A DNA stretch of 64,000 bases, from positions 992,001 through 1,056,000 of the forward strand of contig MKTZ01000001.1 in NCBI GenBank assembly GCA_001898505.1. The letters are read 5' to 3'. The position numbers and the translations under genes were made by a program. Origin of the DNA: Sphingobacteriales bacterium 50-39 (GTDB lineage: Bacteria; Bacteroidota; Bacteroidia; Chitinophagales; Chitinophagaceae). The notes beneath the pieces were generated by a model. The model was not told the DNA's origin and searched no databases. It was given only the letters and a program-made list of their open reading frames with translations. Of the stretch, positions 1 to 64,000 are shown piece after piece (position 1 is the first letter of the stretch; each line of letters begins with the position of its first letter).

Positions 1-432
1 TTCCGCGGCATCTCCATAACCCAGGGTTCTGGCAAGTGTCACCAGGCCGCCATAGGTTGCTATCTCATAATGTTCGGCTTTTTGCCCCGCGAAGATCAAG
101 CCCACATCCCGTTGTGCCGTATTTTCTTCCGTCTGGTCGATGATCTCTTCTCCTTCGTCTGCGATGCCTGCAATGGCATGGCATTTTTTTGCTTCGGCTG
201 GTTCGCCAACCATTTCAAAGATTTTTTCTAATCTGCTGACATGGTTCTTTGTCTCCTGCAAGTGGCTGTTGAAGGCCTGTTTCAATTCGCCGGAACTGGC
301 TGCTTCCTCAAGTTTGGGAAGTGTTTTTACCAGCTTCTGCTCGGCCCAATATATATCCTGGAGCTGTTCGACAAAAAATTCCTGTAATTTAGAGTTCCGG
401 GCAGAACCCGTCTGCGGTTGCTTAGTTGCCAT
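1..432 (-). CDS. YciE/YciF-type ferritin-like protein (DUF892), 3' end cut by window edge
   Basis: Reading the minus strand from the ATG at 432 gives MATKQPQTGSARNSK, then 144 codons with no stop before the window edge. The visible segment has the family's opening helix with FFVEQLQDIYWAEQ, followed by LPKLEEAASSGELKQAF and HVSRLEKIFEMVGE. That pattern is the four-helix DUF892 fold found in bacterial stress proteins YciE and YciF, whose glutamates and histidines form a ferritin-like di-metal site. Family members are about 160-190 aa, so little more than the last helix is missing. It is divergent from the SET gene across a 131-bp spacer carrying a large palindrome. The role is a general stress protein of uncertain chemistry. 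Confidence 0.85.
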   Translation of the reverse strand, partial: MATKQPQTGSARNSKLQEFFVEQLQDIYWAEQKLVKTLPKLEEAASSGELKQAFNSHLQETKNHVSRLEKIFEMVGEPAEAKKCHAIAGIADEGEEIIDQTEENTAQRDVGLIFAGQKAEHYEIATYGGLVTLARTLGYGDAAE

Positions 433-480
433 GTAACTTCATTTTAATTTTTGACAATGGATTACACGGTGATTTGCAAA

Positions 481-519
481 ATTCTTATGCCAGCCCTCTG
501 ATAGGGGTGGTATAAGAAT
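481..519. repeat. 39-nt imperfect palindrome between divergent genes
   Basis: Left arm ATTCTTATGCCAGCCCT (481-497), a 5-nt loop, then right arm AGGGGTGGTATAAGAAT (503-519). Sixteen of the 17 positions pair (one is a G-T wobble) and there is one G-G mismatch. It lies almost midway between the start codons of the DUF892 gene (432) and the SET gene (564), about 45-49 bp from each. No T-run of terminator length follows on either strand, so a protein-binding operator or cruciform shared by the two divergent promoters is more likely than a terminator. The binding partner is unknown. Confidence 0.6.
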
Positions 520-563
520 AGTATGACGGTGTTGAGGCGTTTTTTACCTATTTTTATGGGTAT

Positions 564-980
564 ATGCCGTTATTGGAAAAGCAATTGTTCGTCCGTCGCA
601 GCACATTGAAAGGAGCCGGTAAAGGTCTGTTTACCAGCAAGCCCATTCCCAAGGGTTCGAAGATCGTGGAATACAAGGGATCTATCTCCTCCTGGAAAGA
701 GGTGGATGATCGCGAGGGACTCAATGGTTATATTTATTATGTCAACCGTCATCATGTGATCGATGCGTGGAGAGACAAGACCGCACTTGCCCGTTATGCC
801 AACGATGCCAAGGGGATCGTGCGCAGTGAAGGGGTCCGTAATAACTCCATGTATGCCATCGAGGGGCTGCGTGTATACATTATTGCTCTCAAGGATATCC
901 CGGCGGGCAGCGAGATACTGGTCGGGTATGGGAAGGAGTATTGGGACATCATTTCCGAGAATCTACGCGGGCGAGGTTAG
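564..980 (+). CDS. SET domain-containing protein
   Basis: A 138-aa stand-alone SET domain. Visible motifs are GAGKGLF (residues 17-23, the N-terminal SET motif), RYANDA (77-82) with NNS (93-95) where eukaryotic enzymes carry the RF-NHS motif, and EILVGYGKEYW (117-127), the equivalent of the ELxxDY motif with its tyrosine. SET domains transfer methyl groups from S-adenosylmethionine to protein lysines. Bacterial single-domain members are common and mostly have no known substrate. There are no pre-SET or post-SET cysteines and no signal peptide, so it should be cytosolic. It converges on transketolase and is divergent from the DUF892 gene. The fold is clear, but methyltransferase activity and target are inferred. 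Confidence 0.85.
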   Translation: MPLLEKQLFVRRSTLKGAGKGLFTSKPIPKGSKIVEYKGSISSWKEVDDREGLNGYIYYVNRHHVIDAWRDKTALARYANDAKGIVRSEGVRNNSMYAIEGLRVYIIALKDIPAGSEILVGYGKEYWDIISENLRGRG

Positions 981-1003
981 ACGAGAACTTTACGGAAGCG
1001 GAG

Positions 1004-3019
1004 CTAGAGCAACGCCTTTGCTTTTTTTACCACATTTTCAGGAGTAAAGCCAAATTCCTTAAAGAGTGCGGCTGCGGGGGCCGACTCGCCGAAGTGGGTG
1101 AGTCCAAGGACATCGCCTTCGTCCGTCACGTATTTATGCCAACCAAGGGGAGAGCCTGCTTCCACCGCCAGCCGTTTTTTAAGATGGTGTGGGAATATTT
1201 TTTCTTTGTAGACATCGTCCTGTCTTTCGAACAATTCCCAGGAGGGCATGCTGACTACCCGTGCGTGTATGCCTTCTTCCTGTAGGATGGCCTGCGCTTT
1301 TAGCACCAATTCCACTTCCGAGCCGGTGGCAATGAGGATCAGCTGCATCTCGCCTTTTGCTTCGGAAAGGATATAGGCGCCTTTTTCCAACTCCGTGCCG
1401 GCGCCATATTGTGCGGGGTCGAGGATGGGCACGCCCTGGCGGGTGAGGACCAGCGCTACCGGACCGCCGTTACGCTGCAGCGTAACCTTCCATGCCTGTG
1501 CCGTCTCATTGGCATCAGCAGGGCGGATCACTGTCATGTTGGGAATGGACCTGAGGGAAATGAGCTGTTCCACGGGCTGGTGTGTGGTGCCGTCTTCGCC
1601 CAATCCGATGCTGTCGTGGGTATAGATGTAGATGGGTCTTATTTTCATGATGGCCGCCAGGCGGATGGGAGGGCGCATGTATTCTGAAAAAATGAGAAAA
1701 GTAGCTCCGAAGGGGATAATGCCTTTTGTGAGCGCCATTCCATTCAGCACACCTCCCATGGCATGTTCACGGATACCGAAATGAAAATTCCGGCCACCCG
1801 GATTGTCGACAGTGAAGGAAGCAAAGTCCTTCATATTCGTATCGGTGGAAGGGGCGAGGTCGGCAGCGCCGCCGATAAGGGCAGGGATGACCCCGGCAAT
1901 GCTGTTGATGGTCTTGCCGGAGGCCTGGCGGGTAGCCATTTTGCCTTCCTTGCCGTCGCCGGGTTTGAATACAGGGATCTTCTTTTCCCATCCGGAGGGC
2001 AGCTCTTCCTTAAGCGCCCTTTCATATTCGAGGGCGAGGTCGGGATATTTCTTTTTGTAGGCCTCGAAGAGAATGTTCCATTCCTTTTCCAGCTGTATCC
2101 CTTTTTCGCCTGCGGCCCGATAGTATTCCAGCACCTTACCCGGGACGACAAAGGATTCGTTGGGGTCGAAGCCGAAGAACTCTTTTACCAGCCGGACCTC
2201 GTCCTCTCCCAGCGGGGAACCATGTGCGGCTGCGGTGTCTATTTTATGGGGGCTGCCATAGGCGATGTGGGTTCGTACCTTTATCAGGGAGGGGCGTTCT
2301 TTTTCCGCGATGGCGTTGGCCACCGCCCTGGAGATGGCCCCTATGTCATTACCGTCCCCGACGATCTGTACATGCCAGCCATAGGCTTCGAAGCGCAGGA
2401 CCACGTCCTCGTCGAATGCAAGAGAAGTAGCCCCTTCGATGGTGATGTGGTTGTCATCATACAGATAGATGACGTTGCCAAGCCCCAGGTTTCCGGCGAG
2501 GCTGGCTGCTTCCGAACTGATGCCTTCCATCATGTCACCGTCGCTGCAGATGGCGAATATCCTGTAATTAAACAGATCAAAGCCAGGCTTGTTAAAGCGT
2601 GCGGCCAGGTGTCGCTGGGCGATGGCGAATCCGATGCCATTGGCAAATCCCTGCCCCAGGGGGCCTGTAGTCACTTCTATGCCGTCGAGGAGGCCATATT
2701 CGGGGTGTCCCGGGGTCTTGCTGTGCAGCTGCCGGAAGTTCTTTATATCGTCCAATGTGATATTATATCCTGTGAGATAGAGCAGGCTGTATTGCAGCAT
2801 GCAGGCATGTCCGGCGGACAGTATGAAGCGGTCCCTGTTGGGCCAGTGCGGATCTTTTGGGTTGTAATGCATGTGTTTTGACCATAGCACATGCCCCATG
2901 GGGGCCGTGCCCATGGGCGTACCCGGATGTCCGGAATTGGCTTTTTGCACGGCGTCGACAGACAGTACCCTGACTGTGTCGATGCACAATTGTTCGATGT
3001 CTGTAGTAATGGTTGGCAT
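1004..3019 (-). CDS. tkt: Transketolase
   Basis: 671 aa, the normal full length for transketolase, the thiamine-diphosphate enzyme that moves two-carbon units between pentose, tetrose and hexose phosphates in the non-oxidative pentose phosphate pathway. Visible sites include SGHPG (29-33) and SAGH (68-71) substrate histidines, and the ThDP/metal motif CSDGDMMEG (158-166) with Asn190. The central FGIREHAM segment carries the catalytic glutamate of the pyrimidine domain, and [15 protein letters not shown] is also present. The C-terminal transketolase domain is complete. The gene stands alone on the minus strand, divergent from the MidA-type methyltransferase at 3119 with 99 bp between start codons. 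It is a housekeeping gene. Confidence 0.97.
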
Positions 3020-3118
3020 ATTGCCGGCGACGAAAAAATCATGCCATCGGGGGAGTGGATCAGGCCATCAGGGATTTGCCCTGGCATGGTCATTGAAAGG
3101 TGGGTTTAAACCATCTGT

Positions 3119-4216
3119 ATGACATTGTCGGAGATAATCATTAACAGGATACAAAAAGAAGGCCCTATTTCCTTTCATGATTTTATGGAGATGTCCCTCT
3201 ATCATCCGGAGTATGGATATTATTCCACATCGGGGACCAGGATCGGGAAGGGGGGAGATTTTTATACGACCCCCTGCATCTCTTCTCTTTTTGGGGAGAT
3301 GATCGCCCGGCAGCTGGAAGAGATGTGGTACTGGCTGGGCAGACAGCCCTTCTCCATTGTGGAGTATGGGGCCGGTACGGGTCTTCTTTGCAGGGATATC
3401 CTTCACAGCCTCAAAAAAAATGCGGCGTTGTACATCGATGTGCAGTATCATATCATAGAAAAGAATCGCGCTATGTCCTCACATGAGCGGGCTTCGTTGC
3501 CGGAGAAGGTGAGCTGGCACCAGGATATTTCGGATGTCCCGTCCATTGCCGGCTGTGTGCTATCCAATGAATTGATCGATAATTTTTCTGTACACCAGGT
3601 AGTGATGCAGGACCAGCTGATGGAAGTGTTTGTGGATCATGACAATGGGTTTACGGAGTGTTTGCGCCCCGCATCGCAGGCATTGAAGGATTATTTCCAT
3701 GAGCTGGGAGTGGAGCTGCCATGGGGTTTTCGTACGGAGATCAATCTTCAGGCCATCGACTGGATCGGCCGGATAGCCGGGATATTGAAAAAGGGGTTTG
3801 TGCTGACCATCGACTATGGATTTCCTTCCCGGATGTTGTATGACCGGCATCGGAGTCGGGGAACGCTCGTATGCTATCACCGGCATGCGATCAGTTACAG
3901 CCCTTACGGCCATATCGGAGAGCAGGATATGACCACGCATGTAAATTTTTCCGCCCTTTGTCATTGGGGGGCAACTTATGGATTGGAGTTCGGGGGCTAT
4001 ACCAAGCAAGCTTATTTTTTACAGGGTCTCGGGCTGGCCGCACATCTGAAGGAGATGGAGGAGAAGGGGGAGATGCAACAATGGACTATCCGTGAAAAGC
4101 TTTCCCTTATATGGACCTTGCTGATGGATATGGGAAGTAAGTTCAATGTATTGATACAGTATAAGGGGTTGCAGAAACCATTGTTGTCGGGGATGCGATT
4201 CCCGCAACCTATTTGA
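3119..4216 (+). CDS. MidA/NDUFAF7-type SAM-dependent methyltransferase
   Basis: 365 aa of the DUF185 family. The eukaryotic member NDUFAF7 (MidA) methylates an arginine of a complex I subunit, while the bacterial substrate is not established. The N-terminal IQKEGPISFHDFMEMSLYHP is the family signature, followed by YYSTSG and DFYTTP. The SAM-binding loop VEYGAGTG is at residues 81-88. A second conserved block contains SNELIDNF and later LTIDYGFPS. No signal peptide is present. It is divergent from transketolase and followed by a 138-bp spacer before the next gene. Fold and family are confident, the substrate is not. Confidence 0.88.
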   Translation: MTLSEIIINRIQKEGPISFHDFMEMSLYHPEYGYYSTSGTRIGKGGDFYTTPCISSLFGEMIARQLEEMWYWLGRQPFSIVEYGAGTGLLCRDILHSLKKNAALYIDVQYHIIEKNRAMSSHERASLPEKVSWHQDISDVPSIAGCVLSNELIDNFSVHQVVMQDQLMEVFVDHDNGFTECLRPASQALKDYFHELGVELPWGFRTEINLQAIDWIGRIAGILKKGFVLTIDYGFPSRMLYDRHRSRGTLVCYHRHAISYSPYGHIGEQDMTTHVNFSALCHWGATYGLEFGGYTKQAYFLQGLGLAAHLKEMEEKGEMQQWTIREKLSLIWTLLMDMGSKFNVLIQYKGLQKPLLSGMRFPQPI

Positions 4217-4296
4217 TTAAGCCAGGCTGACGCAAGCATCGATACAGGATTAATATTTTTTGTAAGACATAGTTTATTCTTTGGCGCGGAAGAAGG

Positions 4297-4304
4297 TATC
4301 TTTG
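4297..4304 (+). promoter_or_regulatory. Possible Bacteroidota-type -7 box
   Basis: TATCTTTG matches the TAnnTTTG -7 element described for Bacteroidota primary sigma factor, 51 bp before the oxidoreductase ATG at 4355. A TTTG lies upstream at 4280, but only 13 bp separate the two instead of about 19-21, so the -33 element is not convincing. A short GCCTG/CAGGC stem follows in the leader. Weak call. Confidence 0.3.
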
Positions 4305-4354
4305 TGCGCGGCCTGCCCGAAATGCGCAGGCACGGACGAGATAAATAAAAAATT

Positions 4355-5410
4355 ATGATACCTATCAAGACGGCCTTGCTTTCGTTTGGAATGTCCGGAA
4401 GAGTTTTCCATGCGCCTTTTTTACATCTAAATCCCGGGTTTGAGCTGTATGCCATTTGGGAACGCGAAAAGAACCTTTCAAGGACTCTGTATCCCAATGT
4501 GCGCGTGTACCGGAGCTTTGAGGAGATATTGAATGATCCGGCTATCGAGCTGGTGGTCGTCAATACGCCCAACTATACCCATTATGAATTTACGAAGGCC
4601 GTATTACGGGCGGGTAAACATGCCGTGGTGGAAAAGCCCTTTACCGTCACCGTGGATGAAGGGCTGGAGCTGGAATCGCTGGCGATGGCGGTGGGGAAGA
4701 AGATAGCTGTTTATCAAAGCCGCCGGTATGACAGCGACAGCAAGACCGTGAGGAAAGTAGTGGAGGAAGGCTGGCTGGGTGAGATCGTGGAGGCAGAGCT
4801 GCATTATGACAGGTATACCGTGGCCTTGAGCCCAAAAGTGCATAAGGAGACGCCAGGCCCGGGGCGGGGATTGTTGTATGATCTGGGGTCTCATCTGCTG
4901 GACCAGGTGCTGCAGTTGTGGGGCATGCCCGAGGCCGTCTATGCCGATATTGGCATCATTCGTCCTATCTCGAAGGTGGATGATTATATGGAGCTGTTAC
5001 TTTATTATCCTGCTCATCGCAATCTGCGGGTGAGGCTCAAATCCAGTTATTTAGTACGTGAGCCCATACCAGCCGTCGGACTATATGGTACACTGGGGAC
5101 CTTTCTGAAGCCCAAGGCCGATCCACAGGAGCAGCGGCTGCTGGCAGGGGCGATGCCGGAGGGCGATGACTGGGGTGTGGAGCCCGACAGCGGCAAGGGG
5201 CTTTTGCATACGGAAAAGGACGGGAAGGTCATCCGGGAGTATATTCCTTCCCAACGGGGTAATTATGGTGAATTTTACGACAGTTTGTTTGAAGCGATCC
5301 GTAATAACAAACCCGTACCTGTGACTGCGGAGGAGGGGATCGATATTATCCGTGTGGTCACGGCCGCCTATAAAAGCAATGAATTAAAAAAGCTCGTTCC
5401 TATCGAATAG
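4355..5410 (+). CDS. Gfo/Idh/MocA family NAD(P)-dependent oxidoreductase
   Basis: 351 aa. The N-terminal Rossmann fold starts with ALLSFGMSGRVFHAPF (nucleotide loop near residues 11-15), and the family's catalytic EKP motif is at 93-95 (VVEKPFTVT). RRYDSDSKTVRK and GRGLLYDLGSHLLDQ are typical of the YhhX/YdgJ-like branch, which oxidises sugars or inositols at one hydroxyl. There is no signal peptide, so it is cytosolic. It sits 82 bp upstream of GH105 and uronate isomerase in the same orientation, so a role in a uronic acid or related sugar pathway is plausible but not shown. The exact substrate cannot be read from sequence. Confidence 0.88.
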   Translation: MIPIKTALLSFGMSGRVFHAPFLHLNPGFELYAIWEREKNLSRTLYPNVRVYRSFEEILNDPAIELVVVNTPNYTHYEFTKAVLRAGKHAVVEKPFTVTVDEGLELESLAMAVGKKIAVYQSRRYDSDSKTVRKVVEEGWLGEIVEAELHYDRYTVALSPKVHKETPGPGRGLLYDLGSHLLDQVLQLWGMPEAVYADIGIIRPISKVDDYMELLLYYPAHRNLRVRLKSSYLVREPIPAVGLYGTLGTFLKPKADPQEQRLLAGAMPEGDDWGVEPDSGKGLLHTEKDGKVIREYIPSQRGNYGEFYDSLFEAIRNNKPVPVTAEEGIDIIRVVTAAYKSNELKKLVPIE

Positions 5411-5478
5411 GTCGACTATTACCACAAGACCTACGATAACGTTTGCGTAAATAAATAAGGCGAAACACGCTATATATT

Positions 5479-5486
5479 TATATTTG
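5479..5486 (+). promoter_or_regulatory. Possible -7 box just before the GH105 start
   Basis: TATATTTG fits the TAnnTTTG -7 consensus and ends 6 bp before the ATG at 5493, which would give a nearly leaderless mRNA. No good -33 TTG element is seen at the expected distance, so this may simply be AT-rich spacer. Confidence 0.25.
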
Positions 5487-5492
5487 TCCTCT

Positions 5493-7121
5493 ATGAGGAT
5501 ATATTCTTCTTTGTTGGCTGCCTTGTGGATATTGTCTTCCGTTGGCTATGCGCAGACCAGGGCGGGGGGCGATCAAATATCCGGGGGCGATGCGGTCCGC
5601 ATGGCTGCTATTGTCATGAATACCTGGAAGGAGGACGATGAGAGCAAGGCGCCCCGGTGGACTTATGAGGAGGGCGTGGTATGGAAGGGGCTGGAAAGCT
5701 GCTGGTACAACACCGGTGACGCCCGCTACTACAAGTACATACAGCATTTTATGGACCGGCTGGTGGATAAGGAAGGGAGTATCCTCTACGGAAAACAGCT
5801 GCTGCTGTTGTACAAGGTGAGCAACCAGGAAAAATACTACAAGGCCGCACAGCTTTTGCGACATCAGCTACAGGAGCAGCCGCATACGGCGGAGGGGCTG
5901 TATATGGCGCAACCATTCTATGCGGAATGGGCTGCCACCTTTCATGAGGACAGCGCTTTTAACGATATTGCGCGGCAGCTGGTGCAGGCCGAGCGACCTA
6001 CAAGGGATATAAAGACAGTCCGGGTCATGGGCTGGTATGGTATGGCGCTGGTGGATGTATTGGATTATTTTCCTGTCAATCATCCCGAGAGGAAGCAGCT
6101 GCTGGCGATACTGAATCGCTATGCCGCGGCCGTGGCAAAGGTACAGGACCCGGATGTTTCTGCCAGCTGTATGTTCGTGTATGCGCTGGAAAAAGGGGTG
6201 AGGATGGGCTGGCTGCCGATGTCGTACCGGGCTGTGGCGAAGAAAGGATATGCGGGCGTGCTGGGGAAAGGGACTGACGCTATCAGCCGTTTGGGAGGCG
6301 AGGCAATCGGGGCTTTTTTGCTGGCGGCGGGGGAGATGGAGCAATTGTCCACGCTGAGGCTGGGCAAGAACCGGACGGTACTGCTGGATTATTATTTCAA
6401 CAACGAGCATAAAAAGGATATCACAGGGACGAATGTCCGGTACCACTATACATGGGAAGATCAGGCCAATAGCGGGTTCTCTTTCTGGGGTTCAGTTTTT
6501 CGCCGGCATGGTCTGCACACCGACAGCCTGGCCGTTGCGCCCACTGCTGAACGACTGAGAAAGGCCGCTGTATATATTATCGTGGACCCTGATAATGAAA
6601 AAGAGTCGCCTGCACCCAATTACCCCAGCCCGACAGATATTCAGGCTATCTATGACTGGGTTCGGGCCGGCGGTGTCCTGTTATTGATGAGCAATGACTC
6701 TGCCAATGCGGAGTTTCTTCATTTCAACAAACTGGCGTCAACGTTCGGGATACACTTTAATTTGGACGACAGAAACAAGGTGATGGGAGATAATTATGAA
6801 CAGGGGGCGTTTATCATGACGGGACAGGATGGAATATTCAAAACGACCCATAAAGTTTATATCAAGGAGCTAAGTACTCTGCGGCTGAGCGAACCTGCCA
6901 GAGCGCGGTACAGTGTCCCGAAGATCGGGGACGGGGGAGATAAAACCCCGGATGTGATCATGGCGACTGCCCGGATCGGAAAGGGGACGGTGTTTGCGGT
7001 GGGTGATCCGTGGTTCTACAATGAATATTTAGATGGAAGAAAGTTGCCGGCTGAGTATGAGAATTTCAATGCCGCAAATGATCTTGTAAAGTGGATAATT
7101 GCAGAAATCAATACGTTATGA
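5493..7121 (+). CDS. GH105 unsaturated uronyl hydrolase with extra C-terminal domain
   Basis: 542 aa from the ATG at 5493. An in-frame TTG at 5484 is the longer alternative, but the ATG puts a clean signal peptide (residues 1 to about 21, ending GYAQ) at the N-terminus. The segment to about residue 320 matches the six-hairpin GH105 fold of YteR/YesR, with WTYEEGVVWKGLE, YNTGD, LYMAQPFYAEWA, RVMGWYGMALVDVLDYFP and GVRMGWL. These enzymes remove the 4,5-unsaturated uronic acid that polysaccharide lyases leave on oligosaccharides. The last 200 or so residues (IIVDPDNEKESP, DWVRAGGVLLLMSND, VFAVGDPWFYNEY) resemble a glutamine-amidotransferase-like/DUF4350 domain. The stop overlaps the start of uxaC as ATGA. 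Confidence 0.85.
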   Translation: MRIYSSLLAALWILSSVGYAQTRAGGDQISGGDAVRMAAIVMNTWKEDDESKAPRWTYEEGVVWKGLESCWYNTGDARYYKYIQHFMDRLVDKEGSILYGKQLLLLYKVSNQEKYYKAAQLLRHQLQEQPHTAEGLYMAQPFYAEWAATFHEDSAFNDIARQLVQAERPTRDIKTVRVMGWYGMALVDVLDYFPVNHPERKQLLAILNRYAAAVAKVQDPDVSASCMFVYALEKGVRMGWLPMSYRAVAKKGYAGVLGKGTDAISRLGGEAIGAFLLAAGEMEQLSTLRLGKNRTVLLDYYFNNEHKKDITGTNVRYHYTWEDQANSGFSFWGSVFRRHGLHTDSLAVAPTAERLRKAAVYIIVDPDNEKESPAPNYPSPTDIQAIYDWVRAGGVLLLMSNDSANAEFLHFNKLASTFGIHFNLDDRNKVMGDNYEQGAFIMTGQDGIFKTTHKVYIKELSTLRLSEPARARYSVPKIGDGGDKTPDVIMATARIGKGTVFAVGDPWFYNEYLDGRKLPAEYENFNAANDLVKWIIAEINTL

Positions 7122-8548
7122 AGAATTTTTTGGATGAGAACTTTTTATTGAACACGATGGCGGCGCAGCAGCTGTATCATGACTATGCGAAAGACATGCC
7201 GATCATCGACTACCATTGTCATCTTCCTCCGCAACAGATAGCGGCCGACCATCAGTTCGGGAATCTCACGCAGGCGTGGTTGTATGGAGATCATTATAAG
7301 TGGAGGGCCATGCGTGCCAATGGAGTTGACGAGAGCTATTGTACGGGAACGCAGCCCGATGATGAAAAGTTCCAGAAGTGGGCAGAGACCGTGCCTTATA
7401 CGCTGCGTAATCCGCTGTTTCACTGGACGCATCTGGAGCTGCAGCGTTATTTCGATGTACATGATATCCTCAGCGGCAAGACGGCGAAAAAGATATATGA
7501 CAAGTGTTCCGGGAAGCTGCAGACAAAGGAATATTCCGTGCGTAATCTTTTGCGTAAGATGAATGTTCGGACCGTTTGTACGACGGATGATCCCGTAGAT
7601 TCGCTGGAGTTCCATTTGCAGCTGAAACAAGATGGCTTTGAGATCCCTATCCTGCCTGCCTTTCGCCCGGACAATGCCATGAATGTGGATAATCCGGATA
7701 ATTTCAATGCGTATATCAGGAAGCTGGAGGCCGCTACGAATGTGGCTATCTCCAATTTTAACGATTATTTGTTTGCGTTGGAGAACAGGCATGACTTTTT
7801 TGCTTCGAAGGGTTGTACCGTATCCGACCATGGGTTGGAGGAGATGTACTCCGAAGAGTTTACCGGATGGGAGGTCGAGGCCGTCTTTAACAAGATAAGG
7901 GCCGGTAAGTCGTTGAGCGAGATAGAGCGTCGCAAGTTCAAGTCGGCGATGCTGGTGCATTTTGCCGAGTGGGATTGGGAGAAGGGGTGGGTGCAGCAAT
8001 ATCATTTGGGTGCATTGCGTAACAATAACAGTCGCATGATGCAGCGACTCGGCGCCGACACCGGCTGGGATTCCATGGGGGATTTTTCCCAGGGAAGGGC
8101 ATTGGCCAAATTCCTGGACAGGCTGGATAAGGATGACAAACTGGCCAAGACCATTCTATATAATCTGAACCCGGCGGATAACGAGCTGATGGCGACGATG
8201 ATCGGGAATTTCAATGATGGTTCTGTGGCTGGCAAGGTGCAATATGGTTCTGCCTGGTGGTTCATGGATCAGAAAGATGGGATGACCCGTCAGATCAATG
8301 CACTGTCCAATATGGGGCTGCTGAGCAGGTTTGTGGGGATGCTCACCGATTCGCGCAGTTTCCTCTCATTCCCCCGGCATGAATATTTCAGAAGAATATT
8401 ATGTAATCTCTTTGGAGAGGAGATCACTAATGGGGAGCTGCCGAATGATATGGAGTGGATCGGGAAAGTGGTTAAGGATATCTGTTATTATAATGCGAAG
8501 CAGTATTTTAATTTTCAGCCTGCCAGTTCGCTGGCGCATTCGGAATAA
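7118..8548 (+). CDS. uxaC: Uronate isomerase (glucuronate/galacturonate isomerase)
   Basis: 476 aa from ATG 7118, the usual length for UxaC. The longer reading from GTG 7091 lies inside the upstream gene and is less likely. The enzyme converts D-galacturonate to tagaturonate and D-glucuronate to fructuronate, the first intracellular step of hexuronate catabolism. The amidohydrolase-superfamily metal motif DYHCHLPP is at residues 31-38. VCTTDDPVDSLEFH, GLEEMYSEEF and MLTDSRSFLSFPRHEYFRR are family hallmarks. The 4-nt ATGA overlap with GH105 implies translational coupling: GH105 releases uronic acid outside the cytosol and UxaC uses it inside. Other uronate genes (uxaB, uxuA, kdgK) are not in the window. 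Confidence 0.95.
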   Translation: MKNFLDENFLLNTMAAQQLYHDYAKDMPIIDYHCHLPPQQIAADHQFGNLTQAWLYGDHYKWRAMRANGVDESYCTGTQPDDEKFQKWAETVPYTLRNPLFHWTHLELQRYFDVHDILSGKTAKKIYDKCSGKLQTKEYSVRNLLRKMNVRTVCTTDDPVDSLEFHLQLKQDGFEIPILPAFRPDNAMNVDNPDNFNAYIRKLEAATNVAISNFNDYLFALENRHDFFASKGCTVSDHGLEEMYSEEFTGWEVEAVFNKIRAGKSLSEIERRKFKSAMLVHFAEWDWEKGWVQQYHLGALRNNNSRMMQRLGADTGWDSMGDFSQGRALAKFLDRLDKDDKLAKTILYNLNPADNELMATMIGNFNDGSVAGKVQYGSAWWFMDQKDGMTRQINALSNMGLLSRFVGMLTDSRSFLSFPRHEYFRRILCNLFGEEITNGELPNDMEWIGKVVKDICYYNAKQYFNFQPASSLAHSE

Positions 8549-8620
8549 TTGCCCGGAGTCGGCCATGGACGCGGCTGCCCGGAGAATGAGTTTAGCCAAG
8601 TTTAGCATGGCCTTAGACAC

Positions 8621-8647
8621 AAAAAACCCGATATGAAGATACCGGGT
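8621..8647 (-). terminator. Minus-strand rho-independent terminator candidate
   Basis: Read on the minus strand: ACCCGGTA, 6-nt loop, TATCGGGT (one G-T pair in an 8-bp stem), then a run of six T. On the plus strand the stem has an A-C mismatch and no T-run, so the minus strand is the better direction. There is no annotated minus-strand gene upstream of it. Confidence 0.5.
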
Positions 8648-8804
8648 AATGAGTCGACTCTGATTTAGACCTTATCCTAAGAACGAATTTAAATAAGTTC
8701 TAAATATAATGGATAATGCTTATAGAGAATTTATTGATTTCTAATAGTGAGTTGGATTTGTTAAAAAAATGTGAACTAATGCATGGTATTCTTTACTAAT
8801 GTAT

Positions 8805-8831
8805 AAAAATCGCCTTTTATTTTTAAGGCGA
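8805..8831 (-). terminator. Second minus-strand rho-independent terminator candidate
   Basis: Read on the minus strand: TCGCCTT, 8-nt AT loop, AAGGCGA, followed by five T. It is a perfect 7-bp stem. The plus strand continues with CCCC, not T. It would end a transcript that starts in the 160 bp between here and the FtsX start codon. Confidence 0.5.
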
Positions 8832-8963
8832 CCCCGCACCAAAGGGAGTGAATTCGGACAGATCTTGTAACAAAAACGAACAGCTACGGGAGGGAAGTAA
8901 AATTTAATAAATTGATTTTTAATTAACTAGGGTGATGGCACTCTTTTAGCCCTGAAATAAGGA

Positions 8964-8982
8964 CCTTATTCGAAAAATAAGG
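8964..8982 (+). promoter_or_regulatory. Hairpin immediately upstream of the FtsX start
   Basis: CCTTATT, loop CGAAA, AATAAGG: a perfect 7-bp stem ending 9 bp before the ATG at 8992, covering the ribosome-entry region of the leader. It could lower translation initiation or be an operator. Function not known. Confidence 0.4.
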
Positions 8983-8991
8983 GTTATCCAT

Positions 8992-11697
8992 ATGAAAGAG
9001 CGGGACCGTATTTGGAAACTCGTTGCCAAAAAACTAGCTGGTGAAGCCACCGAAAGAGACCTGCGGGAGCTTCGGCAATTAATTAAGGACCAGCCAGAAA
9101 GCTCGTATTCCATTCAATTACTGATCGATATGTGGGAATCGTCCTCTCGCGGGGACACCGGGGAGGTGGAGGGGGCATTTGACAAGCATCTTCAGCGGCT
9201 GGCGGCACATCAGCGTTCTTTGGGGAAGGCCAGCCGGTACAAGCCTCCCAGGGATGGCAGAAAATGGTCCTTATCCTCAGGGATCAGCATGGTGGAGAAC
9301 TATGGCAAGACCATCCGCCGTAATTTTCTTCGAAGCAAGACATTTTCCTTTATCAATATAACGGGACTGGCTGTGGGTATGGCCAGCGCGTTGCTGATCC
9401 TGCTGTGGATCCGTCATGAAATGAGCTATGATCTTTTTCATGAGAAGAAAGATCGTATCTATATGACATGGAACAGGGCGATCATTAACGGGAAAATAGC
9501 CTCCTGGCCTATTACTCCTATCCCGATGGGGCCGGCACTGAAGAAGGACTATCCGCAGGTGGAAGAAGCCGTGCGTACCAACTGGGTAGGCGCTTTTGTA
9601 CTTTCCAATGGGGACAAGCATTTGGAGACGCAGGGGTTGATTACGGACCCGAACTTTTTTAACGTGTTCAGCTTTCCTTTAGTGGAAGGGGATGCCCGGA
9701 CGGCGTTGCTCGAGCCGCATAGTATCGTACTAACGGAGACGATGGCCCGAAAACTTTTTGGCGGGACGAATGTGCTGGGCAGGACCATGCGGGTGGACAG
9801 CACTGCCGACTTCACAGTGACAGGGGTGGCCAGGGACCTGCCCAAAAATACGCAGTTCCGGTGGGAATACCTCGTGCCCTGGAGCTATATGAAGGATGTG
9901 CATTGGGATAATAGCGATTGGGCGAACAATTCTATCATGACGTATGTGCTGCTACGGCCGGGAGTCGGCGAGCAACAGGCAGACAGGCTTTTTAAGCACG
10001 TGATCACCGCGCATGCACCGGATGTGAAGAACGACATCTTTCTTCACCCCCTTCGGAAATGGCGTTTGTATTCCGGATTTGAGAATGGGCGGAATACGGG
10101 GGGTGAGATCGAGGTTATCCGAATGTTCGGCATCATTGCGGGTTTTATTTTGCTGATAGCCTGTATCAATTATATGAACCTCAGTACGGCACGCAGCGAG
10201 AAAAGAGCCAGGGAGGTCAGTATCCGTAAAGTGGTGGGCGCGGGGAAGGGGTCGCTTGTTGCACGGTTTATAGGCGAGAGCGTGATGATGGCGATAGTGG
10301 CGGCGGGGATCGCGCTGCTGATCGTATATCCTGCCCTGCCTTATTTCAACAGACTGGTGGAGCAACATCTCACCATTCCATATGGAGATAAGAATTTCTG
10401 GCTGGACCTTGCGGGATTTGTTTTATTGACGGGGTTGCTGGCGGGGAGCTATCCTGCCTTTTATCTGTCGGGATTCAAGCCTATCCAGGTACTGAAGGGT
10501 AACCGAGTGGAGCGAAGGTTACGAACGAGGAGGAGCGAGGGCTCGGAGCTCCGACGAAGTTCTCTAAGTGTGAGCGCCCTGGTGACACCCAGGAAGGTGC
10601 TGGTGGTGGTACAGTTCACCACGGCGATAGCTTTTATCATCTGTACACTGGTGGTTTATCAGCAATTGCAATATGTGCAGAACAGGGATGCGGGGTTTGA
10701 TAAGAAGGATCTTTCCTTTGTATATATCAAGGGAGATATAGCCAGGAATTATCCTATGATCCGAAACGAGCTGTTGTCGCAGGGACTGATCAGCTCTATT
10801 ACGCGTACCAATTCGCCGGTGACGGATATATGGTATAGAGATGACTCGTATGAATGGAAAGGGAAGAATCCAAAGGTAAGAAACATTTTTGCGCGATATG
10901 TTACTGATAAAGATTTTGCAAAAACGATAGGGTTGAAGATGCTGGAAGGGCGGGACATCGATGTACAGAGCTATCCCACGGATACCGGCGCCCTGGTGCT
11001 GAATGAGGCTGCGGTCCGGCAGATGGGGCTCGTCCATCCTGTGGGACAGACCGTAAAGAACAATGAAGGCAGCTGGCATATCGTGGGAGTGGTTCGGGAT
11101 TTTGTGCCGGGGTCTCCTTCCAGCGTCGTGCCGCCCGTGGTGATCGAGGGGCCGAGGAACTGGCTGGGCACGATGACGTTCCGACTGAAAAATGACCGGG
11201 CCGAGGACCTGGAGAAGATCAGCTCTATCTTTAAGAAATACAATCCCAACTATCCGTTCCAATATAATACCGTCAGCAAATCTTATGCATTGGGGTTTGA
11301 AGGGGAGCAGCATTTGGGAGTGATGGCGGCCTTTTTTGCGGGGCTGAGCATTTTCATTTCCTGCCTGGGATTATTTGCCCTGGCGGCGTATATGGCGGAG
11401 AACAGGGTAAAGGAGATAGGGATAAGGAAGGTGCTGGGGGCGTCTGTACCTACACTAACGACCCTTTTGACGAGGGAGTTTATGACGCTGGTGTCCATTT
11501 CTTTCGTGATAGCGTCGCCTCTGGCGGGCTGGGCTATGCATAGTTGGTTACAGGGGTATGATTATCATACTTCTATCAGTCCCTTGATATTTGTCGTCAC
11601 CGGGGGGGTATCTTTTGTGATTGCCATGGGGACCGTCAGCTACCAGTCGCTGCAGGCGGCCCTCGCCAGCCCCGCGAAGAGCCTTAGAGTGGAGTAG
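8992..11697 (+). CDS. FtsX/MacB-like permease with FecR-like N-terminal extension
   Basis: 901 aa. Residues 1-100 are cytosolic and resemble the N-terminus of FecR-type anti-sigma factors (WKLVAKKLAGEATERD, then a stretch ending in DMWESS). The first membrane helix is about 118-140 (FINITGLAVGMASALL), followed by a MacB-type periplasmic domain and then the FtsX core repeated twice, each with the VSIRKVVGAG or IGIRKVLGAS motif. Bacteroidota carry many such permeases, which are thought to work in MacB-like mechanotransmission or export, with the ATPase encoded elsewhere. The linker before RKVLVVVQF is about 30 aa versus 12-17 in the other three FtsX proteins here. It converges on the glycosidase gene at 11747. 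Confidence 0.85.
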   Translation: MKERDRIWKLVAKKLAGEATERDLRELRQLIKDQPESSYSIQLLIDMWESSSRGDTGEVEGAFDKHLQRLAAHQRSLGKASRYKPPRDGRKWSLSSGISMVENYGKTIRRNFLRSKTFSFINITGLAVGMASALLILLWIRHEMSYDLFHEKKDRIYMTWNRAIINGKIASWPITPIPMGPALKKDYPQVEEAVRTNWVGAFVLSNGDKHLETQGLITDPNFFNVFSFPLVEGDARTALLEPHSIVLTETMARKLFGGTNVLGRTMRVDSTADFTVTGVARDLPKNTQFRWEYLVPWSYMKDVHWDNSDWANNSIMTYVLLRPGVGEQQADRLFKHVITAHAPDVKNDIFLHPLRKWRLYSGFENGRNTGGEIEVIRMFGIIAGFILLIACINYMNLSTARSEKRAREVSIRKVVGAGKGSLVARFIGESVMMAIVAAGIALLIVYPALPYFNRLVEQHLTIPYGDKNFWLDLAGFVLLTGLLAGSYPAFYLSGFKPIQVLKGNRVERRLRTRRSEGSELRRSSLSVSALVTPRKVLVVVQFTTAIAFIICTLVVYQQLQYVQNRDAGFDKKDLSFVYIKGDIARNYPMIRNELLSQGLISSITRTNSPVTDIWYRDDSYEWKGKNPKVRNIFARYVTDKDFAKTIGLKMLEGRDIDVQSYPTDTGALVLNEAAVRQMGLVHPVGQTVKNNEGSWHIVGVVRDFVPGSPSSVVPPVVIEGPRNWLGTMTFRLKNDRAEDLEKISSIFKKYNPNYPFQYNTVSKSYALGFEGEQHLGVMAAFFAGLSIFISCLGLFALAAYMAENRVKEIGIRKVLGASVPTLTTLLTREFMTLVSISFVIASPLAGWAMHSWLQGYDYHTSISPLIFVVTGGVSFVIAMGTVSYQSLQAALASPAKSLRVE
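10543..10554. repeat. 12-bp perfect palindrome inside an in-frame coding insertion
   Basis: TCGGAGCTCCGA sits in the extra 50-bp or so segment of the FtsX gene that encodes the arginine/serine-rich linker RRLRTRRSEGSELRR. The surrounding DNA is rich in AGCGA and GGAGC units unlike flanking coding sequence. Possibly a small palindromic element inserted in frame. Confidence 0.4.
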
Positions 11698-11746
11698 TAT
11701 CGTTCGGACATTGGTCCAATCATCCAGCCTATAAAACCCGTACGGA

Positions 11747-13672
11747 TCAACGACCTTGATAATGCTCGGCAAAATCAATCGCGGCTTCCAGGTTAATGCC
11801 GCTTTCCCATGGCCGGCACCGCGTGCCCATAGGCTGATTTTTTTCATAATATTCCACCCATGCACCGGTGTCATCGGACGCCTGCATCATCAGCCGGTAG
11901 ATCTCCATTTTTAGTGGATGGTCAATGCGGGTAAGTGAATATAGGAAAAGACCATAATCATATCCCACTATCCGTTCCTTTATTACAGGGCTCGAAGGAA
12001 AATTGCCTGTAGTCTGGTACACATCAGCAAGGTCTTTTACAAAAACAGCTATTTGTTGCTTCGATAAATTTTTTGCTCCGATATAAAAAGGCACAAGACT
12101 TACAGATGGTATATAGAATTTTTCAGGCCTCACCGCCGGCAGATCTTTAGTAGCAAAACAATTTGGGCATAAATATCTATTGTTGGAAGTTCGCTGCGTC
12201 CAGCCGAAAAACTCACAACCCGGTCCGCCCAGCGCTTCACAAACGCCATGACGAAAGGCTGGATATACTTCCCCCACCATTCTTTGGGGATTATTAGTCA
12301 GCAATTTCCCATTTTCCAGGAAATTCTGTGTATAATGGTCCTGCGTTTGTTGTAAGATCTTAGTGCTGGCTGCAATGGCTTCATTTGACCAAAGGTGATG
12401 CTGGCTTATCCAATCCAATAACAAGCGACCGCCTGTAATAAACAACAAAGTGGCTTCCGCTGAACCATCCATTAAGGTGGTCCTGGGCAATATACCTCCG
12501 GCAACGTAGGTTTCATCGCCATTGAAGGGAAGCATGTCCTTTATCAGATTTTTTGTCTGGCATCGCCAGGCCCATTCGAGCATAGGCATTATTTTTCCCA
12601 GAAAGACAGCATCTTTTGTTTTGGAATAATAGTCGAATGCCTGAATGATGAGATATCCTGTTATTTCCACACCATCGTTCTCGTGTATGTGGAAAGCGTC
12701 CATTCCTATACCCTGCGCATTGTGCAGCTCACCTTTTCGCTGCCATATCCCGAAATAAAAGTCAAGGATGTCTTTTGCCTCTTTATAATAGCCCAGCTTC
12801 AATAAGCACCTCGATACCCCATATTGGTCCCGGATATATCCAAGGTGATAATTGTGCCCCGCCAGCACTCCCCCTTCGATGCTTTGTTGTGCTTTAATGA
12901 TAATGGCAACATCGTCGATCTCCTGCAAAAGTTTTTCCCGTAAAGGGAAATTTGATGGGATCTTTCTACTGAAGTCGATACGGCCACCGGTAAAGTTGCG
13001 CCAGTACTTCCGGGAGTCTTCCAGTAACGAAACCGCCCATTGCTGCACAACGGCTTTACTGTTGGCAATACATTCCGGGTAAGAAGGACCGCCGCAAATC
13101 GCAAATACCGTTTCACCGGGTGTACAATCCAGTGAGGTTTCGTTCAACGTGCCTTTCCCTTTTACAAGAAGCTGATGATAGCTTTCCTGTGTCATGGGAT
13201 AAGACCCATACACAAAGGTTCCGGCAGGAGTTTTTAGTAATAATGAGCTATTGACCGAATCGGCAGCATAGGTATTGTTGTTAGCAAGTACCTGTCCAGA
13301 GGGCGTCCGGTGGATATGAAAACTTATCGGTTCACTACATCGTATAACCCGGATAAAACAGGGCAGGCTGTCTGCGACGAAATCGATAAGTTCAGCGATG
13401 TTTTTTCCATTGTGGTATAACCGGTGTGTCCAGATCGCAGTTCCTTTTTCGCGTTGGGAGGTTACCTCAATGGTTTTGTCAAGTTGCATTTCCAATACAG
13501 ACGGAGCGCTATAAGGAGGGCCAAAAACCTGTATAATATTTGCCTTGTCCTCATAAACTGCCAGCCTCCCGTTCCCAATACAGGCAATGCTTTTGGGTTG
13601 AGCGCTCAAATCAATCGTTTGTATAAAACACGACATCGCCAACAGGATGCAAATTCGGGATAACTGCTTCAT
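11747..13672 (-). CDS. Exported six-hairpin (alpha/alpha-barrel) glycosidase, GH15-like
   Basis: 641 aa from the ATG at 13672 (a TTG two codons earlier is the longer alternative). It has a signal peptide ending near LSAQ. The N-terminal half is a beta-sandwich-like region, and the C-terminal half has the (alpha/alpha)6 pattern of GH15/GH63/GH65-clan enzymes. Supporting segments are YIRDQYG (about 279-285), LLKLGYYKEAKDIL, DAFHIHENDGVEITG and LPFNGDETYVAGG (about 381-393), with conserved acids suited to acid/base catalysis. A CPNC pair is visible further on. The exact family and substrate are not determined. By eye the gene is less GC-rich than its neighbours and uses fewer CTG/GGG codons, which may point to transfer. 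It stands alone, converging on the FtsX gene. Confidence 0.65.
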   Translation of the reverse strand: MKQLSRICILLAMSCFIQTIDLSAQPKSIACIGNGRLAVYEDKANIIQVFGPPYSAPSVLEMQLDKTIEVTSQREKGTAIWTHRLYHNGKNIAELIDFVADSLPCFIRVIRCSEPISFHIHRTPSGQVLANNNTYAADSVNSSLLLKTPAGTFVYGSYPMTQESYHQLLVKGKGTLNETSLDCTPGETVFAICGGPSYPECIANSKAVVQQWAVSLLEDSRKYWRNFTGGRIDFSRKIPSNFPLREKLLQEIDDVAIIIKAQQSIEGGVLAGHNYHLGYIRDQYGVSRCLLKLGYYKEAKDILDFYFGIWQRKGELHNAQGIGMDAFHIHENDGVEITGYLIIQAFDYYSKTKDAVFLGKIMPMLEWAWRCQTKNLIKDMLPFNGDETYVAGGILPRTTLMDGSAEATLLFITGGRLLLDWISQHHLWSNEAIAASTKILQQTQDHYTQNFLENGKLLTNNPQRMVGEVYPAFRHGVCEALGGPGCEFFGWTQRTSNNRYLCPNCFATKDLPAVRPEKFYIPSVSLVPFYIGAKNLSKQQIAVFVKDLADVYQTTGNFPSSPVIKERIVGYDYGLFLYSLTRIDHPLKMEIYRLMMQASDDTGAWVEYYEKNQPMGTRCRPWESGINLEAAIDFAEHYQGR

Positions 13673-13814
13673 CCTCAATTATACCGATTTTATTTATTTC
13701 TGCCGTCCTGCTCTGGTATGCCCGGGCCGATCACTCCTTCAGTAAACGGATGCTCTCAAGGCCAAGAGATATATCTATCTGATATAATTTATCGGCGAGC
13801 GGCATAGCGGTATT

Positions 13815-14027
13815 TTAATTTTTCTTGGTGGAGACGAAGAGGTCCTTCATATCCACGTCGAGAAAATTGGCGATCTTGTAAAAGGTTTCCAGGCTTGGCT
13901 GCATCAGGTTATTACACCACTGGGAAACTGTGGATTCGGTCTTTCCCAATGCCTTGGCCAATTCCTTATTCTTGACGTTCTTTTCGAGCAGGACGAATTT
14001 AAGTCTATTTAAAACTAATTTGGGCAT
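13815..14027 (-). CDS. Small XRE/Cro-type helix-turn-helix regulator
   Basis: 70 aa from ATG 14027, giving MPKLVLNRLK. The GTG at 14051 would add eight residues but would place the start within the palindromic site upstream. Almost the whole protein is one HTH_3 domain: NKELAKALGKT (20-30), ESTVSQWCNN (31-40), then MQPSLETFYKIANFLDV. Such one-domain regulators usually repress their own gene and one neighbour. The palindrome at 14028-14047 touches its start codon and fits autoregulation. The nearest other gene is the acidic protein at 14183, divergent, which may share control. Confidence 0.88.
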   Translation of the reverse strand: MPKLVLNRLKFVLLEKNVKNKELAKALGKTESTVSQWCNNLMQPSLETFYKIANFLDVDMKDLFVSTKKN

Positions 14028-14063
14028 AATCGAAAAAAGTTTCGATTTCACGAAAATACGAAA
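14028..14063. promoter_or_regulatory. Probable operator of the XRE regulator
   Basis: AATCGAAA (14028-14035), 4-nt spacer, TTTCGATT (14040-14047) forms a perfect inverted repeat directly upstream of the regulator's ATG. Two further CGAAA half-sites follow at 14051 and 14059. Four half-sites in 36 bp between divergent genes are what a dimeric XRE repressor would bind. The assignment is from position and symmetry only. Confidence 0.5.
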
Positions 14064-14182
14064 CTTGGATCAGCCAGAGCGGGCATTTTTTTTGCTTTTA
14101 TCAGGTTTTACCTGGTCATCGGGTTAAATAATCTTAATAGCCGATGCGTCTGAATAAATCTTAACTTACAAAAAAACATTTT

Positions 14183-14632
14183 ATGGCAAAGGATAACACC
14201 GGAGAGATCAACCTGCCGGAAGTAAAGGATATTCCCGGTCAGGAACATGTAAGGGCTCCCCGCCTGGGTGAGTTGGCTGACAATACTCCGTCCTCTGCGG
14301 ATGAGGAAGGGGATGATGTACTGGAGCCAAAAGACGACGATTTCGCATCCGGCAATGATGCGGATGTGACTTCCGAGGAAAGGGCCGTGCTGGAAAACAT
14401 AGATTATCGTAAGGCGGAGAGTGAGGATCAGCCGTTGATAGAGGGGCGACTGGATGATATGGATGGAGATGGTGATCCGCTAAACGAGGATGACGATGAC
14501 CTCACGGGTGATGACCTGGATGTACCCGGATCGGAGGAGGATGACCTCGACGAGGAGATAGGGGAGGAGGACGAGGAGAATAATGATTACAGTCTTGACG
14601 ACAACAACGATGACGAGAACTTCGAAGAGTGA
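14183..14632 (+). CDS. Highly acidic low-complexity protein of unknown function
   Basis: 149 aa with 59 Asp/Glu (about 40 percent), few basic residues, and Asp/Glu/Asn-rich runs that dominate the last 60 residues. There is no signal peptide, no membrane helix and no recognised domain. The more ordered-looking part is the start (GEINLPEVKDIPGQEHVRAP) and the segment SEERAVLENIDYRKAE near residue 65-80. It is probably intrinsically disordered, and it could bind cations or basic proteins. It is followed 11 bp later by the convergent MscS gene without a visible terminator. The ORF is supported by a good ATG start and uninterrupted frame. I do not recognise a function. Confidence 0.7.
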   Translation: MAKDNTGEINLPEVKDIPGQEHVRAPRLGELADNTPSSADEEGDDVLEPKDDDFASGNDADVTSEERAVLENIDYRKAESEDQPLIEGRLDDMDGDGDPLNEDDDDLTGDDLDVPGSEEDDLDEEIGEEDEENNDYSLDDNNDDENFEE

Positions 14633-14643
14633 CGGGGATGGTC

Positions 14644-15729
14644 CTATGTGGCGGAGGCGGCGGGGTATTGGCCCGGTGATATCCTGACCAGCGGGAGGCT
14701 GTCGGGGTAATTGGCCTGTACAAATTTTATCAATCCTTCCCGTACATCGCAACGAAGGTCGAATGCGTTGCCGGAGCTGCTGGCGCTCATCAGTGCGCGG
14801 ACCTCGATGGTCTTTTCGGAGGCATTGGTGATCTGCATGACGCTGACGCGTTTGTCCCACAGGGGATTGTTCTCCAACAGGCGTGTGAACTCTTTTCGCA
14901 AAGGTTCCAATGGGATGGTATAATCCAGATAAAGAAAGACTGTACCCAGTATATCCGCCGTATTGCGTGTCCAGTTCTGAAAAGGTTTTTCGATAAAATA
15001 ATTGATGGGTAGGATCAGCCGTCGCTGGTCCCATATATTCAAAACGACATAGGTGAGGGTGATCTCTTCCACCCGGCCCCATTCTCCTTCTACGACCAGC
15101 ACATCGTCGATGCGTAGGGGTTGGGTAAAGGCTATCTGGAAGCCTGCCAGCAGGTTGCTCAGGGACTTCTGTGCGGCAAAGCCGATGATGATGCCGCCTA
15201 CCCCTACACCGGCCAGCAAACTGGCTCCCAATTTGCGGAGATTGTTGAAGCTGAGCAGGATGATACAGGCGGCAAGGATGATGATCAGCCCGATGGCCAG
15301 CTGGCGGATGAATTGCAGCTGGGTGCGGATCTTACGTTCCCTCAGATTGTCCGCCTTGTTGATATCGAATGTATGGAAGGCATAGTCCTCGAAGACCTTG
15401 ACGACGCCGATAAGCACATAGGAGAAGGAGACGGTCAGCAGGATACCCACCGCCCGATCGACCCCGGGGTAGACACGGGGGCTCATCTTCATCAGCGGCA
15501 GCAGGAAATTGAGGGCCAGCAGGGGCAGGAGATAACTGAAGGGCTTACCCAGGCGGATGAGGATACTATGGGATATCGAAAAATGGGGTTTATTGGCGGA
15601 GGGCTTTTTGCGTAGCAGGAGGGATAGCAAGAATTTCACTATTAACCCGATGGCGATGGCTACTCCTATCAATATCAGGTCCCATACGATGGCCGGAAAA
15701 TGATCGAACTTACTAAGGAATTCATCCAT
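14644..15729 (-). CDS. Mechanosensitive channel of the MscS family
   Basis: 361 aa from ATG 15729 (MDEFLSKFDHF). A longer in-frame reading starts at 15831 but would run through the start of the divergent ligD. Membrane helices are seen at about 15-38 (LILIGVAIAIGLIVKFLLS) and 50-70, then two more around residues 90-150. The pore-helix region LLAGVGVGGIIIGFAAQ and the beta-domain entry DVLVVEGEWGRVEEI are characteristic of MscS. These channels open under membrane tension to release solutes after hypo-osmotic shock. Only 16 bp separate its start codon from that of ligD, so the two promoters must overlap coding sequence. Confidence 0.93.
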   Translation of the reverse strand: MDEFLSKFDHFPAIVWDLILIGVAIAIGLIVKFLLSLLLRKKPSANKPHFSISHSILIRLGKPFSYLLPLLALNFLLPLMKMSPRVYPGVDRAVGILLTVSFSYVLIGVVKVFEDYAFHTFDINKADNLRERKIRTQLQFIRQLAIGLIIILAACIILLSFNNLRKLGASLLAGVGVGGIIIGFAAQKSLSNLLAGFQIAFTQPLRIDDVLVVEGEWGRVEEITLTYVVLNIWDQRRLILPINYFIEKPFQNWTRNTADILGTVFLYLDYTIPLEPLRKEFTRLLENNPLWDKRVSVMQITNASEKTIEVRALMSASSSGNAFDLRCDVREGLIKFVQANYPDSLPLVRISPGQYPAASAT

Positions 15730-15745
15730 TTTGAGGTAATTGGGT

Positions 15746-17599
15746 ATGTCTAAGATAACAAATATAAAGCCAATGCTGGCCACGCTGGTGGATGAGCCGT
15801 TCGATGATCCGAACTGGATATACGAGATCAAATGGGACGGTTACCGGGTCGTCAGTTATCTGAACAAGGGCAAGGTGGAGATGCGCAGCCGGAATAATCT
15901 TCCTTTTAACGAAAAATTCAAGGTGATAGAGGCTGCGTTGGTACAATGGAATATCAAGGCGGTGATAGACGGGGAGATCGTTGCCCTGGACGAAGAAGGA
16001 CGCGCCAGCTTTCAGCAACTGCAAAATGTGTTAAAGCACAGGGAAGATGCGCATCTGGTGTATTATGTCTTTGACATTCTTCGGTACGACGGGAGGGACC
16101 TTACCCAACTGCCCCTGCTGGAAAGAAAGCAGATATTAAAAAGTATTTTTCCGGCTAATGATGACCGGTTGCGGTACAGCGATCATATCGTGGGAAAGGG
16201 TAAGGCTTTTCTCGCGTCTGCGGTGAAGCATGGGCTGGAAGGGATCATGGCTAAGCGGGCGGACAGTATCTACGAAGCAGGGGTACGCAGCGGCAGCTGG
16301 CTAAAGATGAAGAACAACCAGCGGATGGAGGCGATCATTGGGGGCTTCACCCTTCCCCGGAGGAGCCGGAAGTTCTTTGGCGCGATTGTTTTGGGGAAGT
16401 ATGTGGGGAAGAAGTTGGTTTATATCGGTCACAGCGGCTCCGGATTCGACGACAACGATCTGCGGGAGCTGTCGCGACGGTTCAAGTCTTTGATAACGGA
16501 CAAATGTCCATTTGAAACAGTACCGCATACGAACGAACCTGCTACCTGGCTGCGACCCGAGCTGGTATGTGAAATAAAGTTCTCGGAATGGACAAAAGAT
16601 AAGATACTTCGTCACCCCATATTTATGGGGATGCGGGATGATAAAAAAGCCTCCAACGAAAAAAATGAAAAGATGGTAAAAGTAGACGAGAAAACGATGA
16701 AGGTAGGGCGACAGGAATTGACGCTCACTCATCTGAATAAGGTATACTTCCCAAAGGAAAAATATACCAAGGGCGATGTGATCAACTATTATCACGACAT
16801 TGCGCCCTTTATCCTTCCTTATATGCTGGACAGACCGCAGTCGCTGAACCGTCATCCGAATGGTATCACAGGGGCTAATTTCTACCAGAAGAATGTGGCG
16901 GGCAAGGTAGCAGACTGGGTGGAGACCTATCGATTCAACAGCGAGTCGCAGGGCGCCATCGACTTTATGGTCTGTAATGGGGAGGCGTCCCTTCTTTATA
17001 TGGCGTCGCTGGGGTGCATCGAAATGAATCCCTGGCATAGCCGTACGGCATCTCCTGACAATCCCGACTGGTGTGTCATCGACCTGGACCCTGATGGGAA
17101 CCCATATGACCAGGTGATCACTGTGGCGCTGGTGATCAAGGGGATACTGGATGAGCTAAAGGTCACCGCCTGCTGCAAAACTTCCGGTGCAACGGGTATG
17201 CATATCTATATTCCTTTAAAGGCAAAGTATGGCTATGACCAGTCCCGTATGCTGGCCCGCCTGATCGTGGAGATGGCGCATGAGGATGCGCGTATCGCAA
17301 CCTACACCAGCCTCGAGCGTACGCCTGCCAAGCGGAAAAAAAAGATATACCTGGACTTCCTGCAAAACAGGGCGATCCAAACCCTGGCGGCGCCGTATTC
17401 TGTCCGTCCGCGGCCTGGCGCCACCGTCTCCACGCCGCTGCATTGGGAGGAGCTGAAGAAGGGGCTGAAACCGGAGGATTTTACTATTAAAAATATATTC
17501 GACAGGCTTAAAGATGTGGGAGATATTTTTAAGCCTGTGCTGGGTAAGGGGATCGACCTGGAGAAGACCGTGGGGCGGATCGAGAAAATGCACGCATGA
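15746..17599 (+). CDS. ligD: NHEJ DNA ligase-polymerase LigD (no phosphoesterase domain)
   Basis: 617 aa from ATG 15746 (TTG 15740 is two codons upstream). The ligase domain occupies residues 1 to about 300, with the AMP-accepting KWDG at 29-32, the EGIMAKR motif later, and an OB-fold ending in ELVCEIKFSEW. The polymerase/primase domain starts near 310 (LTLTHLNKVYFPKE), with the metal-binding CVIDLDPDG and SGATGMHIYIPL motifs. Domain order is ligase then polymerase. The 3'-phosphoesterase domain found in Pseudomonas and Mycobacterium LigD is absent. With Ku (20148-20933) it should repair double-strand breaks by end joining. It converges on the AI-2E gene with 4 bp between stop codons. Confidence 0.93.
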   Translation: MSKITNIKPMLATLVDEPFDDPNWIYEIKWDGYRVVSYLNKGKVEMRSRNNLPFNEKFKVIEAALVQWNIKAVIDGEIVALDEEGRASFQQLQNVLKHREDAHLVYYVFDILRYDGRDLTQLPLLERKQILKSIFPANDDRLRYSDHIVGKGKAFLASAVKHGLEGIMAKRADSIYEAGVRSGSWLKMKNNQRMEAIIGGFTLPRRSRKFFGAIVLGKYVGKKLVYIGHSGSGFDDNDLRELSRRFKSLITDKCPFETVPHTNEPATWLRPELVCEIKFSEWTKDKILRHPIFMGMRDDKKASNEKNEKMVKVDEKTMKVGRQELTLTHLNKVYFPKEKYTKGDVINYYHDIAPFILPYMLDRPQSLNRHPNGITGANFYQKNVAGKVADWVETYRFNSESQGAIDFMVCNGEASLLYMASLGCIEMNPWHSRTASPDNPDWCVIDLDPDGNPYDQVITVALVIKGILDELKVTACCKTSGATGMHIYIPLKAKYGYDQSRMLARLIVEMAHEDARIATYTSLERTPAKRKKKIYLDFLQNRAIQTLAAPYSVRPRPGATVSTPLHWEELKKGLKPEDFTIKNIFDRLKDVGDIFKPVLGKGIDLEKTVGRIEKMHA

Positions 17600-17603
17600 C
17601 GGC

Positions 17604-18764
17604 TTAAGACGTAGCGGTTGATGTGGTGTTCCCGGCGGGGACGGGGTTATCTGTCTCCGTGGCATCCGTCTCGGTGGTTATGTCGGGCGCACGGCTGCGA
17701 AGTTTAGCGTGCAGATGGGAATATTTCTTAAAGTGGTATTTCTGAGGCCGCCCGAGAAGAAAGCCTATTGCCTTGAAGCCGGGCAGCATATCGAAGATGA
17801 TCTTGCAGATGGCTGTGACCGGCAGGGCCAGGATCAATCCGGGGAGACCCCAGAGCTTGCCGAAGAGGAGGAGGGAGAAGATGGCGATGAGGGGGTTGAT
17901 GCTGACCTTGGAGCCTACTACATAGGGTGTGATCAGATTGCCTTCCAGGATGTGTACGAAGAAGAATACACCCAGCACGCCTACCGCATACCAGGCCGAG
18001 TCCTTTGTGATCAGGGCGACGATAAAGGGCAGGGCGCTACCTATAAGTATACCGATATAGGGTATGATGACAAGGATGCCTCCCAGGAAACCAAAGAAGA
18101 GAGGGGAGTCGATGCCCAGGGACCAGAGACCGATGGAGTTCAGGGCGCCGATGATGGCTATGACCTTTAACAGGCCGAGGAGGTAATTCTGGATTACGAG
18201 ATATATTTTCTCTATCGTGTCGTCGATAAGCTGTTTGTCGGAGGAGGCAAATGCTTTGTAAAAGAATTCCAGGAAGAATACGCGGAAATAAAGCAGGAAG
18301 AAGCTGAACAATAATACCAGCACGAATTGCGAGACAAGGTTGGCGGTGAATGACATGGTAGAGGAGAAATACTGACCCAGATGGTCGAACTGGAATAGAT
18401 GCATGGCTTTTTGAATATGCCAGTGTTTTGAAATATATGCCTCTGCCCTGTCAACGAGAATCCCCATTTTCTGGATGAACTGAGGTGCTTGCTCCGTAAG
18501 ATGAAGGAGCTGGGTGATGACCACGGTAAGGAAGAGGGCCAGCAGGATGCCCGCTACGAGGACGGCTATAAAGGCGGCGAGCCCTTTGTGAAGACCCCAT
18601 TTTTCCAGTTGCAGACAAATGGGGAACAGCATGCTGGAAAAGATGATCGCAAACAAAAGGGGTATGATCAGCACTTCCGCCCAGGCCAGAATTACAAAGC
18701 AGATGGCCAGGATGAACAGGATGGCTGCAATACGCACCGGATTTGCGAATTTTATTTCATTCAT
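17604..18764 (-). CDS. AI-2E family (PerM/TqsA-like) transporter
   Basis: 386 aa, full length for the UPF0118/AI-2E family. The N-terminal pair of helices (IAAILFILAICFVILAWAEVLIIPLLFAIIF is split over two segments, about 12-55) is followed by LAAFIAVLVAGILLALFL. A soluble portion comes next, then the C-terminal helices including the family stretch GILVIIPYIGILIG and the loop NLITPYVVGSKVSINPL. Family members export autoinducer-2 or act as Na+/H+ antiporters, and the substrate here is unknown. The tail after about 350 is charged and Thr-rich. It lies downstream of the DUF5670 gene on the same strand with a terminator between them. Confidence 0.9.
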   Translation of the reverse strand: MNEIKFANPVRIAAILFILAICFVILAWAEVLIIPLLFAIIFSSMLFPICLQLEKWGLHKGLAAFIAVLVAGILLALFLTVVITQLLHLTEQAPQFIQKMGILVDRAEAYISKHWHIQKAMHLFQFDHLGQYFSSTMSFTANLVSQFVLVLLFSFFLLYFRVFFLEFFYKAFASSDKQLIDDTIEKIYLVIQNYLLGLLKVIAIIGALNSIGLWSLGIDSPLFFGFLGGILVIIPYIGILIGSALPFIVALITKDSAWYAVGVLGVFFFVHILEGNLITPYVVGSKVSINPLIAIFSLLLFGKLWGLPGLILALPVTAICKIIFDMLPGFKAIGFLLGRPQKYHFKKYSHLHAKLRSRAPDITTETDATETDNPVPAGNTTSTATS

Positions 18765-18776
18765 AGCTGTGAGTAT

Positions 18777-18808
18777 TAAAAAAAGAAGCCGGCCACGGGC
18801 ACCGGCTT
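18777..18808 (-). terminator. Rho-independent terminator of the DUF5670 gene
   Basis: Read on the minus strand: AAGCCGG, 9-nt loop, CCGGCTT, then C and seven T. Perfect 7-bp GC-rich stem with a strong T-run. It lies between the DUF5670 stop (18868) and the AI-2E start (18764), so it separates these two minus-strand genes into different transcripts. Confidence 0.8.
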
Positions 18809-18867
18809 TAAGGGTATGAATTTCACCAACCCTTTACCCCAAAGAAAATTTATCGTATATCTGGCCG

Positions 18868-19014
18868 TCATGCTCTCCGGATGATACCGAGGATCAGGGA
18901 GATCAGCGCCAAAACGATCAATATATGGATCAATCCGCCTACACTATATACGAATACACCCAAAAGCCAGCCTATGATAAGAATTACTGCTATCAGATAA
19001 AGTAAACCGCTCAT
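18868..19014 (-). CDS. Tiny hydrophobic membrane protein (DUF5670/Lmo0937 type)
   Basis: 48 aa, read on the minus strand from ATG 19014 to TGA at 18868-18870. The sequence starts MSGLLYLIAVILII, continues with a VYSVGGLIHILIVLA segment and ends GIIRRA. It is two membrane helices joined by a GGLIH turn, the signature of the small Lmo0937/DUF5670 family that is widespread in Bacteroidota and often appears in stress regulons. Length matches the family (about 45-55 aa). It has its own downstream terminator and is divergent from the BrkB gene. The function is unknown. Confidence 0.85.
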   Translation of the reverse strand: MSGLLYLIAVILIIGWLLGVFVYSVGGLIHILIVLALISLILGIIRRA

Positions 19015-19068
19015 AAAAAAAGATTTAAGTAAGTAAGGAATTTTTATGTCTACTCATACCTATGAAAA

Positions 19069-20151
19069 ATGCTTGCCAATATTTTTAAAAAGGCCGGGTC
19101 AGTCATTTATAGCTTATCTTGGGCTTCGGCTGTGGAAGAAAATCCCCGAAAGGGGCATATTGGGCGGGGTCCAGCCGATCAGGAGGTCCTGAAGAGGGGA
19201 GGGCATGATCTTACAAATATTGATGACATGAAGAAGCTTTCGGTGTATTGGAAGGTGATCAAAAAGGCTGCTATAGAATTCGATAGTGATAATTGTTTCA
19301 AGCTGGCGGCCTCATTGTCCTATTCCACGATATTTGCCATGGGGCCTTTGCTGATCGTCGTCATTTCCCTGGCGGGTATATTTTATGGTCATGCCGCGGT
19401 GGAGGGACGGATCTATCACCAGATAAAGGGGCTGGTGGGGAGTAACGCCGCGGTGCAGATACAGGATATCATTAAGAACATACAAGCCTCGAGACATAGT
19501 GTAGCCGGCGCGATTATCGGAGGCATCGTTCTGTTGATAGGCGCTACCAGCGTGTTTACGGAGATACAGGGCTCCATCAACTATATGTGGTCCATCCAGG
19601 CGAGGCCAAAGAAGGGATGGCTGAAGCTGCTCATGAACAGGCTGCTGTCCTTTAGTCTTATCATTGCGTTTGGCTTTATTTCCCTGGTGGCGCTGGTGAT
19701 CAATTCCCTGATGGACCTGTTGGGCACCTATTTAAAGCAATACTTCTCCCACTTCACCGTCTATTTCTTTTATACGCTGAACCTGTTGCTGACGCTGGCT
19801 GCCGTTACCCTGCTGTTCACCATTATTTTCAAAGTGCTGCCGGATGCCATCATACGATGGAAGGACGCCTTTGTCGGGGCAGTTTTTACCGGACTGCTCT
19901 TCATACTGGGTAAATTTCTCATCGGCATCTATCTGGGGAATTCCAATATCGGCGCCATGTATGGCGCGGCTGCCAGCCTGGTCATCATTCTTGTCTGGGT
20001 ATATTATTCCTCGATCATCCTTTATTTTGGCGCTGAGTTTACGGAAGTGTATGCCCGTGACTACGGGGGGAAGATCCGCCCTTCGGACACGGCAGTCTAT
20101 ATCCTCAAACGGGAAGTACGGGTGTTGGAAGATGAATCGACGACAGCCTAG
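19069..20151 (+). CDS. YihY/BrkB family inner-membrane protein
   Basis: 360 aa from ATG 19069. The first 53 residues are unlike the family and an internal ATG at 19228 ([18 protein letters not shown]) matches the usual beginning, so the true start may be there. Six helices are visible, beginning [19 protein letters not shown]-like (residues about 80-105) and including [18 protein letters not shown] and [26 protein letters not shown] near the end is the family hallmark. Once called ribonuclease BN, these proteins are now regarded as membrane proteins of unclear transport function. Its stop overlaps the stop of Ku by 3 bp, tail to tail. Confidence 0.88.
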
Positions 20152-20933
20152 GAAGCCCGGCGTTTGCGGGTACTCCCGGATCCCTGCAGACTGGCCTTTA
20201 GCTGCGAGAGCAGGTCTTTCCCCTGGCGGTGGACTACCTTCAGGACCGGCATCTTTGGCTTGCGTCCTTTGGCTTTGGCCTGTATCAATTTCATCAATTC
20301 ATCCGAGTAAGTGTCTTTGTATTTTGTTATATCGAACGGACCCGAAAGCTGGTCGATGAGCTGGATGGCCATTTTCAGTTCCGCCGGCTTGCTGGAGCCG
20401 GAGGGTATGCTGAGGTCATCCGTGCTTCGCACTTCTTGCTGCCAGCGGATCTTGTATAAGACGAGCACTTCGTCCACCGGCTTGAGGAGACAGAGACTTT
20501 CCTTATTGCGTAGTACGAAGCTTCCGAAGGCGACCTTGCCTGTCTTGTGGAGGGCGTCGCGCAACAGCAGGTAGGCCTTGCCGCCGGACTTGTCGGGCTC
20601 GAGATAATAAGGCGTTTCGTAGTACATGCCGTCAATCTCCGTCTCGATGACGAACTCTTTTATCTCGATGATCTTCGTTTTTTCCGGGCTGGCTTTTTGA
20701 AAGTCCTCGTCCGTGAGGACGACATAGCGATCGTCCAGCTTGTAACCTTTTACGATGTCACCCCAGGCTACTTCTTTTCCTGTGTGTTCGTTGACGCGCC
20801 GGAACCGGATATTGGCGTGATCTTTTTTATCCAGCATATCCAGGTCCAGGGAACTTTCTTCCGTGGCGCTGTACAGTTTGATGGGGATGTTGACCAGGCC
20901 GAAGCCGATGGCGCCTGTCCAGATAGAGCGCAT
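20148..20933 (-). CDS. ku: Ku protein for non-homologous end joining
   Basis: 261 aa, typical of bacterial Ku homodimers. The N-terminus [15 protein letters not shown] followed by [10 protein letters not shown] is diagnostic. The beta-barrel core continues through [17 protein letters not shown], a [13 protein letters not shown] segment and [12 protein letters not shown]. The basic C-terminal tail (GSTRKRRAS) is the part that usually contacts DNA or recruits LigD. Ku binds DNA ends and recruits the ligase-polymerase encoded 2.5 kb away. The two are not in one operon: they are on opposite strands with three membrane-protein genes between them. Confidence 0.95.
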
Positions 20934-21051
20934 AAACTTCTTTTTGTTAAAAATATACGAAGATTTATGCCAAAAGTGAGCGGAGATGTGTTAAAACAGG
21001 GCGCTGAGAGGCACGACAATTGAGTGGATGCCGGGAAAATAATAATCTGTT

Positions 21052-21723
21052 ATGAAAAAACATCAAACAATCCAGAAGCTAAGTGTATTATTTACGGCGG
21101 CCTTGCTGGCCCTCGTAATGTCGGCCAGTGCGCAGGAACAGCAAACCATTACGGACCCTGGGCTGAAGGCAAAGTTCGGTATTAAAGGGGGACTCAATCT
21201 AACTACGCTGTATTCTTCCGATGTATCCACCTCACATATGAAGCCAGGATTTAATGCAGGTGTCTTTGCGAAGCTGCCTGTGACAAGGGGGTTCTCCATT
21301 CAACCTGAATTATTGTACAGTCTGAAAGGAGCCAAATCTTCCTATGATAATTTTGTCCAGGGGAGCGGGGAGTACAGGTTCAACCTGGGGTATCTCGAGC
21401 TACCTGTGCTGGCTGTTGTGAACATTGCGCCAAATTTCAACATCCATGCGGGTGGATATGCGGCCTATCTGACCAATGCCAACATCAAGAATGTAGACAA
21501 TCATGGTAACATCCAGGGGGCGACTGATCTGAATGCAGACAATTTTAACCGGTGGGACTTTGGTCTGGCCGGTGGAGCAGGGTTCGATATTGAGAACTTC
21601 ACCATTGGGGCGAGATATAACTATGGGCTGAGCAAGATCGGGAAGTCCGACAATCTGAGCGGGGAATTTGCGCAGGGAATGAAGAATGCAGGGTTCTCGT
21701 TTTATATTGGATTCGGGTTTTAG
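21052..21723 (+). CDS. Outer-membrane beta-barrel (porin-family) protein
   Basis: 223 aa with a signal peptide (residues 1-28, ending MSASAQ). The mature part has the alternating pattern of the PF13568-type eight-strand barrel: FGIKGGLNLTTLY, FNAGVFAKLPV, FSIQPELLYSLKG, YLELPVLAVVN, FNIHAGGYAAYL, WDFGLAGGAGFDI, FTIGARYNYGL and a C-terminal strand ending in aromatic FSFYIGFGF. These small barrels are abundant in Bacteroidota and their cargo is generally unknown. The gene has its own promoter region (118 bp upstream of the ATG) and ends at a bidirectional terminator shared with rpoN. Confidence 0.9.
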   Translation: MKKHQTIQKLSVLFTAALLALVMSASAQEQQTITDPGLKAKFGIKGGLNLTTLYSSDVSTSHMKPGFNAGVFAKLPVTRGFSIQPELLYSLKGAKSSYDNFVQGSGEYRFNLGYLELPVLAVVNIAPNFNIHAGGYAAYLTNANIKNVDNHGNIQGATDLNADNFNRWDFGLAGGAGFDIENFTIGARYNYGLSKIGKSDNLSGEFAQGMKNAGFSFYIGFGF

Positions 21724-21743
21724 CCGACGGGAAGACATTTGTT

Positions 21744-21772
21744 AAAAAAGGAGGGCCGAGCCCTCCTTTTTT
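21744..21772. terminator. Bidirectional rho-independent terminator
   Basis: Six A, GGAGGG, 5-nt loop, CCCTCC, six T. It is symmetrical, so it can end transcripts on both strands. It lies between the convergent barrel-protein gene (stop 21723) and rpoN, whose TAA at 21771-21773 falls in the T-run itself. Confidence 0.9.
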
Positions 21773-23195
21773 ATTCCCATAAACCTCTGATCTGCGCGAC
21801 GGGAATGTTGAGCAATTCCCGGTATTTTGCCACCGTCCGCCGCGCGATGGAATACCCTTTGTTGGCCAGGATGGAGACGAGCTGGCGATCGGTGTATGGC
21901 GTCTTTTTATCTTCCGCCTGGACGAGCTCGCTGATGATGCTTTGGATGACCTTATTGCTGATACTATTCCCTTCCTTATTGACGATGCCTTCGGTGAAGA
22001 GGTCCTTTAGGAGAATGGTCCCGAAGGGGGTCTCTATATATTTATTACAGGTCAGGCGGCTCACCGTAGAGATGTCCACTTTGACCTTGTCGGCGATGTC
22101 CTTTAACTTCATAGGTTTGAGCAGGAGAATATCCCCGTATTTGAAATACTCGTACTGCATATCCAGTATGGCCCGCATGATCTTTAGCATATTGGACTCT
22201 CGTTGCTGGATGGCATTGATGAACCATTGTGCGGAGGAGAGCTTGCTGCGGAGGTATTGGCGGGCGGATTTTTCCACCTTGTCATTTTGCGAGGCGTTGT
22301 GCACCATCTCCATCCAGGACTGGCTGATATGGAGGCTGGAGGAACGTTGTCTGTACAGCGCCACTTCCAGCTTTTCCCCTTCGTCGAGGAGAATGAAGTC
22401 CGGCAGGATGGAAGGATTGGCCTGTATGGTAGCTGTTGTCTGGCTAAAGGGTCTTGTCTTCAGGTGTGCCAATAACCCCAGCACGATGCGGATCTCTTCG
22501 TCATCCAGGCCCAGGATCTTTTTCAGCCTGTCCAGGTTGGCGCCCCGAAGATCCTGAAAATGATCTTCCAGAATACAAATGGCCATACGTACATCCGGCT
22601 GCTTTGTATTCATTTTTTTCAGCTGGAGGAGCATATACTCCTGTACATGCCTGCATCCGGCGCCAAAGGGTTCCAGCTCGCGGATATATTTCAGCGAGTC
22701 TTCCAGTTCGGGGGCTTCTATCCACGTCTTGCGTGAGAAGGATATCTCCGAGGCCAGCTCTTCCAGGTCCTGCTCGAGAAAGCCATTTTCATTCAGTGAG
22801 TCGATGAGGAAGTCGAAGAGGAAGTATTTTTCTTCCGGAACGGCCAGGAAGCGGCACTGACGTTTGAGCTCCTCCCTGAAGTCCGGCGCTTCCGCGATGG
22901 GCTTTTCGGGTACGTTCTCGGTAGAGAGATAATTCTTATATTCTGTCTTATAATCAGGAATGTCGTCATAGCCATACTCCTCCCAGTTTTGAAAATCCTG
23001 TACGGTGTCTTTTGAGAATTTATCGGAGGCACTCTCGTCTCCTGATCCACTCTCCTCGAGGACCGGATTTTCGGTCAATTCGTCCTGGATACGTTGTTCC
23101 AGCTCCAGGGTATTCAGATGAAAGAGATTGAGTAATTCAATCTGCTGTGGGAGGATCGTGTGTTGTTGCTTTTGCGTCTGAAGTTGCTTGAGCAT
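21771..23195 (-). CDS. rpoN: RNA polymerase sigma-54 factor
   Basis: 474 aa. Region I starts LKQLQTQKQQHTILPQQI with the Q-rich, leucine-rich activator-interaction helix. An acidic region II follows (ENPVLEESGSGDE), then the core-binding region III. The RpoN box ARRTVAKYR is at 451-459, and it recognises the -24 element. Sigma-54 needs AAA+ activators and directs promoters of the GG-N10-GC type. No activator is present in this window. It is transcribed alone, with 219 bp between its start and that of the divergent tamB. Confidence 0.96.
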   Translation of the reverse strand: MLKQLQTQKQQHTILPQQIELLNLFHLNTLELEQRIQDELTENPVLEESGSGDESASDKFSKDTVQDFQNWEEYGYDDIPDYKTEYKNYLSTENVPEKPIAEAPDFREELKRQCRFLAVPEEKYFLFDFLIDSLNENGFLEQDLEELASEISFSRKTWIEAPELEDSLKYIRELEPFGAGCRHVQEYMLLQLKKMNTKQPDVRMAICILEDHFQDLRGANLDRLKKILGLDDEEIRIVLGLLAHLKTRPFSQTTATIQANPSILPDFILLDEGEKLEVALYRQRSSSLHISQSWMEMVHNASQNDKVEKSARQYLRSKLSSAQWFINAIQQRESNMLKIMRAILDMQYEYFKYGDILLLKPMKLKDIADKVKVDISTVSRLTCNKYIETPFGTILLKDLFTEGIVNKEGNSISNKVIQSIISELVQAEDKKTPYTDRQLVSILANKGYSIARRTVAKYRELLNIPVAQIRGLWE

Positions 23196-23414
23196 AGTCC
23201 ACGGGATTTTGTTGATAGCCTACGACAAATCGGACGCCAAAATTTCGGCAGGTTTAAAGCAGGGCATTTGCGGCTGAGGCCTGTAGAAAAATAGATACGG
23301 CAATGGGGAAAAAACGTAACAAATCCATTGAATAACAAGCTTTTCTTTGGGAAGTGGGGGAATGGGGCAGGAATGGGAAAGTGGTCTATATTTTGACAGA
23401 TTAGGGTATATTTA

Positions 23415-26400
23415 ATGAAAATAAGATCCATGATACGGAGGTTGGCGAGGATATTTCTGAAGATCATAGCTACTATCGTCATCATCCTGGTCATTGTGAT
23501 TTTTCTTATCCAGACACCTTATGTTCAGGATATTATAAGGAGCCAGGCGGAAAAATATCTTTCCCGCAAGCTGAACACCCGGGTGAACATCGGCAATCTA
23601 TATATCAAATTCCCCGAGAATGTGGTGCTGAAGAATATATACCTGGAGGACAGGCAGAAAGATACGCTGCTGGCTGCCGGCCTTATAGATGTGGATATCC
23701 ATATGTGGGGGCTGCTGCATAACAAAATAGATATCGGGAAGGTGCAGCTGGAAGGGATCACGATGAAAGTGAAGCGTTTACTGCCGGACACTGCATTTAA
23801 TTTTCAGTTTGTTGCCGATGCGTTCTCCAGCCCCTCCACCACGACATCCACCAAAAAGGATACTTCTTCGATGAAGATGTCTTTGGGGGAGCTGCAGTTG
23901 GACAAGGTGCGGCTGGTATACAGGGATACGGTGACGGGGAGTAATGTGGAGGTTTGGATCGACCATAGTCGGACTGTGATGAATCAGTTCGATCCCATGG
24001 GGATGCATTTTCACGTGGGGCAGTTTAGAATGAGTGGATTAAGAATGAAAATCGAGCAAGAGAGACCTTTGGTGGGACCGGCCAGGGGTGGAGTGAAAGA
24101 GGCTGTCGATACCGCCAGTCGGGCGGGTGTTCCTATCGACCTTCAGCTGGGGAGGATCGAGCTAATGGACAGCCGGGTGGATTATGCGGATGCCGTAAAC
24201 AAGCTCATTACCAATGTACAATTGGGCGGGTTGACGGCGGAGATGCGATCGGCGGACCTGGACAGGCAGGTGTTCCGGGTGAAGTCGGTGACGTTGGATA
24301 GTATGAACCTGCAGTTTGACGATAATAAACAGCGTCGGCAGAAAAAAGGGATGGACTATGCCCACCTGGACTTTACGCGGGTGAGCCTGCAGGGGAACGA
24401 TCTTTTGTACAGCGCGGATTCCATCAGTGGTGTGCTAACGAAAGGGGAGTTGTCAGAGCGATCGGGTTTCTCACTGTTGGAGTTAAGGACGGGCTTTGTA
24501 TACACGGCACATGAGACATTGCTGAAGAACCTGCTGTTACGGACACCCGGTACCTTGTTGCGACGTGACCTGACCTTACATTATTCTACCCTGACCGGCA
24601 TTACGAAGGACCCGGCCCATACGCTGGTGGACCTGGACCTGCCCGACAGCAGGATACAGATAAAGGATGTGCTCCTATTTGCGCCTTTCCTGGCTTCACA
24701 GTCCGCCCTGCGTCCCAACGATGTCTGGAATGTCGACACCCGCGTGAGAGGCAATCTGGACAACCTGCGGATCGAACGTCTGCGATTCAGCGGACTACAG
24801 GACATCCGTCTGGATCTGTCGGGGACGGTGCTGCATCCCGTGGATGCAGGCAGGGTAGCGGCCAACCTGAACATCGGCAGCGTATCGGGCAGCAGGAAAA
24901 GCCTGGAGGCATTGTTACCCAAAGGAGTGTTGCCAGCCAATATCGTCCTCCCTGCACGGTTTACCCTTCGTGGTAAGCTGGATGGCGGCATGACAGGGGT
25001 CAACAGCGATGTGGTACTGACTACGACGTCGGGAGTGCTGGTGGTGAAGGGATATGTGCAGCAATTCAGCGATATGCAACATGCCCGGTATGACCTGGCC
25101 GTACAGACCAGGGCGCTGGACCTGGGTTATATTTTAAAGGACAGTACGCAATGGGGGCTGGTGACCGCAGACTTTACGGCAAAAGGAAGAGGGTTCGATC
25201 CCCGGACCGCCAATGCCATGCTCCATGGCCGGCTGCAGAGTGCTGTCATTCGCGGATATGATTACCACGATTTTTTATTCGATGGGAATATCGCAGACAA
25301 GCATGTTGCGCTACAATCTTCTATCCACGACACTGCTATCAAATTCGATCTGAAGGCTTCCGCCGACATGGCGAATAAATATCCTGCCGTAAAGCTGGAC
25401 TGGCGGATCGATACCGTGGACATGCAGGCGTTGCATTTTGCAAAGGACACGTTACAGTTCAAAGGAATTATCCATGCGGACTTTTCCAGCACCAATCCCG
25501 ACTCGCTGATGGGGCGTTTGAAGATGGACAGTCTGTTGCTGGTGCAGGGGAAACGGGCGCTGGCTACGGACAGTATTTTGCTACTGGCCGACAATAAGAA
25601 CGGCATAGAGGATATCCAACTACATACGGAAATGGCGGATGTGGACTGGAACGGGCGTTACAATATCTCCGAAGTAGGGAGGGCGCTGCAGCATACCATC
25701 AATAACTACTACCGGATCAATGGCTATAAGGACTCCGCCTTTACGGAGCAGGACTGGAAGATGCAGCTGCAATTCAGGGTCTCTCCGCTGGTGCTGACCT
25801 ATATGCCTTCATTGAAAGGGACCGATACCATCGGGGGGATCATTTATTTCCAGAGCCGTTATGATGACCTGGGCGTGAATATCCGGGCCCCCCATATCCA
25901 ACTGGGCAGCCAGACTTTCGAGCAGGTGGAGGCAAAGGTTTCCAGCGGGGGGCATGACGATGGCCAGTTCCGATACAGTGTGGACATGGCGTCCGGTCAG
26001 GGCAGCGGTATCGCCCTTTATAAAACTTCCGTGCATGGCTGGCTGGCTGAGGACAAGCTGTTTACGACCCTGTTGTTAAAAGATAAGAAAGGGAAGGAAA
26101 GGTACAGGCTGGCGGGACAGCTGGAGAAGCTGATCGATGGAGAAAAATTTACCTTGCATCCCGACAGTCTTCTATTGAACTACGACAAGTGGCAGGTCAG
26201 CCGGGATAATTACCTGCAATATGACAGCGCCGGCATTATCGTGCACGATCTTTCCATCAACAATAAGAGTGAAACCTTACAGGTGAGCAGCAAGGAGACA
26301 AGGGAAAATGCGCCCATCGATGTCGTATTCAACCAATTCAGTCTGGGGACGTTGAGCCGTATGGCCGATCAGGATTCGCTGCTGGTGGATGGGCAGTTGG

Positions 26401-28316
26401 ATGGGAAGGTAGAGGTGAAGGACCCCATGTCCGCTGCCGTATTCACGTCCGACCTGAAGGTGCAGCACCTGAGCTACAGGGCGGATTCGGTGGGAGACCT
26501 TTCCATCAAGGTGAACAACGAGAAGGCAGGCGCTTTGGCGGCGGATATTGTGCTCAGCGGTCATCGGAATGACGTAGAGGTCAAAGGGGAATATGATACC
26601 AAGTCAAGCAGCATGGATATGAAGCTGGATATGCGCCAGCTGAACATGGCGTCATTGAAGCCGTTCCTGACCTCGCAAGTGAAGGATATCCGCGGCTATC
26701 TCAAGGGCAGCCTTGCATTAACGGGCACATTGGACCAGCCAGGGGTCAACGGTGATCTTCATTTCGACAATACATTGATCGTGCCCCTGATCACGGGTGA
26801 GCCGTTGAAGCTGTCGAAGGATAATATTGAATTCGACCAGGACGGATTCAACTTCAGTGAGTTTGCGTTGCAGGACTCGGCCGGCAATAAAGCTACGATA
26901 GACGGCAACGTATATACAAAAGACTATAAAGAATTCCGGTTCGACCTTTTTTTCAACGCCAGTAATTTCCGGCTGGTGAATGTGCCGGAGGGAAGGGGCA
27001 AGTTGTTCTATGGTTCATTGAATATGGATGCGTCCGCCACTCTGTCGGGGGATATGAATACACCCAGGGTGGAAGGGGATCTAAGGGTCAACAAGCGAAC
27101 GAACTTTACTTTTGTGTTGCCAGAGGACAACCCGGAGATTGTCGACAGGGAGGGGGTCGTACGATTTATCGACAAGGACCATCCGGGGGACACGCTGGTG
27201 GATCAGGCGGCCAGGCTGATGGCCATACGTCATTCAGACATACGAGGGATGGATGTCAGTCTGAATATTGCCACGGACAGCAGCGCCATTTTTACCATTG
27301 TCGTGGATGAGCGGAACGGGGACCAGCTAACGGCAAGGGGCAGGTCCAATCTTGTATTTGGCATGGACAAGTCGGGCAGGATGGAGCTGACGGGAGGGTA
27401 TGAGGTGGAGAGCGGGGCTTATAATCTTTCGATGAACCTCCTGAAGCGCAAGTTCGACATACAACGGGGCAGCTCCATTACCTGGACCGGCGACCCTCTG
27501 AAGGCCACCCTGGATATAACGGCTACCTACACCGCCAATACGCCTTCACTGGACCTCATTGCCAATGAGGTTTCCGGCCGGACCCAGGATGAGATCAATA
27601 AATTCAAGCAGAAGCTACCTTTCCTGGTGACGCTGAAGATGGAGGGGGAGCTGCTGAAGCCCAAGATAACGTTTGATGTCACCCTGCCTACGAACACACT
27701 GGCCCTTTGGCCGGACGTGGATCAAAAGCTGCAGCAGATAAGGACGCAGGAGTCGGAGCTGGACAAACAGGTATTTGCATTGCTCCTGTTGAACAGATTT
27801 GTCGGAGAGAATCCCTTCGAAAGCGCGTCGGGTGGTGGCAGCAGTGTCGGGAGCCTGGCGTTCCAGAGCGCCAGCCAGATACTCACCAATCAGCTGGACC
27901 AACTGGCAGGTAGTCTTATCAAGGGGGTAGATATCCATTTCGACCTGAACCAGCAGCAGGACTATAGCACCGGCAAGGAGAATGATTATACCGAGCTGAA
28001 TGTCTCCGTATCCAAACGCCTGTTCAGCGATCGTGTGCAGGTCAGCGTAGGCAGTAATTTCGACGTACAGGGGGCAGGCAATCCCAATCAACAGGCTTCC
28101 AATATCGCGGGGGATATGGCGGTGGATTATAAGCTGACGAAGGACGGACGTTATATGTTACGGGCATATCGTAAGAATCAATACCAGGCTGTCATAGAAG
28201 GACAGGTGGTGGAGACGGGGGTAAGCTTTATACTCACCTTCGACTACAACAAGTTCAGGGAGCTGTTTGGCCGTACGAAGGAAGAAAAGCTGGAGGAGAG
28301 GCATAAAAAACAATAA
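23415..28316 (+). CDS. tamB: TamB-type translocation and assembly module protein (DUF490)
   Basis: 1633 aa, the large size expected of Bacteroidota TamB. A single N-terminal anchor helix (about 12-35, IFLKIIATIVIILVIVIF) is followed by a very long beta-helical body with AsmA-like repeats, and the DUF490 C-terminal domain lies in about the last 400 residues (FPLEVESG-like GGYEVESGAYNLS, NTLALWPDVDQKL, DYKLTKDGRYML). TamB spans the periplasm and works with an Omp85 partner in outer-membrane protein insertion and possibly lipid transport. The partner, TamL, starts 2 bp after the stop, so the two are one transcript. The last residues EERHKKQ are charged. Confidence 0.92.
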   Translation: MKIRSMIRRLARIFLKIIATIVIILVIVIFLIQTPYVQDIIRSQAEKYLSRKLNTRVNIGNLYIKFPENVVLKNIYLEDRQKDTLLAAGLIDVDIHMWGLLHNKIDIGKVQLEGITMKVKRLLPDTAFNFQFVADAFSSPSTTTSTKKDTSSMKMSLGELQLDKVRLVYRDTVTGSNVEVWIDHSRTVMNQFDPMGMHFHVGQFRMSGLRMKIEQERPLVGPARGGVKEAVDTASRAGVPIDLQLGRIELMDSRVDYADAVNKLITNVQLGGLTAEMRSADLDRQVFRVKSVTLDSMNLQFDDNKQRRQKKGMDYAHLDFTRVSLQGNDLLYSADSISGVLTKGELSERSGFSLLELRTGFVYTAHETLLKNLLLRTPGTLLRRDLTLHYSTLTGITKDPAHTLVDLDLPDSRIQIKDVLLFAPFLASQSALRPNDVWNVDTRVRGNLDNLRIERLRFSGLQDIRLDLSGTVLHPVDAGRVAANLNIGSVSGSRKSLEALLPKGVLPANIVLPARFTLRGKLDGGMTGVNSDVVLTTTSGVLVVKGYVQQFSDMQHARYDLAVQTRALDLGYILKDSTQWGLVTADFTAKGRGFDPRTANAMLHGRLQSAVIRGYDYHDFLFDGNIADKHVALQSSIHDTAIKFDLKASADMANKYPAVKLDWRIDTVDMQALHFAKDTLQFKGIIHADFSSTNPDSLMGRLKMDSLLLVQGKRALATDSILLLADNKNGIEDIQLHTEMADVDWNGRYNISEVGRALQHTINNYYRINGYKDSAFTEQDWKMQLQFRVSPLVLTYMPSLKGTDTIGGIIYFQSRYDDLGVNIRAPHIQLGSQTFEQVEAKVSSGGHDDGQFRYSVDMASGQGSGIALYKTSVHGWLAEDKLFTTLLLKDKKGKERYRLAGQLEKLIDGEKFTLHPDSLLLNYDKWQVSRDNYLQYDSAGIIVHDLSINNKSETLQVSSKETRENAPIDVVFNQFSLGTLSRMADQDSLLVDGQLDGKVEVKDPMSAAVFTSDLKVQHLSYRADSVGDLSIKVNNEKAGALAADIVLSGHRNDVEVKGEYDTKSSSMDMKLDMRQLNMASLKPFLTSQVKDIRGYLKGSLALTGTLDQPGVNGDLHFDNTLIVPLITGEPLKLSKDNIEFDQDGFNFSEFALQDSAGNKATIDGNVYTKDYKEFRFDLFFNASNFRLVNVPEGRGKLFYGSLNMDASATLSGDMNTPRVEGDLRVNKRTNFTFVLPEDNPEIVDREGVVRFIDKDHPGDTLVDQAARLMAIRHSDIRGMDVSLNIATDSSAIFTIVVDERNGDQLTARGRSNLVFGMDKSGRMELTGGYEVESGAYNLSMNLLKRKFDIQRGSSITWTGDPLKATLDITATYTANTPSLDLIANEVSGRTQDEINKFKQKLPFLVTLKMEGELLKPKITFDVTLPTNTLALWPDVDQKLQQIRTQESELDKQVFALLLLNRFVGENPFESASGGGSSVGSLAFQSASQILTNQLDQLAGSLIKGVDIHFDLNQQQDYSTGKENDYTELNVSVSKRLFSDRVQVSVGSNFDVQGAGNPNQQASNIAGDMAVDYKLTKDGRYMLRAYRKNQYQAVIEGQVVETGVSFILTFDYNKFRELFGRTKEEKLEERHKKQ

Positions 28317-28318
28317 GC

Positions 28319-30586
28319 ATGGCAATTCGAAGGACCTTATATCTTTTTTGTATCGTACTGCTGGCGGCTTGTAATGAGTCCAAACATCTGACCGAGGGGC
28401 AGAACCTGTATGTGGCCAATGAGGTGAAGACAAAACCCACGGATGTTAAAAAGAAGAAAACGAAGGATGTGGTGAAGGACCTGGAGGGGCTGCTGCGGCC
28501 CCGCTTGAACAGTAAGGTGCTGGGGGTACGGTTCCGGTTGTGGATATACAATATAGCGGGTACGCCAAAAAAAGACAAAGGGTTTAAACATTGGTTGAAG
28601 TATAAAGTTGGAGAGGCTCCTGTGCTAGCCTCCCCTACTATGCTGGAAAAGAACAGGGATATCCTGCAGAACCGCCTGGAGAATAAGGGTTTTTTCAAGG
28701 ATACGGTGATGCTGACTACCTCTGTAAAGGACAGGAAGCTGAAGGCCATCTATACGGCTCAATTTGGTCCGCAGTATACTATCCGGAATATCAGCTTCCC
28801 CAACGATAGCGATGATATCAGCAAGCGGATCGACAGCGTGAAGGATCGGAGCCTTTTACGAAAAGGCGATCCTTACGACCTGGACGTCATCAAGGATGAG
28901 CGGAACCGTATCGACACACGGCTGAAGGGAAGGGGGTTTTATTATTTCAACCCCGGCTACCTGGTAGTGGACCTGGATACGACCGTGGGAAATCACCAGA
29001 TAGATATGTTCATGAAGTTCAAGGACGAGATGCCGGATGAGGCGAGGGCGCGATATCGCATAAGGAATATATTGGTGTATGCAGAATACGACCTGCATTC
29101 GGATACGAACAAGCGTGCGGTCCTTACGCCGGGGAATATAAGGCTGGTGGATACGGCGCATCTTTTCAAGCCTTCTCTTTTCGACAATACCATCATCTAT
29201 CGTCCAGGGGATCTCTACCGGCTGAATTATCACAACCAGACATTGAGCCGGCTGGTAAGCCTGGGCGTATTCCGATTTGTAAAAGCGCGATATGAGCGGT
29301 CCGACAGTACCGGCAACGGACTGAATGTGATCTATTACCTGAACCCCACGCAAAAGAAGTCTATTCGATTTGAGGTGTCGGGTCTCACACGCAGTGATAA
29401 TACCACCGGTGGGGAGGTGGCGGTGACCTGGCGGAACCGCAATCTGTTCAAGGGAGCGGAGCTGTTCACGTCCACCGTGTATGCGGGATTGGAGGAGCAA
29501 TTCATAGGAGGGGGGAAGCAGGTCTCTACCCGGCGGGGGGGAGTGGACCTGAACCTGTATTTCCCCCGTATCGTATCCCCTTTTCGCTGGAGCACCAGCA
29601 GCGCCTTTGTGCCCAAGACAAAGATCAATGCGGGTTATGATATATTCGACAGGAACGACCAGTATACACTGACCTCGGCCCGAACGAGCTTTGGATATAT
29701 ATTCAAACAATCATTGCAGACCGAGCATACCGTGACCCTTTTTGGCGTCAACTATGTGAAGCCGACGAATATTACTCCCGAGTATCAGGCTTTGCTTGAT
29801 ACCAATATCATGCAGCGGAGGGCTATCGAGCGGCAGTTCATCATCGGGAGCAGCTACAATTTCAATTACAACACGCAGGCCAGGCCCAATCGTAAGCCGA
29901 ATAATTTTTACTTTAATGGGAATGTGGATCTGTCGGGGAATTTATTGGGGCTGATCACCGGAGCCAATCTGGACAAGGGGAAAGAGGTCCACATTTTCAA
30001 CACCCCCTTCTCACAGTATGCGCGATTCGAGGGAGATATCCGGCACTATTTCACCTGGGGCAAATACAGCATGCTGGCGTCGCGTATCACGGGGGGCATC
30101 GGGATAGCCTATGGGAACAGCAGTACCCTGCCTTTTGTCAAACAATTCTTTGCCGGGGGTACGAATGATATACGGGCATTCCGAAGCAGGGCGCTGGGAC
30201 CCGGATCATATTACATTGGCAATCCCAATAAGAATGCATTTTTGCCAGATCAGCCGGGGGATGTAAAGCTGGAGATGAATGTGGAGTACCGGACGAAGCT
30301 GTTCTCCGTCGTGCGGTGGGCAGTGTTCGCGGATGCGGGTAATATCTGGACGAGGACCTATGACAGCGCACGGGTAGGGTCTGCCTTCTCCGGTGATTTC
30401 TTAAATGACGTGGGGGTTGGTATCGGGACCGGATTGCGGTTTGATTTCAGCATACTCGTGCTGCGCGTGGATCTGGCTACTCCCGTACGCTACCCGTGGT
30501 TGCCGAATGGACAGAAATGGGTATTCAATAAGGTCACGGATATATCCAACGCGGTGCTGAACCTTGCGATCGGGTATCCATTCTAA
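28319..30586 (+). CDS. tamL: TamL: lipoprotein Omp85-family partner of TamB
   Basis: 755 aa. The N-terminus has a lipobox (LLAAC, Cys18), which defines the Bacteroidota TamA variant called TamL. POTRA-like segments cover about residues 60-350 (NRLENKGFFKDTVM, IDTRLKGRGFYYFNPGY, LSRLVSLGVFRFVKARY), and the C-terminal half is the 16-strand barrel. It includes FFAGGTNDIRAFRSRALGPGS, the conserved strand-turn-substrate motif seen in TamA/BamA, here given as GGTNDIRAFRSR. The barrel closes at NLAIGYPF, ending in Phe. It follows tamB by 2 bp. Together they assemble outer-membrane proteins. Confidence 0.92.
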   Translation: MAIRRTLYLFCIVLLAACNESKHLTEGQNLYVANEVKTKPTDVKKKKTKDVVKDLEGLLRPRLNSKVLGVRFRLWIYNIAGTPKKDKGFKHWLKYKVGEAPVLASPTMLEKNRDILQNRLENKGFFKDTVMLTTSVKDRKLKAIYTAQFGPQYTIRNISFPNDSDDISKRIDSVKDRSLLRKGDPYDLDVIKDERNRIDTRLKGRGFYYFNPGYLVVDLDTTVGNHQIDMFMKFKDEMPDEARARYRIRNILVYAEYDLHSDTNKRAVLTPGNIRLVDTAHLFKPSLFDNTIIYRPGDLYRLNYHNQTLSRLVSLGVFRFVKARYERSDSTGNGLNVIYYLNPTQKKSIRFEVSGLTRSDNTTGGEVAVTWRNRNLFKGAELFTSTVYAGLEEQFIGGGKQVSTRRGGVDLNLYFPRIVSPFRWSTSSAFVPKTKINAGYDIFDRNDQYTLTSARTSFGYIFKQSLQTEHTVTLFGVNYVKPTNITPEYQALLDTNIMQRRAIERQFIIGSSYNFNYNTQARPNRKPNNFYFNGNVDLSGNLLGLITGANLDKGKEVHIFNTPFSQYARFEGDIRHYFTWGKYSMLASRITGGIGIAYGNSSTLPFVKQFFAGGTNDIRAFRSRALGPGSYYIGNPNKNAFLPDQPGDVKLEMNVEYRTKLFSVVRWAVFADAGNIWTRTYDSARVGSAFSGDFLNDVGVGIGTGLRFDFSILVLRVDLATPVRYPWLPNGQKWVFNKVTDISNAVLNLAIGYPF

Positions 30587-30609
30587 CGAATGCGTTACTC
30601 TAATGATGG

Positions 30610-30638
30610 CGCTTCGCGCAACGGAGCTGTGCTCCGTT
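30610..30638. repeat. Two adjacent hairpins after tamL
   Basis: GCGC-TTC-GCGC (30610-30620) is followed at once by AACGGAG, loop CTGTG, CTCCGTT (30620-30638). It falls between the stop of tamL and the stop of the convergent 49-aa gene. No T-run, so it may be a factor-dependent stop or a REP-like element rather than an intrinsic terminator. The GGAGC core resembles the palindrome inside the FtsX gene at 10543. Confidence 0.35.
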
Positions 30639-30787
30639 CAGGGATGTTTGAAGTATTGTATCTCCCGCTCATGCTTTTGGGCCGCCTCCAGGGAGTCGAA
30701 AGTGCCCAGGTTCTTTCTCTTGCGTGTCTTTGGATCTATTTTACGGGAATAGATCCTGTACTGTCCGGATTTCAATTTACGTATCAT
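30638..30787 (-). CDS. Small basic conserved protein of unknown function
   Basis: 49 aa from the ATG at 30787: MIRKLKSGQYRIYSRK, then KNLGTFDSLEAAQKHER and an IQYFKHP end. A longer reading from 30880 adds 31 residues that look non-coding, so the short start is preferred. The pattern (two beta-strands rich in Lys/Arg, then an amphipathic helix with LEAAQKHE) is shared by a small family that I recall from many Bacteroidota genomes. Its function is not known, and an RNA or DNA contact is suggested only by charge. It converges on tamL. Confidence 0.7.
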   Translation of the reverse strand: MIRKLKSGQYRIYSRKIDPKTRKRKNLGTFDSLEAAQKHEREIQYFKHP

Positions 30788-30806
30788 AGTATAACCTTTT
30801 AATGAT

Positions 30807-30911
30807 AAAAAGCATTTGTAAATATTATGCCAGGGCCGGGTCCGGAGAAGGGCAGGCTGTGCAATATTTTCCTCACTCATCCCGGGAAATTTTACTTATA
30901 AAATGCTTTTT
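30807..30911. repeat. Long-range inverted repeat in intergenic space
   Basis: AAAAAGCATTT at 30807-30817 and its exact complement AAATGCTTTTT at 30901-30911, 83 bp apart, between the 49-aa gene and the split-barrel gene. The right arm ends in a T-run on the plus strand. The interior contains GGGCAGG/TGCCC matches. It could be a structured leader RNA or a degenerate small element. No flanking target duplication was seen. Confidence 0.35.
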
Positions 30912-30998
30912 GCCCTACAGGGGCCTGATTTCCATGGGGTATTCACTGAACGATGAAGTGGTATCTCTTTTGAAACCCGTTGGTAAAATGTTTTCGTT

Positions 30999-31523
30999 AT
31001 GATCAATCATTCTACTTTCCCGAACCTGCCATTCCTTCAACAAAAGATACAGGAACTGAAAAATGCGCTTTTTTTCAGCCAGAACATCTCGGTTTTGAGG
31101 ATGGCAACCACTATTGTTTCTATTCTGAAAGTGGACGAATTGGGGCAATTGTGGTTTTTTGTACCTCGTCCCCGGCAGGAGCTTCATGAATTCGACCGGG
31201 AATTTCCTGTAAGGCTGGAATTGTTCCGGAAAGGGAAGGGGTTTTATCTTCATATTACCGGCAGGGCGTATATCGTGGATGATCCGGAGGAGGTGAACAA
31301 CCTGCTATTCGAGGATTTGAAGGAACAGATGTCCGGCAATATGGTGCTGATAAAGGTAAAAATGGGTAAGGCGGATTATTTCGAAAGCATGGCAAGGACA
31401 CATCACAATGGCTGGTGGCACGATCTTCGGACGCATCTGCATGCCTGGTTTTTCAATACGCGTCCGGGCTACAAGCCTTATCAACTGGATGCTCCCCTGC
31501 CCATGTTGCGGCCCGTGGCATAG
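30999..31523 (+). CDS. FMN-binding split-barrel (pyridoxamine-phosphate-oxidase-like) protein
   Basis: 174 aa. The core runs MATTIVSILKVDELGQLWFFVPRPRQE, given here as its pieces ATTIVSILKVD and LWFFVPRPRQ, and it is followed by FPVRLELFRKG, FYLHITGRAYIVDDPEE and NMVLIKVKMGKADYFE. This is the pattern of the general-stress FMN-binding split-barrel family related to PNPOx. Such proteins bind flavin or heme and are often stress induced, while true pyridoxamine oxidase activity is unlikely. There is no signal peptide. The gene lies 43 bp upstream of the DUF4142 lipoprotein and may be cotranscribed. Confidence 0.7.
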   Translation: MINHSTFPNLPFLQQKIQELKNALFFSQNISVLRMATTIVSILKVDELGQLWFFVPRPRQELHEFDREFPVRLELFRKGKGFYLHITGRAYIVDDPEEVNNLLFEDLKEQMSGNMVLIKVKMGKADYFESMARTHHNGWWHDLRTHLHAWFFNTRPGYKPYQLDAPLPMLRPVA

Positions 31524-31566
31524 GAATTGAGTCGCTATGTTGTATCCACAACTTAAATTACCTATT

Positions 31567-32181
31567 ATGAACAGATTGTCTAACTATTGTATGGTCCTGG
31601 CGGCATCTTTTTTTATCATGAGCTGTGGCGGCGGAGGGCCCGATGCCACAAAGGAAGCCAGAGATTCCAATGCTACGAAGATGGATAGTACCGGTAAGGA
31701 TACATCCGGCGCTAATAAAACAAGCTCCATTCCGGCCTCCGTATCGAAGGATGACGCCACATTTGTCGTCAATACGGCCAATGCGAATATGACAGAGATA
31801 CAATTGGGTCAGCTGGCTCAGCAAAAAGGTACGATGAAGGATGTAAAGGATTATGGAGCTATGATGGAGAAGGATCATACGGCGGCCGGCGAAAAGTTGA
31901 AGGCAATAGCCACGCAGAAAAATATTACGCTCCCTGCCACCATATCGAACGACATGCAGAAGAATGTAGACGACCTGCAGAAAAAGACCGGAAAGGATTT
32001 TGACAAAGCATATATAAGTATGATGGTAGATGATCATAAGAAAGTTATCAGCCAATTCGAAGATGAATCTAAAAAAGGATCGGACGCAGATATCCGTGCT
32101 TTTGCAGACAGCACCTTGCATACGTTGAGACATCACCTGCAGGAGGCTGAAAAATGCAAAAAGATGGAAAAGGGAATGTAA
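31567..32181 (+). CDS. DUF4142 lipoprotein
   Basis: 204 aa from the ATG at 31567, which gives a clean lipoprotein signal (MVLAASFFIMSC, Cys20). The ATG at 31537 would add ten residues before it. After a low-complexity Ser/Lys/Asp linker, the DUF4142 domain (about 60-200) shows a ferritin-like helical bundle: FVVNTANANMTEIQLGQLAQQ, DYGAMMEKDHTAAGEKL, ISMMVDDHKKVISQFE and LHTLRHHLQEAE, given as separate pieces. His/Glu positions repeat between the two halves. The domain is widespread, often near stress genes, and its chemistry is unknown. It converges on the FtsX gene that ends at 32185. Confidence 0.85.
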   Translation: MNRLSNYCMVLAASFFIMSCGGGGPDATKEARDSNATKMDSTGKDTSGANKTSSIPASVSKDDATFVVNTANANMTEIQLGQLAQQKGTMKDVKDYGAMMEKDHTAAGEKLKAIATQKNITLPATISNDMQKNVDDLQKKTGKDFDKAYISMMVDDHKKVISQFEDESKKGSDADIRAFADSTLHTLRHHLQEAEKCKKMEKGM

Positions 32182-32184
32182 CTG

Positions 32185-34581
32185 TTATTCCGAGCGCAGG
32201 CCGGTTGCAGGGTTGGCCATCGCCGCCCGGACCGCCTCCGTGCCTACCGTAAGCAAAGCCAAAAGAATGGCTCCGGATGCTGCCAGGGCAAAGATCGTCC
32301 AGCCTATGGATATCTTGTAAGCAAAGTTCTCCAACCACCGGTGAAGCAGATACCAGGCTACGGGAATGGCCAAAAGGATAGCGATCAAAACCATCTGTAT
32401 AAAGTCCTTTGTCAGCATGAAGATGATGTTATTCATACCTGCCCCCAGCACTTTCCGGATGCTGATCTCCTTCGAGCGGCGGCTGGCCGAGAAGGCAGCC
32501 AGCCCAAACAAGCCCAGACAGGCGATGAGGATGGTAAGACCTGTAAACACGTTCAATATGCCCGCGAGCTTGTCTTCCGCCCGATAGCGCGCGTTGAAAG
32601 CGTCATCTACAAATTGGAATTCAAAGGGAGTGGTGATGTCCCTTGCCTGATACGCATGTTTGATGGCGTCGATGGTAGTGGGCAGGTTGGCTCCCTTCGC
32701 GATCTTTACAAAGAGGACCCCGTGCTGCATATCGCCGTTCTTTATAAGGCTGTCCTGGTGTATGAGGAGGCAAAGACCCGCTATTTTTTCGTGTAATGAA
32801 TTGTAGTTAAAGTCGCGAATGACACCGGCGACTGTGTAGATATGGTCACCGCCCAGTCGGATCGTATGACCTACAGGGTTGGATGGCAGGTGCAGCTTGT
32901 CTACGGCCGCCTGGTTGAGCACTACTTTGCTGTCACGGGTCAGTATGGAGCCTGAAGGCTTTATTTTCCACTGAATGCCCAGCAGAGGGATATAGGAGGG
33001 GTCGACGTCGAGACTATTGATGGAAGTGGGCTTTGTATCCTGTTCCGTTCTGGCGTCGTAGAGATTGTACCCTTTGTAGAGCGCATAACGCGCCGCGGCT
33101 ACCCCGCTGATACCCGGCAATTCAGCCAGCTCTCTTTCGAAGTCCCGGTAATGGCTGCTCATGTTACGGGAGATGGGGACCGTAATAACGTTGTCCCGCT
33201 GTACCCCCGTATCCGTGTGCCGGAAGAAATAGAGTTGCTTGCCGATGACGATGCTGCTGATGATAAGGACCACGCTGATGAAGAATTGTACTACCGTAAG
33301 CATCTTTCGCAGACGGACGCCTCCCATCTGGCGGCTGAGCTTGCCATAGAGGACTATTACCGGATTGAAGGAAGACAGGATGAGGGAGGGATAAGCGCCT
33401 GCTACCAGGATGGTGACAATGAGCAGGCCGGCAAAGGCTGCGAGCATGCGAGGCTCATAAATGAAGGATGTGTCGATGGTCAGGCCGACGATGCGATAAA
33501 AGTAGGGTTGAGCGATGCCGAAGAGGACTGCCCCGAGGACAAATGCGATGAGGGCATAAAGGGCGGATTCCATATAGAACTGTCCTGCCAGCAGGCTGCG
33601 GCTGGCGCCATTGGCCTTGCGAACGCCTACTTCTTTTGCGCGAAGGGCGGCCCTCGCCGTGGCAAGGTTCATATAATTGATGAGCGCCAGCAGGAGGATA
33701 AGACCTGCCACCAACGGAAAGACGGACAGGTATCGGGCGTCCTCGCCTCCTGAAAAGCTCGTTCCCAGGTGGCTGCCGAGTATTGGATAAACGACGATGC
33801 GGAAGGGAAAGTCCTTATAGAACGGGCTTTGCTGCGCAAGTCTGTTCAGGGTGGATCCCACGCTGGCGGCCGTGGTGTTTGGGCGCAAGCGGAACCAGGT
33901 GGCGTAATCGCCGAATACGATGTCTCCTTCGTTGCTTTCGGCCGTGGTGGCTGTCATGTGGGCGCGGCTGGAAAGGGAGGCGACGAAGTCAAAGGTTATG
34001 CTTGAGTTGGACGGGATCTTATCGACAACTCCCGTGACTTCGAAGGTATAGACGCTGTCATAGCGTAGCGATCTCCCGATGGGGTCTTCCTTTCCGAAAT
34101 ATTTTGCTGCCATCTCTTTGGTAATGACGACCGTGAAAGGCCGTGTCAGTGCCTGATCGGGATGACCTTGCAGTAAATGGAAGGAGAAGAAATGGAAGAA
34201 ATTGCTATCGGAGAAAATGAAATGGGTTTCGCCGAATGTCATGTCAGGCGAGAGGGGGTTGGAAACAGGTTTTTTCTCATTGGTGCTATACACCCGTAAA
34301 GTACTGGCGACGGAGGGATCTGCCTTTTGGAGAAGGGGGGCTGTGTTGAAGTTCATGCCGCCGAACTGGACCGTGTCGCCTCCCATTTTGATCCTGCTGT
34401 ACATGGAATAGATACGATCTGCCTCGTGATGGAAGCTGTCGTAGCTGTGCTCGTGTATGACGAACAGCAGGACGAGCAGGCATGCGCCGATGCCGATGGA
34501 AAGGCCGCCGATGTTGATAAAGCTATAGAGCCGGTGACGGACGAGGTTGCGCCAGGCAGTTTTGAGATAGTGAAGGATCAT
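32185..34581 (-). CDS. FtsX/MacB-like permease (third of three in operon)
   Basis: 798 aa. The first helix follows the short cytosolic start (LYSFINIGGLSIGIGACLL, about 18-40). A MacB periplasmic domain comes next, then two FtsX modules, the first with VGVRKANGASRS and the second with ISIRKVLGAGMNN. Its linker before RKMLTVVQFF is short (about 12 aa). It starts 7 bp after the stop of the previous permease, so the three form one transcript from about 39.5 kb. No ATPase is nearby. The RK-A-NGA spelling in the first module departs from the usual RKVLGA. The likely role is envelope export or signalling, with no defined substrate. Confidence 0.85.
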   Translation of the reverse strand: MILHYLKTAWRNLVRHRLYSFINIGGLSIGIGACLLVLLFVIHEHSYDSFHHEADRIYSMYSRIKMGGDTVQFGGMNFNTAPLLQKADPSVASTLRVYSTNEKKPVSNPLSPDMTFGETHFIFSDSNFFHFFSFHLLQGHPDQALTRPFTVVITKEMAAKYFGKEDPIGRSLRYDSVYTFEVTGVVDKIPSNSSITFDFVASLSSRAHMTATTAESNEGDIVFGDYATWFRLRPNTTAASVGSTLNRLAQQSPFYKDFPFRIVVYPILGSHLGTSFSGGEDARYLSVFPLVAGLILLLALINYMNLATARAALRAKEVGVRKANGASRSLLAGQFYMESALYALIAFVLGAVLFGIAQPYFYRIVGLTIDTSFIYEPRMLAAFAGLLIVTILVAGAYPSLILSSFNPVIVLYGKLSRQMGGVRLRKMLTVVQFFISVVLIISSIVIGKQLYFFRHTDTGVQRDNVITVPISRNMSSHYRDFERELAELPGISGVAAARYALYKGYNLYDARTEQDTKPTSINSLDVDPSYIPLLGIQWKIKPSGSILTRDSKVVLNQAAVDKLHLPSNPVGHTIRLGGDHIYTVAGVIRDFNYNSLHEKIAGLCLLIHQDSLIKNGDMQHGVLFVKIAKGANLPTTIDAIKHAYQARDITTPFEFQFVDDAFNARYRAEDKLAGILNVFTGLTILIACLGLFGLAAFSASRRSKEISIRKVLGAGMNNIIFMLTKDFIQMVLIAILLAIPVAWYLLHRWLENFAYKISIGWTIFALAASGAILLALLTVGTEAVRAAMANPATGLRSE

Positions 34582-34588
34582 ATAAGGG

Positions 34589-37093
34589 TTATTCTGATTT
34601 TAAACTTTTTGAGGGGTTCATGGTGGCAGCCCGGAAGGCCTGGAAGCTGACCGTATACAGGGCGATAAAGACTGCCAGCAAGCCTGCCGATAAAAATATG
34701 CCGATGCCCATGGTGGTGCGATAGGGGAAGTCCTGGAGCCATCTGTTCATGGCCCACCAGGCGAGGGGGAAGGCAATGAGGGCTGAGATAAGCACCAGCT
34801 TCAGGAAATCCTTCGACAACAATCCCACGAGACTTTGAACGGAGGCGCCGAGTGTTTTTCGGATGCCTATTTCCTTGATCCTTCTTTCGGCGGTATAGAC
34901 CGATAGTCCGAATAGACCCAAACATGCTATCAGTATGGATAGTCCGCTGAAGATGGAGAATATATTTCCCATACGTTCCTCGCTGCGATACAAGGCTTCA
35001 TAATCCTTGTCCAGGAAGGAGTATTCGAAAGGAACGTCGGGCGCCAGGCCCTTCCAGATCTTTTCTGCCTGGCGGAGAATGTCGGAGGTATATCGCGCAT
35101 CGGTGGAAGCCATGATGTAGTTGGAATAGGCATGGTTCGTCTTCGAGGTAGTGTAGAAGAACGCAAAGGGCTCGATGGTGGTGCGGGCGGAGCGTATGTT
35201 AAAATCCTTTACGACCCCAATTACATGAAAGGTTTGGTTATTGCCGCCGGGATAGACCAGCCTTTTTCCCAGCGGGTCTCTCCAGCCTGCCGTCCGTACG
35301 GTGGCTTCATTGATGATGACCGCATCCGAATCGGAGAAGTCCTTCGAAAAATTTCTGCCTTTGGTGATCTGCAGATGCATGGTAGGTATAAGGTGTTCGT
35401 CTGTCAAGAAGGAAGTAAGGGTAAGGTCTTTTGCCAGTGGTTCGGAGACACCATCGGAGACGGGTGTATAGAAGTCCGTAAAGCCGGAGTAGTCATCGGC
35501 GAGGGCGCCTGTGGTAAGACTGGCGTTGGTGACGCCGGGTAGGGTGGTCAGCCGCTGCCGGAACGTTTCCTCCTTACCCGTCAGAGCCTGTGAATAATTG
35601 CCTGTCAGCTTCTCCACGTTGGGGAGGATCAGTACATTATCTTTTTTGAAGCCCAGGTCCATGTTGCGAACATAGTTCAGCTGCCGGAATACCACCAGGG
35701 TGCAGACGATAAGGGCGATGGAGATGGTGAACTGGAATACTACCAGGCCATTGCGGACAAGCTGGTTGCCCAGGCTTTTTACAAAGAGCCCTCCTTTCAA
35801 TACTGACACCGGGTCGAAGGAAGTGAGATAAAAAGCGGGATAGCTGCCCGCCAGCAGGCCTGTGATGATAAAGAGCGCGAGGATGATGAGCCAGATACCG
35901 TGACGGAAGATGGTTTGGAATTCCAGGGTCTTGCCGGACACCGTGTTGAAAGGCGTCATCAATATATATACGAGGAGCAGGGCGATGGCTGTAGCAATGA
36001 CGGTATATACCAGGGCTTCGGCGAGGAATTGCCGGATCATTTGTCCTTTCATCGACCCCAGGACTTTCCGGATGCCTACTTCCCTGGCGCGGCGTGCTGC
36101 CTGCGCGGTGGAGAGGTTCATGAAGTTGATACAGGCCAGCAGGACGACAAAGAGGGCAATGGCGGAGAATATATATACATATTTGATGTCTCCCAGGTTG
36201 GTAAATGGCGTGCCCATGTTGGCCGAATGCAGGTGTATGTCCGTGAGCCGTTGGAGATGGAAATCCCATCTGCCGCCTTTTTTGATAAATTCATCGTAGG
36301 GCTGGCCGATGCGGGCAAAGGCCTGGGCCGCGTCCTTGCGCACCATGGCGGGGAATTTGGATTCAAGCTTTTGAATAGCCTGGGGATCTTTGGCTGCCTG
36401 CGGAGTGAGCACGATGTAGGAATTCATCTGGCTCCATACCCAGCTCCAGCTGAAGCGCTGCACCGGCGGGCAGTCGCGTGTGGAAAGGAGCATATCGAAC
36501 CGCAGGGATGAGTTGCGCGGCAGATCCTTTATTATGCCTGTGACCTCGAAAGGGGACTGGTAGGTGTCCAGGACCAGCGATCCGCCGATGGCTTCGCTTT
36601 TACCGAAGTATTTTCGAGCTATTGATTCTGTGATGACGATAGAATGAAATTTATTCAGACAGGAGGCGGGGTTGCCTTCCAGCATGGGGTAGTCGAATAC
36701 CCCGAGGAAATTGGAGTCTACCGCCCAGATCTGTTTTTCTGTGAAGAGGCGGTCACTTAGCGCCGGTGCGGCATTATGGACCGCTGTATTGCCCATGCGG
36801 AAGATGCGGGTATTGTCCGCCACTTCGGGAAATGTCGTGCGGATGTCAATGCTCACCGGGGGAGGGGTATTGGAGGTGTTGAACTCCTGGCCTCCGAAGT
36901 TGGCGTTCAGCGTCACCTGGTAGATGCGATCGGACATCTTAAAGCCCTTGTCATAGTGCAGCTCATCCTGTATGTACAGGATGATGAAGATGACGCAGGT
37001 GAGACCGATGGCCAGACCTCCGATGTTGATAAGGCTGTTGGTCTTGTTGCGCAGCAGGTTGCGCCAGGCGATGGTGAAATAGCTTTTTAGCAT
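34589..37093 (-). CDS. FtsX/MacB-like permease (second of three in operon)
   Basis: 834 aa from the ATG at 37093 (MLKSYFTIAWRNLLRNK). The longer reading from 37150 would overlap the upstream permease gene. Helix 1 spans about 19-42. The periplasmic MacB domain follows, then the FtsX modules with VGIRKVLGSMKG and IGIRKTLGASVQ. It shares the pattern TIAWRNLLRNKTNSLINIGG with its neighbours, which indicates tandem duplication. It starts 22 bp after the stop of the first permease. The role is as for its partners. Confidence 0.85.
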   Translation of the reverse strand: MLKSYFTIAWRNLLRNKTNSLINIGGLAIGLTCVIFIILYIQDELHYDKGFKMSDRIYQVTLNANFGGQEFNTSNTPPPVSIDIRTTFPEVADNTRIFRMGNTAVHNAAPALSDRLFTEKQIWAVDSNFLGVFDYPMLEGNPASCLNKFHSIVITESIARKYFGKSEAIGGSLVLDTYQSPFEVTGIIKDLPRNSSLRFDMLLSTRDCPPVQRFSWSWVWSQMNSYIVLTPQAAKDPQAIQKLESKFPAMVRKDAAQAFARIGQPYDEFIKKGGRWDFHLQRLTDIHLHSANMGTPFTNLGDIKYVYIFSAIALFVVLLACINFMNLSTAQAARRAREVGIRKVLGSMKGQMIRQFLAEALVYTVIATAIALLLVYILMTPFNTVSGKTLEFQTIFRHGIWLIILALFIITGLLAGSYPAFYLTSFDPVSVLKGGLFVKSLGNQLVRNGLVVFQFTISIALIVCTLVVFRQLNYVRNMDLGFKKDNVLILPNVEKLTGNYSQALTGKEETFRQRLTTLPGVTNASLTTGALADDYSGFTDFYTPVSDGVSEPLAKDLTLTSFLTDEHLIPTMHLQITKGRNFSKDFSDSDAVIINEATVRTAGWRDPLGKRLVYPGGNNQTFHVIGVVKDFNIRSARTTIEPFAFFYTTSKTNHAYSNYIMASTDARYTSDILRQAEKIWKGLAPDVPFEYSFLDKDYEALYRSEERMGNIFSIFSGLSILIACLGLFGLSVYTAERRIKEIGIRKTLGASVQSLVGLLSKDFLKLVLISALIAFPLAWWAMNRWLQDFPYRTTMGIGIFLSAGLLAVFIALYTVSFQAFRAATMNPSKSLKSE

Positions 37094-37115
37094 GTCTGGT
37101 GTATTACTAATTATA

Positions 37116-39530
37116 TCATTCCGTCCGCAGGCTTTTTGCCGGCGGGACACGGGCTGCCCGTCTGGCGCGAAGGCTGACGGTGAGCGCGGCGATCAATAAG
37201 GCCAGCATTCCTGCTCCGGCAAATATTCCAACGGTGATATTCACCCGATAGGCAAACCCTTCCAGCCATCTGTGCAGGATATACCAGGCAATGGGGGTTG
37301 CTATCAGGACGGCCAGCACCACCGGCCGGATCAGGTCTTTCGATACCAGGCTGATGATACCTGTTACACTGGCGCCCAGCACACGGCGTATGCCTATCTC
37401 CTTTGTTCTTTGTTCGACGGCAAAGGTCACCAGTCCAAAGAGACCCAGGCAGGCGATGAAGATGGCCAGGGCCGTAAAGGTCAGGAGCAGGCGTCCTTCG
37501 TGCTCTTCCGTGGCATATTGTTTTTCAAAGTTGTCGTCTAAAAAATGGTACTCAAAGGATGCGGCCGGATCGAGATCCCTGTAGGTGGTTTCGATGTAAT
37601 GGAGGGCGGCCGGTAAATTGGCCTTGCTCAAACGTACATAGCAGTTGTCGTCTTCTTTTGGCACCGGGGGCAGCAGCAGGACGAGGGGTTCTATTTTGTG
37701 TTGCAGGGAGTAGATAGAGAAATCCTTTACCACTCCGATGACCAGGGCGTCCTGTGTAGCGCCATTGGGACCCGTGCGCATGCGTACCTTTTTGCCGAGA
37801 GGTTCAGTCCAGCCCAGTTGGTTGACAAGTGTCTCGTTGACCAGGACTGCGTTGTGAAGGTCCGTGGGTCTGTCCGGGGAAAAGTTCCTGCCTTTTGCCA
37901 GTGGTATCTGGAGCGTATGCAGGTAGTCCTCGTCTATATAAAAGCTTTGGACCATCCGGGCATCCGGGGCTATGGAGCCATTGTTCTGCTCAAAATCGAA
38001 GGAAGTGGAGCCAATGTCGTTGTTGCCGATGGGGTTGCCTGCGCCGCCTGCGCTCTCTATCAGGGGGCTTTTTTGCAGCCGGGTCTTCAGATCTTTGATG
38101 CGTTCACGTACGGAAGGGTTGTCGATATGGAATGTAAGGACCTGCTGCTTGTTGAAGCCAAGGTCTTTGTTGTGCATGTATTGGAGCTGCTGGTAGAGGG
38201 TGATGGAACCGGCAATGAGGACGATGGTTATGACGAACTGGAAGGTGACCAGCGATTTACGGAAGAGGATATTGGTCTTTTGGCTGCCCTGTTGACCCTT
38301 CAGGGCCGGGATAGTCCGGAAGCCCGAGAGGAAGAGGGCCGGATAGAAGCCTCCCGCCAGACCCGTAAGGAGGGTGAAGGCGAGGAGTATCGTCAGGGTC
38401 GGGATCTTTCCAAACTGCCATAGGGTGAGGTTTTTACCGGACAATTGGTCAAAGAAGGGGATCAGCATGCCCGCGAGACCGATGCTGATGGCGGCGGCTA
38501 TGAGCGTGAACAGGACTGACTCTGCCAGGAAGAGGCTGATCAGCTGTCGCCTGCCCGAGCCAATGACCTTTCGGACGCCCACTTCCTTTACGCGGATGGA
38601 GGAGCGGGCCGTAGAGAGGTTGATATAATTGATGACGGCAATGACAAGGATGAGCAGGGCGATGGACGCGAAGAGCCAGATATAGCGGATGTCGCTGTTG
38701 TTGCGGCCGTTGTCATAAGACAGATCGGACGAGTGAAGGTGGATGGAGGGCAGCGGCTGGAGCCACATATGGTAGCGTGTCTTCTCCATAAATGGGCTCA
38801 GGTAGCGTTGAAAGAAGGCCGGGAAGCGGGCTTCCAGCTGCCGGGGATCGGCGTCCTTACGAAGCAGGACATAGGTATATTTATCGAAATCCGGCCAGGT
38901 GGCGCCCGAAAGATCGGGCATGCTGCGCAGGGCGCTGAACCCCAGGTGCGAATTGGCGGGCATGTCTTCGATGACCCCTGTGACCTGCTGTTGCTGGTCA
39001 TCATTCCGGAAGGTCACCGTCTTACCAAGGGCATTGTCGATGTCGCCGAATATTTTTTCCGCGAGGGTTTTGGTCAGGACGATGGAATGGGGGTTGGATA
39101 GGGCCTGATGGCTGTCGCCCGCCAGGAAGGATGGCTGGAATATGGTGAGGAAGGAATTGTCTGCAAAGAGGATATCCCCAGCCTGTATCTTTTTGTCCTG
39201 GTAGAGGATGGTGCCTCCTCCTTCCGGATCGATACGGGCTGCTTCTTCTATTTCGGAAAAGTCTTTTTTCAGGGAGTGAGCGAAAAGGGCGGACGTAGGG
39301 GCCAGCCGGAACTTGCCTGCCGGCCATTCGGCGCTATGTACAACCCGGTAGATGCGGCTGGAATTCTCTTCCCATCTGTCGAAGCTGAGCTCGTCCGCGA
39401 CATAAAGGGCCATCAGCCAGAAGACCGCCAGGCCTACAGCCAGCCCGGCGATGTTCACCAGCGAAAAAATTTTGTGCTTTTTCAGGTTGCGAAAGGCGAT
39501 GGTGAAGTAGTTCCTGAGCATGTTTCCCAT
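37116..39530 (-). CDS. FtsX/MacB-like permease (first of three in operon)
   Basis: 804 aa from ATG 39530, and MLRNYFTIAFRNLKKHK at 39521 is an equally good start. FtsX modules are marked by VGVRKVIGSGRR and IGIRRVLGASVTG. The N-terminal helix is FSLVNIAGLAVGLAVFWLMA. It is the promoter-proximal gene of the trio and is divergent from the ECF sigma operon, with 147 bp between start codons, so the sigma factor may drive both directions. It has no cytosolic extension, unlike the FtsX at 8992. Confidence 0.85.
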   Translation of the reverse strand: MGNMLRNYFTIAFRNLKKHKIFSLVNIAGLAVGLAVFWLMALYVADELSFDRWEENSSRIYRVVHSAEWPAGKFRLAPTSALFAHSLKKDFSEIEEAARIDPEGGGTILYQDKKIQAGDILFADNSFLTIFQPSFLAGDSHQALSNPHSIVLTKTLAEKIFGDIDNALGKTVTFRNDDQQQQVTGVIEDMPANSHLGFSALRSMPDLSGATWPDFDKYTYVLLRKDADPRQLEARFPAFFQRYLSPFMEKTRYHMWLQPLPSIHLHSSDLSYDNGRNNSDIRYIWLFASIALLILVIAVINYINLSTARSSIRVKEVGVRKVIGSGRRQLISLFLAESVLFTLIAAAISIGLAGMLIPFFDQLSGKNLTLWQFGKIPTLTILLAFTLLTGLAGGFYPALFLSGFRTIPALKGQQGSQKTNILFRKSLVTFQFVITIVLIAGSITLYQQLQYMHNKDLGFNKQQVLTFHIDNPSVRERIKDLKTRLQKSPLIESAGGAGNPIGNNDIGSTSFDFEQNNGSIAPDARMVQSFYIDEDYLHTLQIPLAKGRNFSPDRPTDLHNAVLVNETLVNQLGWTEPLGKKVRMRTGPNGATQDALVIGVVKDFSIYSLQHKIEPLVLLLPPVPKEDDNCYVRLSKANLPAALHYIETTYRDLDPAASFEYHFLDDNFEKQYATEEHEGRLLLTFTALAIFIACLGLFGLVTFAVEQRTKEIGIRRVLGASVTGIISLVSKDLIRPVVLAVLIATPIAWYILHRWLEGFAYRVNITVGIFAGAGMLALLIAALTVSLRARRAARVPPAKSLRTE

Positions 39531-39642
39531 GGTGATGATCTTTATCTTGCTTCAATCTTGTGCCAGTATTCTAATTTAATGAAATATAGTGGATTATACG
39601 CCGAGGTTCGGAATTATTGTACGGAAATGATACATCGGCTGT

Positions 39643-39665
39643 AACATTCGTGAAATTTTTCCGTC
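39643..39665 (+). promoter_or_regulatory. ECF-type promoter candidate, AAC-N16-CGTC
   Basis: AAC at 39643-39645, exactly 16 bp, then CGTC at 39662-39665, 12 bp before the sigma-factor ATG (39678). AAC plus CGTC at this spacing is the classical extracytoplasmic-function promoter pattern, suggesting that the sigma factor drives its own operon. Based on pattern and position only. Confidence 0.4.
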
Positions 39666-39677
39666 ATTTTGAAGAGC

Positions 39678-40196
39678 ATGTCATTAGAAGTTTTCCAAAC
39701 TCGCATTTTGCCCATGAAGGACAAGCTTTACCGGCTGGCCTTACGTCTGCTGCTCAATGGGCATGATGCGGAGGATGTCGTGCAGGAGGTGATGATCAGG
39801 CTGTGGTCGCGGAGGGAGGAATGGGGGCAGTGGCAGAGCTTGGAGGCCTATTGTATGACCGCCGTGAAGAACAGCTGTCTGGACAGGCTGCGGAAGCGAC
39901 AATTGCGGTCTGTGGGGGAGGATGGGGCATGGGATGTCAACAGTCATGATAAAGATCCACACGAAAAAATGATCGCCAAGGAAACCTATATGCAGATCAG
40001 GAAATGCATGGATGAGTTGCCGCAGCACCAGCAGATGGTGATCCAGCTGCGGGAGGTGGAGGGTTTTAGCTATAATGAGATAGCGGAGGTATTGGGGATA
40101 AGTCTTGACCAGGTGAAGGTAAATTTGTTCAGGGCGAGGAATGCCATAAAAAAATCAATCACTCAAACGGAATCTTCATGGAAAGAGGACAGATAG
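39678..40196 (+). CDS. ECF-type RNA polymerase sigma factor
   Basis: 172 aa from ATG 39678. The TTG at 39669 is a possible but weaker start. Sigma-70 region 2 is shown by KDKLYRLALRLL and DAEDVVQEVMIRLW (-10 recognition). The region 4 helix-turn-helix is FSYNEIAEVLGIS followed by LDQVKVNLFRARNAIKK. There is no region 1 or 3, which defines an ECF sigma factor. The downstream gene overlaps its 3' end by 19 bp and encodes a membrane protein with anti-sigma character. The operon probably responds to an envelope signal. Confidence 0.92.
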   Translation: MSLEVFQTRILPMKDKLYRLALRLLLNGHDAEDVVQEVMIRLWSRREEWGQWQSLEAYCMTAVKNSCLDRLRKRQLRSVGEDGAWDVNSHDKDPHEKMIAKETYMQIRKCMDELPQHQQMVIQLREVEGFSYNEIAEVLGISLDQVKVNLFRARNAIKKSITQTESSWKEDR

Positions 40197-40585
40197 CTCA
40201 GCTGCTGGAAAAGTACTGGCAGGTGGAGACCACGGTGGAAGAAGAGAAGATGCTGGAGGAATATTTCCGGGGCACGGATGTACCGCTGGAATGGGAGTCA
40301 TACCGGGATATCTTTTCTTTTTATGAACGGGAGAGGGGGGTGAAGCCAGGGGAAGGGCTGGAGGAGAGGATCATGGAGGTGGTGCGGCCCCGGCCGAGGT
40401 TGCGGGGAGCGTGGTGGAGTGCGGCGGCGGTGATTGTGCTAGGCTTAGGTTTATCTCTTTACCAAAGAGATAAACCGGCAATGAAAGATACGTATGACGA
40501 TCCGCAGCAGGCGCTGGCGGCTGTGCAGAAGGCATTGCTGATAGCGTCGAGGAATATGCACAAGGGGCTTCATCCATTAAAATAA
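40178..40585 (+). CDS. Putative membrane anti-sigma factor
   Basis: 135 aa. The cytosolic part (1-77) begins with a helix QIAQLLEKYWQVETTVEEEKMLEEYF, here in two pieces as QIAQLLEKYW and TTVEEEKMLEEYFRG, like the N-terminus of Bacteroidota anti-sigma proteins. One membrane helix is at about 79-96 (WWSAAAVIVLGLGLSLY). A short periplasmic tail carries a QQALAAVQKALLIASRN helix. The 19-bp overlap with the sigma gene is typical of sigma/anti-sigma pairs. No FecR or zinc-finger domain is recognised, so the assignment rests on context and topology. Confidence 0.65.
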   Translation: MERGQIAQLLEKYWQVETTVEEEKMLEEYFRGTDVPLEWESYRDIFSFYERERGVKPGEGLEERIMEVVRPRPRLRGAWWSAAAVIVLGLGLSLYQRDKPAMKDTYDDPQQALAAVQKALLIASRNMHKGLHPLK

Positions 40586-40589
40586 TCAT

Positions 40590-41114
40590 ATGATGATGTA
40601 TAAAAAGCTATTGGTTGTCCTGGGTCTGTTGTTGGTGGGGGCAGTGTCGTATGCGCAGGACGATGCCATTGGAAAGTTCTTCGGGAAATATGTAGAGGAC
40701 AGCAGATTCTCCGTTGTGAGCGTCAGTCCGAAGATGTTCCGGCTTTTTTCGAAGGTGAACTGGGACACTATTCCTGCGGACCTGAGGCAGACCGTGAGCA
40801 AGCTGCAGAGCCTTCGGATCATCAGTACCGAGACCACCCCCTATGTTTTTTACAAGGAGGCGCTGGCGAAGATAGATATGAGGGAATATGAGGAGCTGAT
40901 CACTGTCCGGGACAAGAATGACAATATTCGATTTGTGGTGAAGGAGAGCGGGGGTATCATTCATGAGCTGTTGATGATTGCAGTGGATAAGGATGGGTTC
41001 ACGATGATGAGCTTTGTGGGGGACATCGATCTGGACAAGTTGGCGCGTCTCTCGGCTTCCATGGATATAAAAGGGCTGGAAGATCTTAAGAACGCTAAAA
41101 GAAAAAACAAATAA
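40590..41114 (+). CDS. Exported DUF4252 protein
   Basis: 174 aa beginning with three successive ATG codons (40590, 40593, 40596), followed by a signal peptide ending SYAQ near residue 23. The mature protein contains FFGKYVEDSRFSVVSVSPKMF (in pieces FFGKYVED and FSVVSVSPKMF), YEELITVRDKNDNIRFVVKE and MSFVGDIDLDKLARL, matching DUF4252. Members are regularly found behind ECF sigma/anti-sigma pairs in Bacteroidota. The function is unknown. It is 4 bp downstream of the anti-sigma gene and 1 bp upstream of the next, related gene. Confidence 0.82.
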   Translation: MMMYKKLLVVLGLLLVGAVSYAQDDAIGKFFGKYVEDSRFSVVSVSPKMFRLFSKVNWDTIPADLRQTVSKLQSLRIISTETTPYVFYKEALAKIDMREYEELITVRDKNDNIRFVVKESGGIIHELLMIAVDKDGFTMMSFVGDIDLDKLARLSASMDIKGLEDLKNAKRKNK

Positions 41115-41115
41115 T

Positions 41116-41538
41116 ATGACTAAATGTATTCTCTCCGTTGCGCTCATATTGATAGTGGGCGCCGGCTATGGCCAGCAGGCCTCTTTTTCCACCAATGCGT
41201 CCTTTATGTTGCAGGCCAGCTTCCAGGGTAGGAACAACGGTAGCTGGATACAAAAGGTGACCCAGGTGAAGGTGATGGTCCTGGACAAGAAGAAGGCTGC
41301 CGATGCAGAGCAATGGGACAGATTGGTACGTGGGCTGCGGGATCAGCGGTACGAGGAGCTGGTGAGCATCCGGAAGGGGGAGAACAGAGTACGCCTGATG
41401 TCCAGGGATGGAGATGGGGTCAAGGAGCTGGTTTTTTGGGCGGGTGACGGGGATGGGGGGCTTTATATCCAGTTTGCCGGGAAATTCACGGAGCATGACC
41501 TGGAACAGATGCAATTATCCATTCGGGACGAAAAATAG
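41116..41538 (+). CDS. Exported DUF4252-like protein, shorter paralog
   Basis: 140 aa with a signal peptide ending GYGQ (about residue 20). It keeps the core of its upstream neighbour in order, including YEELVSIRKGENRVRLMSRDGDG versus YEELITVRDKNDNIRF, VKELVFWAG and IQFAGKFTEHDLEQM (equivalent of MSFVGDIDLDKL). It lacks the first 40 or so residues of the domain. The two are likely tandem duplicates. They are coexpressed with the sigma factor and probably act in the periplasm or at the outer membrane, role unknown. Confidence 0.7.
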   Translation: MTKCILSVALILIVGAGYGQQASFSTNASFMLQASFQGRNNGSWIQKVTQVKVMVLDKKKAADAEQWDRLVRGLRDQRYEELVSIRKGENRVRLMSRDGDGVKELVFWAGDGDGGLYIQFAGKFTEHDLEQMQLSIRDEK

Positions 41539-41574
41539 CTTGTTTTTATACATAATTGACCGAAATCAAGATTC

Positions 41575-41604
41575 ATACCCATAAGTGTTTATATTTATGG
41601 GTAT
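41575..41604. promoter_or_regulatory. 10-bp perfect inverted repeat (operator or hairpin)
   Basis: ATACCCATAA (41575-41584), 10-nt spacer, TTATGGGTAT (41595-41604), 37 bp after the DUF4252 paralog and 138 bp before the receiver-domain gene. Not followed by a strong T-run (CTTTATG), so it is more like a regulator site than an intrinsic terminator. Confidence 0.45.
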
Positions 41605-41741
41605 CTTTATGTGAAATAAAGAATTCACCTTAAATTTAATTGAACCGCGCGATTTAACTATTAACACCCCCGGATAAGGATCCTGAGTAGCCCCTTAATA
41701 AATCTGGTTAGCACCATTTTTAACCTCAAACCATTGCACGT

Positions 41742-42140
41742 ATGATCAGGATTCTATTAGCGAATAACCACACCATTATCAGAAAAGGGGTTCGGCAGAT
41801 ACTTATGCAGGCATACCCCCATGCCGTGTTCGGGGAGATAGAGGAAGCGGAGGAATGGAAGGAAAAATTAAGCGCCGTCAACTGGGATATGGTTATTTCG
41901 GACCTGTATATGCCCGACAAGGGAGGGCTCGATACTCTTCAGTGGATACGGCGAAGCTTCCCTGAACTACCCGTTCTTATTCTCACCTTATATCCCAAGG
42001 AGCACTACGCTGTACGTGCTATGAAGGCTGGTGCGGCGGGATATATAGAAAAAGATGCTGCTCCTGACGAGCTGATAACGGCTGTGAGCAGAATTTTGTC
42101 CGGCAAAAAATACATTGCATTACCCGGGAACGAAAATTAA
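41742..42140 (+). CDS. Stand-alone receiver domain with altered acidic pair
   Basis: 132 aa, one CheY-like receiver of the NarL/LuxR type ending just after the domain (RILSGKKYIALPG), with no helix-turn-helix. The phospho-acceptor Asp54 (VISDLYMP), Thr82 and Lys104 are in place. Where NarL-type receivers have the metal-binding Asp-Asp pair, this protein has Asn8-Asn9 (LLANNHTIIRKG). The loss of both acidic residues should impair Mg2+ binding and phosphorylation, so it may act independently of phosphorylation. No histidine kinase is encoded nearby. The 42-bp gap to the next gene cannot hold a lost HTH, so it is not a recent frameshift. Confidence 0.85.
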   Translation: MIRILLANNHTIIRKGVRQILMQAYPHAVFGEIEEAEEWKEKLSAVNWDMVISDLYMPDKGGLDTLQWIRRSFPELPVLILTLYPKEHYAVRAMKAGAAGYIEKDAAPDELITAVSRILSGKKYIALPGNEN

Positions 42141-42182
42141 ATGGGGAATTTGGCATAATTTAGATCGATAACGATCTACATT

Positions 42183-43619
42183 ATGAATAGGAAAGAATTT
42201 CTCAGCAAGGGTTTGATGGCAGCAGCCGGCTTTTACATCGTACCCCGTCATGTATTAGGAAAAGGTTTTATTGCACCCAGCGACAAAATTGCTATCGCCT
42301 CGATAGGGGCGGGAGGCAAGGGGGAGGTGGATATCAATTATATTGCCGGCAGTGGCAAGACGAATATCGCCTACTTATGCGACGTGGATGACCGTCGCGC
42401 CGCGGCCATGCGGCAAAAGTTCCCATCCGCGAAATATTATAAAGACTACCGTGAGTTGCTCGATAAGGAGCACAAGCATTTTGACGCCGTCAGCATTTCC
42501 ACCCCCGATCATATGCATGCTGTCCAGGGCATGGCCTGTATGCAGCTGGGGAAGCACGTATATATCCAGAAGCCATTGACGCATGATATTTATGAGGCGC
42601 GTGTGCTAACGCAGGCGGCCACCCGGTACAAGGTGGTGACCCAGATGGGCAACCAGGGTGGGTCCGGGGATGGGGTTCGCCAGCTGATCGACTGGTATCG
42701 CGCCGGGGTAATAGGAGATATCACAGAAGTATATTGTTTTACCAACCGTCCCGTGTGGCCGCAGGGTATTCAGTGGCCGGCTACGAAGGCCTCTGTGCCG
42801 TCGGAGCTGGATTGGAACCTCTGGCTGGGCACGGCTCCTTACCGTGACTATGTGGACAACCTCGTGCCTTTCAACTGGCGTGGCTGGTGGGACTATGGCA
42901 CCGGTGCGCTGGGTGACATGGGCTGCCATATTATTGCGCCTGCCTTCCAGGTATTGGAGCTGGGCTATCCCACCGAAGCTGAGTGCAGTGTCGGAAGTGT
43001 TTTTGTGGGAGAGTTCCGGCAAGGATATTTCCCCGACAGCTGCCCTCCTTCCTCCCATATTACCTTAAAGTTCAAGGGCGCTGCCGGCAAGCCCGACATC
43101 AAGCTTCACTGGATGGATGGGGGCATACAGCCCGAGCGTCCTGCGGAGCTGGGACCTAATGAGGTCTTTGGGGATGGCGACAACGCCACTTACTTCATAG
43201 GGACAAAGGGCAAAATGATGTGCGCCACCTATGGCGAGAACCCTCAATTATTGCCTACATCCCTGACGGCGAAGACTACGGTGCCACAGACGATAGCCCG
43301 GGTGCCTGGCGCCGACCGGGAGGGGCATTACAATGCGTGGATAGACGCCATCATTGCCGGCTATGGCAGTGACAAGGAGAAGAATCTCAGCTCCAACTTC
43401 AAGATAGCGGGTCCTCTGACCGAGACCGTGCTGATGGGGAACCTGGCTATTCGCAGCTATGATATACGTCATGCGCGGGCAGATGGGAAGGGATATGATT
43501 ATCCCGGCAGGCATATCAAGCTATTGTGGGATGGACCGAATATGAAGATCACCAATTTCGACGAGGCCAATCAATTCGTCCGGCGGACATACCGGGATGG
43601 GTGGAAGTTGGGCGTATAA
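42183..43619 (+). CDS. Gfo/Idh/MocA oxidoreductase with N-terminal export-like leader
   Basis: 478 aa. The first 30 residues (RKEFLSKGLMAAAGFYIVP) look like the Tat-type leader found in many Bacteroidota members of this family, although only one arginine is present before the hydrophobic part. The nucleotide-binding loop is IASIGAGGKG. The family's EKP is replaced by QKP (YIQKPLTHDIYEA), usual for this subfamily. C-terminal blocks include WWDYGTGALGDMGCHI and WMDGGIQPERP. The gene is 18 bp upstream of the dioxygenase gene. The substrate is unknown, and the context suggests sugar or polyol oxidation in the periplasm or cytosol. Confidence 0.88.
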   Translation: MNRKEFLSKGLMAAAGFYIVPRHVLGKGFIAPSDKIAIASIGAGGKGEVDINYIAGSGKTNIAYLCDVDDRRAAAMRQKFPSAKYYKDYRELLDKEHKHFDAVSISTPDHMHAVQGMACMQLGKHVYIQKPLTHDIYEARVLTQAATRYKVVTQMGNQGGSGDGVRQLIDWYRAGVIGDITEVYCFTNRPVWPQGIQWPATKASVPSELDWNLWLGTAPYRDYVDNLVPFNWRGWWDYGTGALGDMGCHIIAPAFQVLELGYPTEAECSVGSVFVGEFRQGYFPDSCPPSSHITLKFKGAAGKPDIKLHWMDGGIQPERPAELGPNEVFGDGDNATYFIGTKGKMMCATYGENPQLLPTSLTAKTTVPQTIARVPGADREGHYNAWIDAIIAGYGSDKEKNLSSNFKIAGPLTETVLMGNLAIRSYDIRHARADGKGYDYPGRHIKLLWDGPNMKITNFDEANQFVRRTYRDGWKLGV

Positions 43620-43637
43620 CCAATAAAAACGATTGTT

Positions 43638-44462
43638 ATGTCATTTCATGTTCTTACTCCGGAAGAGACCGTTCTGTATGAGCGGGACGGATTTGTCGTA
43701 ATAAAGAACTTTTTGTCACCGGCCGAGACCGACAAGCTGTATGCTGCTGCGCTGGCAGATGAGGCGATGCGTAAGAATGCGCTGGACCTTAATGACCAGA
43801 CTGGCAAGAAGACTCGGCTATCGTTGTGGTTTACGCCCGGCGATGATATATTCGGCTATCTTTCGAGGAGCCGGCGGGTCATCGACTCGGTGGCGCGGTT
43901 GATGGACAGCGATGCGCCTGTCTGTCATTTTCATACCAAGCTGATGCAAAAGGAGCCGAAGGTAGGAGGCGCCTGGGAATGGCACCAGGATTATGGCTAC
44001 TGGTATAAGGACCAGTTCATGTTCCCCGACCAGATGATCAGCGTCATGGTGGCGCTGACGGCTGCCAATAAGGAGAATGGGTGTCTGCAGGTCATCCGGG
44101 GTTCGCATAAGATGGGAAGGGTCAATCATGGCTTTGCCGGGGAGCAGGTAGGCGCCGACATGGGGATGGTGGAAAATGCGCTGAAGACGATGGAGCTGGT
44201 ATATTGTGAGCTGGGCCCCGGCGATGCGCTGTTCTTTCACAGCAATCTCCTTCACCGCAGTGAAGCCAATCTTTCCGACCGGCCGCGATGGTCGCTTATC
44301 AGCTGTTACAATTCTGCGTCCAATTTAGCTTATAACGAACATTCCACCAGTTGGAAAGTACCTATTGTCCCTGTGCCGGATGAGGCGATACTGGAATGGG
44401 AGCCGGGACCGGATGGACGTAAGGATTTTCTGCTGAAGGAAAACGATTCAGCGTTGAAATAA
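43638..44462 (+). CDS. Phytanoyl-CoA dioxygenase (PhyH) family protein
   Basis: 274 aa. The non-heme iron triad is visible: His116-x-Asp118 in WEWHQDYG and the distal His206 (SNLLHRSEAN), with Arg217 for 2-oxoglutarate binding nearby (SDRPRWSL). These enzymes hydroxylate small molecules with Fe(II), 2-oxoglutarate and O2. No signal peptide is present. It is preceded by the Gfo/Idh gene and followed 9 bp later by the PQQ-type gene, so the three form an operon. The substrate is unknown, and many bacterial family members act on acids, sugars or secondary metabolites. Confidence 0.88.
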   Translation: MSFHVLTPEETVLYERDGFVVIKNFLSPAETDKLYAAALADEAMRKNALDLNDQTGKKTRLSLWFTPGDDIFGYLSRSRRVIDSVARLMDSDAPVCHFHTKLMQKEPKVGGAWEWHQDYGYWYKDQFMFPDQMISVMVALTAANKENGCLQVIRGSHKMGRVNHGFAGEQVGADMGMVENALKTMELVYCELGPGDALFFHSNLLHRSEANLSDRPRWSLISCYNSASNLAYNEHSTSWKVPIVPVPDEAILEWEPGPDGRKDFLLKENDSALK

Positions 44463-44471
44463 ATCATCATC

Positions 44472-46601
44472 ATGAAAGGACCCTGGCTTGTCTTATTACC
44501 GTCATTGTTAGCGGGGATGGTATCCTGTTCCCATGACAGACGGGAGGATCTCTCTACACATTATTCTGCATTGGATTTGGTGGATACCGCCAACGTACAG
44601 CATCTACAGGTGGCCTGGACCTACCATACAGGGGATATGGATACCGTCAATCATAGCCAGATACAATGCCGGCCGCTATTCGTGGATGGGGTGCTTTATG
44701 GCACAACACCCCGGCTAAAGGTATTTGCCCTGGATGCGGCTACGGGAAAGCAGCGGTGGGTCTTCGACCCCGTGAACCCGGGTGATAACAGCACCCGTCC
44801 GAATTTTGGCCTGAACAATAACAGGGGTGTCGCTTACTGGCAGGACGGGGCTGAAAAGCGGATCTTTTTTACGGCGGGTTCGTGGCTATATTCTATCGAT
44901 GCGGCTACCGGGGGGCTGGTCACTTCATTTGGTCAGCATGGAAAAGTGGATCTGCATGATGGGCTGGGCAGGGATGTCCATGATCTGTATGTGGCGGCCA
45001 CCTCGCCGGGAGTCGTATACAAGGATCTGCTGATCCTGGGGGACAGGGTGTCGGAGGGGAGCGATGCGGCGCCTGGGCATATACGTGCGTATGATACCCG
45101 TACCGGACAGATACGATGGATATTCCATACCATCCCCCAGCCGGGCGAATATGGGTACGATACCTGGGAGGACAGCATAGCCTATAAGCACATCGGCGGC
45201 GCCAATTGCTGGTCAGGCTTTAGCCTGGATGAAAAGAGAGGTATCGTCTATGCGCCTACCGGCAGCGCCTCCTTTGATTTTTATGGCGGGAAGCGTAAGG
45301 GGCAGGGGTTGTTTGCCGACTGCCTGCTGGCGCTGGATGCGGCCACCGGTAAGAGGATCTGGCATTTCCAGGATATACATCATGATATATGGGACAAGGA
45401 CCTCCCTACTCCGCCGGCGTTGGTAACGGTGATGCATAATGGACAAAGCATCGATGCTGTGGCGCAACCTACGAAAACAGGCTTTGTCTTTCTTTTGGAT
45501 CGTGAGACGGGCAATTCCCTTTTTCCCATCGAGGAGCGGCCTGTGCCTGTCAACTCCACGCTGCCGGGAGAAGAGCTGTCCCCTACACAGCCTTTTCCTG
45601 TCTTGCCGAAACCGTTTGTACGTCAGACCTTTTCGGACAGCGACATTAACAACCTGCTGCCCGACAGCTCGATAGAGGATATCCGCCGCCGGCTGAAAGG
45701 GTATCATACCGGCAATATGTTCAATCCCATGTCGAAGGAGGGCACCGTAGTGCTGCCTGGTCTGGATGGGGGCGCCGAATGGGGCGGACCAGCCTATGAT
45801 CCTGCCACGGGATGGCTGTATGTGAATGCCAATGAGATGCCATGGGTGATCACGATAGTGGATGTGCCTCCTGTAAAGACTGAGCCTACTACCTGGCTGG
45901 GGGCGGGAAAGGAGCTGTATGCACGTAACTGTATCAGCTGTCATGGACCTGACAGGAAGGGCGGCGGCAACTATCCGTCGCTGTTGAATACAGCTTCGAA
46001 ATACAATGCTGTTTCATTTGCGGCGCTGGTGGGGGCGGGTCGGCGAATGATGCCCGCCTTTAAGCAGCTGTCGGATGAGGAGAAGGGGGCGCTGGCGTCT
46101 TTTATACTGGATAATAAGCAGCTTCAGAAAAAACCTTTTGTTGCCGCGGCCAGGCCGGTGGATAGTTTTTTAAACCTGCCATATACCATCACCGGGTATA
46201 ATAAGTTTCTTAGCAAAGAAGGGTATCCTGCCATCCGGCCGCCCTGGGGGACGCTGAATGCCATCAATCTAAATACCGGTGCGTTGGAGTGGAAGGTTGC
46301 GCTGGGTGAATACCCCGAGCTGGCTGCCCGCGGGATCGTTACGGGGACGGAGAATTATGGCGGCGCCGTAGTGACGGCCGGGGGATTGTTGTTTATTGCG
46401 GCTACCCGGGATGGTAAGCTCAGGGCTTTTAACAAGCGGACCGGGAAGGTGTTGTGGGAGACGGTGTTGCCCGCGCCGGGATTTGCTACACCGGCGGTCT
46501 ATTCCGCCGGCGGGAAGCAGTATGTGGTGGTGGCGTGCGGGGGCGGGAAGCTAGGGACTGCGTCGGGGGATAGCTATGTGGCGTATGCGCTGCCCAGGTA
46601 G
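44472..46601 (+). CDS. PQQ-type quinoprotein beta-propeller with cytochrome c domain (lipoprotein)
   Basis: 709 aa. The N-terminus is a lipoprotein signal ending at Cys19 (LLAGMVSC). An eight-blade propeller is indicated by repeats such as FALDAATGKQRWVFDP, DAATGGLVTSFG, DAATGKRIWHF and LDRETGNSLFP. A single c-type heme site CISCH lies at 487-491 in a segment of about 90 residues inserted between propeller blades. This is the pattern of quinoprotein glucose/alcohol dehydrogenases, which oxidise sugars or alcohols and pass electrons to cytochromes. It is anchored in the periplasm or outer membrane. It forms the end of the operon with the Gfo/Idh and PhyH genes. The PQQ biosynthesis genes are not in the window. 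Confidence 0.85.
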   Translation: MKGPWLVLLPSLLAGMVSCSHDRREDLSTHYSALDLVDTANVQHLQVAWTYHTGDMDTVNHSQIQCRPLFVDGVLYGTTPRLKVFALDAATGKQRWVFDPVNPGDNSTRPNFGLNNNRGVAYWQDGAEKRIFFTAGSWLYSIDAATGGLVTSFGQHGKVDLHDGLGRDVHDLYVAATSPGVVYKDLLILGDRVSEGSDAAPGHIRAYDTRTGQIRWIFHTIPQPGEYGYDTWEDSIAYKHIGGANCWSGFSLDEKRGIVYAPTGSASFDFYGGKRKGQGLFADCLLALDAATGKRIWHFQDIHHDIWDKDLPTPPALVTVMHNGQSIDAVAQPTKTGFVFLLDRETGNSLFPIEERPVPVNSTLPGEELSPTQPFPVLPKPFVRQTFSDSDINNLLPDSSIEDIRRRLKGYHTGNMFNPMSKEGTVVLPGLDGGAEWGGPAYDPATGWLYVNANEMPWVITIVDVPPVKTEPTTWLGAGKELYARNCISCHGPDRKGGGNYPSLLNTASKYNAVSFAALVGAGRRMMPAFKQLSDEEKGALASFILDNKQLQKKPFVAAARPVDSFLNLPYTITGYNKFLSKEGYPAIRPPWGTLNAINLNTGALEWKVALGEYPELAARGIVTGTENYGGAVVTAGGLLFIAATRDGKLRAFNKRTGKVLWETVLPAPGFATPAVYSAGGKQYVVVACGGGKLGTASGDSYVAYALPR

Positions 46602-46610
46602 GGGCGGCTG

Positions 46611-47843
46611 TCAGGAAAGCAGTTTATTCCTTGCGATGAGACAGCCTCCTATGACCCCGGCCTTTTCTCCTAATTGGGAAAGATAAAGTTTTGTATCGCT
46701 GTTGACCAGGCTTAAGGAGTATTTGTTGATAGCGCTACGGATAGGGAGATAGATATAGTCACCTGTACTTACGAGAGTGCCGCCGAGAATGACCATCTCC
46801 GTATTGAATATATTGATGAGCAGTGCGATGCCGCGGCCGATCTTTTCCCCTATTTCAGCCAGAAGGTCGATGGATAGCATGTCCTCGTTGAGGGCGGCTT
46901 CAATAATGTCCGTCAGCCGGATGTCATCGATGTTTTGCGGATTGGTGAGAATGGAGGAGGTTTGCCCCTGCACGATCTTTTCTTTGAAAAGGCGTATCAA
47001 TGCTCTGCCGGATGCCTCTGTCTCCAGGCAGCCCTTTTTGCCGCAATGACAAATGATCTCGTTGTCGAAAACAGGGACATGGCCAATCTCGCCGCTGAAA
47101 CCTGATTTTCCATAGTACATTTTCCCATCTATCATGATGCCAAGGCCGAGGCCATAATCCAAATTCAGGAACAGTACATTTTTTTCATGCTTTACAATTC
47201 CTTTGTGGAATTCGCCATAGGCCATCGCTCTTGAGTCATTCTCCAGGAAGGTACGGATGGATAGCTGCCTTTCGACAATGCTGCTGAGAGGTTCTTCGTT
47301 GAAATGAAAAAAGCTATAGCTGTTGCCATTATTCGTATTGACCCTTCCCCCCAGGTTGATACACAGGGACAGGATATTATCCTGGTCGACAGGAGCCTGC
47401 CGGATGAAATCCCGGATCAAAGCGATGAGTGCGTCCAGGGACTGGCTTGTATTTTCCAGCACATAGGGAATCCTCATATTGGCAGTAACAAGGTTTTTTT
47501 TGAAGTCCAGGAGCCCGATGCTTACATAATACTGCTTGACATCCACACCCAGGAAAAAGCAGGAGTCCGCCACCAGGCTATACAGGCTGGCAGGCCGCCC
47601 AACGGCGGAGTCGATCTTCCCGCAATCTTTCAGGAGCCCGTCTGTTATCAATTCATTGATGAGACTGGTGGCTTTGGGAGGACTCAGGTTGAGGGCCTGG
47701 GCCAGATCAGCGATGGTCGTCTCCTCGTGCTGGTCCAGGTAATTAATGATCCTTCTCTTACGGGCCTTGTTCTTATGCGCCACGCCGGAAGCGCTCTCCT
47801 CCGAAAAGAAATCAAATAGGTTATGCTGCTGCATATTTATCAT
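46611..47843 (-). CDS. ROK-family transcriptional regulator (NagC/XylR-like)
   Basis: 410 aa from ATG 47843 (47834 is a close alternative). The winged HTH is at about 28-85 (RRIINYLDQHEETTIADLAQ, in pieces RRIINYLD and TTIADLAQALNLS), followed by the ROK sugar-binding domain. The zinc/ROK signature is complete: EIGH (252-255) and CHCGKKGC (265-272). ROK repressors bind phosphorylated or free aminosugars, xylose or glucose and release DNA. It is divergent from the epimerase-Sus operon across a 177-bp AT-rich spacer with direct repeats, so it is the likely local regulator. By neighbourhood the effector may be an N-acetylated sugar. Confidence 0.9.
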   Translation of the reverse strand: MINMQQHNLFDFFSEESASGVAHKNKARKRRIINYLDQHEETTIADLAQALNLSPPKATSLINELITDGLLKDCGKIDSAVGRPASLYSLVADSCFFLGVDVKQYYVSIGLLDFKKNLVTANMRIPYVLENTSQSLDALIALIRDFIRQAPVDQDNILSLCINLGGRVNTNNGNSYSFFHFNEEPLSSIVERQLSIRTFLENDSRAMAYGEFHKGIVKHEKNVLFLNLDYGLGLGIMIDGKMYYGKSGFSGEIGHVPVFDNEIICHCGKKGCLETEASGRALIRLFKEKIVQGQTSSILTNPQNIDDIRLTDIIEAALNEDMLSIDLLAEIGEKIGRGIALLINIFNTEMVILGGTLVSTGDYIYLPIRSAINKYSLSLVNSDTKLYLSQLGEKAGVIGGCLIARNKLLS

Positions 47844-48020
47844 TAAATAATGAAATACAAATAAGGATAAAAAAATCTTTTTTCAATAATCGCTAGAGCA
47901 AATCTAATTAAAAAAATAATTTAATAAATATGCTTTGATTTAAAAAAGAAAATTATATATTAGCTGAATAATTAAAATAATTTAATAAAGAATCGGAGTT
48001 AATGTAAAATTTTAGGAAAT
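47844..48020. promoter_or_regulatory. AT-rich divergent promoter region between ROK regulator and the Sus operon
   Basis: 177 bp, strongly AT-rich. The 16-mer AAAATAATTTAATAAA occurs twice in direct orientation, at 47913-47928 and 47974-47989, 61 bp apart (about six helical turns). A weak -7-like TATGCTTTG lies at 47929-47937. The repeats are candidate ROK operators. Confidence 0.45.
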
Positions 48021-49214
48021 ATGACTGCTCCAACGTCCATTGCCACAAGTGGCCTATCTACCCTAACTAACCGCTTTGCTGCACTTTATAAGGAAGAATT
48101 GGTGAATAATATTCTTCCTTTCTGGATCAATCACAGCCCCGACAACCAACATGGGGGATATTTCACCTGTCTCAACCGCGACGGCAGCGTGTACGATACC
48201 GACAAATTCATGTGGCTGCAGGGAAGGGAGGTTTGGTGTTTCTCCTATATGTATAATAACTTAGAGCCACGGAACCAATGGCTCGACATGGCAGTTCATG
48301 GAGCTGAGTTCATGAAGAAATTCGGCAGGGATGAAAAGGGCAATTGGTATTTTTCCCTGGCCGCCGATGGAAAACCTCTCACTCAGGCGTATAATATATT
48401 CAGCGATTGTTTTGCCGCCATGGGCTTCTCTTCGCTGGATAGAGCTCTCCCCGGCAAAGGCTATGACGCCATCGCATTGCAGACATTTGAAAATATCTTA
48501 CTCAGGAGGGATAATTGGAAAGGCGTTTATGAAAAGTCCTTTCCCGGCACTCGCCCCTTGAAGAGTTTTGCGCTGCCAATGATCCTTTCCAACCTTTCCA
48601 TTGAAATGGAGCATCTGCTGGGAAAGCAACGAGTGGATGCCTTCATGCCTTCCCTTATCCATGATGTAATGGAAATCTTCTATCGCCCGGAAGTGGGACT
48701 TATTGTAGAAAATATTTCCAGGGACGGGAGTCTCAGCAACAGCTTTGAAGGCCGTCTGCTCAATCCTGGCCACGCCATCGAAGCGATGTGGTTCCTAATG
48801 GACATTGGTCAGCGTTTGCAGGACAGGTCGCTGATCGAAAGATCGGTCTCCATCATGCTGCATACGCTGGAATACGGATGGGACAATGAATATGGCGGCA
48901 TATTCTATTTCATGGACAGACTGGGTTATCCACCGCAGCAGCTGGAATGGGATCAAAAACTTTGGTGGGTCCATGTGGAGGCTCTTGTTGCCCTGGCGAA
49001 GGGGTTTGCTTTAACAGGAGATCAGCGTTGCATCCAATGGTTTGAAAAAGTGCATGAATATACCTGGGCCCATTTCAGGGACAAGGAATACGGCGAGTGG
49101 TTCGGCTACCTCAACCGGCGGGGTGAAGTGCTGACAAGCGCTAAAGGAGGCAAGTGGAAAGGCTGCTTTCATATTCCTCGTGCCCTTTATCAGGTATGGA
49201 AAACATTTAGATGA
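48021..49214 (+). CDS. AGE-family sugar 2-epimerase (N-acylglucosamine 2-epimerase type)
   Basis: 397 aa, full length for the (alpha/alpha)6-barrel AGE superfamily. The catalytic histidines are visible as His251 in NPGHAIEAMWF and His384 in CFHIPRALY, with QGREVWCF (Arg69) lining the pocket. The NPGHAIEA spelling is that of N-acylglucosamine epimerases rather than cellobiose 2-epimerases, so interconversion of ManNAc and GlcNAc is the favoured reaction. No signal peptide, so it is cytosolic. It is the first gene of the operon divergent from the ROK regulator. By eye it is slightly less GC-rich than the downstream genes. Confidence 0.85.
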   Translation: MTAPTSIATSGLSTLTNRFAALYKEELVNNILPFWINHSPDNQHGGYFTCLNRDGSVYDTDKFMWLQGREVWCFSYMYNNLEPRNQWLDMAVHGAEFMKKFGRDEKGNWYFSLAADGKPLTQAYNIFSDCFAAMGFSSLDRALPGKGYDAIALQTFENILLRRDNWKGVYEKSFPGTRPLKSFALPMILSNLSIEMEHLLGKQRVDAFMPSLIHDVMEIFYRPEVGLIVENISRDGSLSNSFEGRLLNPGHAIEAMWFLMDIGQRLQDRSLIERSVSIMLHTLEYGWDNEYGGIFYFMDRLGYPPQQLEWDQKLWWVHVEALVALAKGFALTGDQRCIQWFEKVHEYTWAHFRDKEYGEWFGYLNRRGEVLTSAKGGKWKGCFHIPRALYQVWKTFR

Positions 49215-49318
49215 AAAACCAGTATCACGGTACCTCTTGAATCTGAAAGACCCTGTCTTATCCTATAAACAAATTAATTATCTAAGGCAATCATTTAAAA
49301 AACGTAAAAGACAAGGTT

Positions 49319-52300
49319 ATGACTCTCCCCAAACTTTCATTGCTTATGAGGTCAAAAATGCTGCTGCTACTCTTTTGCTGCTTGTTTCAGCAGGTGCTCA
49401 CGCAGGCTCAGTCATCGAAGGCCAGCGGCACCGTCAAAGACGCCAAGGGCAATCCCTTGCAAAAAGTCACGGTCCGGAGCCTTGATGGCAAGGCCTCTGC
49501 TATTACCGACAACCAGGGCTGGTTCGAGATCACGCTGAAATCTCCGAAAGTTTCCCTGGAGATATCCATGGTGGGCTACGAGACTAAACAGGTTACCGCT
49601 CAGCCCGGTGAGTCGCTTTCCATTATCTTAAAAGAAAAACAGAGCCAGCTGGACGACGTGGTAGTCGTTGGCTATGGCAAGCAAAAGAAAAGGGATCTTA
49701 CAGGTTCGGTGACATCGATAAAGTCCGAGGAACTGATGAAATCAAATCCCGTGACGGTAGAACAGGGTATTCAGGGCAAAGCTGCCGGTGTCTTTGTCAC
49801 ACAGACGGACGGAGCGCCTGGCGCCGGCATGAGCATCCAGATCAGGGGAACGAACTCCTTTCTTGGCGGTACGGAGCCATTATACGTCATCGACGGAGTG
49901 CCCATGGAGGCTGACAATACCAGCAATACGCCTTCTTCGGGCTCCTCTTATGAAGAGGCGAAGATGAATGTCCTGTCTTTTTTGAATCCGAACGATATTG
50001 CCTCCGTGGAGATATTGAAAGATGCATCCGCCACTGCCATCTACGGCTCCAGGGGCGCCAACGGGGTGGTCATCATCACGACCAAAAAGGGCGCTTATAA
50101 CCAGGATCGCATTGATTTCAATGTGCTGACGGGCATGTCGGAGATCACGAAGAAATACAAGCTGCTGAACGCCGAACAATTTGCCAATTACCAAAATGAG
50201 GCATATATCAATTCCGACCTTTACCTGGGTACGAATTATCAGGCTACTCAGACCATCCCATATCCGGGGAGATATGACTCCGTCCAGCAAAGGTATTTGA
50301 AGGCTCCCTCTGACTACCGCGGCAAAGGGACGAACTGGCAGGATATATTATTCCACCATGCGCCCAAACAGGAATATACGGTGACCTTTAGCGGCGGATC
50401 CAACAAGAACACCTACCTGATCAGCGGAGACTATCTCGATCAGTCGGGGATTGTGATCAGCAGCAATTTTCGTCGTTACAGCGTCCGGGCCAATGTCGAC
50501 AGGAACGTAAAAAACTGGCTGCAGGTTGGAACTTCCTTCAACTATTCGAATACGATCAACCACATGGTCACTACCGGCGCCAGCATCGTAGGGCCTGAGG
50601 GGGGCGTTATCAAATCCGCCCTGACCTTTCTGCCAACGGTCGCTCTGCTAGACACCACAACGGGTCTTTACTCTCAATTGTTCTATACATCCAACCCTTA
50701 TCAATATGCCAAACAGGCGCTGGACCAGGTCACAGGCACCCGGTTGTTCAATTCCTCCTATATCGAGGCGACCATACTGCCGCAGCTGAAATTCAGGAGC
50801 GTGCTTGGCTGGAATGTGTCCGCGGACAGGAGGGATCAGTATTATCCCACCACGATCAACGAGGGTGCTTCTTCCGGCGGCAGGGCTTATGTGTCAACGA
50901 CGAACAGCAGCAATGTCAGCTCGGAGAATTATTTCACCTATGATCAGAAATGGGGCATCCATGCCATCAATGCCACGGCGGGCTTCTCGTATAACAATGG
51001 AGTCTGGCAATACCAGATGGACGGTGTAAGCAAGTTCATGAATGACGCCTTGCAGAACAACAACCTCGGAGCTGCTGCCGTGTATACGCAGCCAACCAGC
51101 GGTAAATCCGACTGGCGTCTCTTGTCTTACTATGGCAGGGTGAACTATATTCTCAGCGATAAATATCTTTTTACGCTGACCTATCGCCGTGACGGATCCA
51201 GCAAATTCGCCGCCAACAACAAATGGGCCGGCTTCACCTCGGGAGCCGTTGCATGGCGTATATCACAGGAGAATTTCATGAAGAGCATTAAGTGGCTCAG
51301 CAACCTGAAGGCGCGTGCGAGCCTCGGACAGTCGGGCAACCAGGGGATAGGTTCCTACAGCTCCCTTTCTCAAATAGGCGCGTCCAACTATCCTTATTCG
51401 GGAACAGTCTCCAATGGGTATATCATTTCCTCTCTTGGCAATGACAAGCTGAAATGGGAAACTACCCGCCAGTTCGATGCCGGTCTGGATATAGGAATAT
51501 TCAAGGACCGCGTGAGCTTTGTACTTGACTATTATTACAAGAAGACGTTTAACCTTCTCCAATATGTGACGCTTCCTACCAGCACGGGCTTTGCTTCCCA
51601 ACTGATGAATGTCGGCACGATACAGAACAGGGGATTCGAGGCGGCCGTAAATGCTAAAATTGTAGATACCAGGGAATTCAGCTGGAATGTCGGGGCCAAT
51701 ATCTCGACCAACAGGAACAAGATCCTCGATCTGGGCGGCGTAAAGGAGCAGTGGGTACAGACCATCGGCACCGAACCCGTGAACTACCAGCCATTCATTC
51801 AGCGTGTGGGTCAACCCATCGGCCTGATCATGGGCTGGAAAGAGGATGGACTTTTCCAAAGCGAGAAAGAAGTACAGGACAGCAAGTTCTACAACGGGCA
51901 GTCTGCCGCGATCATCAAACGCATGGTGGGAGAGATCCGGTATAAGGATGTCGATAGCAACGGCGTCATCGACAACAACGACAGGACGGTCATCGGGAAT
52001 GTGAATCCCAACTATTACTATGGGTTCACTTCAGGGTTCACCTACAAGGATTTCGACCTGACCATATTCTTCCAGGGCGTACAGGGCGGCAATATCATCA
52101 ACACCCTGAAATATGTGACGGACAACCTGGGAAGTTATTCCAATACGACGGTGGATGCGTACAACGCACGATGGACGGGATCTGGTTCCAGGGGCACCAA
52201 CCCGAAGAATATCCTGAATTCCTGGAGAAGCCTGCGTTTTTCCGATCGCTATGTAGAGGACGGCTCCTATCTCCGGTTGAAGAACGTGAACCTGGGCTAT

Positions 52301-52501
52301 ACTTTCAGGTTCAAGAACCAGGAGATCATCAAGAGCCTGCGGGCATATGCCAGCGTAAACAACGTATTTACCATCACGCATTACAGCGGCTATGACCCTG
52401 AGGTCAACGGTTTCGGGCAGGATCCTTCCCGCAGAGGGGTGGACCTTGGCAACTATCCGACCTCCAGGTCTTTCACATTAGGACTTAACTGTTCTTTCTA
52501 A
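49319..52501 (+). CDS. SusC/RagA-type TonB-dependent outer-membrane transporter
   Basis: 1060 aa from ATG 49319. The signal peptide ends near LTQAQ. The N-terminal carboxypeptidase-like domain (SGTVKDAKGNPLQKVTV) is followed by the plug with DDVVVVGYGKQKKRDLTGSV (exactly the SusC hallmark), IQIRGTNSFLGG, YVIDGVPME and ILKDASATAIYGSRG. The large barrel ends in LGLNCSF with the terminal Phe. SusC transporters import oligosaccharides bound by a SusD lipoprotein, which is the next gene (20 bp). The glycan is unknown. Preceded by a 104-bp spacer after the epimerase. Confidence 0.95.
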   Translation: MTLPKLSLLMRSKMLLLLFCCLFQQVLTQAQSSKASGTVKDAKGNPLQKVTVRSLDGKASAITDNQGWFEITLKSPKVSLEISMVGYETKQVTAQPGESLSIILKEKQSQLDDVVVVGYGKQKKRDLTGSVTSIKSEELMKSNPVTVEQGIQGKAAGVFVTQTDGAPGAGMSIQIRGTNSFLGGTEPLYVIDGVPMEADNTSNTPSSGSSYEEAKMNVLSFLNPNDIASVEILKDASATAIYGSRGANGVVIITTKKGAYNQDRIDFNVLTGMSEITKKYKLLNAEQFANYQNEAYINSDLYLGTNYQATQTIPYPGRYDSVQQRYLKAPSDYRGKGTNWQDILFHHAPKQEYTVTFSGGSNKNTYLISGDYLDQSGIVISSNFRRYSVRANVDRNVKNWLQVGTSFNYSNTINHMVTTGASIVGPEGGVIKSALTFLPTVALLDTTTGLYSQLFYTSNPYQYAKQALDQVTGTRLFNSSYIEATILPQLKFRSVLGWNVSADRRDQYYPTTINEGASSGGRAYVSTTNSSNVSSENYFTYDQKWGIHAINATAGFSYNNGVWQYQMDGVSKFMNDALQNNNLGAAAVYTQPTSGKSDWRLLSYYGRVNYILSDKYLFTLTYRRDGSSKFAANNKWAGFTSGAVAWRISQENFMKSIKWLSNLKARASLGQSGNQGIGSYSSLSQIGASNYPYSGTVSNGYIISSLGNDKLKWETTRQFDAGLDIGIFKDRVSFVLDYYYKKTFNLLQYVTLPTSTGFASQLMNVGTIQNRGFEAAVNAKIVDTREFSWNVGANISTNRNKILDLGGVKEQWVQTIGTEPVNYQPFIQRVGQPIGLIMGWKEDGLFQSEKEVQDSKFYNGQSAAIIKRMVGEIRYKDVDSNGVIDNNDRTVIGNVNPNYYYGFTSGFTYKDFDLTIFFQGVQGGNIINTLKYVTDNLGSYSNTTVDAYNARWTGSGSRGTNPKNILNSWRSLRFSDRYVEDGSYLRLKNVNLGYTFRFKNQEIIKSLRAYASVNNVFTITHYSGYDPEVNGFGQDPSRRGVDLGNYPTSRSFTLGLNCSF

Positions 52502-52520
52502 ACCATCAATCGAAAAAGTC

Positions 52521-54140
52521 ATGAAAATATTAAAATATCTTTTGGTATTCGCGGTGCTGGCAACCATCGGCTCCGGCTGTAAAAAGACCCTGGAAGAAAG
52601 CCCCTATTCTTTTTATTCCCCGAACAATCTTTATAAGACCCAGGCGGATGCCGAGGCGGCTATCACTGGCCTGTATGGCATCCTGGAAGGCTGGAGCTTT
52701 TTCAAAGCGCCCATCCTGTTCAGTGAAGATGCGGACCATGATCATATCGTAGGGCCGGTGTGGAACTTCAGCAGCCAGGGGGCAGGTGCCTACGACCAGT
52801 ATTGGGGGGTGGCGTCCATGTGGCAGGGACTGTACAATATTTCTGCCCAGGTGAATACGATCCTGGAAAAAGTTCCCGGTATCACTTTCGCTGCGGACTC
52901 CATTAAGAACCGCGTGATGGGAGAAGCGTATTTTCTCCGGGGCTGGTCCTATTTCAATCTTGTCAGGCTATGGGGGCCCGTGCCAGTTCGCCTGGTCAAC
53001 GTGACCACAGGGTCTGCGGACAAAGCGAGATCGTCTGTTGCTGACGTTTACAGCCAGGTGATCGCTGACCTTACCCAAGCTGAGAAGTTGTTGCCAAGGA
53101 AAAAAAGTCCGTTTGCAGGCGCTCCGGGTTCGGCGACGCAAGGCGCTGCCAAAGCGCTGCTGGCCAAGGTATATCTGACAATGGCTTCCGGTGCGGCGTC
53201 GGGTTCTGTAAAAGTGAGAGGCGGAACGGACAATGCGTATTATACCTTTAGCAAGGATTTGGTGGCAGGCTATGAAGGAATGGACTCCAAGTCCCTCTTT
53301 GCCAAAGCAAGGGATAAGGCGCAGGAAGTAATCAGCAGCGGAGACTATTCCCTGCAGCAGACCTATATGGGAATATGGGGAAGGGCCAATAAAAATAACG
53401 CTGAGATGATCTGGGAGTTCCAGACGCAGGACAATAGCAGCTACGGTACTTACCTTCAATACTGGTATTCTTCTCCGTATTATGGGGGCACATCTTATAT
53501 GTGGATGGCGCAGAACCTGTATGACAGCTACCAGCAACAGGACGACAGGGCCCTGAACGGGGTGTTCCACCAGTATTTCATGTATGGCGCCTGGATGTTC
53601 TATCCTTTGAGGGATTCTTCCTTATACAGCGCTGCACCCGGTGGTAATACCGCCAAATTCTATACATCCTATTCCCATCCCTTTACAAAGAAATACTGGA
53701 TAGGGACCTCTTCGGAGATAGGGAGCGCGGCTACTTCTACCAATGGCGGGCTGCGCGACGTGAATTTCCCCCTGCTGCGCTATGCGGACGTATTGTTGAT
53801 GTATGCGGAGGCCGCCAATGAAGCCGGCAGCGGTCCTGGTGCGGATGCTTATTCGGCATTGAACCAGGTAAGGGAGAGAAGCCTTGAGCAGGATACTTCC
53901 GGGCTGAACCAGCAGGATTTCAGGTCACTGGTATTGGAAGAGCGGGGGAAGGAGTTTTACCAGGAGAACAACCGCCGGTTTGACCTCATCCGCTGGGGCA
54001 TATTTACACAGGTGATGAACCAGGTGGGCACGATGGAGAATGTCATCAAGACCAGGTCGAAGAAGAACCTGTTATTCCCCATCCCGCAGAGCGAGATCAA
54101 TGCCAATAAGCTCATCGGGGGTAATAATTTCGGATGGTAA
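52521..54140 (+). CDS. SusD/RagB-type glycan-binding lipoprotein
   Basis: 539 aa with lipobox ending at Cys20 (ATIGSGC). TPR-like helices typical of SusD: TQADAEAAITGLYGIL, YNISAQVNTILEKV, RVMGEAYFLRGWSYFNLVRLWG (given as AYFLRGWSYFNLVRLWG) and the C-terminal RGKEFYQENNRRFDLIRWG. It lies on the outer leaflet and caps the SusC barrel. Its order after susC is normal for polysaccharide-utilization loci. The glycan specificity cannot be predicted by eye. Confidence 0.95.
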   Translation: MKILKYLLVFAVLATIGSGCKKTLEESPYSFYSPNNLYKTQADAEAAITGLYGILEGWSFFKAPILFSEDADHDHIVGPVWNFSSQGAGAYDQYWGVASMWQGLYNISAQVNTILEKVPGITFAADSIKNRVMGEAYFLRGWSYFNLVRLWGPVPVRLVNVTTGSADKARSSVADVYSQVIADLTQAEKLLPRKKSPFAGAPGSATQGAAKALLAKVYLTMASGAASGSVKVRGGTDNAYYTFSKDLVAGYEGMDSKSLFAKARDKAQEVISSGDYSLQQTYMGIWGRANKNNAEMIWEFQTQDNSSYGTYLQYWYSSPYYGGTSYMWMAQNLYDSYQQQDDRALNGVFHQYFMYGAWMFYPLRDSSLYSAAPGGNTAKFYTSYSHPFTKKYWIGTSSEIGSAATSTNGGLRDVNFPLLRYADVLLMYAEAANEAGSGPGADAYSALNQVRERSLEQDTSGLNQQDFRSLVLEERGKEFYQENNRRFDLIRWGIFTQVMNQVGTMENVIKTRSKKNLLFPIPQSEINANKLIGGNNFGW

Positions 54141-54163
54141 AATATTGATCAATAAAACCAGTG

Positions 54164-56134
54164 ATGTTATTTATGAAATGGGTCCTGATATTTCTCTTTT
54201 GTTGTCCTGTTCACCTGTTTGCCCGGACCGTCTACCTGGATGAGCTGGATACACGTTATATGGTGCAGGATTGGGGCTATCCCCAGGTGAACAAGTCAGT
54301 GCTGGGCGGGCCTCTCCGTGTGGCCGGGGTGCAATATGACAGGGGTATCGGGACCCATTCCATCAGCCGTCTGCTCGTAGCGCTGGAAGGGAAAGCCCTT
54401 TCGTTCTCCGGCTGGGCAGGGGCAGATGATCTCAATGATTTTGGAGGCAATATGGAATTTGAGCTTATTGCCGACGAGGTATTGGTATGGACCAGCGGCG
54501 TACTGCATAAGGGAATGCCTGCGCTCCCATTCTGCATTGACCTGCGAGGGGTGCGGAAACTGGCTTTGCTGGTGAAGGAAGGAGGTGACGGCATCATGTA
54601 CGATCATGCCGACTGGCTGGATGCCCGGTTTGAGACGATGAGCGGGATCATGGCAGAGCCTTGCGTGCCGTCTGCAAAGATCAATGAAGCAAAATATATT
54701 TTGACCCCGCAGCCTTCTGCCAGTCCCAGGATCAATGGGCCAAAGGTGTTGGGGGTGCGTCCCGGCAACCCGGTGTTGTTTACGATCCCGGCAACAGGCG
54801 AACGACCCATGCGTTTTAACGCCGAACATTTGCCTGACGGGCTGACACTGGACCCGGTCAGGGGAGTGATAAAGGGAACCATCCGGCAGGCGGGGACTTA
54901 TAACGTGGCGCTGAAGGCGGAAAGCAGCTGGGGCAGCGATATTCGTATGCTGCGGATCGAAGCAGGCGACCGGATCTGTCTGACCCCGCCGATGGGATGG
55001 AACAGCTGGAACTGCTGGGGGTTGAAGGTGGATGAGCAAAAGGTGAAGGATGCAGCGGACTTTATGGGAAAGAGCCTTGTCCAGCATGGCTGGGCCTATA
55101 TAAACATTGATGATGGATGGGAGGCTGAACAGCGGTCGGGGGACGGCACGTTAAACGGCAATGCCAAATTCCCGGATTTCCGGAGGCTGTGCGGTTCGAT
55201 ACATGACAAAGGCTTGAAGTTCGGCATCTATTCTTCTCCCGGTCCGCAGACCTGTGGAGGCCATCTGGGATCTTATGGCTATGAGCAAAAAGATGCTGCC
55301 ACCTGGGCGGACTGGGGAGTGGATTATCTTAAATATGATTATTGTTATTATTCGCAGATCGCACCCGCACCTACAGAGGTGCTTATAAAACATCCCTATG
55401 TCGTCATGCGGCAGGCGCTGGACCGGGTGAAGCGCGACATTGTATATTGCGTGGGATTTGGCGCGCCCCGTGTATGGTATTGGGGACAGGAGGCCGGGGG
55501 CAATCAATGGAGAACGACGAGGGATATAACGGATGAATGGAATGTGGTGACGGCCATCGGATTTTTCCAGGATGTATGTGCGCCTGTGGTGAGACCGGGA
55601 CAATACAACGACCCGGACATGCTGGTGGTAGGCAGGCTGGGACAGGGATGGGGGGATAAGGTGCACGATTCCTATCTGACGGCAGATGAGCAATACACCC
55701 ATGTCAGTCTGTGGTGCCTGCAGTCGGCCCCGTTGCTCATCGGATGCGATCTGTCGCATATAGATGATTTTACCATGAACCTGCTGACCAATGACGAGGT
55801 CATCGCGGTGGACCAGGACCCGTTGGCAATGCCGGTCCGTAAATTGATAAGGCCGGAAGGGCAGGTATGGTACAAGTGGCTGGAGGACGGTAGTATGGCA
55901 GTGGGGCTTTTCAATGTAGACCCATATTTCATCCTGTGGGATCAAGCAAAAGGAGAGACTGTCCAGCGGGAGAAGACTGCCATGACCCTGACATTTTCCG
56001 ACCTTGGATTGACAGGCAGGTTCAAGGTGAGGGATCTCTGGCGACAACAGGACCTGGGTATATTCGAAGGCAGTTATTCAACAGCTGTACCCTATCATGG
56101 GGTCCGCCTTATCAAGCTGACGCCGGAAAAATAA
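54164..56134 (+). CDS. NPCBM-GH27 alpha-galactosidase
   Basis: 656 aa from the ATG at 54164 (GTG 54161 and ATG 54173 are alternatives), with a signal peptide ending near LFAR. An NPCBM-type carbohydrate-binding domain (about 25-165, with RGIGTHSISRLLV, SGWAGADDLND, LLVKEGGDGIMYDHADW) is followed by an Ig-like putative He_PIG linker. The GH27 catalytic barrel starts at LTPPMGWNSWNCWG. GH27 motifs are NIDDGWE, DYLKYDYC (nucleophile Asp in KYD) and TTRDITDEW (region of the acid/base), plus QYNDPDMLVVG. GH27 enzymes release terminal alpha-galactose or alpha-N-acetylgalactosamine. It is 23 bp downstream of susD. Confidence 0.9.
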   Translation: MLFMKWVLIFLFCCPVHLFARTVYLDELDTRYMVQDWGYPQVNKSVLGGPLRVAGVQYDRGIGTHSISRLLVALEGKALSFSGWAGADDLNDFGGNMEFELIADEVLVWTSGVLHKGMPALPFCIDLRGVRKLALLVKEGGDGIMYDHADWLDARFETMSGIMAEPCVPSAKINEAKYILTPQPSASPRINGPKVLGVRPGNPVLFTIPATGERPMRFNAEHLPDGLTLDPVRGVIKGTIRQAGTYNVALKAESSWGSDIRMLRIEAGDRICLTPPMGWNSWNCWGLKVDEQKVKDAADFMGKSLVQHGWAYINIDDGWEAEQRSGDGTLNGNAKFPDFRRLCGSIHDKGLKFGIYSSPGPQTCGGHLGSYGYEQKDAATWADWGVDYLKYDYCYYSQIAPAPTEVLIKHPYVVMRQALDRVKRDIVYCVGFGAPRVWYWGQEAGGNQWRTTRDITDEWNVVTAIGFFQDVCAPVVRPGQYNDPDMLVVGRLGQGWGDKVHDSYLTADEQYTHVSLWCLQSAPLLIGCDLSHIDDFTMNLLTNDEVIAVDQDPLAMPVRKLIRPEGQVWYKWLEDGSMAVGLFNVDPYFILWDQAKGETVQREKTAMTLTFSDLGLTGRFKVRDLWRQQDLGIFEGSYSTAVPYHGVRLIKLTPEK

Positions 56135-56156
56135 CTATCATAAAAATCTCAAATGT

Positions 56157-57221
56157 ATGAACAGACGTAATTTTTTGTCACTGGGTAGCCTGGGCGCAGC
56201 GGGGATGCTCGCGGGTGGGCGGCTGCAGGCAAAGACGATCGGCGAGGCCCGGAAGGACGCAAAGATAAAACCTATCGCAGGCACATGGTTCGATTTTCAA
56301 CATCTCAATATAGAAGAAGGGCTTTACTGGGATCCGGCCCTGAAGAATTTTACCACGGAACAATGGAAGGAGAAGGTCAGAGAGATCAAGGGGTTGGGCA
56401 TGGAGTATATTGTGCTCATGGGTATTGCGGCGTTCGGTAAGGCGTTTTATCCGACCACGCTGGCGCCGCGGTTCGAGTTGGCGTGCGAGGACCCGCTGGA
56501 AGCCGTGCTTTCGGCTGCGGATGAGGAAGGCATAAAGTTCTTTGTCAGCAATGATTTCTGGGGGGATGGTCGCGATCCGGTGAAGATGATGAAAGACCCG
56601 GACATCAGGAAGGTCCGGGAGAAGGCAATGGTGGAAGTAGCGGCGAGGTATGGTCATCACAAGAGTTTTTATGGGTGGTATTTTCCCAATGAGGCCTGGC
56701 TGCATCCCTACCTGGATGAGTTCTTTATCGACTATGTGAATGATTGCGCGCGTATAGCGAAATCTCTTACGCCGGCGAGCGTCAACCTGATCGCTCCATA
56801 CAACATAAAGGCGGAAAGGGCCGATGACGGATATGTCCGGCAGCTTGAGCGGATGAATATCGAGGTGGTGGCTTATCAGGACGGGGTCGGTGTCAACTCT
56901 ACGAAGCTGGGCGAGCCGGCCAGGTATTTCGAGCATTTGTACGAAGCTCATCAGAAGGCGGCGCGGTCGAGGATATGGGCGGATATGGAGCTGTTTTATT
57001 TCGAGGACAAGACCAAGGGCAACCTGATGCCGGCGGATTTCGACACCCGCATATTGAAGCAGATGGAGGACTTGTCGCCCTTTGTCGACAAGATACTTTG
57101 TTACCAGTACATTGGGATCATGAACCCGCCGTATTCGAAGGCTTTTGCGGGACACAAGGATTCGGTGAGACTTTATAACCAGTACAAACGCTGGCTGGAC
57201 AAGCAAAAGAGTGGAAGATGA
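56157..57221 (+). CDS. DUF4434 protein with Tat-like leader
   Basis: 354 aa. MNRRNFLSLGSLGAAGMLAG is a twin-arginine style leader. The rest is a TIM-barrel-like DUF4434 domain: TWFDFQHLN, KVREIKGLGMEYIVLMG, AFYPTTLAPRFEL, FFVSNDFWG, SFYGWYFPNEAW, NLIAPYN and VAYQDGVGVN. Family members sit in glycan-utilization loci and resemble glycoside hydrolases, but no activity is established. The middle domain of the fusion gene at 58648 shares GM-x-YIVL, the YP motif and FYGWY with it, so the two are homologous. The stop overlaps the start of the next gene by 4 bp. Confidence 0.85.
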   Translation: MNRRNFLSLGSLGAAGMLAGGRLQAKTIGEARKDAKIKPIAGTWFDFQHLNIEEGLYWDPALKNFTTEQWKEKVREIKGLGMEYIVLMGIAAFGKAFYPTTLAPRFELACEDPLEAVLSAADEEGIKFFVSNDFWGDGRDPVKMMKDPDIRKVREKAMVEVAARYGHHKSFYGWYFPNEAWLHPYLDEFFIDYVNDCARIAKSLTPASVNLIAPYNIKAERADDGYVRQLERMNIEVVAYQDGVGVNSTKLGEPARYFEHLYEAHQKAARSRIWADMELFYFEDKTKGNLMPADFDTRILKQMEDLSPFVDKILCYQYIGIMNPPYSKAFAGHKDSVRLYNQYKRWLDKQKSGR

Positions 57222-58615
57222 GGAGAATGCTATGGTGTTTTTTTTATGGGCTGGTTCTGGGGATGACGCCCGCTGCGGCGCAGGGGGATTTGCGACTGCC
57301 TGCCATCCTGGGGGACCATGCAGTATTGCAGCAGTCATCCGATGTAAAGCTATGGGGGTGGTGTCCTTCGGTGTGGACCGTAAAGATCGTGTGCAGCTGG
57401 GCGCAGTCGGATACTGTCGTCACGACGCCCGGCAAGAACAATGCCTGGACGGCTGTTGTAAGGACGCCGGTGAAAGGGGGACCTTATACTATCCGTGTCA
57501 TAGGAGATAAAGAGACAAAGGAGATCCGGGATATACTGGTTGGCGAGGTCTGGCTATGTTCCGGGCAGTCGAATATGGAATATGCCGTCAAGTGGGGTGT
57601 TTCCGATGCGGGCGATGCGTTGAAGGACCCGGGCAATGAGCAGATACGCTGGTTCCAGCCTGCGCATGCCTCCGCAGACAATCCTATGGACGATGTGGCT
57701 GGCGAGTGGAAGCTCTGCGATGCGGCGGCATTGAAGGACTTCAGCGCGGTGGCCTATTTTTTCGGGCGCAGCCTCGAAGGGAGGCTGCATGCTCCGGTGG
57801 GACTGATAGGCTCTTATTGGGGCGGCACTTCCGTGCAGCCGTGGACGCCCCGGGAGGTATATGAAAAAGATACTGTGCTTGCCAGGCTGGCAGGCCGTAT
57901 CCGGCCAAGCTGGGCGCCTGTGGCGACCAGCGTGATCTATAACGCAATGGTATATCCGCTGAGGAAGTATCGTCTTGCGGGCGTGATCTGGTACCAGGGT
58001 GAATCCAATAATGAAGAGCCCGAGGACTATGGGCGGCTGTTCACGGGGATGATCAGGGGCTGGCGTGAAGCATTTCGACAGCAGCTGCCTTTTTATTTCG
58101 TGCAGATAGCACCCTGGAGCGGATATCAGGGTATCAACGGGGCTTTGCTGCGTGAGCAGCAGGCGGCGGCGTTGGTCCTGCCGCAAACAGGCATGGCGGT
58201 CACCGGCGACCTGGTCAGCGATGTTAAAGAGCTCCATCCTTCCGCGAAGCGGCAGGTGGGTGATCGGCTGGCCGGTCTGGCTCTGAAAGAGCAGTATGGC
58301 ATTGCAGGTATTCAGCCCTACTTTCCGAAGCTGGCGGATTTTGCGATCCATGGCGCCGAGGTTGTCGTCACGACAACCTCCCTGGGGAGATTGAGGAGCA
58401 GGGGTAGGGAAATCACCGGATTTCAAATTGCCGGGGCTGACCGGGTATTTTATCCGGCCGTCGCAAGGATGGAGAAGAATGGGGCTTTTTCCGTCAGCTC
58501 TCCAAAGGTGGGCAGACCGATGGCTGTCCGGTATTGTTTTACCAACGAAGGCCTTCCTGGGTTATATGACATCAACGGCTTACCTCTGCTGCCTTTTCGT
58601 ACGGACAAATGGTGA
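57218..58615 (+). CDS. Sialate O-acetylesterase-type SGNH hydrolase
   Basis: 465 aa, overlapping the DUF4434 gene by ATGA. Signal peptide about 1-22 (PAAAQ). The N-terminal beta domain (GDHAVLQQSSDVKLWGW) is characteristic of sialate O-acetylesterases. The nucleophile block CSGQSNMEY has Ser118, VIWYQGESNNEEP is the second conserved block, and DVKELHPSAKRQVGDRLAG carries the Asp/His dyad. The enzyme removes O-acetyl groups from sialic acid or other acetylated glycans such as xylan. In this operon it would de-acetylate the imported glycan. Substrate not proven: the family is broader than its name. Confidence 0.9.
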   Translation: MRRMLWCFFYGLVLGMTPAAAQGDLRLPAILGDHAVLQQSSDVKLWGWCPSVWTVKIVCSWAQSDTVVTTPGKNNAWTAVVRTPVKGGPYTIRVIGDKETKEIRDILVGEVWLCSGQSNMEYAVKWGVSDAGDALKDPGNEQIRWFQPAHASADNPMDDVAGEWKLCDAAALKDFSAVAYFFGRSLEGRLHAPVGLIGSYWGGTSVQPWTPREVYEKDTVLARLAGRIRPSWAPVATSVIYNAMVYPLRKYRLAGVIWYQGESNNEEPEDYGRLFTGMIRGWREAFRQQLPFYFVQIAPWSGYQGINGALLREQQAAALVLPQTGMAVTGDLVSDVKELHPSAKRQVGDRLAGLALKEQYGIAGIQPYFPKLADFAIHGAEVVVTTTSLGRLRSRGREITGFQIAGADRVFYPAVARMEKNGAFSVSSPKVGRPMAVRYCFTNEGLPGLYDINGLPLLPFRTDKW

Positions 58616-58647
58616 CGTCCCGGAATTAATAATATAAAGTCAGAATA

Positions 58648-61617
58648 ATGCCTAAAAGATATCCCATAGGAAGAAATAGATTGAATACAAAAAGCTCGAG
58701 ATATAGGATGACCCTGGTCTATTGGGTTGTCATGCTTTGTCTGTCAGCAAGCGCGTTCGCAACGCCTCCTCTTCTGAAGTTCAAGGAGCACCGGTTCAAG
58801 ATCCTGCAGTTTACGGACCTTCACTGGATCGAGGGGAATGGGTTTCGGAAAGGGAATGACAGCGCGCTCAGCCTGATGCGTTATCTCCTGAAAACGGAGA
58901 AGCCAGACCTGGTAGTATTCACCGGGGACATTGTAGTATCCCGCGATGCCGCGTCCGGCTGGAAGAATGTGATACGCCCCCTGGAGGAGATGCAGGTGCC
59001 TTTTGCCGTAACCTTCGGCAATCATGATACCGAGACTGATCTTACGAAGACGCAAGCGCTGAACATCATCCGTGCCAGTCCCTATAATGTGACTTATAAT
59101 GTGGATAATGCTATCTCGGGCGTCGGCAATTGTGCGCTGCCAGTTAAGGACGGAACGGGCAGGCGGGACAAATGGGTGATCTACCTGTTCGACTCCCATG
59201 CCTATGCGCCTGATACGGTGGTAAAAGGCTATGATTGGATCCATAATGATCAGATCCAATGGTATCGTCGGCAAAGTTCTTTATATACACGTACTCACGG
59301 AGGACCTCTTCCTTCCCTTGCTTTTTTTCATATCCCGCTGCCGGAATTCGGCACGGTGAGTAATATGCCATCGAAGGTGGGAAATAGGGGAGAAGATGTT
59401 TGCGCCCCGCCCGTCAACAGCGGGCTCTTCACCTCATTTGTGGAGATGAGAGATGTGTGCGGCGTATTCGCGGGGCACGATCATAACAATGATTTCGCAG
59501 GAGTGCTGGACGATATATGCCTGGGATATGGGCGTAAAACAGGCTATAATGCCCCCTATCCCGAGACCCTGGAAAAAGGCGCCCGTGTGATCCAATTGTA
59601 TGAGAACGAGAGAAGGATCGAAACCTATATCCGCACGTTGAGCGGGGTCTTCGATACACTCCGCTATACAAGAGCGGCGACGGCCTGGCCTATTGCAAAC
59701 GGTACTTTCATACAGAACGACCTCGTGGCCCGTTGGGATGACCGTCGCTGGCAGGAGGAGCTGCATGCGTTGAAAGAAGCCGGTATGCATTATATCGTCC
59801 TGGCGCCAACGCTTCATACGGGGAAGGATGGGGTTTCAACGACCGTCTATCCTTCGGGGCTCCCGGGTGTGCGGCAGGAATATCCTTCCGACCTGGTGGA
59901 AAACTGCCTGCGTAATGCGAAAAAGGCTGGGTTTAAGGTTTTCCTGGGGTTGAATTTGCACGAGCGCTGGTGGGACGCGGATTTTTCCGAAGCATGGCTG
60001 AACGAGCAGATGGAGGTAGGGAATAACGTGGCGGACGAGCTGGTAAAAAAATACAAGCGGAGATATGACAGTACCTTCTATGGATGGTACTGGGTCTGGG
60101 AGGTGGACAACCTGCATTGCAAAACGACGGCGTTGCAGGATGTGCTGGCGGCGGTCCTGAACAGGAACCTCGATCATCTGCACAAGCTGACCCCTTCCAT
60201 GCCATTTATGCTGTGCCCTTTCATGAACTACAGGGTGGGTACGCCTGATGAAAACCAGCGGATGTGGACCTATGTATTTGCCCGGACGCATTTCAAGCCG
60301 GGAGATATCTTCGCGCCTCAGGATGGTGTCGGTGCGGGTGGGCTGGACCTGGACAGGTTGGAAGACTGGTATGCGAGGCTGCGGGCCGCGGTGGACACCA
60401 AGCCGGGCTTGTTATTCTGGAGCGACGCGGAGACCTTCGACCAGCGCTTCTGGACCATCGCTCCGCTGGACCGGTTTGTCCGGCAAATGCAGCTGGTGAG
60501 ACCTTATGTCAGCGATGTCATTAGTTTTGCATACAGCCACTATTACAGCCCCTATAAGGTGAACGGCGCTTATCACGACGCCTACCTGTACTATACCCGG
60601 AATGGGATCTTGCCATCCATTCCGGCACCTTTGCCGGTGGAGGGCCTAAGCGTTGCTGGCGACAGTACGGCTGCTTTGCTGTCCTGGCGGGCACCTGCTG
60701 TGGAGACCGGTATCGCCGGCTATTATATCTTCCGGAACGGGAAGCTGGTGGGGAATAGCCAGTATGACAAGGACGGCAAGTGCGGGACCAGCTATAAGGA
60801 AAAGGAAGCGCTTGAAAAAGGCGGTTACCGCTACGAAGTCTGCGCGTATACCTGCACGGGAGTGCTTTCAGACAAGAGGAGAGTGGTATGGTCGCGGGAC
60901 GGGTTCCTGCATAACGGGGTGATCGCGCATCGCGGCGCCTGGAAGAATCATGATGTCAGCGAGAATTCCCTTGGCTCGCTAAAAGCCGCCATTGGCCTGG
61001 GATGCGAGGGGTCGGAGTTCGATGTGTGGATGTCCGCGGACAGCGTTGTCGTCATTTCCCATGACCCGGTCATCGGCGGAAAAACGATAGAAAAGTCTAC
61101 CGCGGCAGAACTGGCGGAAGTGTCTTTGAAACATGGGGATCATGTGCCCACTTTACAGCAGTACCTGGATGTGATCAAAACGCAGCACGGGACCCGATTG
61201 TTCCTGGAGATCAAATCATCCCAGATGAGCCAGGAGCGGTCGCTGGCATTGACGGAGAGGGTGGTGCGCATGGTCCATGCGAACCATGCAGAGGCCTGGG
61301 TCAGCTATATCAGCTTCAATTACGGCGTTATACAGCGGGTGCGGGAATTGGATCCGGGGGCAGAGACAGCTTATCTCGGGGGGGATAAAAAGGTGGAGGA
61401 GTTGAAGGCAGGAGGGATAACGGGGCTTGATTACCCGTATTTTTCCTTTCATTCGGACACGGCGATGGCCGCGAATGCCCGACGGGCTGGGCTGAACGTC
61501 AATGTGTGGACAGTGGACAATAGGGATGAGATGAATTTTTTATTAAACCAGGGCGTGGACCGGATCACTACGAATGAGCCGGAGATGTTGCTGGATATCC
61601 TTGGCAAGAACGAGTAA
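58648..61617 (+). CDS. Four-part fusion: metallophosphoesterase, DUF4434-like barrel, FnIII-like, glycerophosphodiesterase
   Basis: 989 aa. The signal-like hydrophobic part follows a basic 20-residue start, and ATG 58708 (MTLVYWVVM) would give a standard signal peptide. Metallophosphoesterase (48-330): FTDLH (Asp57, His59), FTGD (Asp94), GNHD (Asn125, His126), FHIP (His228) and GHDH (277, 279), a full metal-ligand set. DUF4434-like barrel (345-650): GMHYIVL (379-385), STFYGWYWVWE and a C-terminal DVISFAYSHYYSP. FnIII-like (655-750). Glycerophosphodiester phosphodiesterase (755-987): HRG (761-763), EN (772-773), EFD (790-792), SHDP (804-807) and VNVWTVDN, all catalytic positions present. The gene is 32 bp after the esterase and 4 bp before ribokinase. 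The domain order was not known to me from any characterised protein. Confidence 0.88.
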   Translation: MPKRYPIGRNRLNTKSSRYRMTLVYWVVMLCLSASAFATPPLLKFKEHRFKILQFTDLHWIEGNGFRKGNDSALSLMRYLLKTEKPDLVVFTGDIVVSRDAASGWKNVIRPLEEMQVPFAVTFGNHDTETDLTKTQALNIIRASPYNVTYNVDNAISGVGNCALPVKDGTGRRDKWVIYLFDSHAYAPDTVVKGYDWIHNDQIQWYRRQSSLYTRTHGGPLPSLAFFHIPLPEFGTVSNMPSKVGNRGEDVCAPPVNSGLFTSFVEMRDVCGVFAGHDHNNDFAGVLDDICLGYGRKTGYNAPYPETLEKGARVIQLYENERRIETYIRTLSGVFDTLRYTRAATAWPIANGTFIQNDLVARWDDRRWQEELHALKEAGMHYIVLAPTLHTGKDGVSTTVYPSGLPGVRQEYPSDLVENCLRNAKKAGFKVFLGLNLHERWWDADFSEAWLNEQMEVGNNVADELVKKYKRRYDSTFYGWYWVWEVDNLHCKTTALQDVLAAVLNRNLDHLHKLTPSMPFMLCPFMNYRVGTPDENQRMWTYVFARTHFKPGDIFAPQDGVGAGGLDLDRLEDWYARLRAAVDTKPGLLFWSDAETFDQRFWTIAPLDRFVRQMQLVRPYVSDVISFAYSHYYSPYKVNGAYHDAYLYYTRNGILPSIPAPLPVEGLSVAGDSTAALLSWRAPAVETGIAGYYIFRNGKLVGNSQYDKDGKCGTSYKEKEALEKGGYRYEVCAYTCTGVLSDKRRVVWSRDGFLHNGVIAHRGAWKNHDVSENSLGSLKAAIGLGCEGSEFDVWMSADSVVVISHDPVIGGKTIEKSTAAELAEVSLKHGDHVPTLQQYLDVIKTQHGTRLFLEIKSSQMSQERSLALTERVVRMVHANHAEAWVSYISFNYGVIQRVRELDPGAETAYLGGDKKVEELKAGGITGLDYPYFSFHSDTAMAANARRAGLNVNVWTVDNRDEMNFLLNQGVDRITTNEPEMLLDILGKNE

Positions 61618-61621
61618 AACG

Positions 61622-62566
61622 ATGGAAATTGCTCATATGAATAAAACTATAGAGAGGGACGAGAGAAAAAAGATATTGGTCATTGGCAGCAGCAATACGG
61701 ATATGGTGGTTACGACCGGGAGGCTTCCTGCTGCGGGAGAAACGCTGCTGGGGAAAAGCTTTTTTATGAACGGGGGCGGGAAAGGCGCCAACCAGGCGGT
61801 TGCTGCGGCCAGGCTCGGGGCTTCTGTTTCCATGATATGCAAAGTGGGGAATGATGTGTTCGGACAGAAGGCCATAGATCTTTTGAAGACGGATGGCATC
61901 GACACCAGGTATGTGCTCAAGGATGCCGAGCTTCCATCGGGTGTTGCGCTCATTACCGTGGATGAGAAGGGAGAAAATCATATCATCGTTGCGCCAGGCG
62001 CCAATGCCGGGCTGTTGCCGAAAGATCTGACGGATGTGTCGCAGGTCATCGAGGCCAGCGATATCATTTTGATGCAGCTGGAGATCCCTCTGGAAACCGT
62101 GGCCTATGTCGCAGACCTGGCTTTCCGAATGGGCAAGCGGATCATTCTCAATCCCGCCCCGGCGCTTTCGATGCCCGGGGGCCTTCTTCGGCGCATTTCC
62201 CTGATCACACCCAATGAGAGTGAGGCCAGTCTGATCAGCGGCGTGAAAATTACGGACATGGATTCCGCTTGCGCAGCCGCCGTGGAGATCGCTGCAGTGG
62301 GAGTCTCCGATGTCATTATCACCCGAGGTGGGGAAGGGGCGCTTATTTTGAGCAAGGGCCGTTTTGAAGAGATCCCCGCCCCCGTGGTAGAAGCAGTGGA
62401 TACGACTGCTGCCGGAGATGTGTTCAATGGAGCATTGGCGGTTGCACTGGCCGAAGGAAATTCTCTTTTGGACGCGGCCCGTTTTGGTGTGGAAGCAGCG
62501 GCTTTGTCGGTGACTCGCAGGGGAGCGCAATCTTCGGCTCCATACCGCTGGGAGTTGTCAATATGA
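61622..62566 (+). CDS. rbsK: Ribokinase-family sugar kinase
   Basis: 314 aa from ATG 61622, 4 bp after the fusion gene's stop (ATG 61637 is a second option, and the longer reading from 61574 overlaps the fusion). PfkB signature 1 is GGGKGANQAVAAARLG, and signature 2 contains DTTAAGDVFNGALAVA with the catalytic Asp. ILNPAPA and LITPNESEA are ribokinase-like. It phosphorylates ribose or another free sugar released by the locus. Its cotranscription with the phosphodiesterase fusion and sugar transporters is the main clue to function. Confidence 0.88.
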   Translation: MEIAHMNKTIERDERKKILVIGSSNTDMVVTTGRLPAAGETLLGKSFFMNGGGKGANQAVAAARLGASVSMICKVGNDVFGQKAIDLLKTDGIDTRYVLKDAELPSGVALITVDEKGENHIIVAPGANAGLLPKDLTDVSQVIEASDIILMQLEIPLETVAYVADLAFRMGKRIILNPAPALSMPGGLLRRISLITPNESEASLISGVKITDMDSACAAAVEIAAVGVSDVIITRGGEGALILSKGRFEEIPAPVVEAVDTTAAGDVFNGALAVALAEGNSLLDAARFGVEAAALSVTRRGAQSSAPYRWELSI

Positions 62567-62591
62567 AAGTCTGACCTCATAAAACGATTGT

Positions 62592-63599
62592 ATGTTTATT
62601 ATCCATGATTATTCATTAGCTGTCCTGTTTTGTTTTATTACCATGTTGTGCTGGGGTTCCTGGGGCAATACCCAGAAATTGGCTGCCAGGGACTGGCGGT
62701 ACGAATATTTTTATTGGGATTATGTCATCGGACTTTTGCTTTTCTCTTTGGTGCTCGCATTTACTTTGGGCAGTTTCGGCCGGGAGGGCAGAAGCTTCAT
62801 CGAGGATGTGGGGCAAGCGGGCTGGCCCGCTCTTGGCAGCGCGTTCCTGGGTGGTATCGTATTTAACGCGGCTAATATTCTTTTGTCAGCCGCTATATCT
62901 ATTTGTGGAATGTCCGTGGCCTTTCCCCTTGGTATTGGGCTCGCCCTCGTATTGGGCGTTCTCGTTAATTTCCGGGCTGAGGCCAGGGGGAATCCTCTTT
63001 TCATATTTGCCGGGGTAATATTTATTGTGGCTGCTATTCTATGCAACAGTATGGCCTACAAGAAAACGAATCCGGGAAAGGCCGGCGCTGGGACAAGAGG
63101 TATTCTTTTATCGTTGACGGCGGGCTTTATCATGTCGTTCTTCTATCGATTTGTTGCGGCGGCCATGGATCCTCCGGGATCCCTTTCCGGGGAGGTGCCC
63201 GGGAACCTGACACCTTATACAGCCCTCGTAATTTTTGCGTGTGGTGTTTTTTTCAGCAACTTTATCTTTAATACCATTGCCATGCATTATCCTGTCAGTG
63301 GAGTAAGGGTGCGAATATCCGGCTACTACAAGGGAAGTCCCGGGACCCATCTCGTCGGGATGCTGGGAGGAGCCATTTGGTGTCTGGGGCAGTCATTCAG
63401 CCTGATAGCTTCCGGCAAAGCAGGAGCGGCTATCTCTTATGGATTGGGGCAGGGCGCGACACTGGTTTCGGCCATATGGGGCATTTATGTGTGGAAAGAA
63501 TTCAAGGGTGCTCCCAAAGGAGCGCGTATATTGAATGGCTGGATGTTCTTTTTGTTTTTGACCGGCCTCTTTTTCCTGATATATGCCGGATCGCACTAG
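62592..63599 (+). CDS. GRP-family (glucose/ribose porter type) sugar transporter
   Basis: 335 aa with about ten membrane helices. The start LFCFITMLCWGSWGNTQKLA (in pieces ITMLCWGSWGN and TQKLAARDWRYE) is diagnostic for the GRP branch of the drug/metabolite transporter superfamily. Later helices include MSVAFPLGIGLALVLGVL, FFSNFIFNTIAMHYPVSG, GGAIWCLGQSFSLIASG and AISYGLGQGATLVSAIWG, here shortened. Members take up ribose, glucose or other monosaccharides. It lies 25 bp after ribokinase, so uptake followed by phosphorylation is the likely pairing. Confidence 0.8.
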   Translation: MFIIHDYSLAVLFCFITMLCWGSWGNTQKLAARDWRYEYFYWDYVIGLLLFSLVLAFTLGSFGREGRSFIEDVGQAGWPALGSAFLGGIVFNAANILLSAAISICGMSVAFPLGIGLALVLGVLVNFRAEARGNPLFIFAGVIFIVAAILCNSMAYKKTNPGKAGAGTRGILLSLTAGFIMSFFYRFVAAAMDPPGSLSGEVPGNLTPYTALVIFACGVFFSNFIFNTIAMHYPVSGVRVRISGYYKGSPGTHLVGMLGGAIWCLGQSFSLIASGKAGAAISYGLGQGATLVSAIWGIYVWKEFKGAPKGARILNGWMFFLFLTGLFFLIYAGSH

Positions 63600-63627
63600 A
63601 TATTGGGATCATTTAAATAAAATAGCA

Positions 63628-64000
63628 ATGCAAAGTTCCATCGGGCGGATAAATGCCCAATCAGACAGCGGGGTTGAAAGTGAAATGCAAAATGAGGCAA
63701 GGCAGAATATGGGCTATGTGGTCTTTTTGTCGGTGGTGGCGGCCCTGGGGGGATTTTTATTCGGCTATGATACGGCTGTCATTTCCGGCACTATCGACCA
63801 GGTGGCGGGTCAGTACCATCTGGATCCTATGCAGCAGGGATGGTTTGTGGGATGTGCGTTGGTGGGCTCGATTGCGGGCGTGCTGGTAGCCGGCGTCCTC
63901 AGCGACCGTTTGGGAAGGAAGAAGACGATGATCATATCGGCTATCCTCTTTACCGTGTCTGGTGTGGGCTGTGCTGTATCGGGCAGTTTCGACGAGCTAG
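63628..64000 (+). CDS. MFS sugar porter, 5' part (cut by window edge)
   Basis: Reading from ATG 63628 gives 124 codons without a stop. After a 30-residue soluble start (MQSSIGRINAQSDSG) the first helices carry GGFLFGYDTAVISG and DRLGRKKTMI, the signature motifs of the MFS sugar porter family (XylE/GLUT type, H+ symport). The rest lies beyond the window. It follows the GRP transporter by 28 bp, making two inner-membrane sugar carriers in one operon. Confidence 0.92.
   Translation, partial: MQSSIGRINAQSDSGVESEMQNEARQNMGYVVFLSVVAALGGFLFGYDTAVISGTIDQVAGQYHLDPMQQGWFVGCALVGSIAGVLVAGVLSDRLGRKKTMIISAILFTVSGVGCAVSGSFDEL

Follow-up and report, generated by a model that had tools for sequence, protein, structure and literature searches.

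Our analysis of the window, a stretch of 64,000 nucleotides from Sphingobacteriales bacterium 50-39, supports the view that a single protein, P0001, carries three catalytic-type domains on one chain with their key residues intact, and that its gene lies in a SusC/SusD operon (Table 1). From the N-terminus the order is metallophosphoesterase (MPE, PF00149), DUF4434 (PF14488), a beta-rich FnIII-like segment and glycerophosphodiesterase (GDPD, PF03009). We tentatively propose, with a little less than even confidence, that P0001 is an exported three-enzyme chain which would dismantle a phosphodiester-bearing, ribose-containing conjugate.

Table 1. Features of P0001 and of the surrounding operon (positions in the window)
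Feature	Position	Strand	Basis
ROK regulator transcribed divergently from the operon; nearest models NagC/Mlc, with scores under their cut-offs	46611..47843	-	
N-acyl-D-glucosamine 2-epimerase	48021..49214	+	NF052547, 657.9 (cut-off 600)
SusC-type TonB-dependent transporter	49319..52501	+	Pfam
SusD-type binding protein	52521..54140	+	Pfam
GH27-type alpha-galactosidase (Melibiase_2) with NPCBM domain	54161..56134	+	Pfam
Second, stand-alone DUF4434 protein (DUF4434b)	56157..57221	+	Pfam
SASA-type carbohydrate esterase	57218..58615	+	Pfam
P0001, multidomain, probably exported protein	58648..61617	+	989 aa
P0001 N-terminus, residues 1-39, with a hydrophobic segment of export type	58648..58764	+	Sequence
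P0001 MPE domain, residues 50-280, all eight ligands	58795..59487	+	Pfam, residue check, alignment
P0001 DUF4434 (beta/alpha)8 barrel, residues 351-636; E485, D559 and E595 invariant	59698..60555	+	Pfam, alignment, model
P0001 FnIII-like all-beta segment, about residues 665-749	60640..60894	+	Model; sub-threshold fn3 matches of relatives
P0001 GDPD domain, residues 761-979; H761, E790, D792, H805, E854	60928..61584	+	Pfam, residue check, alignment, Foldseek
Ribokinase; true start may be further in	61574..62566	+	TIGR02152, 359.9 (cut-off 299.65)
Ureide-permease/RhaT-like permease, recurring partner of ribokinase	62592..63599	+	Pfam

A first-pass annotation had placed a DUF4434-type segment between two phosphoesterase domains with complete metal-ligand and catalytic residues. 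A Pfam search bears this out, in that each of the three domains exceeds its own cut-off (MPE, 51.1 bits against 21.5; DUF4434, 209.7 against 30; GDPD, 89.1 against 23.6), and every residue that had been named is present at the number given. The three-domain observation is confirmed, and the E-values, together with two relatives that are 76-81% identical and keep the same domain order, exclude a chance origin of the architecture. The hydrophobic N-terminal segment terminates in Ala-Phe-Ala, which fits a protein that is probably exported; an alternative start, Met21 at 58708, lies directly ahead of this segment. An AlphaFold2 model of residues 37-989 has a mean pLDDT of 81.1 and a pTM of 0.52, and because of the latter value the arrangement of the domains relative to one another is uncertain. 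A phage origin of P0001 was also considered, and one scan of viral contigs found no relative.

The MPE domain carries D57, H59, D94, N125, H126, H228, H277 and H279, and these eight ligands (DxH, GD, GNH, H, GHxH) are invariant in all nine MPE domains that were aligned. The 50 PDB matches listed by Foldseek for the whole P0001 model include GDPDs and, for the barrel, the DUF4434-type structure 4h41, but no metallophosphoesterase, so the MPE fold is assigned from the Pfam match and from the pattern of ligands. Solved metallophosphoesterases give only weak sequence matches, none of them close, and for that reason no substrate is assigned to this domain. In the GDPD domain the motifs are exact (H761-R-G763, E790-F-D792, S804-H-D-P807), and these residues, along with the E854 of EIKSS, align with those of solved GDPDs. 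Foldseek matched the domain in the PDB with 7ww4 and 3no3, and in sequence the GDPD part of 7ww4 (E 6e-63) is a far closer match to it than GlpQ of B. subtilis (5t91, E 0.001). The chain of 7ww4 and 7wwc, deposited as a multidomain beta-1,3(4)-glucanase, has a GDPD-type region at its residues 6-236 that is 44-45% identical to the GDPD of P0001, and its name makes it a precedent for a GDPD joined to a glycosidase. It differs in that it has 480 residues and matches P0001 in the GDPD part only; no paper was found under the code 7WW4. The segment ahead of the P0001 GDPD consists of strands only in the AlphaFold2 model. It gives no Pfam fn3 match at E<=1, and fn3 matches after DUF4434 in two relatives (L019, 23.9 bits; L013, 20.7 bits) fall below the cut-off of 25.

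The operon extends to both sides of the P0001 gene. Directly downstream are a ribokinase gene and then a permease gene of the ureide-permease/RhaT-like kind, whose members belong to the DMT superfamily, and further downstream are genes for an MFS sugar porter (by similarity), an FGE-sulfatase-type protein, two GFO/IDH/MocA proteins and a GMC oxidoreductase. Neither an ADP-ribosylglycohydrolase nor a nucleoside hydrolase was found among the scanned operon genes; three ADP_ribosyl_GH genes are present elsewhere in the same genome, outside the operon. The epimerase of the operon and the NagB/PIG-L proteins of relatives point to an amino sugar, and the GH27 gene to galactose, as much as to ribose.

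An analogy with the PhoD and GlpQ enzymes of Bacillus, which had been drawn in the first-pass annotation, is not supported. PhoD has a family model of its own and the P0001 MPE matches no PhoD model, PF00149 being the sole phosphoesterase model matched for this domain in Pfam; the GDPD is only remotely similar to GlpQ of B. subtilis; and the partners that recur are ribokinase, the permease linked to it, ADP-ribosylglycohydrolase, N-acylglucosamine 2-epimerase and, at two loci, a nucleoside hydrolase. The same points weigh on a reading of P0001 as a glycerophosphate or teichoic-acid machine, in which GDPD and MPE would unpick glycerophosphate from an alpha-galactosylated teichoic acid or phosphoglycan, the barrel would handle the sugar, and the epimerase and NagB would recycle a ManNAc-GlcNAc linkage unit. 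Membership of the GDPD family is consistent with such a role, as are the nearby alpha-galactosidase gene, the N-acylglucosamine 2-epimerase above its cut-off, the ROK regulator nearest NagC and the NagB/PIG-L genes of L003, L004 and G051, but genes for glycerol uptake or for a glycerol kinase were not found among the scanned operon genes, and the ribokinase and permease would be left unexplained. We consider this reading unlikely, and that of a ribose-containing conjugate to be the stronger of the two.

The linkage of ribokinase and permease to proteins of this kind was followed in 17 loci obtained by a pattern-limited scan of an 84,980-species collection. Neighbour lists were built from all open reading frames, including overlapping and antisense ones, and the 12 loci that are from Bacteroidota and have a close DUF4434 were taken as the base set. 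SusC and SusD genes occur in 11 of the 12, the sequence of L003 starting inside the operon. Within the stretches examined a ribokinase is present in six of the 12 and the permease in seven, with a relative of ADP-ribosylglycohydrolase in six, the epimerase in five and a nucleoside hydrolase in two (L011, L012). All five ribokinases that were scored (L003, L005, L006, L007, L011) pass TIGR02152, and in L003 and L005 ribokinase and permease again follow directly after the fused gene. L004 encodes the full protein in an operon without ribokinase or permease, neither gene was found in the stretches examined of L009, L010, L014 and G051, and both are lacking at all four Bacillota loci (L013, L015, L017, L019). 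The sequence of L016 ends right after DUF4434 and that of L008 inside the permease.

The L011 permease was also used as a query independent of DUF4434 against 295 genomes of the class, giving 11 matches in nine genomes. Around the 10 matches outside the window (15-20 kb each) there is a ribokinase at six, three of these being from one genus, an ADP_ribosyl_GH relative at five and a nucleoside hydrolase at one; four of the 10 (L090, L094, L095, L096) have none of the three in the 15-20 kb examined. At L058 the permease is about 5 kb from an MPE, and there is no ribokinase. Five genomes (G000, G536, G557, G558, G051) together hold eight ribokinases above the cut-off and eight such permeases, seven of the eight pairs being directly adjacent and the eighth about 6 kb apart. 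A 136-aa open reading frame ahead of the second ribokinase, considered as a D-ribose pyranase, proved to be an AraC-type regulator. G536, which is the genome of L004, and G051 have a ribokinase-permease pair at another place in the genome; the pair is therefore not tied to the P0001-type protein alone and would also serve the use of ribose in general. A literature search of limited extent found no paper that joins ADP-ribosylglycohydrolase with a polysaccharide utilization locus (PUL).

For the preferred reading, that of a ribose-containing conjugate, we propose the following steps. The GDPD domain would hydrolyse a phosphodiester adjoining a free hydroxyl, the MPE domain would remove a phosphate or a second phosphodiester, and the DUF4434 barrel would act on the glycan as a GH-A-type glycosidase, while the GH27 enzyme and the SASA esterase of the operon would strip alpha-galactose and acyl groups. 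Freed ribose could then be taken up by the permease, and the ribokinase would phosphorylate it. As substrate we propose a conjugate that bears phosphodiesters and contains ribose, galactose and N-acetylhexosamine, ribose probably being a single component among several. The first-pass idea of a one-chain machine for a phosphodiester-bearing glycan is plausible in this form, and the GH-A-like carboxylate pair of the barrel favours the cutting of sugar, but the glycerophosphate or teichoic version of it is weak. We think it improbable that P0001 is a single-chain depolymerase of a ribosyl-ribitol-phosphate-like polysaccharide, in which GDPD would open an alditol phosphodiester, MPE would take the remaining phosphate, DUF4434 would be a new GH-A family with the ribofuranoside or an adjacent unit as its target, and ribose would pass to the permease and ribokinase.

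A eukaryotic glycan that carries phosphate (phosphomannan, GPI or inositol-phosphate glycans), from which MPE and GDPD would take the phospho-substituents while the barrel and GH27 trim it, is brought to mind by a stand-alone MPE of G378, 49% identical, whose gene adjoins that of a GH92-type alpha-mannosidase. The GFO/IDH/MocA family includes inositol dehydrogenases, and the two such genes downstream of P0001 are consistent with this substrate, as is the fact that the NagB/PIG-L protein encoded in relatives includes a PIG-L domain. That protein passes a glucosamine-6-phosphate deaminase-like model (NF002557), however, and no alpha-mannosidase was found among the scanned genes of the window operon, and we regard such a substrate as distinctly improbable.

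The glycosidase step of the preferred reading depends on the barrel. A separate model of the DUF4434 domain (pLDDT 91.4, pTM 0.92) is matched best by 4h41 (TM about 0.8) and next by Cwp19, then by GH39, GH164 and GH5 entries (TM about 0.5-0.6). The 4h41 structure is that of BT_0435, a DUF4434-type protein of B. thetaiotaomicron named as a putative alpha-L-fucosidase; it has the same barrel, but is about 20-22% identical to that of P0001 and its function is only putative. Literature searches for PF14488, BT_0435, 4H41 and 3NO3 gave nothing relevant among the matches listed. E485, Q558, D559 and E595 do not vary across 21 aligned DUF4434 domains that are 23-83% identical to that of P0001 (residue 1 of the alignment is residue 341). 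By a manual count of strands on the model, E485 follows barrel strand 4, E595 ends strand 7 and D559 is between strands 6 and 7. Enzymes of clan GH-A keep their acid/base and nucleophile after beta-4 and beta-7, and by their strand positions E485 and E595 sit at these two sites; the barrel as modelled is clan GH-A-like and probably cuts sugar. That the DUF4434 and FnIII-like parts form only a substrate-binding scaffold, P0001 being a two-phosphoesterase enzyme, would agree with a limited literature search that found no paper on DUF4434 and with the naming of 4h41 as a putative fucosidase only, but is very doubtful in view of E485, D559 and E595, which are invariant in all 21 aligned domains, at GH-A catalytic positions. 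The genome of the window has two DUF4434 matches in all, both in the P0001 operon.

The full order of P0001 recurs in two of the 17 loci (L003, L004). One other has DUF4434-FnIII-GDPD (L005), three have MPE-DUF4434-FnIII (L006, L008, L011), one has MPE-DUF4434-ADP_ribosyl_GH (L007), nine have DUF4434 without either phosphoesterase and one has MPE alone (L018). At L009 (Dyadobacter frigoris) a GDPD and an ADP-ribosylglycohydrolase are encoded as separate genes adjoining DUF4434, and this GDPD, which aligned badly, was not included in the alignment that served for modelling the fold. G051 and G137 encode DUF4434 and GDPD apart from each other, and between the two lies a metallophosphoesterase of another type (PF16371/PF16370). 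In the tree the four GDPD-fused proteins, that of L005 included, form one supported clade (99/98), and three of the four other MPE-bearing proteins group with the MPE-less L012 (100/99), L008 being outside; the deep branches are not resolved. Within this set of loci only the genus of the window shows the GDPD fusion, and MPE-DUF4434 is more widespread. All four parts are present in three of 33 genomes of that genus, the genome of the window included (G000, G558, G536), and the form without MPE in G557; L003, L004 and L005 encode proteins identical with the ones from G558, G536 and G557, respectively.

Among the matches listed for 147 genomes of the family, a match to the whole query was found in the window genome only. 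Three of 395 genomes of the phylum match at E<=1e-80, at full length only that of the window, and in 395 genomes of the class an L011-like DUF4434 at E<=1e-40 was likewise found there only. These counts are lower bounds, given the strict thresholds, the few candidates scored per genome and the pattern-limited scan. As judged from them, the architecture is rare, not unique. The earlier claim that no characterised protein has this order stands to the extent that no solved chain has it among the PDB sequence and Foldseek matches listed, that a literature search of limited reach found no paper on the architecture, and that none of the GH16, GDPD and laminarinase literature among the matches listed treats it, but the order is shared by relatives. 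The series of fusions (MPE-DUF4434, DUF4434-GDPD and MPE-DUF4434-ADP-ribosylglycohydrolase, with all parts separate in G051) provides natural constructs for dissection.

P0001 is of a kind already known, the multimodular PUL enzyme, and its combination of domains is a variant. Its operon resembles the rus PUL of B. thetaiotaomicron (BT2803-2809), which according to PMC12596196 is required for ribose utilization and whose BT2804 block is given in PMC10434189, a paper on the response to iron, as ribokinase, TonB receptor, SusD, DUF4969, nucleoside hydrolase and DMT permease. By these descriptions of rus, both have a SusC/D-type pair, a ribokinase and a permease (of the DMT type in rus, and likened by description), whereas in the window operon no nucleoside hydrolase was found among the scanned genes, and GH27, esterase, epimerase and P0001 are added. 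Closer to P0001 itself is the L007 protein of Bacteroidales UBA5287, which has the same first two domains and lies beside SusC/D, ribokinase and permease genes, but in which an ADP-ribosylglycohydrolase replaces the FnIII-GDPD part as the third enzyme. We know of no characterisation of that protein.

If the reading of a ribose-containing conjugate is correct, DUF4434, for which no function was found in the literature searched, would gain one that can be tested, and ADP-ribosylglycohydrolase, permease and ribokinase, which recur as a set, would be linked to phosphoesterases. It would also mean that Bacteroidota combine two unrelated phosphodiesterases and a glycosidase in a single polypeptide in order to gain access to a sugar linked through phosphate.

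Among the loci examined in relatives and in the window's own genome, a Bacteroidales MAG carried a triple fusion of metallophosphoesterase (MPE), DUF4434 and ADP-ribosylglycohydrolase domains. In the window's genome (G000), the ADP-ribosylglycohydrolase domain was joined to FG-GAP repeats and UnbV/ASPIC in a 1586-aa open frame lying approximately 165 kb upstream of the gene at 58648-61617, with a GH20-type gene close by. In L064, an ADP-ribosylglycohydrolase shared a single 775-aa open frame with an alpha/beta-hydrolase esterase. In the Cohnella phaseoli frame, S-layer, cadherin-like and fn3 domains accompanied a region that matched the ubiquitin family strongly (E 9e-30).

Coordinates of the observed features (local to each locus)
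Locus	Position	Strand	Feature
Window	32185-39530	-	three successive MacB/FtsX-type permease ORFs
L007	9971-13369		triple fusion
L019	12122-14029	-	C. phaseoli frame
L058 (G028:C7)	3025-4068 and 9106-10095		permease homologue and MPE
L063 (G000:C1)	5668-10425		1586-aa frame
L064	8658-10982	-	775-aa frame
L087 (G000:C27)	9525-11470		ribokinase-permease pair
L090	8196-9236		deoxyhypusine-synthase-like gene

At L058, a stand-alone MPE of the gene's own MPE subfamily was separated by approximately 5 kb from the permease homologue, and no ribokinase was found at this locus. The deoxyhypusine-synthase-like gene adjoins a permease homologue. The ribokinase-permease pair in L087, the second in the window's genome, is preceded by an AraC-type regulator.
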